64,000 bases of DNA from an uncultured Bacillus sp. (GTDB taxonomy: Bacteria; Bacillota; Bacilli; Bacillales_B; DSM-18226): NCBI RefSeq assembly GCF_946478885.1, contig NZ_CAMLDX010000004.1, forward strand, positions 18,888 to 82,887, written 5' to 3'. This document shows, piece by piece, positions 1 to 64,000 of the stretch. How positions within the stretch are numbered: position 1 is the first letter of the stretch; each line of letters opens with the position of its first letter. Under the pieces are notes generated by a model, which searched no databases, had not been told where the DNA came from, and saw only the letters and a list, made by a program, of their open reading frames with translations. The position numbers were made by a program, and so were the translations under genes.

Positions 1-658
1 TTTTCATATCAGTAAAGCTATTGGTCATAGCACCACTGCCAAATGAAGGGGCTAAACTAGCCACCGTTGGAGCGTGTCATATCTCTGCCTGGTGCGTAAA
101 ATTATGGATACCTAAAGCCCGGTTGAATTTCGTGTACAGATACGCCTCTTCATTATCAATCTCAGCGCTTCCCAGGCTAAATATGCCCTCGGTACGATTT
201 ACTGTAATACTTCGCCCGTTGCTAGTAACTGTTTTCGTAAATGACTTGTCACGGACATCTTTCACTTTCTTCGCAATTTTATCAATCGCATCTTCCCAGG
301 AAATTGGTTCCCATTTATCACTTCCTGGTTTACGAACTACTGGATGAGTTAAACGCATATCCGAATTGTGCATTTCCCTAAGTGAACGCCCTTTTGGACA
401 AAGAGCTCCCTCATTAATTGGATGATCTTTTAAACCTTCAGTGGAGACCAATTCATCTCCTGCAACCTTCACTTCAATTCCGCACCCCACGGAACAAAAG
501 TGACAAACCCCAAAAGAAGTTGTTGCGCCAGCCGTCATTAATGGAAATGCTTTGTTATTATCTTCCGTCTTGGCAAATGCATGTTTTTCCGCCAAGTACG
601 AAGCCGCAACCGAGGCGGCAGTATACTTCATAAACTTACGTCTAGACATCTTAGGCAT
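1..658 (-). CDS. fdnG: Formate dehydrogenase major subunit, Tat-exported, selenocysteine-containing (5' part; runs off the window)
   Basis: Catalytic molybdopterin subunit of a respiratory (FdnG/FdoG-type) formate dehydrogenase, which oxidises formate on the outer face of the membrane. Residues 5-10 form a twin-arginine motif (SRRKFM) followed by a hydrophobic stretch. A [4Fe-4S] motif follows at C52, C55, C59 and C87 (CHFCSVGC ... ALCPKG). After residue 193 (NFTHQAEI) an in-frame TGA at 77-79 is followed in the same frame by HAPTVASLAPSFGSGAMTN, which continues the FdnG family sequence exactly where E. coli FdnG has selenocysteine. I therefore read codon 194 as Sec and extend the gene to the window edge. 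A SECIS hairpin lies just downstream. The start at 658 follows GGGGAGG with an 11-nt gap; the ATG three codons later is also possible. The beta and gamma subunits are expected beyond the left edge. Seen: signal, Cys motif, TGA context. Inferred: decoding as Sec. Confidence 0.9.
48..65 (-). promoter_or_regulatory. Bacterial SECIS hairpin for selenocysteine insertion
   Basis: Read on the minus strand, this RNA folds as GG, bulged U, GGCU, loop AGUUU, AGCC, CC: a 4-bp upper stem, a single bulged U and a 2-bp lower stem. The start lies exactly 11 nt after the UGA. The E. coli fdhF SECIS has the same layout (GG, bulged U, 4 bp, GU-containing loop, 11 nt from UGA), and SelB recognises the bulged U and the loop G-U. 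All parts are visible here. Binding by SelB is inferred. Confidence 0.85.
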
Positions 659-1433
659 ACTATTCTTTTCCTCCCCACTACTGAAATGCTTATATATCTC
701 TTTTGATAAGCGTTAAGATACATTCAAACACTCAACTTATTAGCTAAACACATAAGGAGAACTCTCGTTTAAAAGGTCAGCAAGTGAAAGCGCTTACACA
801 TTCCTGCACACCCTTGATAAAACAAAGGATTATTTGCATCTTTTACAATTGTTCTCTATAAAAATGAATTTTTTTAACTTTAATAAGTCTCGTATACTAT
901 TTAATGTTACTAGTGTACTACCGGTTCCTACACCTAATCTTTCCATCCAATTTCCACATTTGAGCCCCCTTTTTTTTCATTAACAAATAGATAGCATTTT
1001 CAAGATTTAAAAAATAATATCTATTTTATCTGGAGCTAATGTTTGTTCTTTGAATATGAAACATTTCTACTCCATTCTCTATGTATAATATAAATATGTT
1101 CACAAATATTTCAAATGACTTTTGTCACAGCCACAATAATTTATTTTCACAAAAAGCACAGGCACATTAAAGGTAAAGAAGAAAATTTTATTGCCCCTCC
1201 GGACTAAATGAGACACCTCCTCCTTTGAATACGGATAAAAAAAAGGTACTTTTTTTAGTAAAAATGATGTGTAAGACGGATATTTATCAGAATTTGCAGG
1301 GCGTCGGATTTAACTCTATTGTCCTCAAAGCCCCAATTTCCTTCATAATATAAGCTGTATCATTTGAAAATATCAGACAAAATCGCTATGCTAAAGAATG
1401 TACCTTACTATTATCGTAAAGGAGAAATGCCAA
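659..1433. other. Intergenic region without a recognisable gene
   Basis: About 775 bases of AT-rich DNA between the divergent formate dehydrogenase and aldo/keto reductase genes. Apart from the cre-like site at 785-798 I see only short TG-rich/TCACA half-sites that are too weak to call as Fnr operators. There is no credible ORF or RNA. The length suggests regulatory DNA or an eroded gene. Confidence 0.5.
785..798. promoter_or_regulatory. cre site (CcpA operator), candidate
   Basis: TGAAAGCGCTTACA matches the Bacillus cre consensus TGWAANCGNTNWCA at every position. It lies about 130 nt upstream of the formate dehydrogenase start codon on the opposite strand. This suggests carbon catabolite control of that operon. 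No clear promoter was assigned, so whether CcpA would activate or repress is unknown. Confidence 0.6.
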
Positions 1434-2264
1434 ATGAATTATGTTACATTGAACAACGGACTTCAAATGCCGCAGTTGGGTTTTGGTGTATGGAAGGTTG
1501 ATAATAACCAGGCAGCTATTTCTGTTACAAAAGCATTAGAAACAGGATACCGCTTGATTGATACGGCTATGATATATAAAAATGAACAAGGGGTTGGAAA
1601 AGCTGTACAAGAATCATCCATTCCGCGTGAGGATCTATTCATAACGACAAAGGTTTGGAATAGTGATCAAGGTTACGATAATACGTTACGTGCCTACAAT
1701 CAAAGCCTTGAAAGACTAGGACTTGACTATGTAGATTTATATTTAATCCACTGGCCTACCCCGCAATTTGACCGGTATGTTGATACATATAAAGCATTGG
1801 AAAATCTTTATCACGAAGGACGTGTTAAGGCGATCGGTGTATGTAATTTCGATATCGAACATCTGGAACGTATTCTTTCAGAGTGTGAAATAAAGCCTGT
1901 TTTGAATCAAGTAGAATGCCACCCGCATTTTGCCCAAAATGAATTAAAGGAATTTTGCGCAAAGCAGAATATTTTTGTAGAAGCATGGGGTCCGCTTGAG
2001 CAAGGCGGGGATATTCTAAAGGATGAGACTGTAATCCGGATTGCTGGACTACATGGAAAATCCGCTGCACAAGTTGTTTTACGCTGGCATCTTCAAAACA
2101 ATACGATTGTCATTCCAAAATCTATCACACCTTCACGTATTGAAGAGAATTTTCAAGTGTTTGATTTTGAACTGACTCCGTCAGAAATGGATGAAATCAA
2201 TCGATTAGATCTCAACCGCCGCAAAGGAAGAGTCCCAAGCAAAATGAATTTATTACAAATATAA
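1434..2264 (+). CDS. Aldo/keto reductase (YvgN/YtbE-type)
   Basis: Single-domain NADPH-dependent (alpha/beta)8-barrel oxidoreductase of 276 residues, the usual length for the AKR5-like Bacillus enzymes that reduce small aldehydes such as glyoxal or methylglyoxal. The full catalytic tetrad is present: D43 and Y48 (DTAMIY), K73 (TTKVW) and H106 (LIHWPTP). The C-terminal IPKSITPSRI segment is the expected cofactor phosphate-binding loop. I chose the ATG at 1434 because AAAGGAG lies 9 nt upstream. An in-frame ATG at 1398 lacks a ribosome site and would add 12 non-conserved residues. The gene stands alone, with a terminator directly after it. The physiological substrate cannot be read from the sequence. 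Confidence 0.9.
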   Translation: MNYVTLNNGLQMPQLGFGVWKVDNNQAAISVTKALETGYRLIDTAMIYKNEQGVGKAVQESSIPREDLFITTKVWNSDQGYDNTLRAYNQSLERLGLDYVDLYLIHWPTPQFDRYVDTYKALENLYHEGRVKAIGVCNFDIEHLERILSECEIKPVLNQVECHPHFAQNELKEFCAKQNIFVEAWGPLEQGGDILKDETVIRIAGLHGKSAAQVVLRWHLQNNTIVIPKSITPSRIEENFQVFDFELTPSEMDEINRLDLNRRKGRVPSKMNLLQI

Positions 2265-2310
2265 TTAGTGCTTGCATCGTACAATTCGCTATTAAAAATA
2301 ATGTCTGCAA

Positions 2311-2367
2311 AAAACCCCTTTGACCTTTAGAATGTATTACCTTTTATAAAGGACAAGGGGCTTTTTT
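2311..2367 (+). terminator. Rho-independent terminator after the aldo/keto reductase
   Basis: Long imperfect hairpin (CCCCTT...AAGGGG outside, CCTTTA...TAAAGG inside) followed by CTTTTTT, 47 bases past the stop codon. Confidence 0.75.
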
Positions 2368-2588
2368 GTCTGAATCTATTCGGTGGAACCTTGTATGTAT
2401 ATAATGAAGGATCTAATCGAAAAATACCAGCATTTAGGTCTCTTGGTACGATAAATACCTAGGCAATATAGAGACTGGCATCAAATCGTACAGCTCTTCC
2501 TGTTTTTATATTTTACACTATTAAAATGTTACTCTGTTACAAAAATGTCATACTGCTTTCTTTGGAGATATTATTGGAATATCAATAT

Positions 2589-2605
2589 GATAATGATATA
2601 CTTTA
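2589..2605. promoter_or_regulatory. Fur-like box upstream of feoA
   Basis: GATAATGATATACTTTA matches 13 of 17 positions of the core Fur operator GATAATGATTATCATTA. It lies about 40 nt before feoA, where an iron repressor would be expected for an Fe(II) uptake operon. Seen: the match. Inferred: Fur binding. Confidence 0.5.
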
Positions 2606-2641
2606 TCAATAGTAAGAGTTACATCTCATCAATTGATAAAG
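2601..2641 (+). repeat. Perfect 10-bp inverted repeat in the feoA leader
   Basis: CTTTATCAAT at 2601-2610 is repeated inverted as ATTGATAAAG at 2632-2641, separated by 21 bases. The left arm overlaps the Fur-like box and the right arm touches the feoA start region. It could be a second operator dyad or an mRNA hairpin that hides the weak ribosome-binding site. Confidence 0.6.
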
Positions 2642-2645
2642 CAGG

Positions 2646-2867
2646 GTGAAAAGGTTGGATTTAACAGATGCTAAGGTCGGACAGACTGTCACAGTGAAAG
2701 CTATTGAAGGAAAAGAAAAAGTTAAAAAATTCCTTATTTCACTCGGATGTTTTGAAGGTGAGCAAATTACCCTGATTTCTATACTGGCTGGAAATTATAT
2801 CATCAATATCAAAGACAGCCGCTACGCTTTAGAGAAAAAGATTGCCAAGACCATTTTAATTGAATAG
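2646..2867 (+). CDS. feoA: FeoA, ferrous iron transport accessory protein
   Basis: Small SH3-like cytoplasmic protein (73 residues, normal for FeoA) that works with the FeoB GTPase permease in Fe(II) uptake. The family pattern LTDAKVGQTVTVKAI and the C-terminal beta-strand GNYIINIKDSRYALEKKIAKTI are visible. The start is uncertain. GTG at 2646 lacks a good ribosome site. TTG at 2655 (codon 4) has AGGGTGA just ahead and would give a 70-residue product. feoB follows after 141 nt. A Fur-like box and an inverted repeat precede the gene, which fits iron control. Confidence 0.88.
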   Translation: MKRLDLTDAKVGQTVTVKAIEGKEKVKKFLISLGCFEGEQITLISILAGNYIINIKDSRYALEKKIAKTILIE

Positions 2868-2963
2868 GGAACAGAGACTTCTGTTTCATTTTGCTGCAGC
2901 ACAAAATGCTAATCCGATTTAATGATTCGCTATGGGCAATGCAGTCTTTTTTTACCCATAAAT

Positions 2964-2980
2964 GAGAATGAATCTTATTA
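2964..2980. promoter_or_regulatory. Fur-like box upstream of feoB
   Basis: GAGAATGAATCTTATTA matches 13 of 17 positions of the Fur operator core and lies about 30 nt before feoB. The 141-nt feoA-feoB gap therefore may hold a second, iron-controlled promoter. The match is imperfect. Confidence 0.4.
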
Positions 2981-3008
2981 ATAAGCAATACGAGAGAGGA
3001 GCTTCCCT

Positions 3009-4964
3009 ATGAGAATAGCCTTAGCAGGTAATCCAAATTCAGGGAAAACGACCCTGTTTAATATACTTACAGGCAAAACAGAGTCTGTTGGAAACTGGTC
3101 TGGTGTTACAGTAGCTGCTAAACATGCAGATTTAAAGAAAAAATATGCCCCTAAAAATATGAACGTTCAGATTGTGGATCTTCCTGGCACATACTCGATT
3201 TCACCATTTACCAGTGAAGAGGCCATCACCAGAGACTATATTTTAGACGAGTCACCGGATGTCATTATTAACATTGTGGACGGAGCAAATATCAGCAGAA
3301 GTTTATTTTTTTCTACCCAGTTGACAGAGCTTGGGATTCCCGTTGTTATTGCACTAAACAAAAGTGATATCCTTTCTAAACGTGGCGATTTTTTTGATGA
3401 AAATGTTTTCAGCAAAGAACTCCATTGTCCCGTGATTCCTATATCCGCCATACTTGAGGATGGAATCACAAATTTAATCAATGAATGTATCAAAGTATAT
3501 GAATCTAAGAAACCGCAAATCGCTGTTGAAATAGTTCACGAGGAAGGTACTCAAAACGATCATGCCAGACAACAGCTGGTAAAAACAATTGCGGCGAAAT
3601 GCCAGCAGCAAAAGCAGACAGTAAATAAAATTACACTTTCAGATAAGATCGATAGAATTGTTGCTCATAAATGGTTAGGCCTTCCGATCTTCTTTCTAAT
3701 CATGTGGGCTATATTCTCCTTCTCCATTGAAGGGCTGGGCGGATTTTTATCCGGATATTTGAATGATGTCGTTTTTGGAGAGATTGTTCCAAATGCCGCA
3801 AACTCCTTTTTTGAAAACCTAGGAGTTCATCCATTGTTACAATCAATCATCGTGGATGGTGCAATTGGCGGTGTGGGAGCGGTAATTGGCTTCCTTCCAT
3901 TAATTATGGTACTGTTTTTCTGCTTGTCTATACTTGAAGATTCCGGTTATATGGCAAGGGTAGCCATTCTTATGGATCGATACTTCAAAAAAATTGGTCT
4001 ATCCGGAAAATCTATCATCCCGATGATCGTAGGTTCCGGTTGTGCCATTCCAGGGGTCATGTCAACAAGAACGATTGAGGATATTAATGAAAAAAGAATG
4101 ACGACCATTTTGACACCATTTGTACCATGCGGAGCAAAGCTCCCCATCATTGCTTTATTTACAGGGGTATTTTTCCCGAATAATACATGGGTAGGACCAA
4201 GCATTTATATTATTGCTATTTTAATGATTTTAATCGGCGGATTGCTTTTGAAAAAGATTTTTGTATGGGAAAATACATCCCAATTTATTATGGAATTGCC
4301 AGAATATAAAGTTCCAAGCTTGAAATACGCTTTCGTGCAAATGTTTGATAAAGCCAAAGCGTTTATTTATAAAGCAGCAACCATTATCCTTGTGTGCAAC
4401 ACCGTCGTTTGGTTCGCTCAAGCATACAGCTGGGGATTGCATCCTGTTGAAGAACAAAGCCAAAGCATTCTTGCTTCACTTGGTCTCTTTATTTCCCCGC
4501 TGTTGATTCCGCTCGGATTGGCGGGATGGCAGCTTGCAGCTGCAGCAATTACTGGATTTATTGCAAAAGAAAACGTAGTCGCGACACTAGCCGTGCTATT
4601 ATCGGCAGCTTCTGCCGATGCTTTACATGCACCGGGGGGAGTTCTGACAGATTTCTTCACACCAGTTACCGGCTTGGCATTTCTGCTATTCAATTTATTT
4701 ACACCGCCATGCTTTGCGGCAATCGGAGCGATGAATTCCGAAATTGGCTCAAAAAAATGGCTGTTTAGAGCCCTGGCATTTCAGTTTGGCGTTGGCTATT
4801 CATTAGCAATGATCGTTTCACAGGTTGGATCATTAATCGTCTACGGCACTCCTGCCGCCGGTTTTGTTTCAGCAATTATCGTTTTAGTTCTGCTCGTTAT
4901 TGCTGTAATACTCATTATAAGAAGAGCCGATTTCAAACGGGCTCAATTAGGAGTTGAATTATAA
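3009..4964 (+). CDS. feoB: FeoB, ferrous iron transport GTPase permease
   Basis: Polytopic inner-membrane Fe(II) permease with an N-terminal G domain; 651 residues, typical for Firmicutes. G1 is GNPNSGKTT (7-15), G2 lies near T34 (SGVTV), G3 is DLPG (57-60) and G4 is NKSD (117-120). After a linker to about residue 215 come two Gate modules with many membrane segments, including the conserved FLPLIMVLFFCLSILEDSGYM region in the first half and GSGCAIPGVMSTRTI with its Cys-x-x-Pro. The ATG follows GAGAGGAG with good spacing. Its stop overlaps the start of the next small gene (TAATG), so the two are probably translationally coupled. Confidence 0.95.
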   Translation: MRIALAGNPNSGKTTLFNILTGKTESVGNWSGVTVAAKHADLKKKYAPKNMNVQIVDLPGTYSISPFTSEEAITRDYILDESPDVIINIVDGANISRSLFFSTQLTELGIPVVIALNKSDILSKRGDFFDENVFSKELHCPVIPISAILEDGITNLINECIKVYESKKPQIAVEIVHEEGTQNDHARQQLVKTIAAKCQQQKQTVNKITLSDKIDRIVAHKWLGLPIFFLIMWAIFSFSIEGLGGFLSGYLNDVVFGEIVPNAANSFFENLGVHPLLQSIIVDGAIGGVGAVIGFLPLIMVLFFCLSILEDSGYMARVAILMDRYFKKIGLSGKSIIPMIVGSGCAIPGVMSTRTIEDINEKRMTTILTPFVPCGAKLPIIALFTGVFFPNNTWVGPSIYIIAILMILIGGLLLKKIFVWENTSQFIMELPEYKVPSLKYAFVQMFDKAKAFIYKAATIILVCNTVVWFAQAYSWGLHPVEEQSQSILASLGLFISPLLIPLGLAGWQLAAAAITGFIAKENVVATLAVLLSAASADALHAPGGVLTDFFTPVTGLAFLLFNLFTPPCFAAIGAMNSEIGSKKWLFRALAFQFGVGYSLAMIVSQVGSLIVYGTPAAGFVSAIIVLVLLVIAVILIIRRADFKRAQLGVEL

Positions 4965-5110
4965 TGCTATCAACTATTGTTGTAGGGTTAATCTTTGTCG
5001 GTATTCTGTTTTTTGCCGGTAAAAAGACCTTTTCTAATATGAAAAATAATCAATGCAACTGCGGCACAAGCTGCTCTAGTAAAAGCAAATGCCACGCTGC
5101 AAAACGATGA
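4964..5110 (+). CDS. FeoB-associated Cys-rich membrane peptide
   Basis: A 48-residue peptide starting inside the feoB stop codon. It has one N-terminal membrane segment (roughly residues 3-19, MLSTIVVGLIFVGILFFAG), then a short basic tail with four cysteines in CNCGTSC and KCH contexts. This is the form of the FeoB-associated Cys-rich family (PF12669), which often follows feoB in Firmicutes in the place where enterobacteria have feoC. The biochemical role is not established; metal binding by the Cys cluster is an inference. A strong terminator follows 17 bases later, closing the feo operon. Confidence 0.8.
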   Translation: MLSTIVVGLIFVGILFFAGKKTFSNMKNNQCNCGTSCSSKSKCHAAKR

Positions 5111-5127
5111 AAATCCAAATAGACTAG

Positions 5128-5163
5128 CAAAAAACCTGCAGCGGTGTTGCTGCAGGTTTTTTG
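5128..5163 (+). terminator. Terminator of the feo operon
   Basis: Perfect hairpin ACCTGCAGC-GGTGTT-GCTGCAGGT followed by TTTTTT, directly after the Cys-rich peptide gene. Confidence 0.9.
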
Positions 5164-5228
5164 CCATAAACACTATAATACAGTTATGTAGGCATTCAAA
5201 CCGACTCTTTCATTACATTTCTTTTCTT

Positions 5229-5738
5229 TCATCGTTTTTTCCAATAATCATCGATCATTTCTTTAATTATTTCATTTAGTTGTTCTCTTTCCAGCAATTC
5301 AAGCCATTCACATTGATCAATTGGCAATTTAACTTTTAATTTGATATTTTTATCCGGCATCTCAACTTTCCTAATTTCCTCAAGCGTGATACCTTCTTCA
5401 ATATTGGGAAAGTTTAAATCATATTCCGTAATCATATCAAAATCCTGATACAGCCTTAAATCCCCTTCATCTAATTCACAGTATAAATTCAGTTGCGGCA
5501 GACCTCCCGCAAAGGTTTTCAAGTACATGATTGAACTTATGACTCTGTCATCCTCTAACTCTATTTCAATAATCAGGTTTTCTTCATGGAGATATTTATT
5601 TAGAACCACTTCACTTACAATCATCTCCAGTTCCAGCGTATGCCCCTTACTCGATTCAAAAATGTAGAGAGCACTGTTAAAAACATGAATTTGCTCACCA
5701 TCTATCCTAACCGTTCTGATTTTGGTCATCCCAAACAT
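5229..5738 (-). CDS. Hypothetical protein
   Basis: Acidic, soluble protein of up to 169 residues with no signal peptide or membrane segment. I do not recognise the family. It looks like a beta-rich N-terminal part (TVRIDGEQIHVFNSALYIFE) followed by alternating strands and a charged C-terminal helix (LELLEREQLNEIIKEMIDDYW). The ATG at 5729 (residue 4) is the better start, because GGGGTGG lies 9 nt upstream, whereas the ATG at 5738 touches that motif. The gene stands alone between the feo operon (convergent) and the DUF3147 pair (divergent). Clean frame and ribosome site support a real gene; the function is unknown. Confidence 0.65.
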   Translation of the reverse strand: MFGMTKIRTVRIDGEQIHVFNSALYIFESSKGHTLELEMIVSEVVLNKYLHEENLIIEIELEDDRVISSIMYLKTFAGGLPQLNLYCELDEGDLRLYQDFDMITEYDLNFPNIEEGITLEEIRKVEMPDKNIKLKVKLPIDQCEWLELLEREQLNEIIKEMIDDYWKKR

Positions 5739-5952
5739 CCACCCCTGAAAATAAATCTCTTAACCGGCGATGATACACCCGCCCTTATTCACGATATTCT
5801 ACCCTTTTCTTAATCTTTATTATATTATATCTAAATTCAGGATGGGATGCTCTTCCTTCGATTAAAACAAATCGAAAGCGTATTCAATCGCATGATTTAA
5901 CCATCTTGCTCAAGTATGAACAAATTGTAATGATATGTTCACAAAAAAGAAA

Positions 5953-5980
5953 TTGAAACCTTATAAAAAAGTGATAAATT
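5953..5980 (+). promoter_or_regulatory. Possible sigma-A promoter for the DUF3147 pair
   Basis: TTGAAA and TAAATT are separated by 16 bases, about 50 nt before the first DUF3147 start. The -10 match is only 4 of 6. Confidence 0.35.
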
Positions 5981-6031
5981 GTACTAGTATGCAAGAATTT
6001 GTTTAGCGTAATCAGAAAGGTGGAGCATCAA

Positions 6032-6391
6032 ATGGGATCTCTTTCCATTAGTGCATTATTAATTAGATTCCTACTAGGCGGTGCCGCAGTAGTTTTATCA
6101 ACGATTGTATCACGAAAATTAGGAGAAAAAGCCGGCGGCATATTTGCGGCATTTCCAGCAGTATTCATAGCAGCTCTCTTAACAACAGGTTTAGATTTCA
6201 ATGGAAATGAACTTATTTCACATTCTATAGCTTTGTCTCAAGGTGCTATTATTGGGATGGCTATTAATATACTGATCGCTGTTATCGCAGGCTACTTGCT
6301 GCAGCGACTTGGATGGAAAAATGGATTAATTCAGACTGTCGGCTGCTGGTTTCTCCTTTCCATTGCAGTTGTCTATATTACATCATTTTAA
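6032..6391 (+). CDS. DUF3147-family small membrane protein (first of a pair)
   Basis: 119-residue integral membrane protein with about four hydrophobic segments (near residues 5-23, 35-55, 65-90 and 95-117). The motif GGIFAAFPAVFIAALL near residue 37 is characteristic of this DUF. The ATG at 6032 follows AAAGGTGGAG with good spacing; an upstream in-frame codon at 5999 has no ribosome site. It is followed after 19 bases by a homologous gene, so the two probably arose by tandem duplication and may form a heteromeric membrane protein. Function unknown. Confidence 0.75.
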   Translation: MGSLSISALLIRFLLGGAAVVLSTIVSRKLGEKAGGIFAAFPAVFIAALLTTGLDFNGNELISHSIALSQGAIIGMAINILIAVIAGYLLQRLGWKNGLIQTVGCWFLLSIAVVYITSF

Positions 6392-6410
6392 GGTGAAGAA
6401 GGGATTTATT

Positions 6411-6803
6411 ATGTATAAGGATTTACTCATTCGCTTTGTTCTGGGAGGGGCAGCTGTTGCCATTAGTTATATGATTACAGTCATATCTCCCTGGAAAATT
6501 CTCGGCGGAATCTTTGCCGCCTTTCCCGCTGTTATGATTACTGCGGTATTAATGAGAGGAATCACCTTCGGTTCAAAAAGCGCAGCAAAAATCGCCAATG
6601 GATCTATTTTCGGTATGATAGGCGGAGTGTTCTGTGCTGTAACCGTTTGGTTCGTTTTAAAGGAGACCCATAATTTTGGGCTTAGCATTATCCTCGGACT
6701 CATTCTATGGCTTGGCAGTTCAATTATTGTGGCAGCCGTAAAGGAACACCTACTTAATCCTGCAGCCAGCCACGGAAAAGAAAAACATAAATCAGTTGCA
6801 TAA
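6411..6803 (+). CDS. DUF3147-family small membrane protein (second of a pair)
   Basis: 130-residue membrane protein homologous to the preceding one: LLIRFVLGGAAVAIS against LLIRFLLGGAAVVLS, and the same GGIFAAFPAVM motif. It has four hydrophobic segments and a basic, hydrophilic tail (SHGKEKHKSVA). The ATG at 6411 is preceded by GGTGAAGAAGGG; starting further upstream would overlap the first gene without a ribosome site. Cotranscribed with its neighbour and ended by a bidirectional terminator. No function is known; small paired membrane proteins often assemble as antiparallel dimers, but that is speculation here. Confidence 0.72.
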   Translation: MYKDLLIRFVLGGAAVAISYMITVISPWKILGGIFAAFPAVMITAVLMRGITFGSKSAAKIANGSIFGMIGGVFCAVTVWFVLKETHNFGLSIILGLILWLGSSIIVAAVKEHLLNPAASHGKEKHKSVA

Positions 6804-6831
6804 TAACCATCGATTAGCCTTTAGATGAAAT

Positions 6832-6894
6832 TCATGACAAAAAGGAGCTTCCTGCAAAAGTGGCATGACTTTTTAAGGAGCTCCTTTTCATGAT
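6832..6894. terminator. Bidirectional terminator between the DUF3147 pair and the cbi operon
   Basis: AAAAGGAGCT ... AGCTCCTTTT (10-bp perfect stem) with flanking TCATGA repeats. It serves the plus-strand DUF3147 genes and the minus-strand cobA end. Confidence 0.75.
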
Positions 6895-6896
6895 AT

Positions 6897-7673
6897 TTAA
6901 CCTTCGGCAATTTGGGCAGCAGCTCCCAGCTCAAACCATTTTAGTTTTTCCTGTAACTGGACCACCTCTCCAACCAGAATTAATGCCGGATTTTGAATTT
7001 TCTCCTTCTCAATCAATTCCTCCATGGATTCGAGATTTCCAGTAAAGATTCTTTGTCTTTCTGTTGTTCCCCATTCAATTACGGCGGCAGGGGTTTGCGG
7101 ACTTCTCCCGTTGGCGATTAGCTGCTGAGTAATATACTGGATGTTTGCAACACCCATATAAAAAGCAATCGTATCAATTCCTTGTGCCAGAGCCGCCCAA
7201 TTTAGACGTGTCGCTCCTTTATCATTACAGGTATGTCCTGTTACAATGGCAAAGCTTGACGCATAATCCCGGTGTGTTACAGGAATGCCGGCATATGCAG
7301 GTGCCGCTATGCCTGCGGTTATTCCCGGAACAATTTCATACGGAATTCCATGCTGCGACAATACTTCTGCCTCCTCTCCAGCGCGGCCGAACACACAAGG
7401 GTCCCCTCCCTTTAATCGGGTTACTATTTTTCCTTCCATGGCTTTTTCAATTAATAGGGCATGTATTTCTTCCTGAATAAGATGATGATTACCCGGAGAT
7501 TTTCCGCAAAAGATTAACTCCGCTGTATCTTTTGCATACTCCAAAAGCCTTGGATTCACGAGCCGGTCATAGGCAATGACATCCGCCTTTTGAATGCATT
7601 CAAGACCATAAACAGTGATTAATTTCGGGTCTCCTGGCCCAGCACCGACTAAATAGACTTTCCCTTGTTCCAT
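6897..7673 (-). CDS. cobA: Uroporphyrinogen-III C-methyltransferase (SUMT)
   Basis: Adds SAM methyl groups at C2 and C7 of uroporphyrinogen III to give precorrin-2, the branch point to cobalamin and siroheme. At 258 residues it is the stand-alone SUMT without the CysG oxidase/chelatase domain. Family marks are VGAGPGDPKLITVYGLE at the N-terminus, RLKGGDPCVFGRAGEE, and PGITAGIAAPAYAGIP. The start follows AAGGGAG with a 7-nt gap. Last gene of the minus-strand cbi operon, 43 bases after cbiA. Its product could also feed siroheme for the CysI sulfite reductase at 47.6 kb, provided dehydrogenase/ferrochelatase genes exist elsewhere. Confidence 0.93.
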   Translation of the reverse strand: MEQGKVYLVGAGPGDPKLITVYGLECIQKADVIAYDRLVNPRLLEYAKDTAELIFCGKSPGNHHLIQEEIHALLIEKAMEGKIVTRLKGGDPCVFGRAGEEAEVLSQHGIPYEIVPGITAGIAAPAYAGIPVTHRDYASSFAIVTGHTCNDKGATRLNWAALAQGIDTIAFYMGVANIQYITQQLIANGRSPQTPAAVIEWGTTERQRIFTGNLESMEELIEKEKIQNPALILVGEVVQLQEKLKWFELGAAAQIAEG

Positions 7674-7716
7674 AACAAATCTCCCTTATTATTCATTCGT
7701 TTTCCCTAACGGGCGG

Positions 7717-9099
7717 TCATACTCTCTTAGCTTTTTGTTTGTATTTATTACATGTCTCTATCCAGCGCCGGGCAAGATCCGGATTGGAAGCAAAATGAAA
7801 GTGGGTGTATCCTGCCGTGAGATTCCCTTTCAAACAGCCTTCATCCTTAAGACCTAATCTTCCTTTCGTTTGATACGCATAGGGTAATTTTTCCCCGCTC
7901 TCAAAAATAGAATAATGAAATTCATGCCCTTTTGCCTGCATCCCTTCACCGATTAGGAAATTATCCCTTCTCCCGAAGATTTCACGATAACCCATAGATA
8001 CCAGCTTCTTTTGCATTTTCACCTTACCGGAGATAATTCCTAACATGGGATATTCCTGTCCTGCTGTATTCGTTATGGACTCTGTCAAATACATAAATCC
8101 ACCGCATTCTGCCAGAGTTGGCAGCCCTTTTTCAATGGCTGACTGGATAGAATTCTTTGCCTTTTGATTGCACGCTAACGTACCTGCGTATTCCTCAGGA
8201 AATCCTCCTCCCAAATATAAACCATCACTGCCCACAGGAACCTCTTCATCCTGCAAAGGGGAAAAGGTGACCAACTTCGCACCGTGCGCTTCTAGCAAGT
8301 CAAGATTCTCCTGATAATAAAAATTGAACGCTGCATCCCGCGCAACGGCAATGGTCACCTCAGGTTCCTTGCGGTTGCTGAATATTCCATTAGATACTAC
8401 TGGAAAATCAGGAGCCATTGCCAAATCATATAATCGATCAATGTCAATAGTCTCAGACACTAGGTTTCCTAATTTCTCAAAAAATGGATTGAGTTCCCCT
8501 CGTTCAATCACTGGTATTAAACCTAAATGGCGACTTGGTATATCGATCCCACACTCTTCCTTCAAATATCCGATTACCGGTACTTGACACTCCTGTTCAA
8601 TAGCAGCCTTTACAATTGCATAATGCCCCTTACTGCCAACTCTGTTCACAATGACTCCGACTATATTAGGCCTGCTATCAAAGGACTGAAATCCTTTGAC
8701 GATTGCGGCGGCACTGCGAGCCATACTTTTGCAATTTACGATCAGCAACACCGGACTTTCCGTAATTAAGCTGATTTCAGCTGTTGAACCGGTATTTTCA
8801 AGCGGGCTTTTTCCATCATAAAACCCCATGACCCCTTCAATGATGGAAATATCTGCATCCAATCCGACTCGTGCTGTTATTTCACGAACAGTCTGATGCT
8901 CAAACATCCAGCTGTCTAAATTCCTCGATACTCTCCCTGTAACGGCTGTGTGATAGGTAGGATCGATGTAATCCGGACCGCATTTAAACCCTTGGACTGT
9001 GTATCCTTTTTGCTGTAATGCTGCCATAATGCCAATTGTCAATGTAGTTTTGCCTACACCGCTGTTTGTTCCGGCAATGACCAGTCTTCTCTTATTCAT
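7717..9099 (-). CDS. cbiA: Cobyrinate a,c-diamide synthase
   Basis: Glutamine- and ATP-dependent amidation of the a and c carboxylates of cobyrinate. The 460-residue protein has the expected two parts. The N-terminal dethiobiotin-synthetase-like domain carries the P-loop GTNSGVGKTTLT at about residues 10-21. The C-terminal class I glutamine amidotransferase domain carries the nucleophile in LAECGGFMYL and the catalytic His in GYTHFHFASNP. The start has GGGAGG 8 nt upstream, inside cbiG, and the two genes overlap by 8 bases. Part of the cbi operon. Confidence 0.95.
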   Translation of the reverse strand: MNKRRLVIAGTNSGVGKTTLTIGIMAALQQKGYTVQGFKCGPDYIDPTYHTAVTGRVSRNLDSWMFEHQTVREITARVGLDADISIIEGVMGFYDGKSPLENTGSTAEISLITESPVLLIVNCKSMARSAAAIVKGFQSFDSRPNIVGVIVNRVGSKGHYAIVKAAIEQECQVPVIGYLKEECGIDIPSRHLGLIPVIERGELNPFFEKLGNLVSETIDIDRLYDLAMAPDFPVVSNGIFSNRKEPEVTIAVARDAAFNFYYQENLDLLEAHGAKLVTFSPLQDEEVPVGSDGLYLGGGFPEEYAGTLACNQKAKNSIQSAIEKGLPTLAECGGFMYLTESITNTAGQEYPMLGIISGKVKMQKKLVSMGYREIFGRRDNFLIGEGMQAKGHEFHYSIFESGEKLPYAYQTKGRLGLKDEGCLKGNLTAGYTHFHFASNPDLARRWIETCNKYKQKAKRV

Positions 9100-10237
9100 G
9101 ATGATTCCTCCCTGAAAAAGGAATGAGGCCTACTGAGATAGTCACATTGCCTGATTTTTTCTTTATCAGCTCGAGCTTAGACGCTCCGGTATAAATTCGA
9201 ACTGCAGGTTCACTAACTCCGTATACTCCGGTGTACTTAAAGACCGTTTCAGAAGGTGCCTGTATCTCTGCCTGATTTAATTGCTCCGGAGAATAATAGA
9301 CAAATTTCCATCCGTACTTCTTTGCTATCTCGCAAAGACCTTTTTCATCTTTTTTGATATCAATGGTACAAATCGCCTTTACACTTTTCCATGAAATACA
9401 ACACTCGGACAATGTTTCAAGAATAACCTGCTCGATTTCATGGACAGAGGTTCCCCGGTTGCAGCCCATCCCGATTGCCACACACTTCGGGCGAAAGAGG
9501 ATTCCATTCTGTAGAATCATCTCTTCCTCCCTATCTAATAAACGATGGGTCACGATTAACGCGGCATCCGGCTTTGCCTGAATAGCATCCTCGATAGAAT
9601 TATAGATCATAATATTTTCAGGCAGCGGAGTCTCATACAGCCACCAATCAGGTTCTCCTGACTCCTGCACAATTGCGACATGCTCTTCATTAACAACCGA
9701 TGCGCTGACAGGAGTTAATTTTTCCGGAGAATCCCATACCCAGCCAAAGTGTGAGCCAAACAAATCAACCGGGATTGTTTTTTGCACATCAGATGCCGTT
9801 GTAATCACGGCCCTTGCCTTCAGTGCTGCCGCCACTTCCCGGGTAAGCTCATTTGCTCCTCCAATGTGGCCGGACAGAACACTAATAACATTTTCTCCCC
9901 GGTCGTCAATCACCACAACTGCCGGATCTGTTTTCTTATCCTGTAAAAGCGGTGCAATCATTCGTACCACTGCCCCAAGAGAAATAATCAGGATGATACC
10001 CTTGTATTGCTGAAAGAGAGCAGGAAGGAGCAGTTTTACGCTTCCCGAAAAAAGCTGAATATTCCTAATTTCTTCATCCCCTTTGGCAAACTTGCTCATA
10101 TAATACAAATCAGTCTGTGAAAAAACTTTATCCAGCCTGCGAGCCATTTCAACACCATGCTTTGTGATCGCTATTATCGCATAGGGATGTCTCTGTTGAA
10201 TAGGAGTCAGCTCACCTTCTTTTAATTTCAGGATCAT
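9092..10237 (-). CDS. cbiG: Cobalt-precorrin-5A hydrolase
   Basis: Opens the delta-lactone of cobalt-precorrin-5A and releases acetaldehyde, a step specific to the anaerobic (early cobalt) B12 route. The 381-residue protein shows the N-terminal CbiG region (YAIIAITKHGVEMARRL), the central motif SLGAVVRMIAPLLQDKKTDPAVVVID with LSGHIGGANELT, and the C-terminal CobE-like domain (AIGMGCNRGTS). It overlaps cbiF by 4 bases (ATGA) and cbiA by 8. Its presence is good evidence that the pathway here is the oxygen-independent one. Confidence 0.94.
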   Translation of the reverse strand: MILKLKEGELTPIQQRHPYAIIAITKHGVEMARRLDKVFSQTDLYYMSKFAKGDEEIRNIQLFSGSVKLLLPALFQQYKGIILIISLGAVVRMIAPLLQDKKTDPAVVVIDDRGENVISVLSGHIGGANELTREVAAALKARAVITTASDVQKTIPVDLFGSHFGWVWDSPEKLTPVSASVVNEEHVAIVQESGEPDWWLYETPLPENIMIYNSIEDAIQAKPDAALIVTHRLLDREEEMILQNGILFRPKCVAIGMGCNRGTSVHEIEQVILETLSECCISWKSVKAICTIDIKKDEKGLCEIAKKYGWKFVYYSPEQLNQAEIQAPSETVFKYTGVYGVSEPAVRIYTGASKLELIKKKSGNVTISVGLIPFSGRNHHE

Positions 10238-11013
10238 TGGCTTATACCTCTGCGGTATCCATGAGAAAATGAAGCATCATACAGCTTGGAGCGGAATTCA
10301 TCTTTTTCATAAATATTCGGGTCGAGTGCCCAGCCTGCTAAAATCATAGCTGTTTTACGTATTCCGTTTTTCTGCATTGCTTCATCCAGATTAGCCAATG
10401 TGGTACGAATGACTTTTTGATCAGGCCATGATGCCCGTTGAATAACCGCAACAGGAGTCTCCTCCTCCCAGCCTGCGGCTTGCAGCTCCTTCACAATTTT
10501 TTTTGTTAAAGTAGCGCTTAAAAACAAGGCTAGTGTACAACGGTGACGCGCCAAATCCCGTAGTTTTTCAAATTCAGGGACCGGTGTACGACCTTCCGCC
10601 CTAGTCAAAATCAAGGTTTGCGTTAAATCAGGAATCGTCAATTCCGCTCCAATCGCAGCGGCTGCGGCAAAAACGGAACTTACCCCCGGAATTACTTCAT
10701 ACTCAATCTTTTCCTTCTTTAATAAAGCAATTTGTTCCTTAATGGCACCATACATAGATGGGTCACCGGTATGTATCCGGGCAACCATTTTTCCTGCATT
10801 AATCCGATCAATCATGATCGAGGTCATTTCTTCTAAATGCATACCGGCTGTTTTTAAAACTTCCGCCTCAGGCTTTGCCTTTGCTATTAATTCATCATTT
10901 ACTAATGAATCAGTATATAAAATAACATCAGCGTTCTGCAGGATGTTCAATCCCTTCACCGTAATTAAATCGGGATCCCCGGGACCGGCTCCAATAATAT
11001 AAACTTTTCTCAT
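10234..11013 (-). CDS. cbiF: Cobalt-precorrin-4 C11-methyltransferase
   Basis: SAM-dependent methylation at C11 of cobalt-precorrin-4. At 259 residues it is a typical tetrapyrrole methylase, with the N-terminal YIIGAGPGDPDLITVKGL, the central RIHTGDPSMYGAI and PGVSSVFAAAAAIGAELTIP. The order around it (cbiL before, cbiG after) and the TDSLVNDELI region fit CbiF/CobM rather than CobA. It overlaps cbiL and cbiG by 4 bases on each side, so translation is coupled. Confidence 0.93.
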   Translation of the reverse strand: MRKVYIIGAGPGDPDLITVKGLNILQNADVILYTDSLVNDELIAKAKPEAEVLKTAGMHLEEMTSIMIDRINAGKMVARIHTGDPSMYGAIKEQIALLKKEKIEYEVIPGVSSVFAAAAAIGAELTIPDLTQTLILTRAEGRTPVPEFEKLRDLARHRCTLALFLSATLTKKIVKELQAAGWEEETPVAVIQRASWPDQKVIRTTLANLDEAMQKNGIRKTAMILAGWALDPNIYEKDEFRSKLYDASFSHGYRRGISQ

Positions 11014-11717
11014 TTTCGCACCACCATTAATGTCAAATATTCCAGTTCAACTCCTTCGAGCTCATCCATCTGCCATATGACTTCTTCATCAGAAGTTACT
11101 TTCGTAATTACATGAGCCTTGTCTAATACATGCAAATCTTTTAAGACCTTGATCATTAAATCCATTACCTTCGCTACTTTTATGAATACAACCGTGTCAT
11201 GTTCAGCGATTGCTTTTTTCATTGCTTCATAGTCTTCCCGCGCTGGTATGATGGCAAAATGTTCATCGCCATCCGCAAATGGGATGACCAGCCTTGAAGC
11301 AGCTCCATTAATGGATGATATACCGGGCACACTCTTAATCTCTATCTCCGGATGCAGCTCATACATCAATTTCATCATATGAATAAAGGTACTGTATAAA
11401 AGCGGGTCTCCCTCTGTTACAAAGGCAACATCCTTTCCATCCCGCAGCTTTTCCCAAATTAATTCAACAGCCGTTCTCCACTCCCGATCCAAAACCGATT
11501 CATCCTTCGTCATGGGAAAAATCAGTCCAAGCATTTCCTTTTCTTCAGGACGGATATACACATCGACAATTCGCTGTGCATAACTCTTACTGCCTTTTCT
11601 TTTTTTCGGATATGCAATCACAGGGGATTCCTGTATGACACGGAATGCCTTTACCGTGATCAGTTCCGGATCTCCCGGTCCCACTCCGAGACCATATAAT
11701 GTACCAAGCTTACTCAT
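11010..11717 (-). CDS. cbiL: Cobalt-factor II (precorrin-2) C20-methyltransferase
   Basis: Methylates C20 of cobalt-factor II/precorrin-2. The 235-residue protein has the tetrapyrrole methylase signature [17 protein letters not shown], the CbiL-typical [12 protein letters not shown] loop, [15 protein letters not shown] and [16 protein letters not shown]. The ATG lies 8 bases inside the end of cbiET and is preceded by AAAGGA. Fourth-to-last gene of the operon. Confidence 0.93.
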
Positions 11718-12930
11718 CTATGTCTTCCTTTCGTTGTGCCGTTATAATATACACAGGGTTTAGTGGAGCAAAACGATGCATCCCGAGAATTTGTTTACTC
11801 CTCGAAATTTGCGTATGTGTTATCGTTGTTTGAAAACCGGCTTGTGCAAAGGCCTCATTCGCACGATATAAGTTTTCAATGGTCGCTGCGTTTAACACAA
11901 TCCTCCCACCCTTTTTTAACCGCAGGCAGCAGGTGTAAATTAATTGAGACATTTCTCCGCCTGTTCCGCCAATAAAAATAGCATCAGGATCCGGGAATGT
12001 CTCAAGGCCCTCTGGTGCTTTACCATGAACTATCGTTATGTCAACCCTGAACTTTCTTTGATTTTGCAGACAATTCTCTAAATCTGCTTCATTTTTTTCT
12101 ATAGCAAAAATCCCGCCTTCAGGCGCCAATTTCCCTGCTTCAATCGCCATCGAGCCTGTGCATGTTCCAATATCCCAAACAATACTGTTTTTCTGTAGCC
12201 TTAATGCAGACAGACTCAATACTCGAATTTCCTTTTTCGTAATTAACCCTTTATCCGGCTTACGCTGTGAAAATTTCTCATCGTCTATCCCTATCGACCA
12301 GACAGGACCATCGCCTGTTTTTTTCAAAATAACTACATTTAAAGAGGAAAACGTTAGCTGAGCCATTTCCTCCAATGAATACCATCCTGTTCTTTCATTC
12401 TCACCCTGCAGATTTTCCGCAACAAACGCCCGATACTCTGTCATCCCGAAGGAAATCAAGTACTGCGCAATTTGGTTTGGATTATTATCTTCGTCTGTCA
12501 GAAGTGCGAGTTTGGTCCTTCCATCAATTCTCTGAGCTAGCCCTTTTATACTGCGACCATGGAGACTTATGACTATCGCATCTTGCCAGCTCTCTCCCAT
12601 TTTCGCAAAGGCAAGCTGGACAGAGCTTACATAGGGATATACATGGAGGTTGATTTTCTTTGAAAGAAATCCACCGATTCCATAAAAAAGCGGATCGCCT
12701 GAAGCCAATATGACTGTAGGACGCGCTTCATGCTGGAGCCTTTCAGCAATTTCCTTTAATCCGCTTTTCACAGCTACCTTTTCTCCAGAATAATCCGGGA
12801 AAAAGGATAATACTCTTTCTCCTCCGACCAGTACTTCACTTTCATAAATCCACTTTTTATATTGAGGTAGTAACCCTTCTTGTCCGTTATCACCAATCCC
12901 GATTAATTTCATCGTTTGAGTCAATCCCAA
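11710..12930 (-). CDS. cbiET: CbiE-CbiT fusion: cobalt-precorrin-7 C5-methyltransferase / C15-methyltransferase (decarboxylating)
   Basis: A single 400-odd-residue polypeptide fuses two enzymes that are separate in Salmonella. Residues about 1-200 are the CbiE methylase ([31 protein letters not shown]). Residues about 205-400 are the Rossmann-type CbiT methyltransferase ([24 protein letters not shown] at the SAM site). This is the CobL-like arrangement also found in B. megaterium. The true start may be the ATG at 12912 (MKLIGIGD); the TTG at 12930 has AAGGG nearby but adds six non-conserved residues. The start region overlaps the end of cbiD. Confidence 0.93.
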
Positions 12931-14020
12931 CAGCCCTTCCCAATAATTGTCCTTTCAGCGAGTATATCGCCGTTTCAACTTCGATCCCGCCATTAATATG
13001 CTTTAATGCTGTATGACAGCAGGCTTCACAAAGCTTGTCAAAAAAAGACTCATGACCTTCCCTTAGCATCCATTCACCAACCTGCGAGGCAGTATTGGCA
13101 TGAAGAACTTCCTGAATCAGTTGACCATCTGCTCCGGCGCTTTTGGCTATCTTGGCCAAAAACTCAAAGCTGACAGATGAGCCGCTTGAATGAACCATCA
13201 TTGCCCCTTGGGCAAGCTTTGAAAATTTCCCCATCATTCCAACAAGTGATACCTTTTGAATGCTATGCTTCTTGCATTGCTTAATGGAAAAGCCAATAAA
13301 ATCACCCATTTCGATAAAGGCAACCTCCGGTAATTGAGGGTATAGATTCATGGCATATCTTTCACTGCGTCCTCCCGTTGTGAGAACAAGATGATCCGAA
13401 CCACAAGCCTTTGCTACGTTAATCGCCTCAGCAATACTGGCCATATAGGCTGAACTTGAGAAAGGAACAACGATTCCCCTTGTACCTAAAATGGAAATCC
13501 CTCCGATAATACCGAGACGTCCGTTCAATGTTTGCTTAGCAATTTCTTCACCATTCGGCACAGAAATCACTACCTTAACGCCTCTATGAATCTGATAGTC
13601 CTGTAAAACCTGCTGAACCGTCGAAAATATCATTTGTCGGGGGACGGGATTGATGGCTGCCTCACCAACAGAAATCGGAAGCCCTGGTTTTGTCACCCTG
13701 CCAACCCCTATGCCGCCGTCTAAGACAATCCCCTGCGTATCTGTCCAGCTCACTGTGGCTCCAATATGTGCTTGGTGTGTGGCATCCGGATCATCACCGG
13801 CATCCTTAATCGTTTCTGCGTATACAGCATTTTCTTTGATTTCACATTTTTCCATGATAAAAGTCGCGTCACGCCCAATCGGAAGATGGATGGTTGCCGT
13901 ATCCTGCTCCTCACCTGTAATGAGTGCAACTAAAGCGGCCTTTGCTACTGCAGTCGAGCAGGCACCGGTTGTAAATCCCTGCCTCATTTGCGACCGATCC
14001 TTTTTGGCCTTTGCTTCCAT
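12890..14020 (-). CDS. cbiD: Cobalt-precorrin-5B C1-methyltransferase
   Basis: SAM-dependent C1 methylation of cobalt-precorrin-5B, specific to the anaerobic B12 pathway. The 376-residue length is normal. The characteristic N-terminal motif [19 protein letters not shown] lies at residues 12-30, followed by [11 protein letters not shown] and [14 protein letters not shown]. It starts 2 bases after the cbiC stop and overlaps cbiET. No unusual features. Confidence 0.94.
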
Positions 14021-14022
14021 CT

Positions 14023-14673
14023 CTAGTTCCCGTCTGCTAAAAGAGAAATTGCATTTAATGCAGCCACTGTTACCGTACTGCCGCCTTTACGGCCGGAATT
14101 GGTAATGAAAGGAACATCCGTTATTTTTGCCAGTTCTTCTTTTGATTCAGCAGCAGAAACAAACCCGACCGGCATTCCAATAATTAAATCCGGCTTTGCC
14201 GTTCCTTCTTTAATTAAGCGAATCAGTTCCAACAGAGCAGTCGGTGCGTTCCCAATCGCATAGATCCCGCCCTCATTCTCACGAACTGCTTTTCTCATCG
14301 AAATAATAGCTCTTGTGGTATTCAGCCGTTTCGCTTCAGCTGCCACATCGGGATCTGAAATATAACAATGCAAATCCCCGCCATACTTTTGAAACCTGGC
14401 TTTCCCGGTGCCGCTCTCTATCATTTGCACATCAGCAATCACGTGACGCCCTTTTCGAATCGCTTCTATTCCGGCACGTACTGCATCAGGGTGAATGATG
14501 ACGCTTCTTCCTAATTCAAAATCAGCTGAAGCATGGATAATCCGACGAACAATTTTCCATTCGTCATCAGTAAAATCATGGGGCCCCATTTCTTCTGCAA
14601 TAATGGAAAAGCTATAATCATATATTTTGTCAGGCTCCACCGTTAACGGTTTGAAATCCGTTTTAAAGTCCAT
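14023..14673 (-). CDS. cbiC: Cobalt-precorrin-8 methylmutase
   Basis: Moves a methyl group from C11 to C12 to form cobyrinate. 216 residues, family length. The catalytic histidine is H47 in VRRIIHASADFE. The motifs GRHVIADVQMIESG and IGNAPTALLELIRLI with IGMPVGFVSAAESKEEL are those of CbiC/CobH. It overlaps cbiJ by 11 bases and is followed by cbiD after a 2-base gap. Confidence 0.94.
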   Translation of the reverse strand: MDFKTDFKPLTVEPDKIYDYSFSIIAEEMGPHDFTDDEWKIVRRIIHASADFELGRSVIIHPDAVRAGIEAIRKGRHVIADVQMIESGTGKARFQKYGGDLHCYISDPDVAAEAKRLNTTRAIISMRKAVRENEGGIYAIGNAPTALLELIRLIKEGTAKPDLIIGMPVGFVSAAESKEELAKITDVPFITNSGRKGGSTVTVAALNAISLLADGN

Positions 14674-15460
14674 TGTCTATTTCCTCCTTATAGGTACTAG
14701 TAATGCTTGTTAAGTGATTTAAAATGGCTGAATAGCTGGAATATTTATTTTGATACGGAACCTTTGGACGGGCAATCAGAATGGTTTCAATTTCACATTC
14801 CAAGGCAGCTTCTATTTTTTCATCTACTGCTCCTACGTTCCCGCTTTCCTTAGTAATCATCAGTGTGACGCCGTATTGCTGGAATAAGGCGTTGTTTAAT
14901 TCTTTTGAAAACGGCCCCTGGATCGCGACAATATCTTTTTGTTCAATCCCTAGCTTCTGACATTTTTCTAAATTATCTATGCGAGGAAGCATTCTTGCAA
15001 TTAATCTCGTATTCTCTAAACCTGCTAATTCCTTGACGAATATCTCCAGTGTTTTACTGCCGGTAGTCAGCATAATAACCCCGCGTTTCGCAGCCGCTAT
15101 TTGGGCCGCTTCCTTGTAATCACGAACAACGGTTACTTTCTCATATCGTTCATATTGCTGTGTTTCCCGTTCAAAACGAATATAAGAAACATGTGCTTCT
15201 CTCGCAGCCCGGAGTGCATTTTTCGATGCCTCTTCAGCAAATGGATGACTCGCATCCACCACTGCATGGATACACTGACGCTCTATTAATTCTTTCATAT
15301 CCTCTGAGGTAAGCCGGCCAACTGTTACCTCTATCCCCATTTCCTGAAGACTCTTTGCGGCTGTTTCCGTTACAACTGATGCTAAAACCGGGAATCCCTC
15401 CCTCTTGATGTTAACGGCTAATTCTCTTGCGTCGCTTGTTCCTGCCAATAGGAATATCAC
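14663..15460 (-). CDS. cbiJ: Cobalt-precorrin-6A reductase
   Basis: NAD(P)H-dependent reductase of the corrin ring. The 265-residue product begins ILLAGTSDARELA-like (IFLLAGTSDARELAVNI), the signature of CbiJ/CobK. VDASHPFAEEASKNALRAA, the ITKESGNVGAVDEKIEAA region and LIARPKVP near the C-terminus are also typical. It starts one base after the cbiX stop and overlaps cbiC by 11 bases. Confidence 0.92.
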   Translation of the reverse strand: MIFLLAGTSDARELAVNIKREGFPVLASVVTETAAKSLQEMGIEVTVGRLTSEDMKELIERQCIHAVVDASHPFAEEASKNALRAAREAHVSYIRFERETQQYERYEKVTVVRDYKEAAQIAAAKRGVIMLTTGSKTLEIFVKELAGLENTRLIARMLPRIDNLEKCQKLGIEQKDIVAIQGPFSKELNNALFQQYGVTLMITKESGNVGAVDEKIEAALECEIETILIARPKVPYQNKYSSYSAILNHLTSITSTYKEEIDNGL

Positions 15461-15461
15461 G

Positions 15462-16379
15462 TTAATTTTTCACCTCGTCTTCGTGATGATGCTCATGGTC
15501 ATAAGGGTGGTCATGGTCATGATGAGCATGACCGTGAGGATGGTGATGCACATGTTCATGATGATGAACATGACCATGTGCTTGAACAAATCGAAGATAG
15601 TTTTCTAAATCTTCTTCACCGCTTGATCTTCCCTCAAGTGCTTCCGTCACACGTTCTTTTAAAATAGATTGCAGCTTTGGATGATAACCGAAGTACTTTG
15701 CCAGTACAAATTCATGTTCGGGAAATTGCTTTTGATACCGCTCCAGCATCTTCTCCATCCGCTCCATTAATATGCCGGTAAATAAAAAATACGGTAGCAT
15801 AACGACTTTCTTAGCCCCCAGCCTGATACACCGTTCAATCCCCTCATCAACCAGCGGCAATGTAACCCCCATAAAGGCACTCTCGACCCAACGGACATTT
15901 AGTATTTCCCACAGCAAACGCGTAATTTTATAAAAATCACTATTTGCCTCAGCGTCGCTGCCTCCGCGGCCAATTAAAAGAATGGCTGTTTCCGGGTACT
16001 CGGCGTTCGGATTAAAACCGGTTTCTGCTAAGCGATCCATCATGATTTCCAAAGCTTTAGGATGAACACCAATGGTTTGTCCGTAAATAAATTCAACATT
16101 CGGATACTTGTCTCTTGCGGCCAATATTTCTGCAGGGATATGAAGCTTTGAGTGACCGGCATGCAGTAAAATGATTGGAATCACAATCACCTCTGAGGCA
16201 CCTTTTGCTGCGCAATTTTCAATCCCTTGTGATATGGAAGGCAAACCAAACTCAAGAAAGCATGTTTCGACGATTAAATCCGGCTCAAGCGCCGGAATCA
16301 TCTTTTCTACAAATCTTCGAACCTCTTCATTTCCGGACTCCAATCTGCTGCCATGTCCAACAAATAATACTGCTCTCAC
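15462..16379 (-). CDS. cbiX: Sirohydrochlorin cobaltochelatase, long form with His-rich tail
   Basis: Inserts Co(II) into sirohydrochlorin, the first committed step of the anaerobic route. The 305-residue long CbiX has two chelatase-like repeats. Repeat one holds the active-site histidines (VGHGSR at H10; ILLHAGHSKLHIP). Repeat two has degenerate IGRGGSD in place of GHGSR, so the N-terminal half is probably catalytic. The last 38 residues hold about 19 histidines, a metal-storage-like tail. Unlike the B. megaterium CbiX that I recall as carrying an MXCXXC Fe-S site, this tail has no cysteine. The gene lies 15 bases after cbiH and 1 base before cbiJ. Confidence 0.92.
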   Translation of the reverse strand: MRAVLFVGHGSRLESGNEEVRRFVEKMIPALEPDLIVETCFLEFGLPSISQGIENCAAKGASEVIVIPIILLHAGHSKLHIPAEILAARDKYPNVEFIYGQTIGVHPKALEIMMDRLAETGFNPNAEYPETAILLIGRGGSDAEANSDFYKITRLLWEILNVRWVESAFMGVTLPLVDEGIERCIRLGAKKVVMLPYFLFTGILMERMEKMLERYQKQFPEHEFVLAKYFGYHPKLQSILKERVTEALEGRSSGEEDLENYLRFVQAHGHVHHHEHVHHHPHGHAHHDHDHPYDHEHHHEDEVKN

Positions 16380-16394
16380 TTTTGTTCCTCCTCT

Positions 16395-18038
16395 TCAATC
16401 TCCGCAAGGGGCCGGTTCAATATTGATAACCGGGGTGATATCCTTGTAGGGAAACCCCTGTAATTCTTTTACCCTCTTAAAATATTTAAACAGACGTTCA
16501 TTTGGATGGGCATTTTGTTGATATTCATCGACAATTTTAGTCACCAACTCCACCAGCTGATCGGGTTCAATTCCTTCTGCAACTGGCTGACCTGGATGGG
16601 CAGTTCGGCCAACCGGTTTGGCTCCTAAGAATAAATCAAACTTTCCTTTGCGAAAGACAATACCGATATCATTCATGACCGCTCCATAGCACGCCATTCC
16701 GCAGCCGTTTAACCCTATATTGAGCTCCTTCGGCATTTTTTCTCCGCCTAGTCTGCTTTGTAATGCATCAGCATACGGAATGGCCTCTGTTTTCTCTCCA
16801 TCACAGAAATCACAAGCTTTAATTTTAACAACATTCCCTATTGGGGAAAGAATCAAGCCGCATTCCCGCAAACTTCCAGTGATCCTTTCAGGTTCGGCTG
16901 CAGGAATTCTTATCACCATGCAGTGATCCGGAGTATATTCAATCGTACCTTGTTCTCCAGCTGCTTCTGCAATGGCAAGCAATTGAACAGGTGTAAATTG
17001 CTTGTTTGCTACACCCGGGCTAACGGCAAACTCAAAAATTGACTCTGTTGTTTGCTGGACAACCGCATGTTTGGAAGAAGAAAAAGGTGTACTTGAAACA
17101 CGGGACAATGCTTCCATTGCGATTTCATAAGAATTACTCCTTTGTTCAGCCTTGCCTGCAGTGGTTCCTGCAGCTGTACGATGGTTTTGCTGCATACTTG
17201 TGTCCTGTGAAAGAGCCCATGGCTCTGCATCTTTTTGTAGTCGTTGATGCAGCTCAAGCGGCTGTTTTTCTTCTATAAGGGTATATTTTTTTTGATAACC
17301 TCGTGGAGTAATCATTTTATTGTCATAAATAAAAGTGGATGAATTTCCGATAATCACGGTGGTCAGCATGCCGATTTCATAATTCAGCATATTAGATAAA
17401 TTCGTGACAACGATTTGCTGCCGCTCACGGTAAGCACTTTTAACCAGACCAACAGGTGTTTCAGGTGCGCGGTACTTCAGTAAAATGTTTTGCGCCTCGA
17501 TAATTTGTCTGGTTCTTCGCCCGCTGCGCGGATTGTACAGGGCAATAACGAAGTCCGCCATTGCCGCTGCTTCTACACGCTTGGCTATTGTACTCCACGG
17601 TGTTAGATGATCGCTCAAACTAATCGTGCAGGAATCGTGCATAATAGGTGCCCCCAGTAATGAAGCACAGGAATTGATAGCTGAGATACCAGGAACGATT
17701 TCCACCCCAATTCCTTCGTCTTCCCTCCAGCCTTTTTCCAAAAGTACCTCATACACAAGACCAGCCATTCCATATACCCCAGAATCACCACTCGAAATTA
17801 CGGCAACTTTTTTGCCCTGCTCAGCCTGTTTCACCGCTTCCAGCGCGCGGCTTACTTCTTCTGTCATTCCCGTACTAATAATTGTTTGAGCACTGATTAA
17901 CTCCCGAATTAAATCCATATACGTCTTATATCCAATAATCAAGTCACATTCTCTAATTGCCTCTACTGCCCGTTCCGTTATATGCTTAGCATCTCCCGGT
18001 CCAAAACCAACCACAAATATTTTTCCCTTATTCAACAT
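16395..18038 (-). CDS. cbiH: CbiH60-type cobalt-factor III C17-methyltransferase with Fe-S extension
   Basis: Methylates C17 and contracts the macrocycle to give cobalt-precorrin-4. The product is 547 residues, about twice a plain CbiH. Residues 1-250 are the tetrapyrrole methylase (FVVGFGPGDAKHITERA; ISSGDSGVYGMAGL; PGISAINSCASLLGAP; LYNPRSGRR). Residues about 330-535 are a nitrite/sulfite-reductase-like domain with an Fe-S motif at C409, C412 (CDFC) and C446, C450 (NGCGMAC). This matches CbiH60 of B. megaterium, whose Fe-S domain is needed in vitro. First gene of the operon, about 170 nt after the cobalamin riboswitch and 40 nt after its terminator. A low-complexity linker lies at residues 260-330. 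Confidence 0.94.
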   Translation of the reverse strand: MLNKGKIFVVGFGPGDAKHITERAVEAIRECDLIIGYKTYMDLIRELISAQTIISTGMTEEVSRALEAVKQAEQGKKVAVISSGDSGVYGMAGLVYEVLLEKGWREDEGIGVEIVPGISAINSCASLLGAPIMHDSCTISLSDHLTPWSTIAKRVEAAAMADFVIALYNPRSGRRTRQIIEAQNILLKYRAPETPVGLVKSAYRERQQIVVTNLSNMLNYEIGMLTTVIIGNSSTFIYDNKMITPRGYQKKYTLIEEKQPLELHQRLQKDAEPWALSQDTSMQQNHRTAAGTTAGKAEQRSNSYEIAMEALSRVSSTPFSSSKHAVVQQTTESIFEFAVSPGVANKQFTPVQLLAIAEAAGEQGTIEYTPDHCMVIRIPAAEPERITGSLRECGLILSPIGNVVKIKACDFCDGEKTEAIPYADALQSRLGGEKMPKELNIGLNGCGMACYGAVMNDIGIVFRKGKFDLFLGAKPVGRTAHPGQPVAEGIEPDQLVELVTKIVDEYQQNAHPNERLFKYFKRVKELQGFPYKDITPVINIEPAPCGD

Positions 18039-18080
18039 CGCGACATCTCCTTCACTTACTCTATTGATCCTTCAGAAACG

Positions 18081-18113
18081 TGAAAAAAACCTTAACTCAT
18101 CGAGTTAAGGTTT
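18081..18113 (-). terminator. Riboswitch-controlled terminator before cbiH
   Basis: Perfect 12-bp hairpin AAACCTTAACTC-GAT-GAGTTAAGGTTT followed by a T run on the minus strand, between the cobalamin aptamer and cbiH. It is the expression platform, so B12 should cause early termination of the operon. Confidence 0.9.
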
Positions 18114-18206
18114 CAGTAGCCAAAATATCACAAAACAGTATACTCTCACTGTTTTTAAAATTCTGTCTGCTTTACCCATTCCCTCCGAATAAGTTACAAT
18201 CTCTTT

Positions 18207-18368
18207 TAAAAGCAGGTCTCCTGGCTTTGCCTCATCTTAAACTTGTCCCTTCCCGGTATGATCAACCAGTGGTTTTGACAATATCATCAGCATTACAGTA
18301 GCGGGGGCTGCACCGGATTTTCACCGATTTCCCTATTATCCCTTGCATGACACAAAGGGCACTTTTAA
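18207..18368 (-). ncRNA. Cobalamin riboswitch controlling the cbi operon
   Basis: Read on the minus strand, the aptamer core is plain: AGGGAA, CGGTGAAAATCCGGTGC, AGCCCCCGCTACTGTAA, a CCACTG element, CCGGGAAGG and the B12 box GCCAGGAGACCTGC at 18211-18224. These are the ordered conserved blocks of the adenosylcobalamin class. The terminator at 18081-18113 follows, indicating transcriptional OFF control of cbiH-cobA. Confidence 0.95.
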
Positions 18369-18707
18369 TTACCATATTTAGTTTTTTATTTTTAGAAATC
18401 TCCTTTTCCGGAAGATTTCCACAGTTTAAAACATAACTATCATAGATCAACTTGTCATGATTGAAAAGAGGTATCACATGTTTCAACAAAACTATTTTTT
18501 CTTTCAAACTGATTTTGTGGGGTTTTTCCCTTAAAATATCCAAAAAAATTTTTTATGCTAGTCAATCTGGTTGACTCGTGATACACTAAATTAGAAATTT
18601 TTACAATTCTATTAGCTTTACGGTGGAGCTGTCCCAAAAGCAAAGGTGTACACCACAATCCAATATCTTGTATCATTTTGCATAAATAAGCACTTGATAG
18701 CGATTAA

Positions 18708-18872
18708 TTGTGATGCCTCACTCCTTTGGAAACAGCCCCTTAAAAGGGAAGTTGGTTAAAATCCAACGCGGTCCCGCCACTGTATTGGGGAGCACTATTA
18801 CGTTGTTGCCACTGTCTCACGACGGGAAGGCTGTAATATTGCAATGAACCAGAGCCAGGAGACCTTGCCGCA
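18708..18872 (+). ncRNA. Cobalamin riboswitch controlling cbiMNQO
   Basis: Plus-strand aptamer with AAAAGGGAA, TTGGTTAAAATCCAACGC, GTCCCGCCACTGTA, GCCACTG, GACGGGAAGGC and the B12 box GCCAGGAGACCTTGCC at 18854-18869. A terminator follows about 90 nt later. It shares the intergenic region with the divergent riboswitch of the cbi operon. Confidence 0.95.
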
Positions 18873-18958
18873 GAGTATAAGCAGTATCAGCCTACGAGGA
18901 TGGGTGTGCGATTACAGCAAAAGTGACCAACGATCACAACCAAGCTATTTTTCCATTA

Positions 18959-18991
18959 CGCACTTCTTTCTCCGTGAAAGAAGTGCTTTTT
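18959..18991 (+). terminator. Riboswitch-controlled terminator before cbiM
   Basis: Hairpin GCACTTCTTTC-TCCGT-GAAAGAAGTGC followed by TTTTT, between the aptamer and cbiM. Confidence 0.88.
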
Positions 18992-19076
18992 ACATTTCGA
19001 AAAAAGGTACACCTTTCAAATGAAAGAGGCGTGATTCTATGAATGGTTGTAAAAGAATTTGAAGGGAAGAAAACAG

Positions 19077-19820
19077 ATGAAAAGAGTCGTTTTAAAAATC
19101 ATTTATTTCGCATTGCTGCTTCTCATTGTTCCAAAAGTATCCTTCGCCATGCATATTATGGAAGGGTTTTTACCGATTGAGTGGGCAATTTTTTGGTGGG
19201 GAATGACCCTGCCCTTCCTCGTTCTTGGGTTCCGTTCGATACGTAAGAGCATCCAAGAAAACCCTGATACTAAAATGATGCTTGGTCTCTCAGGAGCGTT
19301 TGCCTTTGTTTTATCAGCTTTAAAGCTGCCTTCTGTTACAGGAAGCTGTTCACATCCTACCGGAGTCGGATTAGGTACGATTTTGTTTGGTCCATTCGCG
19401 ATGAGTGTGATCGGATCGATCGTTCTTTTATTCCAAGCCTTATTATTGGCCCATGGCGGAATAACGACGCTTGGTGCAAACGCATTTTCCATGGCTGTTG
19501 TCGGACCGATTCTTGCCTATCTCGTTTATAAAGGGTCCACAAAACTGAATCTTCCTTTTTCGGTAGCTGTATTCCTAGCCGCTACAATTAGCGATTTAGG
19601 TACATATATGGTAACCTCGATTCAGCTTGCCCTTGCTTTTCCATCTGAAGCAGGAGGCTTCTATGCATCATTCGCTAAATTTGCCGGAATTTTTGCCATT
19701 ACCCAGATTCCATTAGCTATTAGCGAAGGACTACTTACCGTGATTGTGATGAATTTCCTGAAAAAATATAATTTATCGGAATTAAAAGCACTTAGTGTAC
19801 TTAAGAAGGAGGCCCGGTAA
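19077..19820 (+). CDS. cbiM: Cobalt ECF transporter substrate-specific subunit CbiM
   Basis: Membrane S-component that captures Co(II) for the CbiMNQO energy-coupling-factor transporter. It begins with a cleavable signal peptide. After LIVPKVSFA comes MHIMEGFLP, the invariant mature N-terminus whose amino group and second-position His bind the metal. Five or six further membrane segments follow, with [21 protein letters not shown] carrying additional metal-binding residues. The ATG at 19077 is preceded by GAAGGGA; an upstream TTG at 19059 adds six residues without a better site. First gene of the operon; the riboswitch and transport of the B12 metal fit together. Confidence 0.95.
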
Positions 19821-19821
19821 T

Positions 19822-20130
19822 ATGAAAAAAAATATACTGCTCATTGGCATTGTCATTCTACTCACAATTATTCCATTATTCATCCAAAAAGAGGCCGAGT
19901 TTGGCGGTGCTGATGGAGAAGCGGAAACAGCCATAAGTGAAATCGACTCCAGCTATGAACCGTGGTTCTCCAATATTTGGGAACCACCAAGTGGAGAAAT
20001 TGAAAGCTTATTATTTGCCCTTCAGGCTGCCATAGGAGCTGGATTTATCGGTTATTTTATCGGCTGGACCCGGGGGAAACACAGTGGCAAAGAGAGGAAA
20101 GAAGATAATACCCATGCTTCTCATCGATAA
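19822..20130 (+). CDS. cbiN: Cobalt transporter accessory subunit CbiN
   Basis: 102-residue protein with two membrane segments (about residues 4-20 and 72-90) that flank an external acidic loop (EFGGADGEAETAISEIDSSYEPW). This is the typical form of CbiN, which loads Co(II) into CbiM. A separate cbiN indicates a cobalt rather than a fused NikMN nickel system. The ATG at 19822 follows AAGGAGG, one base after the cbiM stop. Confidence 0.92.
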   Translation: MKKNILLIGIVILLTIIPLFIQKEAEFGGADGEAETAISEIDSSYEPWFSNIWEPPSGEIESLLFALQAAIGAGFIGYFIGWTRGKHSGKERKEDNTHASHR

Positions 20131-20902
20131 ATTTGCCTATATAAATCGTTTGAAAAAGATTCATCCGGCAGAGAAAATGTTCCTCTCTTTTTTTCTGCTG
20201 GTGTTTACTATAACCGTCAAAGATTTAATGGTCTCAATCATCACTTTTATCGTAATGAGTTCTTTAACTATTTTTGCAGCTAAAATCCCGTTTCGCAATT
20301 ATGTGCAATTACTGCTTCTGCCTGTTTTTTTTCTTATTTCAAGTACAATCTCCATATTGTTTTCTTTTGCTCGTAAGGATCTTATCCTTCCTTCTTTCAT
20401 TTGGAGAATAGAATTGGGCAAATGGCAAATATTCATCACCGAAAACAATGCCAGCACAGTTATTTCACTCGTCTTTATCGTACTTAGTAGCATCAGCTGT
20501 TTATACTTTTTAACATTAACCACCCCATTTCATGGGATCTTTCAGATTCTTCGCAAGCTGAGGATGCCACAGTTATTGATTGAAATAATTGAAATTACCT
20601 ATAGATTTATCTTTGTTTTCTTAGAATCAGCTTTAACCATCTATCGGGCACAGCATTCGCGTCTGGGTTATCAATCGATTAAACAATCGATTCACTCGCT
20701 AGCTTTGTTAACAGCATCCCTATTTGTTACGGTTTTTCATCGGACTAAAGAGCTGACTGTTGCCATGAATTCCCGCTGTATCGGAGAAGAGGTTATATAT
20801 TCAGATGATTCATACAAATTATCATTAAGGAGCTGGTTCGTTATTTTAGGTATCATCTCCCTTATCGTAATGGTCTATTTCAAGTTTGGAGGCACATTGT
20901 AG
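20114..20902 (+). CDS. cbiQ: Cobalt ECF transporter transmembrane subunit CbiQ
   Basis: T-component (EcfT) of the cobalt transporter that couples CbiM to the CbiO ATPase. It has several membrane helices and two cytoplasmic coupling regions, the second around VAMNSRCIGEE. The ATG at 20114 (MLLIDKFAYIN) overlaps cbiN by 17 bases. A GTG at 20084 is in frame but lacks conservation; GAGG lies somewhat far upstream of the ATG. The 262-residue length is normal. Confidence 0.9.
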   Translation: MLLIDKFAYINRLKKIHPAEKMFLSFFLLVFTITVKDLMVSIITFIVMSSLTIFAAKIPFRNYVQLLLLPVFFLISSTISILFSFARKDLILPSFIWRIELGKWQIFITENNASTVISLVFIVLSSISCLYFLTLTTPFHGIFQILRKLRMPQLLIEIIEITYRFIFVFLESALTIYRAQHSRLGYQSIKQSIHSLALLTASLFVTVFHRTKELTVAMNSRCIGEEVIYSDDSYKLSLRSWFVILGIISLIVMVYFKFGGTL

Positions 20903-21738
20903 TGGATGAATTACTTTTTCATATCCATCAGCTTACCTATTCCTATGCGGATGGCACCTGCGCATTACATAATATTACTCTTTCGATAAAAAAAGGGAAA
21001 AAGATTGCCTTGCTGGGAAACAACGGGGCAGGAAAATCAACATTCTTCCTTCATTTAAATGGAATTCTAAAACCAACCTCCGGGAGCATTTTAATAAATG
21101 GTGAACCGATCAAATATGATCGTAAATCCTTACTAAGCCTTAGAAAAAAAGTAGGTATTGTCTTTCAGAATCCAGATTCCCAATTGTTTTCCGGCAATGT
21201 CAAACAAGACATTGCCTTTGGACCGTTGAATTTAGGCTGGTCTAAGGAAAAGGTCCATCAGCGGACTTCTTGGGCAATGGAACAAACAGATGTAACGCAA
21301 TTACAAGAAAGGCCGATTCATTTTCTGAGCTTAGGACAGAAAAAACGGGTAGCCGTTGCTGGCATTTTAGCAATGGATCCAGAGATTTTTATTTTTGACG
21401 AACCAACTGCAGGATTGGATGCCTATTACTCCAAACAAATGAAACAGCTGCTTCATCAAGTTCATCAAGATAACAAAACCATCCTTCTATCAACACACGA
21501 TGTCCATTTTGCCTATGAATGGGCAGACGAAATCATGGTGATCAGCAATGGAGAGATTCTTTATCATGGTGACCCTGTTTCACTTTTTTATGAGCAGGAC
21601 ATTTTGGACAAAGCTCACTTGGAAAAGCCATGGGTATTTGAAACAGCACAAATCATGAGGCAAAAACAACTGCTTCCGGAAATCACTTCAATGCCCCGCA
21701 ACCGGGAAGAATTATTTGCCATGCTTCAAAACGATTAA
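20902..21738 (+). CDS. cbiO: Cobalt ECF transporter ATP-binding subunit CbiO
   Basis: ABC ATPase driving cobalt uptake, 278 residues. Walker A is GNNGAGKST (residues 38-46), the Q-loop is FQNPDSQLFS (typical of ECF ATPases), the signature is LSLGQKKR, and Walker B is IFIFDEPTAGLD, followed by the switch His in STHDVHFA. It starts with GTG overlapping the cbiQ TAG by one base, with GGAGG 9 nt upstream. Last gene of cbiMNQO. Being a single ATPase it should act as a homodimer. Confidence 0.95.
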   Translation: MDELLFHIHQLTYSYADGTCALHNITLSIKKGKKIALLGNNGAGKSTFFLHLNGILKPTSGSILINGEPIKYDRKSLLSLRKKVGIVFQNPDSQLFSGNVKQDIAFGPLNLGWSKEKVHQRTSWAMEQTDVTQLQERPIHFLSLGQKKRVAVAGILAMDPEIFIFDEPTAGLDAYYSKQMKQLLHQVHQDNKTILLSTHDVHFAYEWADEIMVISNGEILYHGDPVSLFYEQDILDKAHLEKPWVFETAQIMRQKQLLPEITSMPRNREELFAMLQND

Positions 21739-21854
21739 TCTATTGTTCGTTTTTTTACTTTTCACACTCTGATAAAAAAGTATGTTCATCATATCCATAA
21801 CAGCCAAATATTGTATAATGAAATAAGAGCCCCTCCTAAAGGAAGTGTGGATAA

Positions 21855-23021
21855 ATGAAACAATTATTTATAAAAACAGAGGTTCAGAGAGAATGGATCA
21901 ATAAACTGGAACAGCATAAAGAATCGTTCAACAGTTTTTCTAAGGAAGTTGATGAACAATCAAGATTTCCTAGGGAAAATATCCAATCACTGATCAACAT
22001 GGGTTATACGACACTTTCATTGCCAAAAGAATATGGCGGAGAAGGGATCTCTCTAACCGACATGGTCCTTTTCCAGGAGACTATTTCAAGTTACGATGGT
22101 GCCACAGGTCTTTCAATTGGCTGGCATCAAAGTGTCGTTGGCGAATTATACGAAAAAAAATTATGGGATGAACAAAAGCTAGGACGTTTTGCTGTGCAAG
22201 TCAGGAATGGTGCTTTAGTAAACCGTGCAGCAAGCGAAGAGCAGACCGGCAGCCCGACCCGAGGCGGTCGTCCTGGTACAATTGCTGTCAAAAAAGCAAA
22301 ACAATGGGTCATATCCGGTCGAAAAGTCTTTACGACCATGTCTCCTGTCCTTACTCATTTTCTTGTAACGGCATGGATAGAAGAAAAGAATGGCATTGGG
22401 GTTTTTTTAATTGAAAAAGAAACAAAGGGGCTATCGATAGAAGAAAATTGGCATATGCTCTCCATGAGGGGAACAGAAAGTCATGATCTTGTTCTGGATC
22501 AGGTTGAAGTGGCAGAAGATGATTTCGTGGAGCTTTTTCAAGGTGCAAAAGGAAAATCTCCGAATGCCTGGCTCCTTCATATACCCGCATGTTACTTAGG
22601 AATTGCACAGGCTGCCAGGGACCATGCAGTTAAATTTGCCATCGAATATTCCCCGAACAGTATAACTGGCACCATTAGTCGATTACCAAATGTACAAAGC
22701 TTAATTGGACAAATGGATTTGGAGCTGATGAAGGCCCGACACTTTCTGTATAGCGTGGCTGACGCCTATGATGATCTATCCCGCCGTCCCTACATAACCA
22801 ATGAACTCGGTGCTGCAAAGCATATCGTCACAAATTCGAGCTTGAAGATTGTTGACCTGGCTATGAGAATTGTCGGTGCCAGAAGTCTTCAGTTATCTAA
22901 TCCGTTACAGCGGTATTATCGCGATATCCGTGCCGGACTGCATAATCCGCCAATGGATGATATGACTATTGCAAAAATTGCCCAGACGGCAATCAATGAA
23001 TGGAATAATACAGAAAACTGA
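21855..23021 (+). CDS. Acyl-CoA dehydrogenase family protein (YdbM-like)
   Basis: FAD-dependent oxidoreductase of 388 residues with the three-domain acyl-CoA dehydrogenase fold: helical N-terminus, FAD-binding beta domain (ASEEQTGSPTRGG; KKAKQWVISGRKVFTTMSP) and a C-terminal four-helix domain (RIVGARSLQLSNPLQRYYRDIRAG). It resembles B. subtilis YdbM, whose substrate is not established. This branch also includes flavin monooxygenase-like (DszC-type) proteins, so a true beta-oxidation role is not certain. Good ribosome site (AAAGGAAG). A single gene between cbiO and the convergent iclR genes; there is no riboswitch or B12 link. Confidence 0.8.
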   Translation: MKQLFIKTEVQREWINKLEQHKESFNSFSKEVDEQSRFPRENIQSLINMGYTTLSLPKEYGGEGISLTDMVLFQETISSYDGATGLSIGWHQSVVGELYEKKLWDEQKLGRFAVQVRNGALVNRAASEEQTGSPTRGGRPGTIAVKKAKQWVISGRKVFTTMSPVLTHFLVTAWIEEKNGIGVFLIEKETKGLSIEENWHMLSMRGTESHDLVLDQVEVAEDDFVELFQGAKGKSPNAWLLHIPACYLGIAQAARDHAVKFAIEYSPNSITGTISRLPNVQSLIGQMDLELMKARHFLYSVADAYDDLSRRPYITNELGAAKHIVTNSSLKIVDLAMRIVGARSLQLSNPLQRYYRDIRAGLHNPPMDDMTIAKIAQTAINEWNNTEN

Positions 23022-23079
23022 AAAATATTCAAGAACAACATTTGACAAGGATTGTTTTCCAAAGCCCAGTATGGTTTAT

Positions 23080-23127
23080 GAAATGAAACAGAAGGCCTAC
23101 TCATAGCAGACTTTTTGTTTCATTTCT
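23080..23127. terminator. Bidirectional terminator between the acyl-CoA dehydrogenase and iclR genes
   Basis: GAAATGAAACA ... TGTTTCATTTC pairing with a 25-base interior. It lies in the 98-base gap between convergent genes and reaches a few bases into the 3' end of the iclR gene. Confidence 0.7.
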
Positions 23128-23911
23128 GTTTTCCATTTTCTTTTATCAACCGTAATTCTTTTGATATATCATCGGCTGCCTGCTGTACTAGCTTTGTTAA
23201 TTTAGGCAATGTATTTCTATTAACTCGTGAGATGGGACCCGCAATACTGACCGAGGCTATCACTTTTCCCAGGGGATGGCGTACAGGAGCGGCAATGGAG
23301 GTTACACCTTTATGAAGTTCCTCTATACTGATTGCATAACCTTGCTTTCGAATTTTGGAAAGAGTATTTAATAATTCAGTCGGATTCGTACATGTTTTCG
23401 TAGTAAATGCTTTTAAGCCCCTCTCAATCAATTGTTTAATGACCGTTTCAGATTGATAAGCAAGTAATACTTGCCCCGTGCTTGTACAGTAAGACGGGTT
23501 AGACTTCCCTGCATGTGACAAAAGGTGTACCGGATAAAGATTTTCGACTTTCAACAGGTACATCGCTTGATCATCTCTAAAAACTGCAATATGAGAGGAC
23601 TCTCTAGTATCTGCTGTTAATTTCTCTAATACTGGTCGTGCAATCCGGCAAAGAGCAATTTTGGAAAGGATCGTATTTCCCATAGCTAATATAGATGCCG
23701 CCGGGCGGTAATATTTCGTATGGGGATCTCTTATGATTAACCCCTCCTGCATTAAGGTATTAGCAAGGCGGAATGCAGTGCTTAAGGCAACGCCTAATCT
23801 CCCTGAAATCTCGCTTAAATTCAGCTCTGGTTCACTTGTAGAAAATAAATTTAACAGTCTAAGGGAATTTCTTAAGGAAGAATATTCACGGCTTTGGGTA
23901 TTCGTCTTCAT
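23120..23911 (-). CDS. IclR-family transcriptional regulator (second of a coupled pair)
   Basis: Regulator with an N-terminal winged helix-turn-helix (about residues 12-70, SLRLLNLFSTSEPELNLSEISGRLGVALSTAFRLANTL in substance) and a C-terminal IclR effector domain (SYCTSTGQVLLAY; IRKQGYAISIEELHKGVTSIAAPV). The ATG at 23911 overlaps the TGA of the upstream iclR gene (ATGA), so translation is coupled. An upstream in-frame ATG at 23923 is less likely. Both iclR genes are divergent from pobA, and IclR proteins commonly control aromatic catabolism, so a PobR-like role is plausible. The effector is unknown. Confidence 0.85.
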   Translation of the reverse strand: MKTNTQSREYSSLRNSLRLLNLFSTSEPELNLSEISGRLGVALSTAFRLANTLMQEGLIIRDPHTKYYRPAASILAMGNTILSKIALCRIARPVLEKLTADTRESSHIAVFRDDQAMYLLKVENLYPVHLLSHAGKSNPSYCTSTGQVLLAYQSETVIKQLIERGLKAFTTKTCTNPTELLNTLSKIRKQGYAISIEELHKGVTSIAAPVRHPLGKVIASVSIAGPISRVNRNTLPKLTKLVQQAADDISKELRLIKENGKQK

Positions 23912-24708
23912 ACGACTGACCATTCCTTATCGGAAGAATTCGGAATGAATCCCAAATTTAAAGATATTTCATATCCAGCTTGGATAATAGCATCAATACA
24001 CTCACCCATTTTCACCTCATTCATTCTTTGCCGTGTACCAACAATGCTCACCGCAGCCACCACCTCTCCTGAATAATCCCGGATTGGCGCTGCCAGGCTA
24101 ATAACATCCTCATGCATCTCATCGATACACACTGAATACCCTTGTTTTCTGATCTGCTTTAATTGTTTTTTAAACTGCTCAGGAATTGTTACGCTATTCG
24201 GTCCCATTTTCGGCAGACCCGCATCCATAACCTGTTGAATAACTTCCTCCTTCTGATAGGCAAGAAGCACCTTTCCCGAGCTTGTACAAGAAACAGGATT
24301 TTTCCGACCAATGGACGACAAGAGTTCAATCGGTTTTTCACCTTGAATTTTTTTTACATAAGTGATTCCCATTCCTTCTAAAATCGCAATGTGGGCGGTT
24401 TCACCTAATTGATTCACCAAATTCCTTAACAACTCCTTCGCCTCCCGCTGAATTTCTAAATGGGCGGTAATTACCCCGCTCAAATATAATAACGAATAAC
24501 CGAGACAATACTTATTTTGTTCCTTCTGCAAAAAACCTTCAGCTACCAAATCACTAACTAACCTGCTGACACTACTTTTATGGATCTGAAGTGTCTGAGC
24601 GATTTCCGTCACTCCCCATACCGGTTTTTCCTGGGAAAAAAGCTGAAGAATCCGCATTCCATTTTGTACTGATTGTAAAATAGAATTCCTGTCCTTTTTT
24701 GTTTTCAT
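23908..24708 (-). CDS. IclR-family transcriptional regulator (first of a coupled pair, divergent from pobA)
   Basis: 266-residue regulator with an N-terminal winged helix (SVQNGMRILQLFSQEK ... EIAQTLQIHKSSVSRLVSDL) and an effector domain (VSCTSSGKVLLAYQ; IRKQGYSVCIDEMHEDVISLAAPIRDYSGEVVAAVSI in substance). The ATG at 24708 has GAGGTG 8 nt upstream; a TTG at 24723 is in frame but overlaps that motif. The divergent pobA begins 127 bases away, leaving a short shared promoter region in which this protein likely binds. It is a paralogue of the next gene, clearly diverged. Confidence 0.87.
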   Translation of the reverse strand: MKTKKDRNSILQSVQNGMRILQLFSQEKPVWGVTEIAQTLQIHKSSVSRLVSDLVAEGFLQKEQNKYCLGYSLLYLSGVITAHLEIQREAKELLRNLVNQLGETAHIAILEGMGITYVKKIQGEKPIELLSSIGRKNPVSCTSSGKVLLAYQKEEVIQQVMDAGLPKMGPNSVTIPEQFKKQLKQIRKQGYSVCIDEMHEDVISLAAPIRDYSGEVVAAVSIVGTRQRMNEVKMGECIDAIIQAGYEISLNLGFIPNSSDKEWSVV

Positions 24709-24808
24709 TAAATTGCACCTCAAAAAAGTATCATTTGTTTTGTATAGCAGAAACCATGACTATTTTTCTGAATATTTTAATAATAACATAAATACTGTAA
24801 ATAGCTAA

Positions 24809-26050
<1,242 letters not shown>

Positions 26051-26055
26051 TCATA

Positions 26056-26103
26056 TTTTACAGCAGCGGCTCCGGCCTCAACTAGAGTCACTGCTGTAAA
26101 ATA
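26056..26103. terminator. Inverted repeat between pobA and cobT (possible terminator)
   Basis: TTTTACAGCAG ... CTGCTGTAAAA, an 11-bp perfect stem with a 23-base interior between convergent genes. There is no clear U tract on the plus strand, so termination is not certain. Confidence 0.5.
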
Positions 26104-26137
26104 AAAAAACATGTATCATTGATTTTACTGTCAAATC

Positions 26138-27187
26138 CTAAATTTCAATTCCTGCTTCCGCAAATGTAACCATATTTTTCATCATACTGACTGCTGCGTC
26201 AACAATCGGAAAGGCCAACGCGGCCCCCGAACCTTCTCCAAGACATAAATCGATATACAGCATAGGCTTAATGTCCAAAAGTTCACTTGCTTTTTGACTG
26301 CCGATTTCTGCGGAGGCATGAGAGGTAATCATGTATTCCTTTGCTTTTGGTTCAATTGAAGCTGCAATTAATGCGGCTGCAGTAGAAATATATCCATCGA
26401 TCACAACCGGTTTTTTTTGAGCTGCCGCTGCAAGCATGACGCCAGCCATTCCTCCTATTTCCAGACCTCCTACCTTTGCCAGAATATCGATACCGTCATT
26501 TGGATTCGGTTGGTTAACTTCAATGGCCTTTTTTATAACATTTGCTTTATGCTCCCGTCCCCCAGTTCCAAGTCCTGCTCCTCTTCCGGTAATGAGTAAA
26601 GGGTCGATCTTACCTAAAACCGCTATAATGGCAGTAGTCGGAGTGGTATTTCCAATCCCCATTTCACCGGTTCCGAGTAAATTGACTCCTTTTTTGATCT
26701 CTTCATTTGCAATTTCAATACCAGTCTCGATCGAGAGAATAGCTTCTTCTCGTGTCATTGCCGGACCCTTTGCCATATTATCCGTACCATACTTAATTTT
26801 TCGATTAATCACTCCGCAATTCGCCGGGAGGTCTGTTTTTATCCCTACATCCACACTGACAACCCGTGCTCCCGAAACTTTGCCCAACGCACAAACTCCT
26901 GTTGTCCCTTTCGGAAAATTTAAGGTTTGTGCATATGTAACCTCCTGGGGATTACTTGTCACCCCTTCTTCATATACACCATGATCACCGGCCATCACAA
27001 TAATCGCCTTTTGATCTATCACAGGATAAAGGTCACCTGTAATACCAGCTAATTGAACAGCCAAATCCTCCAAGCGTCCCAGACTGAATGGCGGTTTAAT
27101 CAGGTTATTTACCCTGTCTCTTGCTTTCTCTATCATTTCTTGGTCTAAGCTATCAATTTTCTTGATGGTTTCCTGCAATAAACTCAT
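26138..27187 (-). CDS. cobT: Nicotinate-nucleotide--dimethylbenzimidazole phosphoribosyltransferase
   Basis: Makes alpha-ribazole phosphate, activating the lower ligand of cobalamin. The 349-residue protein has the CobT landmarks: LGRLEDLAVQLAGI near the N-terminus, MAGDHGVYEEGVTSNPQEVT, GEMGIGNTTPTTA, and the C-terminal CLGEGSGAALAFP containing the catalytic glutamate. The start has GGGGAAAA upstream. It is transcribed alone behind its own cobalamin riboswitch and terminator. Genes for attaching the nucleotide loop (cobU/cobP, cobS) are not in the window. Confidence 0.95.
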   Translation of the reverse strand: MSLLQETIKKIDSLDQEMIEKARDRVNNLIKPPFSLGRLEDLAVQLAGITGDLYPVIDQKAIIVMAGDHGVYEEGVTSNPQEVTYAQTLNFPKGTTGVCALGKVSGARVVSVDVGIKTDLPANCGVINRKIKYGTDNMAKGPAMTREEAILSIETGIEIANEEIKKGVNLLGTGEMGIGNTTPTTAIIAVLGKIDPLLITGRGAGLGTGGREHKANVIKKAIEVNQPNPNDGIDILAKVGGLEIGGMAGVMLAAAAQKKPVVIDGYISTAAALIAASIEPKAKEYMITSHASAEIGSQKASELLDIKPMLYIDLCLGEGSGAALAFPIVDAAVSMMKNMVTFAEAGIEI

Positions 27188-27216
27188 TTATTTTCCCCTT
27201 TTCTTTATGTAAATAA

Positions 27217-27263
27217 AGAAAGCCCGCAGTTTATTTACATCATAAATAAACTGTGGGCTTTTC
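27217..27263 (-). terminator. Riboswitch-controlled terminator before cobT
   Basis: Long near-perfect hairpin on the minus strand (AAAGCCCACAGTTTATTTA ... TAAATAAACTGCGGGCTTT) followed by CTTTATTT, between aptamer and cobT. Confidence 0.88.
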
Positions 27264-27283
27264 CATCAACCACAATATATCAA

Positions 27284-27440
27284 GCCAATAGGCAGGTCTC
27301 CTGGCTCAGGTTCAACGCTTCAACAGGCCTTCCCGGATATATATTCCAGTGGCATTTTCTATGAAGCTCCCCCATACAGTGGCGGGACCGCTGAAGATTT
27401 CTACTTCATTCCCTATTCTCCCATTTGGGCACCTATTGCT
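27284..27440 (-). ncRNA. Cobalamin riboswitch controlling cobT
   Basis: Minus-strand aptamer: GGTGCCC, ATAGGGAAT, CAGCGGTCCCGCCACTGTA, GCCACTGG, CCGGGAAGGC and the B12 box GAGCCAGGAGACCTGCC near 27291-27307. The terminator just downstream makes it a transcriptional OFF switch. Third cobalamin riboswitch in the window. Confidence 0.95.
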
Positions 27441-27793
27441 TTTATTCTTTTCTGAATATAATTTACATGAGATATTGAGATTCGTCAATATCTATTCTTC
27501 TTCAATAAGAATAGAAAAACTGTGTAAAAGGAATTGGATGCAAGAATTACACTCTATTACTTATGTAATCATTCAAAACTCCTTTCATTCCTTTTATAGG
27601 ATAGAAGGAGTTGTTCTTTATATCTAGCAATATTTAAATACTTAGCATGATTCTGTCTAAAATCAAATAAAAATTCAACATATTATGCTGTATAATTTTT
27701 TTGAAAATTAGTATAAAATAAGTCTGTGAAAGGGCTTTCAAACTTTTACAATGGGGATATCACGAATTAATAGTAAACTAGGGGGAATATGAA
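27441..27793. other. Intergenic region before the catechol dioxygenase
   Basis: About 350 bases, AT-rich. It holds a TATAAT hexamer at 27691 without a convincing -35 and the cre-like palindrome at 27727-27740. No gene seen; a 92-residue frame that starts inside the riboswitch is not credible. Confidence 0.5.
27727..27740. promoter_or_regulatory. cre-like palindrome before the catechol dioxygenase
   Basis: TGAAAGGGCTTTCA agrees with the CcpA consensus TGWAANCGNTNWCA at all fixed positions except one (G for C) and is nearly self-complementary. It lies 54 nt before the dioxygenase start, which would suit carbon catabolite repression of aromatic degradation. An operator for another regulator is equally possible. 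Confidence 0.45.
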
Positions 27794-28705
27794 ATGGGTA
27801 TTTTACGTCTAGGAAGAGTACAATTAAGAATGCCTAACTGGGATGCGAGTGTAGACTATTACAAAAATGTCTTAGGATTGGTCGAAGTAGCCAGAGAAGA
27901 CGATCTTGTATATCTTAAAGCTTGGGATGAACATGATCATCATAGTGTCATATTACAAAAAGCTGACACTGCAGGGTTAGAACATCTTGCATTTAAAGTT
28001 GAATCTCCTGAAGATTTAGACATGTATGAGAAAAAATTAAATGATTATGGTGTTGAAACAGCACGCATTCCGGCTGGAACACGAATTGCTGAGGGGGAAG
28101 CTGTTCGTTTCCAATTGCCAACAGAACAATATGTTGAATTATACGCTGAAATTGAAAAAGTAGGGAATGGACTTCCGCTCGTAAATCCGGCTCCATGGCC
28201 AGATGGATTAGTAGGGATTGCACCTCCTCGCCTTGACCATTTATTAATTGCCGGTGAAGATGTTGAGGGATCTACTAGATTATTTCAAGAAGTATTCGGC
28301 TTCTGTATGGCTGAAAAGGCTGTTTTGGAAGATGGAGAAAGTTATTTAGCAACTTGGTTATTTGTTACAAATACTCCGCATGATATTGCCATTATTAAAG
28401 GACCTAACGGAAAACTGCACCATGTTGGTTTCTTCCTTGATGAATGGAACGATATCCGCAGAGCTGCCGACATTATTGGTAAAAACAATGTTTCACTTGA
28501 TAAAGGTCCTGTACGTCATGGTATAACACGCGGTACGACAATCTACTTCTTTGACCCTTCAGGTAATCGTAATGAAGTATATTGCGGCGGTTATATCGCT
28601 CATAAAGATAATCCTACTATCACGTGGACAGCTGACAAAATTGGCGAAGGAATTTCATACTTCGATAAAGATGCCGGTGAAAGATTTACAACGGTATTCT
28701 CTTAA
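27794..28705 (+). CDS. Catechol 2,3-dioxygenase (type I extradiol)
   Basis: Fe(II)-dependent meta-cleavage of catechol to 2-hydroxymuconate semialdehyde. 303 residues with two vicinal-oxygen-chelate domains, like XylE and the Bacillus PheB enzymes. Aligning to XylE by eye, the metal ligands are H149 (RLDHLLI), H210 (LHHVGFF) and E261 (GNRNEVY), with active-site residues H196, H242 and Y251 also present. Ribosome site GGGGGAA. It is followed 24 bases later by its reactivating ferredoxin. No hydroxymuconate semialdehyde dehydrogenase or hydrolase is nearby, so the pathway is split. Substituted catechols may also be substrates. Confidence 0.92.
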   Translation: MGILRLGRVQLRMPNWDASVDYYKNVLGLVEVAREDDLVYLKAWDEHDHHSVILQKADTAGLEHLAFKVESPEDLDMYEKKLNDYGVETARIPAGTRIAEGEAVRFQLPTEQYVELYAEIEKVGNGLPLVNPAPWPDGLVGIAPPRLDHLLIAGEDVEGSTRLFQEVFGFCMAEKAVLEDGESYLATWLFVTNTPHDIAIIKGPNGKLHHVGFFLDEWNDIRRAADIIGKNNVSLDKGPVRHGITRGTTIYFFDPSGNRNEVYCGGYIAHKDNPTITWTADKIGEGISYFDKDAGERFTTVFS

Positions 28706-28729
28706 TTGAGATTATTTTGGTGACAATCA

Positions 28730-29083
28730 ATGAATCAATTTCAAATAAAAGTTACACATCCGGATGAACGTACATTCATTGGTAAGGAGAACGAAACCAT
28801 CCTCGATTCTTCTATCCGTACTAACGGCAAGATTAAAGTCGGCTGCAAAAACGGTGGATGCGGACTATGCAAGATTAAGATAGTCGAGGGTAAAATTGAA
28901 CATGGAACAGCTTCCCGTTCTGTCCTGCCTCTTCATGAAGAAGCAGAGGGTTACGCATTAGCTTGCCGGGCTGTGCCTAAGAGTGATATCACACTTGAAG
29001 ATCATTCGGGTGCACAGGCTCAAAAGTTTAATTATGTCAAAGCTGCCTTAAAAGCAGCTAAACATTCAAAAGAATTGGTCTAA
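28730..29083 (+). CDS. XylT-type [2Fe-2S] ferredoxin
   Basis: 117-residue plant-type ferredoxin with the cluster cysteines C39, C44, C47 and C79 (GCKNGGCGLCKIKI ... ALACRA). XylT/DmpQ-like proteins reduce and reactivate the iron of catechol 2,3-dioxygenase after oxidation by substrate analogues. The position directly after the dioxygenase supports the same role here. The C-terminal AAKHSKELV tail is ordinary. A strong GC hairpin follows the stop codon. Confidence 0.88.
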   Translation: MNQFQIKVTHPDERTFIGKENETILDSSIRTNGKIKVGCKNGGCGLCKIKIVEGKIEHGTASRSVLPLHEEAEGYALACRAVPKSDITLEDHSGAQAQKFNYVKAALKAAKHSKELV

Positions 29084-29085
29084 TT

Positions 29086-29114
29086 GAGTAGCGGGGGTGT
29101 TGCCCCCGCTACTC
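29086..29114 (+). terminator. GC-rich hairpin after the ferredoxin gene
   Basis: Perfect 12-bp stem GAGTAGCGGGGG / CCCCCGCTACTC with a TGTTG loop, starting 3 bases after the stop. The following bases are TCTCAT rather than a T run, so it may protect the 3' end rather than terminate. Confidence 0.55.
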
Positions 29115-29229
29115 TCTCATACCACCGTGTATTCCCATCCATTTGTCATGATTGACCTTATCAATTGCATTAAGAAGTGCCTTCATAATAGAGAAGTCAA
29201 CCTTATTTTATAAGCAAATGAATGCACGA

Positions 29230-29511
29230 TTATCTTCTTCCGCTCAAAATCATTGCATTTCCCAATACTTTTTTGTTCAATAAGAACTTTGGCAATTTCA
29301 TTTCTTTAGCAAGCTTATAGCCATTCAATTCAGACACATGATGTTTCTTTAAGACATTTAAGAGCTCTTTTTTATCCCCCAATATTTTTTCATCCATAAA
29401 CAAATCTAAGAAGACAAATTCACCACCGGGTTTTAACACTCTTAATGCCTCTTTCATTACTTCAGTTTTATTTTCGCATTCTTTTACTTCATGAAATGTG
29501 AAAGGAAACAC
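29230..29511 (-). pseudogene. C-terminal fragment of a class I SAM methyltransferase
   Basis: Ninety-three codons that begin in the middle of a methyltransferase fold: FPFTFHEVKECENKTEVMKEA, then LRVLKPGGEFVFLDLF, the usual post-motif II/III region. The N-terminal SAM-binding half is absent. A TAA stop lies immediately before the first codon, and only about 45 bases separate it from the neighbouring ABC gene. No ribosome site is visible. I read it as the remnant of a gene cut by deletion. Confidence 0.65.
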
Positions 29512-29559
29512 TTAACTGCTTCCTTTCACACGACAGACAGAGGAAGGCTGAACGTGACT

Positions 29560-30300
29560 CTAAATCGTTTTAAGAGTCCTTTTTAAAAACTCCCTTGTTC
29601 GCTCTTCAGTTGGATTATTAAATATCCGCTCAGGAGGCCCTTCTTCAGCAATGACTCCTTTATCCATAAAGACCACTCGATCAGATACTTCCTTGGCGAA
29701 CCCCATTTCATGTGTGACAATTAACATTGTTAATCCTGATTCAGCCAATTCCTTCATGATTTTTAATACTTCTTCCACCATTTCTGGATCTAAAGCTGAT
29801 GTTGGTTCATCAAACAGCATCACATCCGGTTCCATAGAAAGTGCTCTGGCAATCGCAACTCGTTGTTTTTGGCCTCCGGATAATTGCTTTGGTTTTGCAT
29901 TTACATACTTATCCATGCCGACAACCTTTAAATACTTCATAGCGATTTTTTCAGCTTCTTCTTTCGAACGTTTCAGCACTTTTACTTGTCCAACCACACA
30001 ATTATTTAATACATTATGATTATTAAATAAGTTAAACTGCTGAAAAACCATTCCTAGCTTTGTTCGATAGGCATTGATATCATGCTTATTATCTAAAATA
30101 TTCTTCCCGTGATAGATAATCTTTCCCCCGCTTGGTTTCTCTAATAAATTAACACAGCGGAGTAATGTCGATTTCCCTGAGCCGGAGGAACCGATAATAC
30201 ACACGACTTCTCCCTTTTTTACCGAGAAATTAATATCCTTTAATACTTCATGGCTGCCAAATGATTTGCTTAAATGCTGAATATCAATGACTGTATTCAT
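29560..30300 (-). CDS. Polar amino-acid ABC transporter, ATP-binding subunit
   Basis: GlnQ/HisP-type ATPase of 246 residues. Walker A is GSSGSGKST, the signature is LSGGQKQR, Walker B is [14 protein letters not shown], and the H-loop is in [12 protein letters not shown]. Third gene of an operon with the binding protein and permease. The general family transports glutamine, glutamate, arginine or lysine. Here a lysine riboswitch precedes the operon, so lysine (or a lysine-like basic amino acid) is the best guess. Ribosome site GGGGG a little far from the ATG. Confidence 0.9.
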
Positions 30301-30319
30301 ATATGTCCGACCCCCTTAA

Positions 30320-31093
30320 TCACTTCATTCCTTTTTTTCTTGCCATATTATCAGGAGTCTCCACCTGCATTTGATTTCCCATCATAATCATATCGTAATT
30401 ATCCGGGCCATCTATTTTTCTTTCAATCCAGCGTAATACCCTAGTCACAGTAAAAGTCATAATTAAATACAAAATACTTGCTACGAAGAAGGTGTCAAAA
30501 TATCTAAAGTTATTCCCTGCGATGGATTTTGTCTGGAAAAATAATTCTGAAACTGAAATAACACTCAGTACAGAAGTATCTTTTATATTAATAACAAATT
30601 CATTCCCTGTCGCAGGCAGAATATTACGAATCGCTTGTGGCAATATCACATTTGTCATGGTTTGAAAATGATTCATCCCGATAGCATGTGCTGCTTCAAA
30701 TTGTCCTTTATCAATCGATACAATTCCTCCTCGGACAATTTCTGACATATAAGCACCCGTATTAACGGATACAATAAAGATAGCTGCTGCAACACGATTC
30801 ATGTCAACTCCAAAAGCTAAAGCAGAGCCATAAAAAATAACCATGGCCTGCACAATCATCGGTGTACCCCTGAAAAATTCGATATAAATAGAAAGTATTG
30901 CATTAGTCACTTTCAATACTGCCTTTTTTGCCCCATTCTCAGGCACAGGAATGGTACGGATCACTCCAACTAATAATCCAATAATCGATCCGACAACTGT
31001 TCCAATTAAGGAAATCAAAAGGGTCATCCCTGCCCCGCGCAGGAGCATCGGCCAATACTCCTGAATAATCGTTACTATCCACTCAAAGCTCAT
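30320..31093 (-). CDS. Polar amino-acid ABC transporter, permease subunit
   Basis: HisM/GlnP-type inner-membrane permease (257 residues) with about five membrane segments and the EAA loop EAAHAIGMNHFQTMTNVILPQAI that docks the ATPase. FFRGTPMIVQAMVIFYG is the usual conserved segment of this family. Only one permease gene is present, so it likely acts as a homodimer. It lies between the binding protein gene (66 bases upstream) and the ATPase gene (19 bases downstream). Confidence 0.9.
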   Translation of the reverse strand: MSFEWIVTIIQEYWPMLLRGAGMTLLISLIGTVVGSIIGLLVGVIRTIPVPENGAKKAVLKVTNAILSIYIEFFRGTPMIVQAMVIFYGSALAFGVDMNRVAAAIFIVSVNTGAYMSEIVRGGIVSIDKGQFEAAHAIGMNHFQTMTNVILPQAIRNILPATGNEFVINIKDTSVLSVISVSELFFQTKSIAGNNFRYFDTFFVASILYLIMTFTVTRVLRWIERKIDGPDNYDMIMMGNQMQVETPDNMARKKGMK

Positions 31094-31159
31094 AATGATC
31101 CTCCTTATACATTACAAAACCGACTGCATATTGATGCAGCCGGCTTTACGCACAATTAA

Positions 31160-32008
31160 TTATTTTGCTGCAGGCTGATTTTTAATAGCCGCATCCATAA
31201 TATTGCTGCGATCTGCCTCTGTAATACCAGCTAAAATTTCATTAATCTTTTCTTTCAGTTCACTGTTTTTGTTGATCCCGACAGCAATGGCTGTATCATC
31301 GTCAGATGTTTTAAAGCCTTTAGTAAATTCAACCATTGCAAAATTCTTATTGGCCGATGAAGCACTGATTGCCTCAGGACGTTCTGAAACGTATCCATCA
31401 ATGACCCCTGACTCTAAAGCAACCCTCATTGCAGGGAAATTATCCATTGCCGGTTGCTTTGCAACCTCTTTAATTTGGTCGATGACCGTATAATGGAATG
31501 TATTTAATTGCGCAGTTATTTTGGCACCTTTGAAATCTTGTATTGAGGAGGCCTTTTCAAATTCCCCTCCCTTTTTCACAACCATTACGAGATTGGATTT
31601 ATAGTAGTTGTCTGTGAAATCAATGGATTTCTTTCTTTTTTCTGTTGGAGACATTCCGGCGATAATAGCATCAATTTTTCCGGAGGTTAATGCCGGAACT
31701 AAACCATCCCACTCCGTTTTGACAATAACCAGTTTTTTGCCTAAGCCTTCGGCAATCTTTTTAGCCATTTCCACATCATAGCCGCCTGCGAATTCTGCAC
31801 TGCCTTCCATTTGAACCGCACCGTTGGAATCATCGGTCTGTGTCCAGTTAAAAGGCGGATATCCGGCTTCAAGCCCAACCTTAAACGTATCAGTATTACC
31901 ATCATCTGCTTTACCTGATTGATCGGATTCTTCTTTTGCTCCGCAGGCTGCAAGCAATATTAAGGATGAAAACAACAACACAAAAAGTATCAAAAATTTA
32001 TTTTTCAT
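31160..32008 (-). CDS. Polar amino-acid ABC transporter, substrate-binding lipoprotein
   Basis: Family 3 solute-binding protein anchored as a lipoprotein. The signal peptide ends in the lipobox LLAACG with lipidated C22. The mature part has the family features EAGYPPFNWTQ, GGYDVEMAKKIAEGLGKKL and VPALTSGKIDAIIAGMSPTEKRKKSIDFTDNYY, where the Arg after SPTEKR usually binds the alpha-carboxylate. 282 residues. First gene behind the lysine riboswitch, so lysine is the inferred ligand; side-chain specificity cannot be proved by eye. Confidence 0.9.
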   Translation of the reverse strand: MKNKFLILFVLLFSSLILLAACGAKEESDQSGKADDGNTDTFKVGLEAGYPPFNWTQTDDSNGAVQMEGSAEFAGGYDVEMAKKIAEGLGKKLVIVKTEWDGLVPALTSGKIDAIIAGMSPTEKRKKSIDFTDNYYKSNLVMVVKKGGEFEKASSIQDFKGAKITAQLNTFHYTVIDQIKEVAKQPAMDNFPAMRVALESGVIDGYVSERPEAISASSANKNFAMVEFTKGFKTSDDDTAIAVGINKNSELKEKINEILAGITEADRSNIMDAAIKNQPAAK

Positions 32009-32194
32009 CGTCTATCACTCCTCCTATTTAGTATCTCTATAGAACCAAATTAACATACTACCCCGTACTTGCTGCGGTTACCTTTTTCCTTATAAGGATT
32101 GGATTCTACCATTGCGAACATGCTTCTAATTTAAGGACCTTTCATAGAGGGAAACTAATCATTCTATATTCAAATGAATGGCTGAAAAAGACAC

Positions 32195-32222
32195 AAAAAA
32201 ACCTGAGACGGGCTCAGGTCCT
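32195..32222 (-). terminator. Terminator of the lysine riboswitch
   Basis: Minus-strand hairpin ACCTGAGCCCGTCTCAGGT followed by TTTTTTTG, between the aptamer and the binding-protein gene. It is the likely OFF state when lysine is bound. Confidence 0.88.
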
Positions 32223-32259
32223 GATACTCACAGTTATCCCCAATCCTCTCTCTGCCCAA

Positions 32260-32438
32260 ACGAGATAGCACAACTCAATAAACTGGGAATTTATTGAGAC
32301 AGTCCTGCAGCTATGAACTGCAGACCCAGCATGAAATAATGAGATTACTGCATGCTTCGGCGACATTTCCTTCTCCTTAACATCATAGCCCTCTCAAACT
32401 CCGCAAAGGTTTGTTAAATATCGCAACCTCTACCCCAC
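32260..32438 (-). ncRNA. Lysine riboswitch (L box)
   Basis: Minus-strand RNA with the conserved lysine-aptamer blocks in order: GTAGAGGTTGCG at the 5' end, AAGGAGAAGG, TCGCCGAAGC, a P3 hairpin closed by GCATG/CATGC, GCTGGG, a P4 hairpin CTGCAG-TTCATAG-CTGCAG, GACTGTC, and GCTATCTC to close P1 with the 5' end. This is the same layout as the lysC leader of B. subtilis. A terminator follows at 32195-32222. It controls the downstream amino-acid ABC transporter. Confidence 0.9.
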
Positions 32439-32609
32439 ATCGCAAAGTGAGGCATTATTTAATTTTCATAATAAAACCGCTAATTTCAGCCTACAATAAC
32501 CGATTCTATCTGTCAATAATATGTGTCTGGAAATTATATTTATATATTATATATTTGCTATTTTCTATTTTCTCTGTATTTACCTTGTTGATTGAAATGA
32601 ATACGATTA

Positions 32610-32798
32610 TTGATATCGATGCTTGGAAAAAACCGAGGGGGATTATTTCCCCTTGCAGTTTTCTTGAATCAGTCAACTACCGGTTTATGGTATATTATAA
32701 ATGCAGCAATCATTATTCTTGTAACTGCTTACTTCTTTTGTGATAACCTTCGGAAACGAAATCATATAATTAGGAAAAAAGAAAAAATGAACACTTAA
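32610..32798 (+). CDS. Possible small membrane protein or gene remnant upstream of glpK
   Basis: A 62-codon frame encoding a short loop, one membrane segment (GLWYIINAAIIILVTAYFF) and a very basic tail. It ends 24 bases before glpK. It starts with TTG, has no ribosome site, and is preceded in frame by a stop. The hydrophobic pattern looks like the last helix of a transporter, so it could be a truncated remnant, or chance. I do not recognise the family. Confidence 0.25.
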   Translation: MISMLGKNRGGLFPLAVFLNQSTTGLWYIINAAIIILVTAYFFCDNLRKRNHIIRKKEKMNT

Positions 32799-32807
32799 AT
32801 CATTTAA

Positions 32808-34313
<1,506 letters not shown>

Positions 34314-34322
34314 GCAGGAATA

Positions 34323-34350
34323 GAGGGGCATGACTGACCGCCCCTTTCTT
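34323..34350. terminator. Terminator between convergent glpK and glpD
   Basis: AGGGGC-ATGACTGACC-GCCCCT hairpin followed by TTCTT on the plus strand, in the 38-base gap between the two stop codons. Confidence 0.7.
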
Positions 34351-34351
34351 G

Positions 34352-36016
34352 CTATTGCATTTCTTCTGCTGGTTCCGCTGCCTTTTCCAATTCTAAAGCA
34401 AATTCTTCTTCATATCTCTCCTTTTCCTTTTCAGACCAATCAAATGCATCTGACATCAGCTCGATTACAGCTTTTTTCCATCTTCTCGCCCCATTTATTT
34501 GAAAAAACAAGGCTCCTGTCCGGCGGATAAAAAAATCCGCAGGTTTTACAATCATCTCATATTCAATAGCATACAGCACCTCTGCATATACATCTAAAGG
34601 AAGAGTATAACAGGTTTGCGGGTCATATGTGTGAGCGATGCGGATGATATGATTGATATTTGTTCCATAGCGATGTACAAGCCTCATGTATTGTTCTTCT
34701 GTAATTCCTGCGGATAACGCAGCCATACGGTGTTTTTCAACAAAAAAGGAAACCAAATGTGAGCCGCCAAAATGTCCACCTGAAACAGGCAGTTTTTTCG
34801 TCTGGCATGGTTTAAACGTAAGACCCTCTTCTTTTTCTAGCATCTGTGCCGCTACGTTCACAACATTTTCTGCCATTTTGCGATATCCGGTAAGTTTCCC
34901 TCCTGCAATGGTTAAAAGCCCTGAATCAGCGACCCAAATTTCATCTTTACGCGAGAGTTCAGATGGACTTTTTCCTTCTTCATATATAAGCGGACGCACA
35001 CCAGCCCAGCTCGATTCTACGTCTGCCTCATGTATACAGAGATCAGGAAACATGCCCTGAATTACTTTAAGTAAATAACTCCTGTCTGAAACATTCATTC
35101 GGGGATCAATAGGATCCATCTCGTATAAGGTATCCGTTGTTCCGACATAGATTTTTCCGTCTCTGGGAATAGCAAACACCATTCTTCCATCATGAGTATC
35201 AAAATAAACAGCCTGTTGCAAAGGAAATTTTCCGCTGTCAAACACTAAATGAACTCCCTTTGTCAGAAGCAACTTTTTCCTGAAAGGCAGATGATCTTTT
35301 TCTCTCATCCTATCAATCCAGGGACCTGCAGCATGAATGACCTTTTTTGCATTAATTTTATAGCACTCTCCTGTCAATTGATCCTCTACTCTTGCTCCGG
35401 CAATCTTTCCCTGTTCATAGAAAAATTCAAGTGCTTTAACGTAATTAAGAGCCTTTACACCATGCGCCGCTGCTTCCTTTATCACTTCAATCGTCAAGCG
35501 TGCATCATCAGTCCTGTATTCGATATAATAGCCTCCTCCCTTTAAGCCTTTCCTTTTTAGAAGCGGTTCTTTTCTTAAAGTATCAACATAAGAGAGCATC
35601 TTCCTCCGCTCATCCTTCTTCACTCCTGCCAAGCAATCGTAAAGCCAAAGAGCAATAGACATTGTATTAAAACCAAAGCTTCCTCCTTCATATATGGGTA
35701 AAAGCATCCATTGCGGTGTTGTGACATGCGGGCCGTTCTCATATACGATGGCACGCTCCCTTCCCACCTCAGCTACTAATTTGAATTGAAATTGTTTTAA
35801 ATATCGAAGTCCCCCATGAACAAGCTTTGTCGAACGGCTCGAAGTCCCCGAAGAAAAGTCCTGCATTTCTACAAGGCAAGTATTCATCCCCCTTGTAACT
35901 GCATCTAAGGCAATTCCACAGCCCGTTATCCCTCCTCCAATCACAAGGATGTCATACTGAGATTGAATCATTTCTTTTTGTATGATTTGACGCTCCAGCC
36001 CAGAAAAATTTACCAT
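34352..36016 (-). CDS. glpD: Aerobic glycerol-3-phosphate dehydrogenase
   Basis: Membrane-associated FAD enzyme oxidising glycerol-3-phosphate to dihydroxyacetone phosphate with electrons to quinone. 554 residues. The FAD fold ILVIGGGITGCGIALDA lies near residue 25, followed by FSSGTSSRSTKLVHGGLRYLKQF, the GlpD signature. A C-terminal DAO_C domain follows. The start at 36016 is preceded by GGGAGGG and GAGG. A leader terminator just upstream and a glpP remnant upstream of that suggest the gene once was, or still is, under GlpP antitermination. Confidence 0.96.
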   Translation of the reverse strand: MVNFSGLERQIIQKEMIQSQYDILVIGGGITGCGIALDAVTRGMNTCLVEMQDFSSGTSSRSTKLVHGGLRYLKQFQFKLVAEVGRERAIVYENGPHVTTPQWMLLPIYEGGSFGFNTMSIALWLYDCLAGVKKDERRKMLSYVDTLRKEPLLKRKGLKGGGYYIEYRTDDARLTIEVIKEAAAHGVKALNYVKALEFFYEQGKIAGARVEDQLTGECYKINAKKVIHAAGPWIDRMREKDHLPFRKKLLLTKGVHLVFDSGKFPLQQAVYFDTHDGRMVFAIPRDGKIYVGTTDTLYEMDPIDPRMNVSDRSYLLKVIQGMFPDLCIHEADVESSWAGVRPLIYEEGKSPSELSRKDEIWVADSGLLTIAGGKLTGYRKMAENVVNVAAQMLEKEEGLTFKPCQTKKLPVSGGHFGGSHLVSFFVEKHRMAALSAGITEEQYMRLVHRYGTNINHIIRIAHTYDPQTCYTLPLDVYAEVLYAIEYEMIVKPADFFIRRTGALFFQINGARRWKKAVIELMSDAFDWSEKEKERYEEEFALELEKAAEPAEEMQ

Positions 36017-36041
36017 CCTCTAAAACTCCCTCCCTTAAAAG

Positions 36042-36089
36042 AAAAAAGATGCAGCAAACACAACGGTTCATCCATTGCTTTGTTACATC
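36042..36089 (-). terminator. Leader terminator upstream of glpD
   Basis: Minus-strand hairpin: GATG and CATC at the base, then CAAAGCAATGG pairing with CCGTTG-T-GTTTG (one bulge), loop ATGAA, followed by TTTTTT. It ends 26 bases before the glpD start codon. In B. subtilis the glpD leader terminator is overcome by GlpP bound to mRNA with glycerol-3-phosphate; this hairpin is in the same place. Confidence 0.75.
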
Positions 36090-36173
36090 TCTCTCGGCTC
36101 TCCAATTAATCTATTAAATTACGTACAGATTTGCATCGTAACAAATCATCGACCGGCTTATCGGCCTCCGTTC

Positions 36174-36311
36174 CTAAGCAAATCGGTTTACATTACCATT
36201 TGGTTCAAAATACTTCCACATCTTTTCATTGGACGCCGTAATGGAAACAACCCCTGACTGATACGCCTGCTTCACTTCCTCTATCGCGTCAATGAATCCC
36301 CCGGCAAACAC
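36174..36311 (-). pseudogene. glpP: glpP remnant (glycerol-3-phosphate-responsive antiterminator, C-terminal end only)
   Basis: Translating the minus strand from 36311 gives VFAGGFIDAIEEVKQAY, QSGVVSITASNEKMW and a short tail ending NRFA-stop. AGGFI followed by a (beta/alpha) repeat ending in SITASNEKMW is the C-terminal end of GlpP. An in-frame TAG lies two codons before this stretch, and nothing GlpP-like precedes it. Only about 45 of roughly 180 codons remain. glpP normally heads the glp cluster, so its position next to glpD supports the call. Confidence 0.75.
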
Positions 36312-36370
36312 CTCCTATTTATGAAATTTGCAAAGGGAAGAAAAAATACTGGAACCTTCTATTTTATCGC

Positions 36371-36784
36371 TTAATAGGTCAATGAACCCGCAATGATCAA
36401 TCCAATTGCAACGGATAAAAACAATAAAAACAATCCAGCAGCCTGATTATTCTCATCAATTGCCTGCGTTACATTGAATTTTGGCGTCAGCCATTCTACT
36501 AAATAAAAGACAATGATCTGAATAATGATGGCCACACTGCCCCAAATCACCATATCTAAAATATTAATTGAATTCGCTATGCTTGAATACAGGACAATAC
36601 CCAGTCCTAAAATCCTTCCGCCAAACGCATATACAGCCGCCTTATTTCCATTTTTGATTAATTCAAATTCTTTATTTTTCGTAGTTACTTCAAATAAAAT
36701 AATTCCAATAAATAATAACAATAATGCAACACCAATATACGATAATGTTGAAGTAAATAACTCCATAAAGCCCATATTCATCAT
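36371..36784 (-). CDS. DUF350 membrane protein
   Basis: 137-residue integral membrane protein with four hydrophobic helices in two similar halves (FIGIILFEVTTKNKEFELIKNGNKAAVYAFGGRILGLGIVL in substance, then the EWLTPKFNVTQAIDENNQAAGLFLLFLSVAIGLIIA half). This is the DUF350/YjfL pattern. The start is probably the ATG at 36775 (residue 4), with AGAGG 9 nt upstream. It follows the ATP-grasp ligase gene by 17 bases and is last in a three-gene operon. In enterobacteria DUF350 proteins also sit with glutathionylspermidine-synthase-like genes. The function is unknown. Confidence 0.8.
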   Translation of the reverse strand: MMNMGFMELFTSTLSYIGVALLLLFIGIILFEVTTKNKEFELIKNGNKAAVYAFGGRILGLGIVLYSSIANSINILDMVIWGSVAIIIQIIVFYLVEWLTPKFNVTQAIDENNQAAGLFLLFLSVAIGLIIAGSLTY

Positions 36785-36801
36785 CCTCTCTTTATTGTAT
36801 C

Positions 36802-38055
36802 TTACGTTTTTTTCATTCCTATCGGCAGAAAATACGCATCATTATCGGTGATTTGTTTTCCTGCGCGAACACCTATCCCGCTTGCTTTACCGTTTATGAG
36901 AAAACAGCCTGTTAATAATTTTGCCTCCTTCATTCCTTTTTCTGTTTTCACCCAATAGGCTGGTAGATTAACATACTGCTGAAAAACAGGTGCTGAATCT
37001 TGATAGGTTTTATGAGCATCCTCCATTATTTTCTTTCTGCCCTCGAATACTTCCACTGTGTCTCCTTCCCTGCCGAAGCTAGGTTTCTTCACATACATGA
37101 GGCCTTTTTCAATAAAAGGTTCCTCTTCTAAATAAGTCGGTAAAAAGGATTGCTTAATCCATCTCTTTTCTTCCTCATTAAAGAAAGGATGATTTAATTC
37201 CATCATTCCCCAGATGACGGCCTGAATGGCCTTTGATTGTAGAAGAAATGCCGAAATAGGGTTGAGGATCGCCAGTTTTCCCGATGTAACAAGTTCCAAT
37301 AACTGGGCCCCCACAAATTCCTTTGTAACGGGATCTTGATCATCAATAAGATGTTCTAATGGATAGGTAGGTCTGTAGAGGATGTCGATTTTACGCCCTT
37401 CCTCATCAAACATCCCTTCACCCTTTACAATCCTTAATTGATGCAAAGGAACATATCTCGCGGGGATCTGTGCCAATTCCATGAGGTAGCAGGCAGTGCC
37501 ATGATCCTCTATATGGTCTTCATGCGATGTAAATACAACATACGGATCCGGTCTCTTTAATCTTACAGCTGATTCCATAATGGCCTTGCGAACAGCGCTG
37601 CCCAGCTCAACTTCCAATCCTTCATTCGGATTAACAGCACCGAAGTGATTTGTCATCATTCCATTTACGAGGAATACTTCCTTTTCAAAGGTTGGAGTAT
37701 CCGAATTGATTTCTAGTACTTTATAGCCTTCATTTGTTTTCACCAGGTCCATTCTGGCAATGATTGATTCTACCAGCAAGCCTTTATAACGGACAAAAGG
37801 AATGATTTTTTTTGGCAAGTCAAGCTGTTCCAATGTTGAATCAGAAGTCTGCCGCAATAACCTTGCTGTTTTGAAAAAAATTTGCCCTGCCCTGTTTGCT
37901 GTCTCCCGGATTTCATTTATTTCTTCTTGTGAAATAGAACATAAATCGTATAACGCATATTCAGTCTGAAAAAGATCGGGCCAGAAATTCTTCACCTTTC
38001 CATATACTTCTTTACGAATTTGGGCAAACTTCTCTAAGTCATCAGATTGATTCAT
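36802..38055 (-). CDS. Glutathionylspermidine synthase-like ATP-grasp ligase (YgiC/YjfC type)
   Basis: Predicted ATP-dependent amide-bond-forming enzyme of 417 residues containing the GSP_synth ATP-grasp core: LEINSDTPTFEKE, then VYVKKPSFGREGDTVEV-like segment (MYVKKPSFGREGDTV) for nucleotide binding, and TGCFLINGKASGIGVR near the end. It lacks the amidase domain of true E. coli glutathionylspermidine synthetase. Most Bacillaceae do not make glutathione, so the acceptor is probably something else. The ATG overlaps the stop of the upstream exported-protein gene (TAATG). The role is inferred from family only. Confidence 0.82.
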   Translation of the reverse strand: MNQSDDLEKFAQIRKEVYGKVKNFWPDLFQTEYALYDLCSISQEEINEIRETANRAGQIFFKTARLLRQTSDSTLEQLDLPKKIIPFVRYKGLLVESIIARMDLVKTNEGYKVLEINSDTPTFEKEVFLVNGMMTNHFGAVNPNEGLEVELGSAVRKAIMESAVRLKRPDPYVVFTSHEDHIEDHGTACYLMELAQIPARYVPLHQLRIVKGEGMFDEEGRKIDILYRPTYPLEHLIDDQDPVTKEFVGAQLLELVTSGKLAILNPISAFLLQSKAIQAVIWGMMELNHPFFNEEEKRWIKQSFLPTYLEEEPFIEKGLMYVKKPSFGREGDTVEVFEGRKKIMEDAHKTYQDSAPVFQQYVNLPAYWVKTEKGMKEAKLLTGCFLINGKASGIGVRAGKQITDNDAYFLPIGMKKT

Positions 38056-38381
38056 TAACCTCCAAATCCTCCCTTTGATCCAGTGCCGAAACCTGAGCTG
38101 CCTCCCTTAAAGGAACTGCTGCTTTTATACGTTTTATAGGATGAATCATTGTGCAAAGAGGTTTTCGAAGTATGGTATTTTCCTCCGTAATATGAATGAC
38201 CATAATGACTTGAGTACTCATCATCACATTCCCATACTCCGTCATCAGAATCCCACTCCCATTCATCACAGGAAGGATCATCAGGCCTCTCGGGCTGAGA
38301 CGATTCATTCGAGCAGTTCGTCATTGTGGCTATCACTGCTACGGAAACGATTCCTGTTAAAAGTAATTTCGTTTTTGACAA
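38055..38381 (-). CDS. Exported (lipo)protein with Ser/Gly-rich tail, partner of the ATP-grasp ligase
   Basis: 108 residues. The N-terminus is a signal peptide ending VAVIATMTNCSNESS; the Cys suggests lipidation but the lipobox (MTNC) is unusual. The middle is acidic with two cysteines (SCDEWEWDSDDGVWECDDE). The tail is rich in Ser, Tyr, Lys and Gly and ends GSSGFGTGSKGGFGG. A DUF1190 (YgiB/YjfM)-like protein next to a GSP-synthase-like gene is a known pairing; the similarity here is in architecture. It starts with TTG at 38381, with GAGGGGG 8 nt upstream. First gene of the operon. Confidence 0.7.
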   Translation of the reverse strand: MSKTKLLLTGIVSVAVIATMTNCSNESSQPERPDDPSCDEWEWDSDDGVWECDDEYSSHYGHSYYGGKYHTSKTSLHNDSSYKTYKSSSSFKGGSSGFGTGSKGGFGG

Positions 38382-38430
38382 AAGATTTCCCCCTCGTATG
38401 TTATGTTTAGGCCCATTTTTAAGAGCCCAT

Positions 38431-38646
38431 AATTTCCTACTAAAATATTACTTAGTTGAAGCCGCCAACTCAGTAAGAAGGCACATCCCCGAGTATCAAG
38501 AATACTACGCAAAGAAATACAAGGAAGTACCAAAACATCAGCACAAAAGAGCACTCGCTCTAAACGCAAGAAAATTTGTGCGTTTAGTCGATGCGCTACT
38601 ACGCAATCACCAAATTTACACGCCGAAAAGGAGCGTAAATATATGA
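38431..38646 (+). pseudogene. IS110-family transposase, C-terminal remnant
   Basis: The frame reads YYLVEAANSVRRHIPEYQ, then EYYAKKYKEVPKHQHKRAL and RKFVRLVDALLRNHQIYTP, which is the end of the IS110-family (Transposase_20) C-terminal domain. The N-terminal RuvC-like DEDD domain is missing, and the frame upstream is unrelated and lies across the start of the exported-protein gene. A small hairpin (CCAGTAAA ... TTTACTGG, 38679-38703) follows. A decayed element, not mobile. Confidence 0.75.
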
Positions 38647-38770
38647 CACATATGCGCTAATAAATCCTTTTAATCATTCCAGTAAATACCAACATTTTAC
38701 TGGTCTTGTTTAGTGCTGCCTTTTTTCAGATAGTTGATCCTTGATAACCAAATAACTAATTATTTTATGC

Positions 38771-38799
38771 TTGACATATTACCGCAGGTCTATTCTAAT
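38771..38799 (+). promoter_or_regulatory. Sigma-A promoter for the hypothetical gene at 38875
   Basis: TTGACA, a 17-base spacer and TCTAAT (5 of 6), 75 nt before the start codon. Confidence 0.65.
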
Positions 38800-38874
38800 A
38801 AAATTTTTTTATTTAGAATTTTTACATTCCGTTATATAGTATAAAGGAGAATTGCATGTTTGAGGAGTGAAATT

Positions 38875-39324
38875 ATGAAGAAATTGTCGACTTTAGAATA
38901 TCGCTTGAATGATGAAACAAACGAGTATCCAGCCATCTATCAATATCATAATCTGAATAATAGCGAAATATATTGCCGCAGAATCTGTGATTATTATATA
39001 AAAAACGGACATATTTTCCGCAAAACCTCTACTCTGCTTGAAGCAGACAAGTATGTTATTTATGTCGAAGAGGATTTTGAGGAAGAACTGTTTGACCTTA
39101 CCCCCGTATACAAACAAATCACGCTGGAAATCCGTTACTGTGAGGAAGATTCACCTCTTTTATATACATATGATTTAAAATCTCATGAAGATGCCTTTTC
39201 TTTTATGGGAAGCGATTATCTTCAAATAGGAAAGAATGAATATGAAATCATGGCAACGGAAATTGATGAAGACCGTTCAACCTATGTCCTGTATGTAACA
39301 GAAACTGGTTATGCCTTTGAATAA
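38875..39324 (+). CDS. Hypothetical protein
   Basis: Soluble 149-residue acidic protein, rich in Tyr and Glu, without signal or membrane segment. I do not recognise a family. Predicted strands recur (EIYCRRICDYYIKNG; ADKYVIYVEEDFEEE; ITLEIRYCEEDS; EYEIMATEIDEDRSTYVLYVTETGY). The ATG at 38875 follows GAGGAG with an 8-base gap, and a near-consensus sigma-A promoter lies upstream, so it is very probably expressed. It stands alone between an IS110 remnant and a MITE-like repeat, in a region that looks accessory. Confidence 0.7.
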   Translation: MKKLSTLEYRLNDETNEYPAIYQYHNLNNSEIYCRRICDYYIKNGHIFRKTSTLLEADKYVIYVEEDFEEELFDLTPVYKQITLEIRYCEEDSPLLYTYDLKSHEDAFSFMGSDYLQIGKNEYEIMATEIDEDRSTYVLYVTETGYAFE

Positions 39325-39532
39325 GAAACACGGGCTGTTCCGTCTCAGCCCTTCTTTCTCTTTATTTACTTTTCTGAATAATATCTCTATTCTTAAAATT
39401 AATCTATTTTGAATTTTCATTTTTTGTTATAATAGCATGGAAGACACTTTTATCTGCGATGCCGTGAAAGCGTTATCAAATGAGCAATGATTGATTTTGA
39501 AGACAGTAACAAAAGAAAGCCCTTTAAAGAAA

Positions 39533-39663
39533 GGCTGTGTTAAATCTTGTTGATAACCTTAAACCGCCTTATTTGTATGGGTTCACTACGTTACTCGTGC
39601 CGAGTAAAACCCGCTCACGCCATACACATGAGGCTAGTATCAACAATGAACGTTAACAGAGCC
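39533..39663. repeat. MITE-like element, family A, copy 1
   Basis: 131 bases with imperfect terminal inverted repeats. The left end is GGCTGTGTTAAATCTTGTTG and the right end, inverted, is GGCTCTGTTAACGTTCATTG, both followed by TTGATA-like bases. An inner inverted pair TGTATGG/CCATACA makes the element foldable over its length. No coding capacity. The same ends recur at 44825-45009. Confidence 0.65.
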
Positions 39664-39786
39664 TAAAAAAAAGTGCCTAATTATTATTGGCACCGTGTTA
39701 AGTCATATTTCTCCCAAATCCCTGTTTACTGGATCAATCAGCTATTTTCTTTAATAAAATGGTCAGTGAATCCCATTTTTCCATAA

Positions 39787-39954
39787 TCAATTAGCAATTT
39801 TTCTTGTCACATTGGATTCATGCTGGATAAATAATCTTCTTCTCGGTCGTTTTTTGAATTTAATGTAGAAATGTCCATCGTACGCTTTGAAAAATCTTAA
39901 CCCAACCAATTTGAATGGAGTATTAATTTCCCTCATCCCCATAATAACTTTCAC
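39787..39954 (-). CDS. Small basic hypothetical protein (55 residues)
   Basis: GTG start at 39954 with AAGGAG 9 nt upstream, then a 55-codon frame MKVIMGMREINTPFKLVGLR, FFKAYDGHFYIKFKKRPRR and a tail ending RKIAN. Composition is that of a real protein: aromatic-rich with a strongly basic middle (KFKKRPRRR). I do not know the family. A nucleic-acid-binding role would suit the charge but is speculation. It lies alone in a 970-base stretch between a hypothetical gene and acsA. Confidence 0.5.
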   Translation of the reverse strand: MKVIMGMREINTPFKLVGLRFFKAYDGHFYIKFKKRPRRRLFIQHESNVTRKIAN

Positions 39955-40225
39955 GTTATTACACTCCTTTTTATATTTATATATGTGATAAATATCACTA
40001 TTATATCGTAAAACTATTTATTTTAAAAATATTATTTTCATAATATGAAATTATTTAAATTATTTTTCAATATTAAATAATAATTTATTTTTTCCTGATT
40101 CTAATCATTTATAAAAAATGTCTAACCACTGTTAGTATATAGCAAATTCTCCCTATTCTAATTTTTCTGAATTTAGTATATTGGTACGAATTATCAAAAT
40201 CTTTTAAAGAATATTAAAAAAACTA
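39955..40225. other. Very AT-rich upstream region of acsA
   Basis: Runs of A and T with several AATAT/ATTTA tracts and no ORF. It may act as an UP element or bent DNA ahead of the acsA promoter. Nothing else seen. Confidence 0.4.
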
Positions 40226-40255
40226 TTGTTATAGAATATGTTTTTATCTTATAAT
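40226..40255 (+). promoter_or_regulatory. Likely sigma-A promoter of acsA
   Basis: TTGTTA, an 18-base spacer and a perfect TATAAT, 43 nt before the acsA start, in AT-rich surroundings. Confidence 0.55.
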
Positions 40256-40297
40256 CTGTTGTATAACATTATTTCAATAATCTTAGGAGGCAAATAA

Positions 40298-42019
40298 ATG
40301 AAACCAGCACTAGAACAAATCACAATTAACACGATTGATCAAAACGCAAATCTTTCAAACTATGATGAAGCTGTCAATGAGATGAATTGGAAAAATGTTG
40401 AACAGCATTTTACATGGTCTAAAACCGGGAATGTAAATATGGTATATGAAGCGATTGACCGCCATGTAGACGAAGGAAGAGGCAACAAAAAGGCTTTCAT
40501 TTATTGTGACAGCAATCGAAATGAAGAATATACGTTTTCAAATTTACAATCTTTATCATGCCGTTATGCAAACGGGTTGCGCTCATATGGGATCGAAAAA
40601 GGTGATCGGGTATTTATTTTCATGCCTCGTAGCCCAGAACTATACATCTCTATGCTTGGTATTATCAGAATCGGGGCCATTGCGGGGCCAATGTTCGAAG
40701 CGTTCATGGAGGAAGCTGTTAAAGATAGATTGTTAGACAGCGGAGCAAAAGCTGTTGTTACAACCCCTGAGCTTTTACACAGAATTCCGGTTGATGAATT
40801 GCCTGACTTACAATACGTTATTGTCGTTGGTGCAGAGGAAAAAACAGCTGATTATCAAATTTTATATAAAGATTTAATGGAAAATTCAGACGATTATACA
40901 ATTGAATGGGTTGACCGTGAAGATGGAATGCTACTTATTTACACTTCGGGATCAACAGGAAAGCCAAAAGGAGTATTGCAGGTGCATGATGCCATGATGC
41001 ATCAATATCTTTCTGGAAAATGGGTATATGATCTGCATGAGGACGATGTGTATTGGTGTACTGCAGACCCTGGTTGGGTAACCGGAACTTCTGCCGGTAT
41101 GTGGTCACCTTGGTTAAACGGGGTAACCAATGTTCTTCGTGGGGGACGATTCAGTGCTGAAGAGTGGTTTGAAACGTTGGAAAGATACAAGGTATCCGTA
41201 TGGTTCAGCGCCCCAACAGCTTTCCGGATGCTGATGAGCAACAGCAACGAATTGCCAAAAAAATATGACCTTTCTAATCTGCGCCATGTATTATCTGCAG
41301 GTGAACCATTAAATCCTGAGGTCATTCGCTGGGGAATTGACACGTTGAACTTGCGCATTCATGATAACTGGTGGATGACTGAAACCGGTTCTGCAATTTG
41401 TGCAAACTTCCGCTGCAACCCAATTCGTCCGGGTTCAATGGGCAAGCCACTTCCAGGTATTACAATTAGTATCATTGATGATGACGGGGACGAACTACCG
41501 CCAAATACAATGGGAAATCTAGCTATTAAACCAAAATGGCCGGCAATGGTTCGAACGATTTGGAACAATCCTGAACGATATGAACAATATTTCTTAAACG
41601 GATGGTTCGTGACTGGTGACTCAGCTTACATGGATCCTGACGGATATTTCTGGTTTGAAGGTCGTGTTGATGACGTCATTAATACATCTGGTGAACGTGT
41701 TGGACCATTTGAAGTAGAGAGCAAACTCGTAGAGCATCCTGCTGTGGCAGAGGCCGGGGTTATTGGAGTACCGGATCCTGTTCGCGGCGAAATCATTAAA
41801 GCCTTTATAACATTGCGTCCTGGCTATACTGAAAACCCTGAATTATTAACGGAAATCCGTAATTTTGTTAAAACAAAGCTTGCTGCTCATGCTGCTCCCC
41901 GCCTATTTGAAGTACGTGAAACGATGCCGAAGACACGTTCTGGCAAAATTATGCGTCGCGTATTAAAAGCTTGGGAGCTTGGGCTGCCAACTGGCGACTT
42001 GTCTACGATGGAAGACTAA
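40298..42019 (+). CDS. acsA: Acetyl-CoA synthetase
   Basis: AMP-forming acetate--CoA ligase of the short Bacillus AcsA type, 573 residues. Adenylation core motifs are LLIYTSGSTGKPKGVLQ (ATP-binding), NWWMTETGSAI, and GWFVTGDSAYMDPDGYFWFEGRVDD. The C-terminal PKTRSGKIMRR contains the lysine that AcuA-type acetylation switches off in related enzymes. AGGAGG ribosome site. It stands alone with its own promoter and is followed by a family B repeat. Its neighbours are the PHA genes, which use the acetyl-CoA it produces; co-regulation is not shown. Confidence 0.9.
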   Translation: MKPALEQITINTIDQNANLSNYDEAVNEMNWKNVEQHFTWSKTGNVNMVYEAIDRHVDEGRGNKKAFIYCDSNRNEEYTFSNLQSLSCRYANGLRSYGIEKGDRVFIFMPRSPELYISMLGIIRIGAIAGPMFEAFMEEAVKDRLLDSGAKAVVTTPELLHRIPVDELPDLQYVIVVGAEEKTADYQILYKDLMENSDDYTIEWVDREDGMLLIYTSGSTGKPKGVLQVHDAMMHQYLSGKWVYDLHEDDVYWCTADPGWVTGTSAGMWSPWLNGVTNVLRGGRFSAEEWFETLERYKVSVWFSAPTAFRMLMSNSNELPKKYDLSNLRHVLSAGEPLNPEVIRWGIDTLNLRIHDNWWMTETGSAICANFRCNPIRPGSMGKPLPGITISIIDDDGDELPPNTMGNLAIKPKWPAMVRTIWNNPERYEQYFLNGWFVTGDSAYMDPDGYFWFEGRVDDVINTSGERVGPFEVESKLVEHPAVAEAGVIGVPDPVRGEIIKAFITLRPGYTENPELLTEIRNFVKTKLAAHAAPRLFEVRETMPKTRSGKIMRRVLKAWELGLPTGDLSTMED

Positions 42020-42049
42020 TAACCAATATTGTCCATCTAAAAATGTTTT

Positions 42050-42161
42050 TTTCCATAAGGTGCTAGGTATCCACCATGTATCCATATCCACGCAGATGAT
42101 GTAAAGTGATATACAGTACAGGATGGTGGTGCCTGGCACCCTTTCTTTTGGAACAGCTCCC
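42050..42161. repeat. Dispersed palindromic repeat, family B, copy 1
   Basis: About 110 bases beginning TCCATAAGGTGCTAGG and ending GGTGGTGCCTGGCACC then TTTTGGAACAGC. The outer arms pair with each other. The copy at 46625-46744 shares the ends, an internal AAAGTGATA and the TTTTGGAACAGC border. It is located just after the acsA stop. Confidence 0.6.
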
Positions 42162-42285
42162 TTGTCCCCTATATTGCCAGTCAATGAATACTGAACGTTA
42201 GACAAAAAAGGCCAAGTTTTCCTTGGCCGAATGATGTTTATCTCCTTTCACGATGGCATAGCAGCAGGGTGAAGATGTGGGGAAT

Positions 42286-43026
42286 TTATATAACAGCGCC
42301 TCCATCAATGCTAATGACAGCTCCTGTAATGAAGGAAGCTTCATCGGAAGCTAGATAGGCATAGCCGTTTGCAATATCCTCCGGGTGTCCCATCCTTTTC
42401 AGCGGAGATTTATTCTTCATTATTTCCAATACTTTTTCGGGCATTTTTTTCGTCATGGCAGTAGCGATAAATCCAGGAGCAATGGCGTTTACACGAATCC
42501 CATATTTTCCGAGCTCTCTGGCCCATGTCTTCGTCATTCCATTTATACCGAATTTTGATGCTGCATAGTTTGTCTGACCGAAATTCCCATAAAGACCAAC
42601 GACTGAAGATGCATTTAAAATGACCCCGCTTTGCTGCTCGATCATTATCTTTGCTGCAGACTGCCCAACATTAAATACGCCTTTCAGATTAACGTCGATT
42701 ACCCTGTCCCATTGCTCCTCCGTCATCTTGACAAGCTGTGCATCCTGGGTAATTCCTGCGTTATTAATGACAACATCGACCCGACCAAATTGTGCAACAG
42801 TATCATTTATAAATTGTTCAACTTGTTCTCTTTTCGTGACATCTGCTTCAAACCCAATCGCTTCCCCTCCCAATCTTTGAATGTCCAATACCGTGCGGTC
42901 TACTTCTCCTTGCTTGAGATCTACAATCACGACCTTAGCACCTTCCAAGATAAATTTCTTTGCCGTCACTTCACCAATTCCACCTGAAGCACCAGTAATA
43001 ATCGCTACTTTATCTTTTAATCTCAT
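42286..43026 (-). CDS. phaB: Acetoacetyl-CoA / 3-oxoacyl-ACP reductase
   Basis: Short-chain dehydrogenase of 246 residues that reduces acetoacetyl-CoA to (R)-3-hydroxybutyryl-CoA for PHA synthesis. Motifs: [13 protein letters not shown] (NADP-binding), NNAG, catalytic Ser in NASSVVG, and YAASK. Sequence alone cannot separate PhaB from FabG; the call rests on the phaP-phaQ-phaR-phaC neighbours. In B. megaterium phaB lies between phaR and phaC, but here it lies downstream of phaP on the minus strand. The operon partner phaP ends 414 bases upstream, so phaB may have its own promoter. Confidence 0.82.
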
Positions 43027-43439
43027 TTACATTTCACCTCATTAGTTTTTTTCAAAACATCATTAAAATCAGAAATAAGGGAAATTAGTTGGAATAAGCA
43101 GCATACTATTCTTTATTAAACGCGCCATAGAAAGATTCGGATTAAGACACTTATAGGTTCACGAGAAGGATGTGAGAGGTAAATTGGAGTAATAAACAGT
43201 TTGATATGCAGTGCAGCGACCAGCGCATGGTAACATATTTGCGGGCATTTTTCTTGTATTCCCTTTCAAAAATAATAAAGAGAATACACAAAAGAAAAAC
43301 AGGGTAAGGAAAGCAGCCTGGCATAATTCGGATTCAACCACAAAAGATTGATTTCGGGATCCATTATATTACTGTATCCCTCAAAATATCCGCATTAGTT
43401 GCTGCAGGGCGCCTCCTTTTCTGTTAAAAGAGTGAATGA
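43027..43439. other. Gap between phaP and phaB
   Basis: 413 bases. I see no ORF with a ribosome site, no clear terminator and no repeat. It probably holds the phaB promoter. Confidence 0.4.
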
Positions 43440-43946
43440 TTATTTCGATTGTAATGCATATGGTTTAAATAAGCTAAATTGAGATTGTTTGATTTGTTCA
43501 AGAACATCTTCATATACTTTTGTAAGCTCTTCACGAGCTTTCTTTTGTTGTTCTAACGTATCAATATATGTCTTTTCAAATTGATCACGTGAATTTAATA
43601 AAATATCGAAAGACGCTTTTCCTGGAAGAAAGGCAATGGTTTGCGACTTATGACTGATATCTTCAATTTTATTTAACAGCTCGGAATAGTTTTGTCCGCC
43701 GACTTCTTTTTGACCTTTTGCCAAAAGCTCTTCAAGATTCTCTTTCCAATCCGTTGCCAACTTTTTAGAATTTTCTTCAAATTGAAGATACTGATCACGT
43801 GTTCCTTGAATCCATTCCTTCTGACTCTTAATGACTTGCAGGGATCTTTGCTCGATTTCTTCAAGCAACTTAAATTGGTTTAACCATCCTTTGCAAAATA
43901 CATCGACTACATTTTCAGCCTTTAGATCTTCTTTTCTTACAGCCAT
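43440..43946 (-). CDS. phaP: Phasin PhaP (PHA granule-associated protein)
   Basis: 168-residue, highly charged, helical protein without Trp-rich globular core or membrane segment, matching the Bacillus phasins that coat poly-hydroxyalkanoate granules. Long amphipathic helices (residues about 20-80 and 95-150; EEIEQRSLQVIKSQKEWIQG, QKKAREELTKVYEDVLEQI) are visible. Start ATG 43946 with GGAGGG a few bases upstream; a TTG at 43958 overlaps that motif. It is directly downstream of phaQ on the same strand, as in B. megaterium. Confidence 0.85.
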   Translation of the reverse strand: MAVRKEDLKAENVVDVFCKGWLNQFKLLEEIEQRSLQVIKSQKEWIQGTRDQYLQFEENSKKLATDWKENLEELLAKGQKEVGGQNYSELLNKIEDISHKSQTIAFLPGKASFDILLNSRDQFEKTYIDTLEQQKKAREELTKVYEDVLEQIKQSQFSLFKPYALQSK

Positions 43947-44085
43947 ATTACCCTCCAAATTAATTTATTTTTCTTTTTATAAGGTCTCTTTTGACCTTTA
44001 TATAAAAACTTGAACATTTGCCAAAACATCAACAGGTTCTGACAAATGTTAAGTTTCACAAAAAAATTTGTGCGGATCTAAGAGG

Positions 44086-44514
44086 TTAATTTTTTTCGTT
44101 ATTTTCTTCTTTCTTGGCTGTAAATCCTGATGCTCCAAAGAATGAACTGTACATGTTAAAAAATTGCTGCAGGATTTTTTGATACTGTTCAAGCGACCCT
44201 GCCCAAATATCCAAATATTGCTCCCCGGCAGAAGTGATTGAATAAATTCGTTTTGCGGGGCCTGTGGAGGTTGTGTCCCATACTGAAGTGACCAACTCAT
44301 CCTTTTCCAACTGTCTTAGAATGCGATAGAAGTTTCCTTGATCAATTGAGTGAAAGCCAAATTGAGTCAGCTTCTGCATCAATTCATAGCCGTGTGCATT
44401 CCAATTTTTGAGAAGCAATAGCAGTACTGGAATAAGTAAATTTTTTGGTGTACTGACTACATTGTCCGTTGCTTTTTTGTCTTGTTTTTCATTTTTGGCT
44501 ACCAATACTATCAC
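44086..44514 (-). CDS. phaQ: PhaQ, PadR-like regulator of PHA synthesis
   Basis: About 140 residues with a PadR-type winged helix (LLIPVLLLLLKNWNAHGYELMQKL, then YRILRQLEKDELVTSVWDTTSTG). In B. megaterium PhaQ represses phaQ-phaP and responds to PHA. The start is uncertain: GTG at 44514, or TTG at 44505 with AGGTGA nearby. The N-terminal extension before LIPVL is Lys/Asp-rich. phaP follows by 139 bases. Divergent from phaR; an imperfect inverted repeat around 44521-44557 might be its operator. Confidence 0.82.
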   Translation of the reverse strand: MIVLVAKNEKQDKKATDNVVSTPKNLLIPVLLLLLKNWNAHGYELMQKLTQFGFHSIDQGNFYRILRQLEKDELVTSVWDTTSTGPAKRIYSITSAGEQYLDIWAGSLEQYQKILQQFFNMYSSFFGASGFTAKKEENNEKN

Positions 44515-44520
44515 CTACAG

Positions 44521-44557
44521 ATATGTGTATGACTGATATATGTAATTTACACCTATA
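44521..44557. promoter_or_regulatory. Possible PhaQ operator
   Basis: Imperfect inverted repeat ATATGTGTA ... TACACCTATAT just upstream of phaQ. PadR-type repressors bind such dyads. Weak evidence; no footprint data. Confidence 0.3.
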
Positions 44558-44824
44558 TGCTTTGATTGTCAACTGCTTTATTTTAAAATATATAATTATT
44601 TAATAAATTCATACCATTCTATCTATTATTGACAACATTTGCAGCTACTATGGACAGACCTTGTCTAACGATAGGGAATGACAAAGGAATTTTGTGTTTT
44701 TTTTTATGACTATTTCTTGCACATTTTGCTTACTATTACAGTAGTGTGAATGTTTTTTTGGCTGTGTGAAACGTCATTCATGCTCACACATCTATTTCAT
44801 TTTTATTTAGCATTTGCTTTTTCT

Positions 44825-45009
44825 AGCTCTGTTAAACATAGTTGTTGATTTCCTTTTGAGGGGGACTTCGCTTTCCATAGCCGGTCGACGGACCTGCCTA
44901 GCACAATTCCTTCAGGATCTCGTTTGTCGCGCTTTTTCCGCAGAAGTATCATGCCATCTGCACCCATCAACAAGTTCATTCAATCAACAATGCTTTTTAA
45001 CACAGCCCT
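44825..45009. repeat. MITE-like element, family A, copy 2
   Basis: 185 bases inserted between phaQ and phaR. The left end is AGCTCTGTTAAACATAGTTG followed by TTGATTTCC, and the right end, inverted, begins GGGCTGTGTTAAAAAGCATT. Both match the ends of the copy at 39533-39663. The interior is GC-richer than its surroundings. No gene. Confidence 0.65.
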
Positions 45010-45039
45010 TAAAAAAACAAATATTAGGAGATGAATTAA

Positions 45040-45450
45040 TTGACACAACAATCATTGTTCGATCCGTTTGCATTTTGGAAGTCTTGGTATGACAGAACCG
45101 AAACACATTTAAGCGATCTGATTAATGAAACATTGCATAAGGAGTCATTTGCCCAATGGATGGGGCAGCTGCAAAGTGGAATTCTATCCTACCAGAAAAT
45201 GCTTAATAGAACAGCCGATATATATTTAAAACAATTGAATATGCCCACGCGTGATGAAATTTCAAATATTGCTTCGCTCATTATTCATGTTGAAGAAAAA
45301 CTTGAAAACCTTGACGAGAAGGTTGAAGATGAGCTGCTGGATAACTCTTTGACAAAAGAAGTAAATCACTTGAAAAACAGCGTCTCCAAATTAGAAAAAA
45401 AAATAGATCAATTTCTAACCATTATGTTGCAAGAAAAAATAGAAAAGTAA
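45040..45450 (+). CDS. phaR: PhaR subunit of the class IV PHA synthase
   Basis: Essential partner of PhaC in class IV (Bacillus) synthases. 136 residues: SLFDPFAFWKSWYDRTE at the N-terminus, a central helical region (FAQWMGQLQSGILSYQKMLNR), and a C-terminal coiled coil (HVEEKLENLDEKVEDELL ... LKNSVSKLEKKIDQFL). TTG start with AGGAG 9 nt upstream. phaC follows after 51 bases; phaB, usually in between, is missing here. Directly preceded by a family A repeat. Confidence 0.88.
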   Translation: MTQQSLFDPFAFWKSWYDRTETHLSDLINETLHKESFAQWMGQLQSGILSYQKMLNRTADIYLKQLNMPTRDEISNIASLIIHVEEKLENLDEKVEDELLDNSLTKEVNHLKNSVSKLEKKIDQFLTIMLQEKIEK

Positions 45451-45501
45451 CTTGTCTTCTTATAAATCATAAATTCACAAATATATAAGGGGGTATAATC
45501 G

Positions 45502-46590
45502 ATGACATTTTCTTCTACAAATGATTTAGAGACATTAATGGAAACGTTGCCAGGAAATTATCAAAAGGAGATTAAACGATATAAAAGAGTCTACAATGTT
45601 CTCACTACAGATCCGGAACCGAAGGTAGGGCAAACACCGAAAGAGGTCATTTGGACAAAAAATAAGGCAAAACTATACCGTTACCAGCCATCTAAGCTTA
45701 AAACAAATAAAGTTCCGATTCTAATGATTTATGCCTTGATCAACAAACCTTATATTCTTGATTTAACACCTGGCAGCAGCCTGATTGAATATTTGACGGA
45801 TAAAGGACATGATGTATATTTGCTCGATTGGGGTACACCGGGGTATGAGGATCGACATATGAAGATTGATGATTACGTCATGGACTACATCCCCCGCGCC
45901 GTAAAAAAAGTCCTCCGTATCTCAAAAACCAATGAAATTTCTATGTTTGGCTATTGTATCGGTGGAACCTTAACGGCAATATTTGCCGCACTGCATCCAC
46001 ACGTTCCAATACGGAATATCATATTTTTAACAAGTCCTTTTGATTTTTCAAATGCCGGCCTTTATACAAAATGGGTTGATGAACGTTATTTTAAGTTAGA
46101 TCAAATGGTAGATACATTAGGAAATATTCCTCCTGAAACAATTGATTTTGGAAATAAACTATTAAAGCCGCTCGTCAATTATATCGGACCTTATGTCACG
46201 CTTGCTGACCGGGCTGACAATGAAGATTTTATTAAAAACTGGTCGCTTATGCAGAAGTGGGTCAAGGACGGAGTTCCATTCCCAGGGGAAGCATATAGAC
46301 AATGGATTGGGGAATTTTACCAAAAAAATAAACTAATCAAAGATGAATTATCCATTCGGGGACAGCAAGTGAAGTTAAGCAATATTAAAGCAAATGTGTT
46401 AAATATTGCAGCAGATAGAGATCATATTGCCATTCCAGAACAAACTGAGAAATTAATGGACATTATTTCTAGTAAAGACAAAACCTTTAAGCTGATTCCT
46501 GCCGGACATGTTTCGGTCTCGGTTGGAAGAAGTGCTGTCAAGCATACCTATCCATTAGTTGAGAAATGGATAACTGCACACTCAAAATAA
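45502..46590 (+). CDS. phaC: PHA synthase class IV, catalytic subunit
   Basis: Polymerises (R)-3-hydroxyacyl-CoA into poly-hydroxyalkanoate. 362 residues, normal for class III/IV. The lipase-like box GYCIGG holds the nucleophile C152; the other triad members are D307 (AADRDHIA) and H336 (PAGHVSVSVG). Ribosome site AAGGGGG. It forms a complex with PhaR encoded just upstream. A family B repeat follows the stop codon. Confidence 0.94.
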   Translation: MTFSSTNDLETLMETLPGNYQKEIKRYKRVYNVLTTDPEPKVGQTPKEVIWTKNKAKLYRYQPSKLKTNKVPILMIYALINKPYILDLTPGSSLIEYLTDKGHDVYLLDWGTPGYEDRHMKIDDYVMDYIPRAVKKVLRISKTNEISMFGYCIGGTLTAIFAALHPHVPIRNIIFLTSPFDFSNAGLYTKWVDERYFKLDQMVDTLGNIPPETIDFGNKLLKPLVNYIGPYVTLADRADNEDFIKNWSLMQKWVKDGVPFPGEAYRQWIGEFYQKNKLIKDELSIRGQQVKLSNIKANVLNIAADRDHIAIPEQTEKLMDIISSKDKTFKLIPAGHVSVSVGRSAVKHTYPLVEKWITAHSK

Positions 46591-46624
46591 CTACCTGCAT
46601 GAATGGATTGTTATCCAGTAAAGA

Positions 46625-46744
46625 AGAGGCTATCCAATAAGGTGTCAGGCACACCACCAATGATCTATATTCACTGCAGCTTAATGCAAAGTGATACTAG
46701 ATACTGTACGGTGGTGCTGACACCTTTGTTTTGGAACAGCCCTT
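46625..46744. repeat. Dispersed palindromic repeat, family B, copy 2
   Basis: About 120 bases, bounded by AGGCTATCCAATAAGGTGTC and, inverted, GGCTGTTCCAAAACAAAGGT, with AAGGTGTCAGGCAC arms pairing across the element. Homologous to the copy at 42050-42161. Sits just downstream of phaC and may act as its terminator. Confidence 0.6.
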
Positions 46745-46830
46745 CCTTTTGCCTATGGATTTTGAATAAAATACATAAAATTATGAATAATAGGATATTT
46801 ATTGACCTATTTTCTAAAATTAGATTCCCT

Positions 46831-47130
46831 TTAAAAGTGTTTTGTAATCTGTTGATTTTTTCCATGCTTCATTTGGGATGAGCAGCGACTTTTGAACTGT
46901 TGAAATAAGTACGTTAAATATAAGTTCAATTCAAAGCCGTCTTCCCTAACAAAATGAGACCATTGAACTTTATGTTCTATCATCTTCTCCCCCCTTCTTT
47001 GCATTCTATATCCAATATCTAACATCAAGTATTCAACATAACGAAATCGTTGCCTGCTAAACACACGGCAACCTGTTAAATAAGTATCGGCTCCGCCTTC
47101 GCCAAATACTGTGATGACCACGCGCGTCAT
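46831..47130 (-). CDS. Uncertain small ORF
   Basis: Up to 99 codons. Two good ribosome sites lie in it. AGGAGG is 9 nt before a GTG at 47121, and GGGGGAG precedes an ATG at 46983 that would give a 50-residue protein (MIEHKVQWSHFVREDGFELN ...). I recognise neither form. The Arg-rich first half and aromatic second half could be two fragments or one protein. Real coding is possible but unproven. Confidence 0.3.
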   Translation of the reverse strand: MTRVVITVFGEGGADTYLTGCRVFSRQRFRYVEYLMLDIGYRMQRRGEKMIEHKVQWSHFVREDGFELNLYLTYLFQQFKSRCSSQMKHGKNQQITKHF

Positions 47131-47323
47131 CCTCCTACTTACATTTTAAGTGTAAACGCTTACAGATTTCAATCATTTTCATAACACATGTTTCGACAGC
47201 ACTTCGCGCAGTAAAACGAATATCCATTGATTTTGTTGAAAACACGCTAACCGCCCAGTCTTTAGGCATAAAAATGATCCTTATATGAAAAAATAAAGGA
47301 AAAACAGGATAAGGAGCAGAGCA

Positions 47324-47515
47324 ATGGACGTAAAAAGGGCAGAAGAAATTCTTCATTCACCCGTTTTAATTAACGTAAGTTATCGTGGAATACCCGTTTA
47401 TCTAACAGGGGTAAATTCAACAGAACAGACTGCATCGATCTTCCCCCTCGATAATATGGAACATGAACAAATGGTAGATGTAAATGGATTAAGGGAATTG
47501 GGACCATCCGTTTAA
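47324..47515 (+). CDS. sspH: Small acid-soluble spore protein, H type
   Basis: 63-residue protein matching the SspH family by length and pattern: MDVKRAEEILHSPVLINVSY, GIPVYLTGVNSTEQTASIFP, and a C-terminal MVDVNGLRELG. SspH-type proteins are minor forespore proteins usually under sigma-G. AAGGAG lies 8 nt before the ATG. I could not assign a clear sigma-G promoter. A strong hairpin follows. Consistent with an endospore former. Confidence 0.85.
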   Translation: MDVKRAEEILHSPVLINVSYRGIPVYLTGVNSTEQTASIFPLDNMEHEQMVDVNGLRELGPSV

Positions 47516-47523
47516 CAGAAAGA

Positions 47524-47565
47524 GCTGTTGCAAAAGAATCCGTTTTTGCGGTGCTTTGCAACAGC
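47524..47565. terminator. Terminator between sspH and cysI
   Basis: GCTGTTGCAAA ... TTTGCAACAGC, a perfect 11-bp stem in the 102-base gap between convergent genes. T-rich bases follow on both strands. Confidence 0.7.
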
Positions 47566-47617
47566 CTGAATTTTAAACTATTTGTCACGCTAAATGAAAA
47601 GCAGACACCATTTTCGT

Positions 47618-49336
47618 TTAATCATGAAAGTTTGTACCGTCTGTAGTAGCGTTGATAATTCCAGCCCGAATAACAAAATCGCCAAAATGCTCCCCACTAT
47701 TCCGTTCCTTTGCATAACGTGATAAAAGCATACGCAATTCGCTTAAAATCTCTGCTTCGCCAATGTTTTCACGGTACATTTTATTAAGGCGACTGCCATC
47801 AAATGCAGCGCCAAGATACATATTATACTTTCCGACAGCTTTGCCCATAAAGGCAATTTCCCCCAACCCAGGACGAGCACATCCATTGGGACAGCCAGTC
47901 ATACGAATTGTAATTTCTTCATTCCTCAGACCGTTTTCATCAGTAATCTCCTCAATCTTATCAATCAATTTAGGCAAATAACGTTCAGATTCAGCCATAG
48001 CCAATCCGCAGGTTGGCAGAGCCACACAAGACATTGAACGGAGTCGCAGGGCTGAATACTGACTTTCGTTTGTCAAACCAAACTGCTTAATCAGTTCATC
48101 AATCTTTTTCTTTTTTTGTGTTGAAACATTCGCGATAATCACATTCTGATTTGTTGTCAAACGGAATTCTCCTGTATGCACCTTTGCTATTTCACGCAAA
48201 GCAGTCTTCAATTTATAGCCTTCAAAATCAGCAACCCGGCCATTTTGAATAAACAATGTATAGTGCCATTTTCCCCGAACACCTTTTACCCAGCCATAGC
48301 GATCGCCGTTACTATCGAATTTAAATGACTTGGCTTCGCTTAATTTCCAGCCAAGCCGATGTTCCAATTCTTCTTTAACCGTTTCTAAACCGAGACGGTC
48401 CACTGTATATTTGAAACGGGCATTTTTGCGGACTGAACGGTTTCCATAATCCCGCTGGATCGTAATTGTTTTTTCAGCAACCTCGACAATTTTATCAGGT
48501 GTACAGAAGCCAATGACTTTTGCCAACTGCGGATATGTAGCTTTATCTCCATGAGTGGATCCCATCCCTCCACCGATTGCCACATTAAAGCCAAGCAGCT
48601 TACCCTCTTCAATAATAGCAATAAAACCAAGATCATTGCTGAATACATCAATATCATTGATCGGAGGCACTGCAAGCGCGATTTTGAATTTACGTGGTAA
48701 ATACAGGGGACCATACATAGGTTCCAGTTCTTCCACCTCGGGCGTTCCTGCTATCTTTTCCTCGTCAAGCCAAATTTCATGATATGCTCTTGTCCGCGGC
48801 AGTAAATAATCGCTTAGATATTTAGCATATTCATATACTTCTGCATGGATTTCTGACTGATATGGATTTGGCGTACATGTTACGTTACGATTCACATCTC
48901 CGCACGCAGCAATCGTATCTAAAAGTGTAGAATGAATTTGCTGAATGGTGCTCTTCATATTCCATTTTAATATTCCATGCATCTGCCACGTTTGACGGGT
49001 CGTAATTTTCAATGTTCCATTGCCATTTTTGTCAGCAAGTTCATCCAAGACAAGCCATTGTTCCGATGTTGCCACCCCTCCTGGCAGTCGAACACGAAGC
49101 ATAAATTGATAGGCTGGCTCCAGCTTTTGCTTTTCCCTTTCATTACGCAGATCGCGATCATCTTGCAGATAGCTGCCATGGTGCTTCATCAGACGGTTAT
49201 CGTCTTCCGGAATCCCGGCAGACATTCTGTCCAGCATGACTTCCTTCAATGTTCCGCGTAAATAGTTACTTCTTTCTTTAATGCCTTCCACATCGCTTGG
49301 AGGGCCGTCTGGTGCGCTTAATACTTTTCTCGCCAT
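47618..49336 (-). CDS. cysI: Sulfite reductase hemoprotein subunit
   Basis: Six-electron reduction of sulfite to sulfide using siroheme and a [4Fe-4S] cluster. 572 residues. The cluster/siroheme cysteines are C437 and C443 (SCVALPTCG) and C482 and C486 (GCPNGCARP). VTCTPNPY and the [10 protein letters not shown] ferredoxin-like half are also typical. It lies 83 bases after cysJ in the same direction, the same order as in B. subtilis. It needs siroheme, hence precorrin-2. Confidence 0.95.
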
Positions 49337-49419
49337 GATTATATAAAACTCCTTTCTTTAAACAGTGCTGATCAAACATGACAGTCTTTGTCACTGAACG
49401 TTCATACTAAAAAACGTTA

Positions 49420-51297
49420 TTAATAAACATCCCGCTGATAGCGTTTTTTCTGTTTCAATTCATTTAAATAGTCCTCTGCCTGTTCCCGGGTTCCGCCGCC
49501 TTCTTTTTCAATAATTTCAAAAAGTGTGTTTTCTACATCGCGTGCCATCTTGTTCTTATCCCCACAAACATAAATAATGGCACCTTCTTCAAGCCAGTGA
49601 TACAATTCCTGACTATGCTCTAGCATGCGATGCTGTACATACACCCTTTCATCCGTATCACGTGAGAACGCAACGTCCATTCTCGTTAATAATCCATCCT
49701 TCAACCATTTTTGCCACTCCGTCTGATAAAGAAAATCGGTGGTAAAATGCTGATCGCCAAAGAACATCCATGATTTTCCTTGTGCATCTTGTTCTTCGCG
49801 CTCCTGCATGAAAGCACGGAATGGAGCAACGCCTGTTCCAGGTCCAATCATGATGATTGGTGTATCTGAATTTTCCGGCAGTTTAAAGTTTTCGTTTGGC
49901 TGAACAAAAATCGAGGCGGTATCACCCGGCTCAAGGCGCTTTGCCACATAGCAAGAACATGCTCCCTCATATTCACGGTCATGTGCCTCATATCTTACAG
50001 CCCCAATTGTTAAATGAACTTCTTCCGGATTTGCTAAATGACTGCTGGCAATCGAATACAGCCGAGCTGGAATTTTCCTTAAGATGTTGACAAACTCTTG
50101 TGCCGTAACATTCCATGGACCAAAATCACGAACTAAATCCAGCAGATCGCGTCTAGCCATATACTCTTTGAATTGTTCTTTATGCTCAGATAATAAAAGT
50201 TCCTGCAACCCTTTGCCCTTACTCAAAGATGCCGCATGTTCCAACAGAGCCTTGGTTAAAGCAGTAATTTCAAAATAAGAGATAAATGCTTCTTTTAACG
50301 AAAGTTCTTCCCCTTCTTGATTAATAGTTACTTTTACATTAGGATCAAATTTTAGTTCCTTTAAAATCTGTTCAGCAAGCTCTGGATCGTTTTGAGGATA
50401 AATACCGAGTGCATCTCCCGGTTCATATGTGAGTCCGGAACCCTCAAGTGATAATTCAAGATGGTGTGTTTCTTTATTGGAACCGCGTCCATTTAAATTG
50501 ATATTTTCAAGAACCTCTGCTCTAAAAGGGTTTCTCCTCGTGTAAACAGATTCAATGGCGGGAGTTCTTTCAGCCTTCGTATGGACTGCCAAGTCAGCTT
50601 CTTGCGATTTTCTTTCCCTGAAGAATGACAGGATGCCTTTAAGCCATTTATCTGCCTGTTCCTCATAATCAACATCGCAATCTATGCGTGGATATATCTG
50701 TATGCCTCCAAGTTCTTTTAAACGATTATCAAATTCTTTTCCTGTTTGGCAGAATTGTTCATATGATTGATCTCCCAAAGCTAGGACAGAATAATTTAAT
50801 CCCTCCAGCTTTGGCACTCTTTTTCCATACAGAAACTTATGAAAGGAAATGGCATTATCAGGTGGTTCACCGTCACCATATGTACTAATGACAATCAATA
50901 AGTTTTGTACTTTTTTTAACTGATTGGTTTTGAAATCATTCATAGCCGATAAAGTAACTTCAAAATCCTGATCTGCTAAGGTTTTACCTATTTTCTTTGC
51001 TAGTCCCTGTGCATTACCTGACTGTGAACCGTAAAGGAGAGTTATTTGATTAGAAATCTTCTGTTTTCCGTCCTCCTTATGTAAGGATGCTACAGGCGTT
51101 TCCTCTTTTTCTAAAAGTTCCAAAGCGGCTGCAGCTTGCGGAACTGAATGCGGAGCAAAGGATTTTGACACTGACTGTGATGCAGCCATAAACCCGCAGA
51201 GCCATACTTTTTGAGAATCTGTCAGCGTCGGCAGGAGACGGTTTAAAAGCTCTGCCTGCTCCTGATTAAACGGACTGTTTAATACTGAAAGTTGCAA
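49420..51297 (-). CDS. cysJ: Sulfite reductase flavoprotein subunit
   Basis: Transfers electrons from NADPH via FAD and FMN to CysI. About 625 residues: N-terminal flavodoxin domain (YGSQSGNAQGLAKKIG; STYGDGEPPDNA), FAD-binding domain (ARLYSIASS, GACSCYVAKRL) and NADP domain (IGPGTGVAPFRAFMQER; YVCGDKNKMARDV). I chose TTG 51297 as start because GTGAGGTGG lies just upstream and the product begins LQLSVLNSPFNQEQAELLNR as in B. subtilis. The frame stays open upstream to 51366 but without conservation. Confidence 0.94.
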   Translation of the reverse strand: MQLSVLNSPFNQEQAELLNRLLPTLTDSQKVWLCGFMAASQSVSKSFAPHSVPQAAAALELLEKEETPVASLHKEDGKQKISNQITLLYGSQSGNAQGLAKKIGKTLADQDFEVTLSAMNDFKTNQLKKVQNLLIVISTYGDGEPPDNAISFHKFLYGKRVPKLEGLNYSVLALGDQSYEQFCQTGKEFDNRLKELGGIQIYPRIDCDVDYEEQADKWLKGILSFFRERKSQEADLAVHTKAERTPAIESVYTRRNPFRAEVLENINLNGRGSNKETHHLELSLEGSGLTYEPGDALGIYPQNDPELAEQILKELKFDPNVKVTINQEGEELSLKEAFISYFEITALTKALLEHAASLSKGKGLQELLLSEHKEQFKEYMARRDLLDLVRDFGPWNVTAQEFVNILRKIPARLYSIASSHLANPEEVHLTIGAVRYEAHDREYEGACSCYVAKRLEPGDTASIFVQPNENFKLPENSDTPIIMIGPGTGVAPFRAFMQEREEQDAQGKSWMFFGDQHFTTDFLYQTEWQKWLKDGLLTRMDVAFSRDTDERVYVQHRMLEHSQELYHWLEEGAIIYVCGDKNKMARDVENTLFEIIEKEGGGTREQAEDYLNELKQKKRYQRDVY

Positions 51298-51602
51298 CGA
51301 AATCCACCTCACAAATGATATAAACTGAATCGTATGTAATTGTCCCGCAAAAAGACTTTGCTGCAAACATACAACTCATAGTAAAGATTAATAAACTAAT
51401 TAATTATAAAATAATATTAATTTTATTATTCTTATAAGTCAAGTAGGTTTAAGAGAATCTGCTTTTGAAAAGGCTTATTTAATAAAGATCTTACATAATA
51501 ATAGAACTTTATCAGAAATCCTATCATTAGTAAAATAAATAATAATAATAGTAATTATTAGAATTATTAATAACATAATAGATCTCCCAGCTAAAAAGAT
51601 AG

Positions 51603-51635
51603 GAAAAGGGGACAGCATAATGCCGTCCCCTTTTA
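51603..51635 (-). terminator. Terminator of the molybdopterin oxidoreductase gene
   Basis: Minus-strand hairpin AAAAGGGGACGGCA-TTA-TGCTGTCCCCTTTT followed by CCTATCTTTTT, directly after (and slightly overlapping) the stop codon. Confidence 0.85.
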
Positions 51636-53675
51636 CGCACCTTCTATGTTCACTCTTCCTGAAAAGAAAACAGCCCCACCGCCCATATCAGCTAAGCGAT
51701 CGGGTGTTAAAGAGTTTACCAGCTGATTATTTTCATTTTTATTCTCCCACAAACCTTGAGTAACTACTACACCTTGTAGTACCTCTTCCCCAACTGACAC
51801 CTTTAAAATGCATTCTCCACGATGATTCCAAACTTTAACGAAATTTCCGTCTTCAATTCCTTTAGCGGCTGCGTCCTTTTGATGCATGTGCAACGTAGAT
51901 TCTTTCTCCAGCGATTGATGCTTTCCATTATTTGCAAAGGTAGAGTTTAAGAAATTATGATTCGGAGCAGAGATAAATAGAAATGGAAAATCCCCGTCTT
52001 TTTCAAGCGGTACATAGGAAGGTAAAGGAGGATACCCTTGTTTTTCCATCCTCTTTGAGTACAATTCAATTTTTCCGCTTGGGGTTTTGAGTCTTCCAGG
52101 AAACAATGGTCGGACATCCGCTTTCACATATTGTTCCTGAACCAGTTTTTCAAGGCTTATTCCATTTAAAAAAGGATTCCCAGGGTGATTGAGCGCTTTT
52201 TCGATCATTTCTGCCTCTGTCTCTTGAAATTCAGGTTCATGAAAGTCCATGCCCTGCGCCAGTAGTTTAAATACCTCTACATTGGATTTAGCTTCACCAT
52301 ATGGTTCAATGATAGGCTGCTGAATTTGCATATAATGATGCCAATAAGAACAATAAAAATCGGTATTTTCAAAAGAAGACGTGGCCGGTAATATGATATC
52401 AGCAAACTTTGCCGTTTCAGTGATAAACAAATCATGCACGATTAAAAATAAATCTTTCCTTGCCAGCCCCTCCCTCACTCGGCTGCCATTCGGCGCCACA
52501 ACGGCTGGATTGCTGCTGTAGACATAAAGAGATTTAATTGGAGGGACAAATGAAGTTAAAGCTTCACCGATCCGATTCATATTAATTCTTCTTGTCTTTT
52601 TATTTTGCAATAAATCATGCCGTTGCAGGGCTTTTGCATTATAGGCTAAATAATCGGAGTTACTTTTGAGCACTCCTCCGCCTTTTATTAGCCATTGACC
52701 TGTCAGTGCCGGAAGACAAGCTATTGTCCGGACATTCATCCCGCCATTATCATGATGCTGTAACCCGTTTCCAATCCGGATGAAGCTTGGAGAGACTGTA
52801 CCATACAATTTAGCAAGCTTATAAATATCCTCAACAGGTACACCGGTGATTTTCGAAACAGTATCCGGACTGAACTGTTTGACATGTTCTCTTAATGCTT
52901 GATAACCTTTCGTGTACTGCTGCAGAAAGGAGTTATCTGTCATGTCTTCCGCGAATAAAATATGCATAATGGCTAATGCAAGAGCAGAGTCTGTCCCAGG
53001 GATAATCGGGATAAACCAATCCGCAAAATGAGCGGTTCGATTTTTGTGAACATCGATTACAATAATTTTGGCGTTGTTGTTTTTGCGTGCCAGCTGTGCC
53101 AAAGCTATTTGATGCATATTAGTGCTGACAGCATTAATTCCCCAAAAAATAATAAGCTTTGCATGGACCGTATCTTCGGGATCAATCCCGAAGCTTCCGC
53201 CCATTGTATATTGATATCCAATGGTTCCAGCAACAGAACAGATTGTCCTCTCCAACTGTGACGCACCTAAACGGTGAAAAAAGCGCCGATCCATGCCCTC
53301 TGCATTAAGATTCCCCATATTTCCGTAAAAACTGTAAGGCAGAATACTCTCGGGTCCATCCTCACGGATTAGCTTTTTCCAGCGGGATGTAATCGTCTCG
53401 ATCGCTTCATCCCACGTAATCCTTGTAAATTTGCCTTCCCCTTTATTGCCAATTCGTTTTAAAGGATATTGCAAACGTTTCTCATCATAAATCCGCATAT
53501 GGAAGTTTCGTACTTTATTGCATATCATGCCTTTTGTCACCGGGTGATTTGGATCCCCTTCGATTTTGACGATTTTTCCATCCTTTTTATGAAGAAGAAG
53601 TCCGCATTGATCCGGACAATCAAGAGAACAAACTGAAGGAAATATGCCATTTGACTGATGTATATAAGTCTGCAT
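51633..53675 (-). CDS. Molybdopterin oxidoreductase (YoaE-like)
   Basis: Member of the DMSO-reductase/formate-dehydrogenase superfamily, 680 residues, cytoplasmic (no Tat signal). An N-terminal [4Fe-4S] motif is formed by C16, C20, C24 and C52 (CSLDCPDQCG ... GMICNK). Then come the molybdopterin domains (IIFWGINAVSTNMHQI; YVYSSNPAVVAPNG; ADIILPATSSFENTDFY) and a C-terminal dinucleotide-binding domain (FLFISAPNHNFLNST). It resembles B. subtilis YoaE of unknown substrate. No electron-transfer subunit is adjacent. The start at 53675 has AAAAAAGGTGAT upstream. Function unassigned. Confidence 0.85.
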   Translation of the reverse strand: MQTYIHQSNGIFPSVCSLDCPDQCGLLLHKKDGKIVKIEGDPNHPVTKGMICNKVRNFHMRIYDEKRLQYPLKRIGNKGEGKFTRITWDEAIETITSRWKKLIREDGPESILPYSFYGNMGNLNAEGMDRRFFHRLGASQLERTICSVAGTIGYQYTMGGSFGIDPEDTVHAKLIIFWGINAVSTNMHQIALAQLARKNNNAKIIVIDVHKNRTAHFADWFIPIIPGTDSALALAIMHILFAEDMTDNSFLQQYTKGYQALREHVKQFSPDTVSKITGVPVEDIYKLAKLYGTVSPSFIRIGNGLQHHDNGGMNVRTIACLPALTGQWLIKGGGVLKSNSDYLAYNAKALQRHDLLQNKKTRRINMNRIGEALTSFVPPIKSLYVYSSNPAVVAPNGSRVREGLARKDLFLIVHDLFITETAKFADIILPATSSFENTDFYCSYWHHYMQIQQPIIEPYGEAKSNVEVFKLLAQGMDFHEPEFQETEAEMIEKALNHPGNPFLNGISLEKLVQEQYVKADVRPLFPGRLKTPSGKIELYSKRMEKQGYPPLPSYVPLEKDGDFPFLFISAPNHNFLNSTFANNGKHQSLEKESTLHMHQKDAAAKGIEDGNFVKVWNHRGECILKVSVGEEVLQGVVVTQGLWENKNENNQLVNSLTPDRLADMGGGAVFFSGRVNIEGA

Positions 53676-53823
53676 CTATAATCACCTTTTTTCAAAAAAT
53701 TCACCCTGCATAAAGAACTATGCATAATCTCTAGTTTGAACCTCTCATGACTAAAGCCATGAGATTCTTGGGAAGAGAGCATACTCGATTGATAGTGGCA
53801 TACACTCCAAACATCGGTTTCTC

Positions 53824-54075
53824 TTATTGAACGGCTATACTATCCACTTCTTTCAACCAACAAGTAGATTCCTCTTTTTTCATTTTGCGAAGCATAGCGG
53901 AACATGAATGGTAGGACAATCCTTTTCCTGTCCTTGAGTATTCTTCGTTCCATAGATTCAAAAAATAGTTATAGATAAACCTTGAACAACCCATTGTCTT
54001 AGCCATAAGAATGTCTTGCTTTTTATTTGGATAGATATGGAATTTGTAGGCTTTGTGTCGTAGCATAGCATTCAC
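53824..54075 (-). pseudogene. tnpB: tnpB (IS605 OrfB, RNA-guided nuclease) N-terminal fragment
   Basis: The 83 codons are the N-terminal domain of TnpB: LRHKAYKFHIYPNKKQDIL, then CSRFIYNYFLNLWNEEYSRT and LKEVDSIAVQ, where the family sequence normally continues. A TAA follows and the RuvC-like nuclease and zinc-finger parts are missing, with the right-end hairpin only about 60 bases further. The body was deleted. No nuclease activity is possible. Confidence 0.85.
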
Positions 54076-54076
54076 C

Positions 54077-54478
54077 TCATTTCTTTTTCTGAGTTTGAAT
54101 GTACTGGCGAATATGTTCTTCTATATTTTCGTTTACATTAGCCACAAAATAGCTAGGATTCCACAAATGCCCACCCCATAGACGTTTTTTCAACTCTGGG
54201 TGTTTTTTGAATAGAAATCGAGCGGAAACCCCTTTAAAAGCTTTTACAACACTAGGAATATAGTGTTGCGGTTTACAGTCAATGAACAAATGGATATAGT
54301 CTTTGTCCGATTCCATTTCAAGAATGGTGACATCGTTATCTAAAGCAATCTATTTTAGTAGTTCTTTAACATCCGTATCTATTTGACCTATTAGAACATC
54401 ATGACGGTACTTTACACACCAAACTAAATGATACTGAATTGAATAGACGTAACCACGTCCATAATGGATTCCAGACAT
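54077..54478 (-). pseudogene. tnpA: tnpA (IS200-type Y1 transposase) with a nonsense mutation
   Basis: The frame from ATG 54478 (MSGIHYGRGYVYSIQYHLVW) to 54077 is full length (133 codons) but codon 43 is TAG at 54350-54352 (KELLK-stop-IALDNDV). The metal-binding HUH motif, usually DHIHLF, reads DYIHLF, so the first His is lost. The catalytic Tyr region EEHIRQYIQTQ remains. Two independent lesions mean it is dead. Confidence 0.85.
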
Positions 54479-54854
54479 AGAAAAACACCTCAAAAATATT
54501 TTAACATACGTATTATGCTGCCTCCATCTTTAAAGGTGTTAATATTTTATATTTAAGTTAACATACGTCGGTTGATGAACAGAGCTAAAGCTACGCTTCA
54601 ACCGAAGCCGTTTCATCTACACGACTGAAGTCGCGAATATTCTCGGCTAGTTGATAAATTTTTCCTAGTGCTCACACTGTTTCTCCATATTTGTGTGCTG
54701 TATATCATCCAATAAAACCAATTTCCAGCCTAATGCCGGAATGTTGTTTTCTGATAGTTAGTATTATAAAATAGTATTAAACTTATTAATCTACTATGAA
54801 TTATTTCTTCCAGTTTTTATCCAATGAAATTCAACAGGAAGGGCAGGAACTTTG

Positions 54855-55778
54855 ATGAATATTTATAACTCCATCCTTGATTTAATCGGAAACACACCGA
54901 TTGTGAAATTAAACAAATTACCGGATCCTGATGGTGCTGCTGTTTATATGAAGCTGGAATCCTATAATCCAGGAGGAAGTGTAAAGGATCGCGCAGCATT
55001 GAATATGATCGAGTTAGCAGAGGCCGAAGGAAAGCTGATTCCAGGAAAAAGCACCATCATTGAACCAACCTCCGGGAATACCGGGATCGGCATTACCATG
55101 GTAAGTGCGGTAAAAGGTTACCGTTGTATGATTACCATGCCAGACAATGCTACCGCAGAACGAATTAAAATAATGAAGGCATACGGAGCAGAAGTGATCC
55201 TGACTCCAGCTCATTTACGTATGCAAGGTGCAATTGATGAAGCGAACCGTCTAGCAAAAGAACTGCCAAACAGCTTCATTCCCATGCAATTTGAAAATCA
55301 GGCTAATGCTGACGCACATAGGCTAACCACTGCTGTTGAAATCTTAGAAGCATTTGACGGGCAATTAGATGCATTTGTCCTGACTGCCGGAACCGGCGGG
55401 ACGGTTACAGGGACTGGAGAAGAATTAAAGAAAAGAATGCCGGATTTAAAAATATATGTTATTGAGCCTGCCGGTTCACCCGTTTTATCAGGCGGCAAAC
55501 CAGGTTCGCATCAAATACCGGGAACCGGTCCAGGATTCATACCAACCATTTTAAATCAAAAGGTATATGATGAGATTCTTCTTATTGAGGATCAGGAAGC
55601 CCAAATGATGGCACGAAAGCTAGCGGCAGTCGAGGGAATTTTTATTGGTGCATCAGGTGCTGCATCTGCTTATTTTGCCATTGAGATTGCCAAGAGATTG
55701 CCTCCATCTGCAAGAGTACTTTGTCTGGCTCCTGATACAGGGGAAAGATACTTATCATCAGACTTATTTCCCGGATGA
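54855..55778 (+). CDS. cysK: Cysteine synthase A (O-acetylserine sulfhydrylase)
   Basis: PLP enzyme making cysteine from O-acetylserine and sulfide. About 307 residues. PLP lysine is K44 in GGSVKDRAA; EPTSGNTGIGI is the substrate loop; GTGGTVTGTGE binds the PLP phosphate; GASGAASA is near the C-terminus. Start ATG 54855 with AGGAAC upstream, or TTG 54852. It lies near cysJI, which supply sulfide, but on the other strand and separated by the molybdopterin oxidoreductase gene. It is a single gene with no riboswitch visible. Confidence 0.9.
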   Translation: MNIYNSILDLIGNTPIVKLNKLPDPDGAAVYMKLESYNPGGSVKDRAALNMIELAEAEGKLIPGKSTIIEPTSGNTGIGITMVSAVKGYRCMITMPDNATAERIKIMKAYGAEVILTPAHLRMQGAIDEANRLAKELPNSFIPMQFENQANADAHRLTTAVEILEAFDGQLDAFVLTAGTGGTVTGTGEELKKRMPDLKIYVIEPAGSPVLSGGKPGSHQIPGTGPGFIPTILNQKVYDEILLIEDQEAQMMARKLAAVEGIFIGASGAASAYFAIEIAKRLPPSARVLCLAPDTGERYLSSDLFPG

Positions 55779-56027
55779 ATATCTGATAAACGACAAGCTT
55801 TTCATCTCTTGATCTATATCATAGAAATGATGAAACTCATGATTAAAGCGTTGGTCTTTAAGGGATTTCTATATCCCGGCATTCTACTTATTTTTTGCCG
55901 GTGGTCTAAAAAACGAAACCTTTTTTCTTTTCATCCGTAAATATGATCCATGTCGGTGCGATGTGAAATCACACTATATGATAAAATATATGTACTCACT
56001 CATACTAAAATTGATGGAGGGAAAATT

Positions 56028-56471
56028 TTGAAGAAACTTATTGCAGCACTGTTTTCGGCAGTTCTTATTTTATCGCCTGTCGGAAATGTCCTTATCAGCG
56101 ATGAATCCACAACGGCTGTCGCAAAATCATACAAATCCGGAAAGAAAAGCTTCAACACAGGTCAAAATCGTTCTGACAGTACTATAAATTTCCAGAAAAA
56201 AGACCATACGACCAACTCAAAAGTTCAAAAGTCAACAAAGCATAAATCAGGCGGTTTTTTTAGTGGAGGTCTTATGAAGGGCCTTATGTTGGGAGGATTA
56301 GCCGGCCTTCTGTTTGGCAGCCTATTTGCCAATATGGGAATATTAGGTTCCATTCTTGGCTTAATGGTAAATGTAGTAGGAATTATTATTTTAATCGCTA
56401 TCATTCAGAGGATTTTCTCCTTTTTCAAGTCTAAAAAGAAAAAAGAGGCAACCCATCCATGGAGAAATTAG
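56028..56471 (+). CDS. Exported or membrane protein with Gly-rich helices
   Basis: 147 residues. A signal-like N-terminus (KKLIAALFSAVLILSPVGNV), a hydrophilic Ser/Lys-rich middle (KSGKKSFNTGQNRSDST), then a Gly/Leu-rich hydrophobic part with two membrane segments (LMKGLMLGGLAGLLFGSLF and LGLMVNVVGIIILIAII), and a basic end (FFKSKKKK). The pattern resembles the N-terminal part of Tim44-like bacterial membrane proteins, but the function is unknown. TTG start at 56028 with GGAGGG upstream. It overlaps the next gene by 13 bases, so the pair is an operon. Confidence 0.75.
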   Translation: MKKLIAALFSAVLILSPVGNVLISDESTTAVAKSYKSGKKSFNTGQNRSDSTINFQKKDHTTNSKVQKSTKHKSGGFFSGGLMKGLMLGGLAGLLFGSLFANMGILGSILGLMVNVVGIIILIAIIQRIFSFFKSKKKKEATHPWRN

Positions 56472-56752
56472 TTCTTTCAGAACAAGACATCATTAATGCT
56501 CTTTGTGTATATATCTCACGAAAAAAGCAGATTAAGCCTCAGGAAGTGGAAATTGAGCTTATGTATGATGATGATTATGGATACTCGGCGGAAGCATTCG
56601 CAAGCGGAAGAAAGCAGATTTTAATCACTACTAATATTATTGAAGCCATCCGCTTATGGCTAGATGAATACCTTCATCGAGATCCTTATGCCGGAATTAG
56701 GCTTGTTCTAAATGATAACGAAGGAATTATCGCTGAAATTCATGGAACATAA
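56459..56752 (+). CDS. YxcD-family protein (DUF2653)
   Basis: 97-residue acidic cytoplasmic protein: LVLSEQDIINALCVYISRKK, EVEIELMYDDDYGYSAEAF, IIEAIRLWLDEYLHRDPYAG, then LNDNEGIIAEI. This pattern is that of YxcD of B. subtilis. No function is known. It begins inside the preceding membrane-protein gene and is probably translated from the same mRNA. A terminator follows. Confidence 0.75.
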   Translation: MEKLVLSEQDIINALCVYISRKKQIKPQEVEIELMYDDDYGYSAEAFASGRKQILITTNIIEAIRLWLDEYLHRDPYAGIRLVLNDNEGIIAEIHGT

Positions 56753-56772
56753 GAGCAGATAACAAGCTCACT

Positions 56773-56811
56773 AAAAAAACAGCAGGGCGGAATCATACCC
56801 TGCTGTTTTTA
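56773..56811. terminator. Terminator between yxcD-like gene and rnjB
   Basis: AAAACAGCAGGG ... CCCTGCTGTTTTT hairpin between convergent genes. Confidence 0.85.
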
Positions 56812-56827
56812 TTGTATTTAAAAGTGT

Positions 56828-58498
56828 TTATTTCACTTCCATTATAATCGGCAGAATCATTGGTCTGCGTTTTGTTTTCTCATATAAGAATTGATTTAGG
56901 CTGTCACGCATATCCTGCTTAATGACAGTCCAATCAAATGTATCTCTCGATATACTCTGTTCTACGATATCACGCACTCGTTTAGATGCCTCATCCAGCA
57001 ATTTTTCCGATTCACGTACATAGACAAAGCCTCTCGTTATGATCTCCGGCCCGGCTGATATTTTCTTTTCCACTCGATTTAAAGTCACCACTACGATAAG
57101 AATTCCGTCCTTGGAAAGCAGCTTGCGATCTCTTAACACAATATTTCCTACATCGCCTACTCCGCTTCCGTCAATCAGCACATTTCCTGCTGGTACCTTT
57201 CCTCCAACCTGAATCCGGTCGTTATTGATTTCTACAACTTCGCCTTTTTCAGGAATATAAATTCGATCATCCGTCAGGCCGCAATCCTTAGCCACTTTTG
57301 CGTGTGCCTTTAACATTTTGTACTCGCCATGAATCGGAATAAAAAACTTTGGATTCATGAGATTAATCATAAATTTTAATTCTTCCTGGCTACCATGGCT
57401 TGAGGTATGATAGGCATTTTTCCCAGCCAATACGATTGCTCCTGCACGAAACAGCATATCTACAGTTCTCGAAATAAATAATTCATTTCCTCTTATCGCT
57501 GGAACAGCAAATACAACCGTATCCCCCTTTTGTATATTGACAAATTTATGCGTTTGTTTTGCCATCTTCTGCAATACATCAATAGGCTCTCCTTGGCGGC
57601 CTGTTGTTAAAATAACGATTTCATCATCCGGGTAATTACGAATCTCCGATAATGGAATAATAATTTCATCATGTACATGTATATATTCTAGTTTAATGAC
57701 AATATCAAAGATTCTTTGCAGGCTCTTGCCCACCAAAGCAACTTTTCGTCTGCTTTCATAGGCTGCATCAAAAATATGCTGAATCCGATTTAAATCGGAC
57801 GCAAAGCATGCTGCGATTATGCGCCCTTTTGCATTATAAAAGGCATCATTCATTTCCCGAGCAACAACCGCTTCGGAAGTAGTATATCCAGGTCTTTCAG
57901 CTTCTGTACTATCTGATAACAGACAAAGAACACCCTTTTCACCGATCTTCACCATTTTCCCTATTTCAGGTTTGTATAAATCATCTGCAGACTGGTCAAA
58001 TTTGAAGTCACCCGTATGAACAATAATTCCTTCCGAAGTATGAATACAGATGGCAACTGAATCAGGTACACTATGATTCGTTTTAAAAAAGCTGACTGAA
58101 GCCGTATCAAATTCAAGAACCGTATCAGAATTAACTTCAACAAACCGCGCTTTACCCGAAAAATCCTGTAGTTTCATTTTCACCTTGGTTAATTCAATCG
58201 TTAAACGCGTTGCATAAACCGGTACATCAATCTGCCGCAGCACATATGAGAGCGCACCGATATGGTCCTCATGACCATGTGTCAAAAATATTCCTTTTAC
58301 TCTATGCTGATTTTGGATTAAATAGCTGATATCAGGGATTACGATATCAATTCCGAGCATTTCATTTTCTGGAAACATTAAACCAGCGTCTATGACAAAA
58401 ATATCTTCATCCACTTCAACTGCGTACATATTTTTGCCAAGTTCCCCAACTCCCCCTATTGCTATAAGTTTAATGCTTTTATTTATTTTTCTTTTCAA
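56828..58498 (-). CDS. rnjB: Ribonuclease J (J2-like by position)
   Basis: Metallo-beta-lactamase/beta-CASP ribonuclease acting in RNA maturation and 5' decay. About 556 residues. The zinc motif HGHEDHIGAL lies at about residues 74-83 of the product; the beta-CASP part includes VHTGDFKFDQ, and SHGSQEELKFMINLMNPKFFIPIHGEYKML near the C-terminal half. It follows dapA, the place of rnjB in B. subtilis, hence the symbol; rnjA would be elsewhere. The metal site is complete, so it should be active. Start TTG 58498 with AGGAGG 7 nt upstream; TTG 58504 touches that motif. Confidence 0.88.
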   Translation of the reverse strand: MKRKINKSIKLIAIGGVGELGKNMYAVEVDEDIFVIDAGLMFPENEMLGIDIVIPDISYLIQNQHRVKGIFLTHGHEDHIGALSYVLRQIDVPVYATRLTIELTKVKMKLQDFSGKARFVEVNSDTVLEFDTASVSFFKTNHSVPDSVAICIHTSEGIIVHTGDFKFDQSADDLYKPEIGKMVKIGEKGVLCLLSDSTEAERPGYTTSEAVVAREMNDAFYNAKGRIIAACFASDLNRIQHIFDAAYESRRKVALVGKSLQRIFDIVIKLEYIHVHDEIIIPLSEIRNYPDDEIVILTTGRQGEPIDVLQKMAKQTHKFVNIQKGDTVVFAVPAIRGNELFISRTVDMLFRAGAIVLAGKNAYHTSSHGSQEELKFMINLMNPKFFIPIHGEYKMLKAHAKVAKDCGLTDDRIYIPEKGEVVEINNDRIQVGGKVPAGNVLIDGSGVGDVGNIVLRDRKLLSKDGILIVVVTLNRVEKKISAGPEIITRGFVYVRESEKLLDEASKRVRDIVEQSISRDTFDWTVIKQDMRDSLNQFLYEKTKRRPMILPIIMEVK

Positions 58499-58624
58499 GT
58501 CCAATCCTCCTATGTAGTATTAAGCCGATCGAGATCAGATATTTCCATTATACTTGAAATTAGAAACCCTTTACAACATTGAAATGCGAAAGTACTCTGT
58601 TCAATACAAGAGCAGTACTTAAGA

Positions 58625-58667
58625 GTAATAATAAAGCCAGCTAGTTTTCCATTCCCAGCTGGCTTTA
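58625..58667 (-). terminator. Terminator after dapA
   Basis: Minus-strand hairpin AAAGCCAGCT-GGGAATGGAAAACT-AGCTGGCTTT followed by ATTATTATT. Confidence 0.85.
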
Positions 58668-58669
58668 GA

Positions 58670-59551
58670 TTAACTATTAATTTTTCTTTGTAATAACTCA
58701 AATAGACGATTGCGCTCCTGTTCTGTTAGAGGAACAAGAGGCAGACGAACTGAACCTACATTTAATCCTTTCAACTGCAAAGCGGTTTTAACCGGAACAG
58801 GGCTTGGTGCTTTGAACAACGCTTCCATTATCGGCAATAATTGCTGATGAAGCTTTGCGGCCTCTTGAAGATTTCCGGATAGAAAAGCTGTAACCATTTC
58901 TTGCATTTCATTGCCAATCACATGCGAAGCAACTGATACAACACCTGTACCCCCAATAGAGAGAACTGGAATTGTTACCGCATCATCCCCGCTGTATAAG
59001 TAAAAATCAGCCGCTGTATTGGCGATGATTTTCGCCATAGCATTTAAATTTCCACTGGCTTCCTTTACGGCAACAATATTATCAATTTTTGATAAACGGA
59101 TGATGGTATCAGCGTCAATATTGACGGCAGATCTGCTGGGAATATTATAAACCATAACAGGCAGTGTTGTGTTTTCAGCAACTGTTTTGAAATGATGGTA
59201 TAAGCCTTCCTGATTCGGCTTACTGTAATAAGGAGCGACGAGCATGATTGCATCAACACCCAACTGCTCCGCCTTTTTTGTCAGTTCGATGGATTCATAG
59301 GTGTTATAATTTCCCGTCCCAGCAATCACAGGAACCCGCTTATCCACCACTTCTACCACATGCTCAAATAAGGCTAATTTCTCTTCTTTAGACAATGTAG
59401 GCGATTCCCCGGTCGTTCCCGCCACTACAAGAGATTCCGTTCCATTTGCCAGTAAGTAATTGATTAATTGTGTTGTTTTAGGAAAATCAATATGGCCTTT
59501 ACTATCAAAAGGGGTCACCATGGCTGTCGATATTCTACCAAAAAAACCCAT
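58670..59551 (-). CDS. dapA: 4-Hydroxy-tetrahydrodipicolinate synthase
   Basis: Condenses aspartate semialdehyde and pyruvate, the first step of the lysine/diaminopimelate branch and the source of dipicolinate for spores. 293 residues, (beta/alpha)8-barrel. Schiff-base lysine K163 in VAVKEASGN, Y135 (MVYNIPSR) and the GTTGES motif (45-50) are intact. It follows dapG by 38 bases, the B. subtilis order. No lysine-feedback site can be judged by eye. Confidence 0.95.
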   Translation of the reverse strand: MGFFGRISTAMVTPFDSKGHIDFPKTTQLINYLLANGTESLVVAGTTGESPTLSKEEKLALFEHVVEVVDKRVPVIAGTGNYNTYESIELTKKAEQLGVDAIMLVAPYYSKPNQEGLYHHFKTVAENTTLPVMVYNIPSRSAVNIDADTIIRLSKIDNIVAVKEASGNLNAMAKIIANTAADFYLYSGDDAVTIPVLSIGGTGVVSVASHVIGNEMQEMVTAFLSGNLQEAAKLHQQLLPIMEALFKAPSPVPVKTALQLKGLNVGSVRLPLVPLTEQERNRLFELLQRKINS

Positions 59552-59589
59552 AATTCCACTCCTCTCGAATCAGCTACACGGATCCGAAC

Positions 59590-60813
59590 TTATTGTATCT
59601 CTTTTTCAAGTTCAAACGCATCATGCAAAGAATTGACGGCAATAATCAAGTCATCCTGCTTTACAAGCACCCATATCGTTGTATGACTATCAGCTGATTG
59701 AAGAATTCGTATTCCTTTCTCAGATAAAGCTCCGACAATTGTAGAGGTTACCCCAGGAACACCCGCCATTCCGGCTCCAACGATGGACACTTTTGCACAA
59801 TCTCTTTCAATAATCGGTTCATGTCCCAAAGCACGCAAAACAGCAATCGCTTTCTCTGTCATCTCAGCTGACACAGTGTACACTACCTGATTAGGAGAAA
59901 TATTGATAAAGTCAACGCTGATATTTTCACCCGCCATTCCTTTAAATACCTCTGTCTGTAAATCATACTGACCCTTTTTGGCTAAAACCTTGATCTGTGT
60001 GATGTTAGATAGATGGGCAATCCCCGTTATCATCCGGTCCGCTACGGTACTCTCGTGATGAAACCGGGTATCCATTGTCACCAATGTACCTAGATGATCG
60101 GAATATGTTGAACGAATTCTAATGGGTACTTTTGCCTGCATAGCAATCTCCACAGCTCGCGGATGGATCACTTTTGCCCCCTGATAAGCCATATTGCATA
60201 CCTCAGTATATGTGATGACAGGTAATGGCCGTGCATTTTCCGCAATACGCGGATCTGCAGTCATAATCCCCTCAACATCCGTAAAAATATCAATGTATTC
60301 GGCATTTAATGCCGCACCAAGGGCAGATGCTGATGTATCGCTTCCGCCTCTACCAATTGTTGTTATATCTCCATTCCTCGTTTGTCCTTGAAAACCGGCA
60401 ACTACAACAACATCATGATTGGAAAGTTCTTGCAGCAGACGATCACACTTCATTTCAATAATCTTGGCATTCGTATGGTCGTCATTGGTGATAAAACCAG
60501 CCTGTGCTCCAGTCAATGCCACAGCCCGAATGCCATTTTCCAGCAACATATTCGTAAACACGAGGCTGGAGATAATCTCGCCGCAAGAAAGCAATAAATC
60601 TGTTTCTCTTTTACTAATCAATTTATCTCTTCCGTTAACTAGTGACAGCAGTGTATCTGTTGCATAGGGTTCTCCTTCACGCCCCATTGCCGAGACCACT
60701 GTAACAACCTTATAGCCTTCATCCAAGGCTGATTGAACATGTCTTTTTGCATGGCAGCGGCTCTCATCATTCCTTATGGAAGTCCCGCCGAATTTTTGGA
60801 CGATAATTTTCAT
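59590..60813 (-). CDS. dapG: Aspartokinase I (diaminopimelate-sensitive type)
   Basis: Phosphorylates aspartate, the first step to lysine, threonine, methionine and dipicolinate. 407 residues: KFGGTSIRN at the N-terminus, GRGGSDTSASALGAAL in the catalytic domain, TDVEGIMTADPRI, then two ACT domains. The isozyme call (DapG rather than LysC) rests on the asd-dapG-dapA position; the sequence alone would fit any aspartokinase. It lies 154 bases after asd; a promoter is visible in that gap. Confidence 0.9.
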   Translation of the reverse strand: MKIIVQKFGGTSIRNDESRCHAKRHVQSALDEGYKVVTVVSAMGREGEPYATDTLLSLVNGRDKLISKRETDLLLSCGEIISSLVFTNMLLENGIRAVALTGAQAGFITNDDHTNAKIIEMKCDRLLQELSNHDVVVVAGFQGQTRNGDITTIGRGGSDTSASALGAALNAEYIDIFTDVEGIMTADPRIAENARPLPVITYTEVCNMAYQGAKVIHPRAVEIAMQAKVPIRIRSTYSDHLGTLVTMDTRFHHESTVADRMITGIAHLSNITQIKVLAKKGQYDLQTEVFKGMAGENISVDFINISPNQVVYTVSAEMTEKAIAVLRALGHEPIIERDCAKVSIVGAGMAGVPGVTSTIVGALSEKGIRILQSADSHTTIWVLVKQDDLIIAVNSLHDAFELEKEIQ

Positions 60814-60865
60814 CGTAACACCTCGAACATCTAATAAAGAAATGGACCTTTATTGTATCTCTTCT

Positions 60866-60895
60866 ATCATATTTCGTTATTACGAGTATGTGCAA
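60866..60895 (-). promoter_or_regulatory. Possible sigma-A promoter of dapG
   Basis: Minus strand TTGCAC, an 18-base spacer and TATGAT, about 50 nt before the dapG start. It would separate dapG-dapA expression from asd. Confidence 0.45.
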
Positions 60896-60967
60896 AAAAT
60901 AAAGATACGATTTGCTTTACTTCGTCTTTATTGACATTCATACATGATCTTTTGCAACGGAAAGCGA

Positions 60968-62020
60968 TTATTTAACCAATCCCAGTTTAATTAGGCTTTC
61001 CGCAATTTGTACAGAGTTCCATGCCGCTCCTTTTAATAAATTGTCGGATACAACCCAAAGGTGGAAGCCTTGCTCAACATCCAAATCCTTACGAATGCGA
61101 CCGACAAATACATCATTGCTTCCAACACAATCTGCCGGCATTGGATAAATTTGATTAGCCGGATCATCCTGTAACACGATGCTAGGAGCATCCTTCAGCA
61201 GATCCTTCAAATCTTGAGCTGTCACGCCCTCCGTGCCAAGCTCAAGATATACGGATTCGGAGTGACCGACCGCTACAGGAATACGAACGCATGTTGCAGC
61301 GACACTTAATTCAGGCATATGCATGATTTTTTTCGTTTCATTAATCATTTTCATTTCTTCATAAGTGAAACCATTCTCAGTGAAAACATCAATTTGCGGA
61401 ATCGCATTAAAAGCAATCTGATAGTGCTTTTTATCGCTTCTTACAGGTAATACAACTGGTTCAAAAGGCTCATTATTTAAAATAGCTTTCGATTGTTCCG
61501 TTAATTCCTCAATAGCCACAGCCCCGGAGCCTGAAACCGCCTGATAAGTAGACACAATGACTTTATTTAATCCATATTTTTGACGAATGGGTTCTAACGC
61601 AACGACCATTTGAATCGTAGAGCAGTTAGGGTTAGCAATAATGCCGTTATGCTTAAATAAATCCTCTTCATTGACTTCCGGAACAACAAGTGGTGTGTTT
61701 TTATCCATACGGAATGCACTCGTATTATCAACCACAATTGCACCGTGTTCTACAGCTGCGGGTGCAAGAGCTTTAGAAACACTTCCTCCTGCACTGAATA
61801 ATGCAATATCCACTCCTTTAAAGCTCTCTGGTTTTGCTTCTTGAACAGTATATTCTACACCATTCACTTCAACTTTTTTTCCTGCGGAACGTGCAGAAGA
61901 TAAAAGAGTTAATTGTGAGATTGGAAATTTTCTGTTTTCCAGTGTTTCAATAATTTGTTGACCTACTGCTCCTGTTGCTCCGACTACTGCTACATGAAAT
62001 CCTTTTTTCTGTTCCATCCT
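60968..62020 (-). CDS. asd: Aspartate-semialdehyde dehydrogenase
   Basis: Reduces aspartyl phosphate to the semialdehyde. About 350 residues. NADP fold [14 protein letters not shown] at the N-terminus; catalytic Cys C132 in [32 protein letters not shown]. The ATG at 62020 follows GGAAGGGG; a TTG at 62035 is in frame upstream. Position between spoVFB and dapG as in B. subtilis. Confidence 0.95.
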
Positions 62021-62176
62021 GTGATCCCCTTCCAATCGGTAAAAAATTAAGACTCTTTATCATAAAATATTTTGACAGCTTAATTTTATCGAAATTATAC
62101 GAAAATGACGGATATTAGGCATTTTCTCGTATTAAATGGATCGATGATGAGCAATGCTCGTTTATTTGCCGTCATA

Positions 62177-62213
62177 GAAAAGCGGGCGACTCTTTTTAAA
62201 TCGCCGCTTTTAT
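62177..62213. terminator. Hairpin between spoVFB and asd
   Basis: AAAAGCGGGCGA ... TCGCCGCTTTT, stem with one bulge, in the 253-base gap. T-rich flanks on both strands; likely ends the sporulation-specific spoVF transcript. Confidence 0.65.
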
Positions 62214-62273
62214 TATTTTAACACTTATTTTAACACATTCCACTCCAAAAGAAGTATACTTTTATCGGAAAAA

Positions 62274-62873
62274 CTAATTTGCATCTTTATATCTTTCTAC
62301 TAATACGGGTTGAATCTGTTTCCCTGCCAGTGCAGCAATAACTGTATCAAGCAATAATGGCATTCTAGCAACCATTGAATTCGGTTTTTCGATCGGATCA
62401 TCCTGACCAAAGGGAATAAAATAAATATTCTTGACGACCATCAGTTTCATGATATTCATACCATTTAACCCTAAAGCATCATTGGTGGAAATGCCGAGAA
62501 CCACAGGTTTTTGGTTCCTGAGTGTAGCCTTGGCCGCCATCAGCACGGGGGAGTCTGTCATGGCATTGGCAAATTTGCTGATAGAATTGCCTGTAATAGG
62601 TGAAATGACCATACAATCGAGCGGAATTTTCGGACCCAACGGCTCTGCATCCACAATAGAAAAAATCGCTTTATTTCCTGTCAAATCTTCAATTCTTCCG
62701 ATCCAGTCGTCTCCTTTTCCGAAACGAGTCTCCGTATTTTTGACGGTATATGTCACAATCGGTATCACTTCTGCATCAGATTGAACCAATTTTTCTATTT
62801 CAGGATAAACAGCGTCATATGTGCAATGTGAACCTGTCAATCCAAAACCGATACGTTTCCCCTTTATACTCAT
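62274..62873 (-). CDS. spoVFB: Dipicolinate synthase subunit B
   Basis: Flavoprotein-like subunit of the mother-cell enzyme that makes dipicolinic acid for spore cores. 199 residues: RIGFGLTGSHCTYDAV at the N-terminus, VISPITGNSISKFANAMTDSP, and VKNIYFIPFGQDDP. It overlaps spoVFA by 4 bases. Known sigma-K gene pair; a clear sigma-K promoter was not assigned. Confidence 0.95.
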   Translation of the reverse strand: MSIKGKRIGFGLTGSHCTYDAVYPEIEKLVQSDAEVIPIVTYTVKNTETRFGKGDDWIGRIEDLTGNKAIFSIVDAEPLGPKIPLDCMVISPITGNSISKFANAMTDSPVLMAAKATLRNQKPVVLGISTNDALGLNGMNIMKLMVVKNIYFIPFGQDDPIEKPNSMVARMPLLLDTVIAALAGKQIQPVLVERYKDAN

Positions 62874-63772
62874 GCTTCCAACTCCTTTCGACTATCAAAA
62901 TCCTCTTGTAGCAGCCGAGAAAGAACATTTGCAATGATGTTTCCTGCTGTTTTTGGAGCGACAATTCCCGGAAGACTTGGGGCTAATAATGCCTTTACCC
63001 CCCTTTTTTCTGCATAACGAAAATCGGTTCCTCCAGGCTTGGAAGCTAGATCAATGATCAGTGTATGGGCAGGCATTTTGGAAATAACTGCCGCCGTTAC
63101 AATAGGAAATGGAATAGTATTAATACAAATATCCGTTTGTTTCACCCAATTGGACAGTTCATCTAAATGAAACGGAGTCATCCCCATTTCAGTAATACGG
63201 GCAAAATGCTCCGTTTTTCTCGCGCCTACCGTTACTTTGGCTCCAAGCATATGAAAGGTCCTTGCCACACTCATTCCCACTCTACCTAAACCAAGTACCA
63301 TCACATTCGAACCATGAATGGTGAAATCTGTATGTTGAATAGCCAGCATAATGGTTCCTTCAACTGTAGGAATTGAATTATAAATGGCTACATCATCCCG
63401 ATTAAAAATCGGAACAAGGCGACGGCGACTTCTTTCCATAATGCCTGTCAAATATGGATTAGTAATTCCGGTATATACTACACAATGCGATGGTGTATTG
63501 GCGATCATGTCTTCTTGAAGAATCACTTTCTCATTTGAAAAAATCGTGTCGACTTGACCTTCAAGGCCTGTGCCTGAGACGGGCAAAATAAGACTATCTA
63601 ATTGTGGAAAATCCACTTCTGAAATTTTGACTTTAGCTGCTCCTGTAAAAGCATGATCCAACTGCTCAAAGCCTATCAAAGAGAGCTTTGCGTCCAGCTC
63701 CGCTAATTTACGAATGATTTCGAGTTGTCTTGCATCACCGCCAATAATTGCAATTTGCATATCTGTCAGCAT
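62870..63772 (-). CDS. spoVFA: Dipicolinate synthase subunit A
   Basis: Dehydrogenase-like subunit converting dihydrodipicolinate to dipicolinate together with SpoVFB. 300 residues: IAIIGGDARQLEIIRKLAE at the N-terminus, FERDDVAIYN-like (NRDDVAIYNSIPTVEGTIM), NAD-binding VLGLGRVGMSVARTF, and LASKPGGTDFRYAEKRGVKA. Start ATG 63772 with GAAGGTGA upstream. The product of dapA in the same block leads to its substrate. Confidence 0.95.
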   Translation of the reverse strand: MLTDMQIAIIGGDARQLEIIRKLAELDAKLSLIGFEQLDHAFTGAAKVKISEVDFPQLDSLILPVSGTGLEGQVDTIFSNEKVILQEDMIANTPSHCVVYTGITNPYLTGIMERSRRRLVPIFNRDDVAIYNSIPTVEGTIMLAIQHTDFTIHGSNVMVLGLGRVGMSVARTFHMLGAKVTVGARKTEHFARITEMGMTPFHLDELSNWVKQTDICINTIPFPIVTAAVISKMPAHTLIIDLASKPGGTDFRYAEKRGVKALLAPSLPGIVAPKTAGNIIANVLSRLLQEDFDSRKELEA

Positions 63773-63810
63773 GAAATATTCACCTTCTTTTATTTGTAGC
63801 TCAGTTAAAC

Positions 63811-63831
63811 AGGCCCAATGATGATTGGCCT
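63811..63831. terminator. Short hairpin upstream of spoVFA
   Basis: AGGCCCAAT-GATG-ATTGGCCT, about 40 bases before the spoVFA start. It may terminate the upstream gene outside the window, or be a leader structure. No U run. Confidence 0.4.
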
Positions 63832-64000
63832 GAATGTATCTGAATCCTTAATGACTAGAATTCGCTGCGGGAAAAACGTCAGTTGCATTTTTTTCTACCT
63901 GAAAAAACATGACCTTCTTATATGAACGTCCTGTTTTCCTGCACCCTGATTCTCACTGCAAGAATAGTCCGTTCATGCTTATCCAGAAATATGACCATCA
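63832..64000. other. Window edge upstream of spoVFA
   Basis: I see no gene that I can support. A short minus-strand frame from 63998 could be random. No sigma-K promoter was found with confidence. Confidence 0.35.

Follow-up and report, generated by a model that had tools for sequence, protein, structure and literature searches.

The formate dehydrogenase locus and its surroundings

The window analyzed in this study is a whole stretch of 64,000 nucleotides (64 kb) from an uncultured Bacillus sp. Positions 1..658 of the minus strand hold the first 219 codons of an FdnG-type formate dehydrogenase (FDH) alpha-subunit gene, which exits the window at base 1. The frame starts with the ATG at 658 and runs to a TGA at 79-77, which gives a product of 193 aa. 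Beyond this TGA, the same frame reads HAPTVASLAPSFGSGAMTNSFTDMK, with no stop down to base 2. On comparison with homologues, the in-frame UGA (77..79, minus strand) was assigned as the selenocysteine (Sec) codon, residue 194, and it is followed by HAP. The original prediction was that an FdnG-like frame halts at a TGA at the Sec site of FdnG and then continues, and this agrees with the occurrence of TGA at the Sec codon in 8/8 window-type genes (the window gene and seven relatives). The window gene reads U-H-A-P at this site and so contains UHxP, the motif given for the family TIGR01553 in a table of PMC13188914.

The sequence GGGGAGG at 670..676 (minus strand), 11 nt 5' of the ATG, is likely the ribosome-binding site. 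SRRKFMK (626..646, minus strand; residues 5-11), seen in the translation, is presumably a twin-arginine (Tat) export motif. C-x2-C-x3-C-x27-C (398..505, minus strand; residues 52, 55, 59, and 87) is what we take to be the [4Fe-4S] ligand pattern of molybdopterin oxidoreductases. The precomputed Pfam annotation assigns PF04879 to the 193-aa product, and it is at this length that the protein database stores it (record P0001). The expectation that ordinary gene calling would truncate the gene was thus borne out. Further records of 193-194 aa were found for Neobacillus vireti (P0004), Tepidibacillus fermentans, Lentibacillus cibarius, and two Virgibacillus strains. Because the protein database search admitted only lengths of 0.55-1.75 times the query, these matches show that truncated records exist, and the absence of full-length records does not follow from them.

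Another cluster of the window, at about 6897-21738, appears to serve the biosynthesis of cobalamin and the uptake of cobalt; CbiJ, CbiX, CbiM, and CbiQ were assigned by Pfam and its other members by eye. Three cobalamin riboswitches lie at 18194-18381, 18706-18879, and 27274-27451, and a lysine riboswitch lies at 32258-32440 on the minus strand. At 47618-53675, a sulfite-reductase-like pair (a NIR_SIR protein and a flavodoxin/FAD protein) adjoins a molybdopterin oxidoreductase of 680 aa. The latter had eight NCBIfam matches at 1e-60, none of which reached its cut-off.

If UGA were a sense codon genome-wide, the frame would run through the TGA without any Sec. Such an alternative code is vanishingly improbable. 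Among the 43 listed open reading frames (ORFs) of the window, 12 are terminated by TGA, and in 11 of these 12 the next in-frame stop lies within 0-67 codons. The twelfth (16395-18038) has a long frame beyond its TGA and was considered as a second candidate, but it is not a selenoprotein gene. It encodes a fusion of TP_methylase and NIR_SIR, and what follows in the same frame is a separate, adjacent cbiX gene with its own GTG start and GAGGAGG site. The CbiX product has a His-rich tail. None of the 12 TGA-ending ORFs of the window belongs to a conserved protein that runs through the in-frame TGA.

Relatives of the window gene and the fdn operon

When GTDB genome contigs were scanned with the 219-aa frame, 37 loci were recovered. 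Thirteen of them were translated: 11 have TGA at the Sec codon, one (L030) has a Cys codon, and one (L037) could not be aligned at this codon. The remaining 24 loci (23 from Burkholderia and one from Ignatzschineria) stand outside this count. The six closest loci (L001-L006) are all from Bacillaceae and share 71-85% protein identity with the window frame. Their hosts are Robertmurraya massiliosenegalensis, an uncultured Bacillus MAG, Tepidibacillus decaturensis, two Cerasibacillus, and one Virgibacillus. A DNA search of the family to which G001 belongs (193 genomes) added the seventh relative, locus L090 of genome G166; G001 is the genome of L001 and the nearest named relative. Near-full-length DNA matches to the window gene were present in only 3 of these 193 genomes (G001, G002, and G166), and 64 others had short or weak matches only.

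The window edge cuts the gene, so that no intact 3' part is visible, and this leaves room for a pseudogene reading, in which a nonsense mutation or a sequencing error has put a UGA into a Cys-type gene. All seven relatives, however, have TGA at the Sec codon within frames of 1,023-1,027 codons that contain no other stop. The conservation of the UGA in these relatives refutes the pseudogene reading, and the hairpin downstream, which is selected at silent sites and covaries (see below), also speaks against it. We regard this explanation as very improbable.

The full-length product of L001 (1024 aa, with TGA read as Sec) scored 979 bits on TIGR01553, for which the cut-off is 814.2. In whole-genome scans, the window-type copies of G001, G002, and G166 scored 956-973 bits, also above the cut-off, and the main-type FDH-N of the same family scored 1,242-1,324 bits. 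The window part, which comprises 219 of about 1,024 residues, scored 214 bits over residues 4-219 when TGA was read as U.

In the tree of full-length proteins (24 proteins), the seven window-type rows grouped as a clade (100/100) that is separate from the main type; in the N-terminal tree, which includes the window, all eight window-type rows formed a single clade (100/100). The trees disagree on a third type (L123 and L124), which joined the window type in the full-length tree but grouped, weakly, with the main type in the N-terminal one. The separate clade and its rarity indicate that the window gene represents a second FDH-N type and not the usual one.

The nearest DNA found for the window fdnG is 80% identical; the corresponding values for feoB and the RNase J gene of the window are 76% and 71%. 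No close genome was found among the 193 of the G001 family or among 397 sampled from the order. For the RNase J gene, the best six matches among the 397 sampled genomes all came from the family of G001, with 69-71% identity. The window therefore belongs near this family.

Genes for FdnH-like and FdnI-like proteins lie directly 3' of fdnG in 7/7 relatives (L001 and 6/6 others). In L001, both remain below their NCBIfam cut-offs (FdnH-like, 257.8 vs. 334.7 bits; FdnI-like, 100.6 vs. 115.85 bits), which indicates that the partner subunits have diverged. A protein of about 573 aa is also encoded near fdn (L001:8061-9782; L090:17529-19001; L002:7690-7920, where the contig end cuts the gene). It lies 5' of fdn in L001 and 3' in L090 and L002, and neither Pfam (at 1e-5) nor NCBIfam (at 1e-3) gave a match for it.

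A class-V aminotransferase (PF00266, SufS-like) is encoded after fdnGHI at L001:14605-16137, L002:5518-6993, and L090:15753-17204, and was not found in loci L003-L006. This aminotransferase may provide the window-type enzyme with selenium or sulfur. G001, G002, and G166 also possess a main-type Sec FDH-N. Because these three genomes hold both types and an aminotransferase lies 3' of the operon, the window type could be imagined as a functionally distinct second Sec FDH of Bacillaceae, with the SufS-like aminotransferase as a possible dedicated Se/S donor. We consider this proposal unlikely. Judged by its sequence, the product is a real but ordinary selenoprotein, from the rarer second clade of FDH-N.

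The hairpin downstream of the UGA

A bacterial SECIS hairpin was assigned at 48..65 on the minus strand (nt 15-32, with the U of UGA as 1) from its fold, covariation, and invariant codons. It consists of GG, the bulged U17 (window position 63), an upper stem of GGCU/AGCC around the loop AGUUU, and the closing CC. G23-U24 correspond to window positions 57-56. Every element of the predicted hairpin was found to be correct: a start 11 nt past the UGA, a bulged U, an upper stem of 4 bp, and GU in the loop. In the E. coli-type SECIS described in PMC8659212, the hairpin begins 11 nt from the UGA, U17 is bulged, and G23 and U24 lie in the loop; the window has all of these at the exact positions. The likeness to the geometry of E. 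coli fdhF that had been pointed out from the sequence is consistent with this account in its 11-nt spacer, U17, G23, and U24.

The hairpin was also compared with the bSECIS model as outlined in PMC13188914. This model calls for an apical loop of 3-9 nt, an upper stem of 4-16 bp, 16-37 nt from the UGA to the apical loop, a minimum free energy of -7.5 kcal/mol or lower, and a G at loop position 1 or 2 followed mostly by G or U. The window has the loop AGUUU (or GUU, if closed by A-U) with 4-5 bp above the bulge, and the loop begins A22-G23-U24. The spacing is 18 nt for the AGUUU loop or 19 nt for the GUU loop. The energy is -8.4 kcal/mol for the 20-nt hairpin and -8.7 kcal/mol for the first 42 nt.

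The folding of the RNA after the UGA, which had been suggested as a check, gave a divided answer. The 20-nt hairpin was modestly stable by itself (z -2.62; 2/200 shuffles were equally good), whereas longer pieces of the RNA past the UGA (36, 52, and 60 nt) were no more stable than shuffles (z -0.44, -0.67, and -0.17, respectively). The 79-nt stretch reached z -2.49, but its fold also recruits pairs further downstream. Folding alone is weak evidence, and the comparison with relatives is therefore decisive.

Codons +4 to +11 past the UGA (ACG GTG GCT AGT TTA GCC CCT TCA) are the same in 8/8 window-type sequences. Over the shared part, 17 of 119 degenerate codons with an invariant amino acid are identical in all eight sequences, these eight codons included, and a run of eight identical codons was matched in 1 of 20,000 permutations. 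For the seven full-length relatives, 53/538 such codons are identical, and an equally long run appeared in 0/20,000 permutations. These codon comparisons indicate selection on the silent sites of the hairpin, and in the window copy these sites are intact.

The covariation alignment comprised 17 of the 26 UGA sequences (16 distinct), with L034, L090, L113-L117, L121, and L122 omitted. Pairing cells amounted to 90.6%, against a shuffled mean of 73.3, and none of 500 shuffles was as high. The covariation score reached 0.439 (shuffled mean, 0.098; 0/500 shuffles as high) and fell to 0.129 or less when the partner was slid. Two of the five covariation measures could not be distinguished from shuffles: both-sided changes occurred in 3/6 pairs (87/500 shuffles as high), and five further pair types were seen (152/500 shuffles as high). 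The two lowest pairs of the hairpin are disrupted in 3 and 4 of the 16 distinct sequences. Since related sequences may beat such shuffles without any structure, we take the covariation as support and not as proof.

U17 and U24 do not vary among the 17 aligned UGA sequences, and G23 hardly does. This pattern fits the view in PMC8659212 that SelB contacts U17 and G23. In single-sequence folds of non-canonical UGA copies, L007 formed another hairpin, and L032, L123, and L124 formed stems without the U17 bulge.

Three homologues carry a Cys codon at the Sec position (L118, TGT; L119, TGC; L030, TGC), and the SECIS hairpin was absent from the predicted folds of 3/3. In L118, L119, and L030, the UGA and the hairpin are absent together. 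The host genomes of L118 and L119 also carry a UGA copy. In L119 (genome G012), the TGC is followed by a sequence resembling a decayed SECIS, ACGGTTCCCGGTTTAGC, and this resemblance suggests a Sec-to-Cys conversion.

Selenocysteine machinery, interpretation, and known systems

No tRNA-Sec was found within the 64-kb window. Genes selA, selB, and selD were over the cut-off in 7/7 genomes with a window-type gene, and tRNA-Sec was over the cut-off in 6/6 relatives plus G166. ARAGORN gave the anticodon UCA at the six tRNA-Sec loci tested. SelD of all seven relatives is itself interrupted by UGA (KAG*GCK or KSG*GCK), and the UGA before GCK occupies the Sec/Cys position. Judging from these relatives, the strain of the window likely possesses the Sec machinery.

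The original prediction remarked that selenoproteins are uncommon in Bacillaceae, and for this lineage the counts contradict it. Within the G001 family, selA and tRNA-Sec were each over the cut-off in 172/193 genomes, so the remark is wrong here. In the sample from the order, selA was over the cut-off in 181/397 genomes. B. subtilis, one of the controls, gave no selA signal. In the same family, selD was over the cut-off in 180/193 genomes, and among the matches listed every row except the top seven has one TGA. FDH-N alpha was over the cut-off in 120/193 genomes. A hand count of 129 rows showed a copy with a single TGA in 118 of the 120; in the other two (G075 and G107), the match lies wholly past the Sec region. 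In the 13 UGA copies of the main and other types that were retrieved (L110-L117 and L120-L124), the TGA is at the Sec codon, and in at least two genomes (G012 and G189) a Sec copy and a Cys copy of FDH-N occur together.

A table of a 2006 survey gives only three selenoproteins for Bacillales (PMC1794560), and this low count may be the source of the impression of rarity. Passages of PMC13188914 and PMC5029168 call FDH the bacterial selenoprotein with the widest distribution. In a literature search on Sec in these genera, no title on the topic was recognised among the matches listed, which leaves its absence from print unproven. The main text of PMC12016495 contains neither "formate dehydrogenase" nor "selenoprotein".

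One more explanation is a stranded gene, of genuine Sec ancestry: the strain would no longer have its Sec machinery and would produce just a dead fragment of 193 aa. Loss of this kind is conceivable in the family, where 21/193 genomes lack selA over the cut-off. All seven examined genomes with a window-type gene, however, have selA, selB, selD, and tRNA-Sec, and the silent sites of the window hairpin are intact. We believe that this explanation is extremely improbable.

We therefore return to the reading of a Sec codon. We are highly confident that the start of the gene encodes a Sec-containing, Tat-exported, membrane-anchored formate dehydrogenase (the alpha subunit of the FDH-N type), in which the UGA would be read by means of the SECIS hairpin. 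The central claim that had been made, a Sec-UGA with a SECIS in an FdnG-type FDH, is supported by the conservation, the covariation, the TIGR01553 family, and the truncated database record. What follows on Sec insertion, the remainder of the gene, export, and chemistry is predicted from sequence. When the ribosome arrives at the UGA (codon 194), the downstream hairpin would bind SelB loaded with Sec-tRNA(Sec). Sec would be incorporated in place of termination, and about 830 further residues would be translated. The Sec would then ligate the Mo/W of the bis-MGD cofactor and participate in formate oxidation, and the electrons would pass through the FdnH-like and FdnI-like subunits to the quinone pool. 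The gene offers a clean case of a selenoprotein gene whose product is stored as a fragment of 193 aa in the protein database. It corrects the impression of Sec rarity in Bacillaceae and adds no new mechanism for this enzyme class.

Compared with the known systems, the full-length relatives of the window gene pass TIGR01553, the Sec-containing equivalog family of E. coli FdnG (FDH-N alpha), and so share this family with it. The window gene resembles E. coli FdnG in the Tat-type N-terminus and in Sec followed by His (UHxP), and the relatives share the order fdnG-fdnH-fdnI. The beta and gamma partners in L001 differ from those of E. coli FDH-N in falling below the NCBIfam cut-offs. Apart from the shared positions, the SECIS letters of the window presumably differ from those of E. 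coli fdhF. The window-type FDH-N of L001-L006 and L090 have a SECIS core identical to that of the window, and the species differ. The main-type Sec FDH-N (L110-L117 and L120-L122) share the UGA site, the bulged-U hairpin, and the GU loop with the window gene. They form a separate clade, and their upper stem is UGCC/GGCA, in contrast to GGCU/AGCC in the window type; in the main-type hairpin, either of two adjacent Us may bulge.
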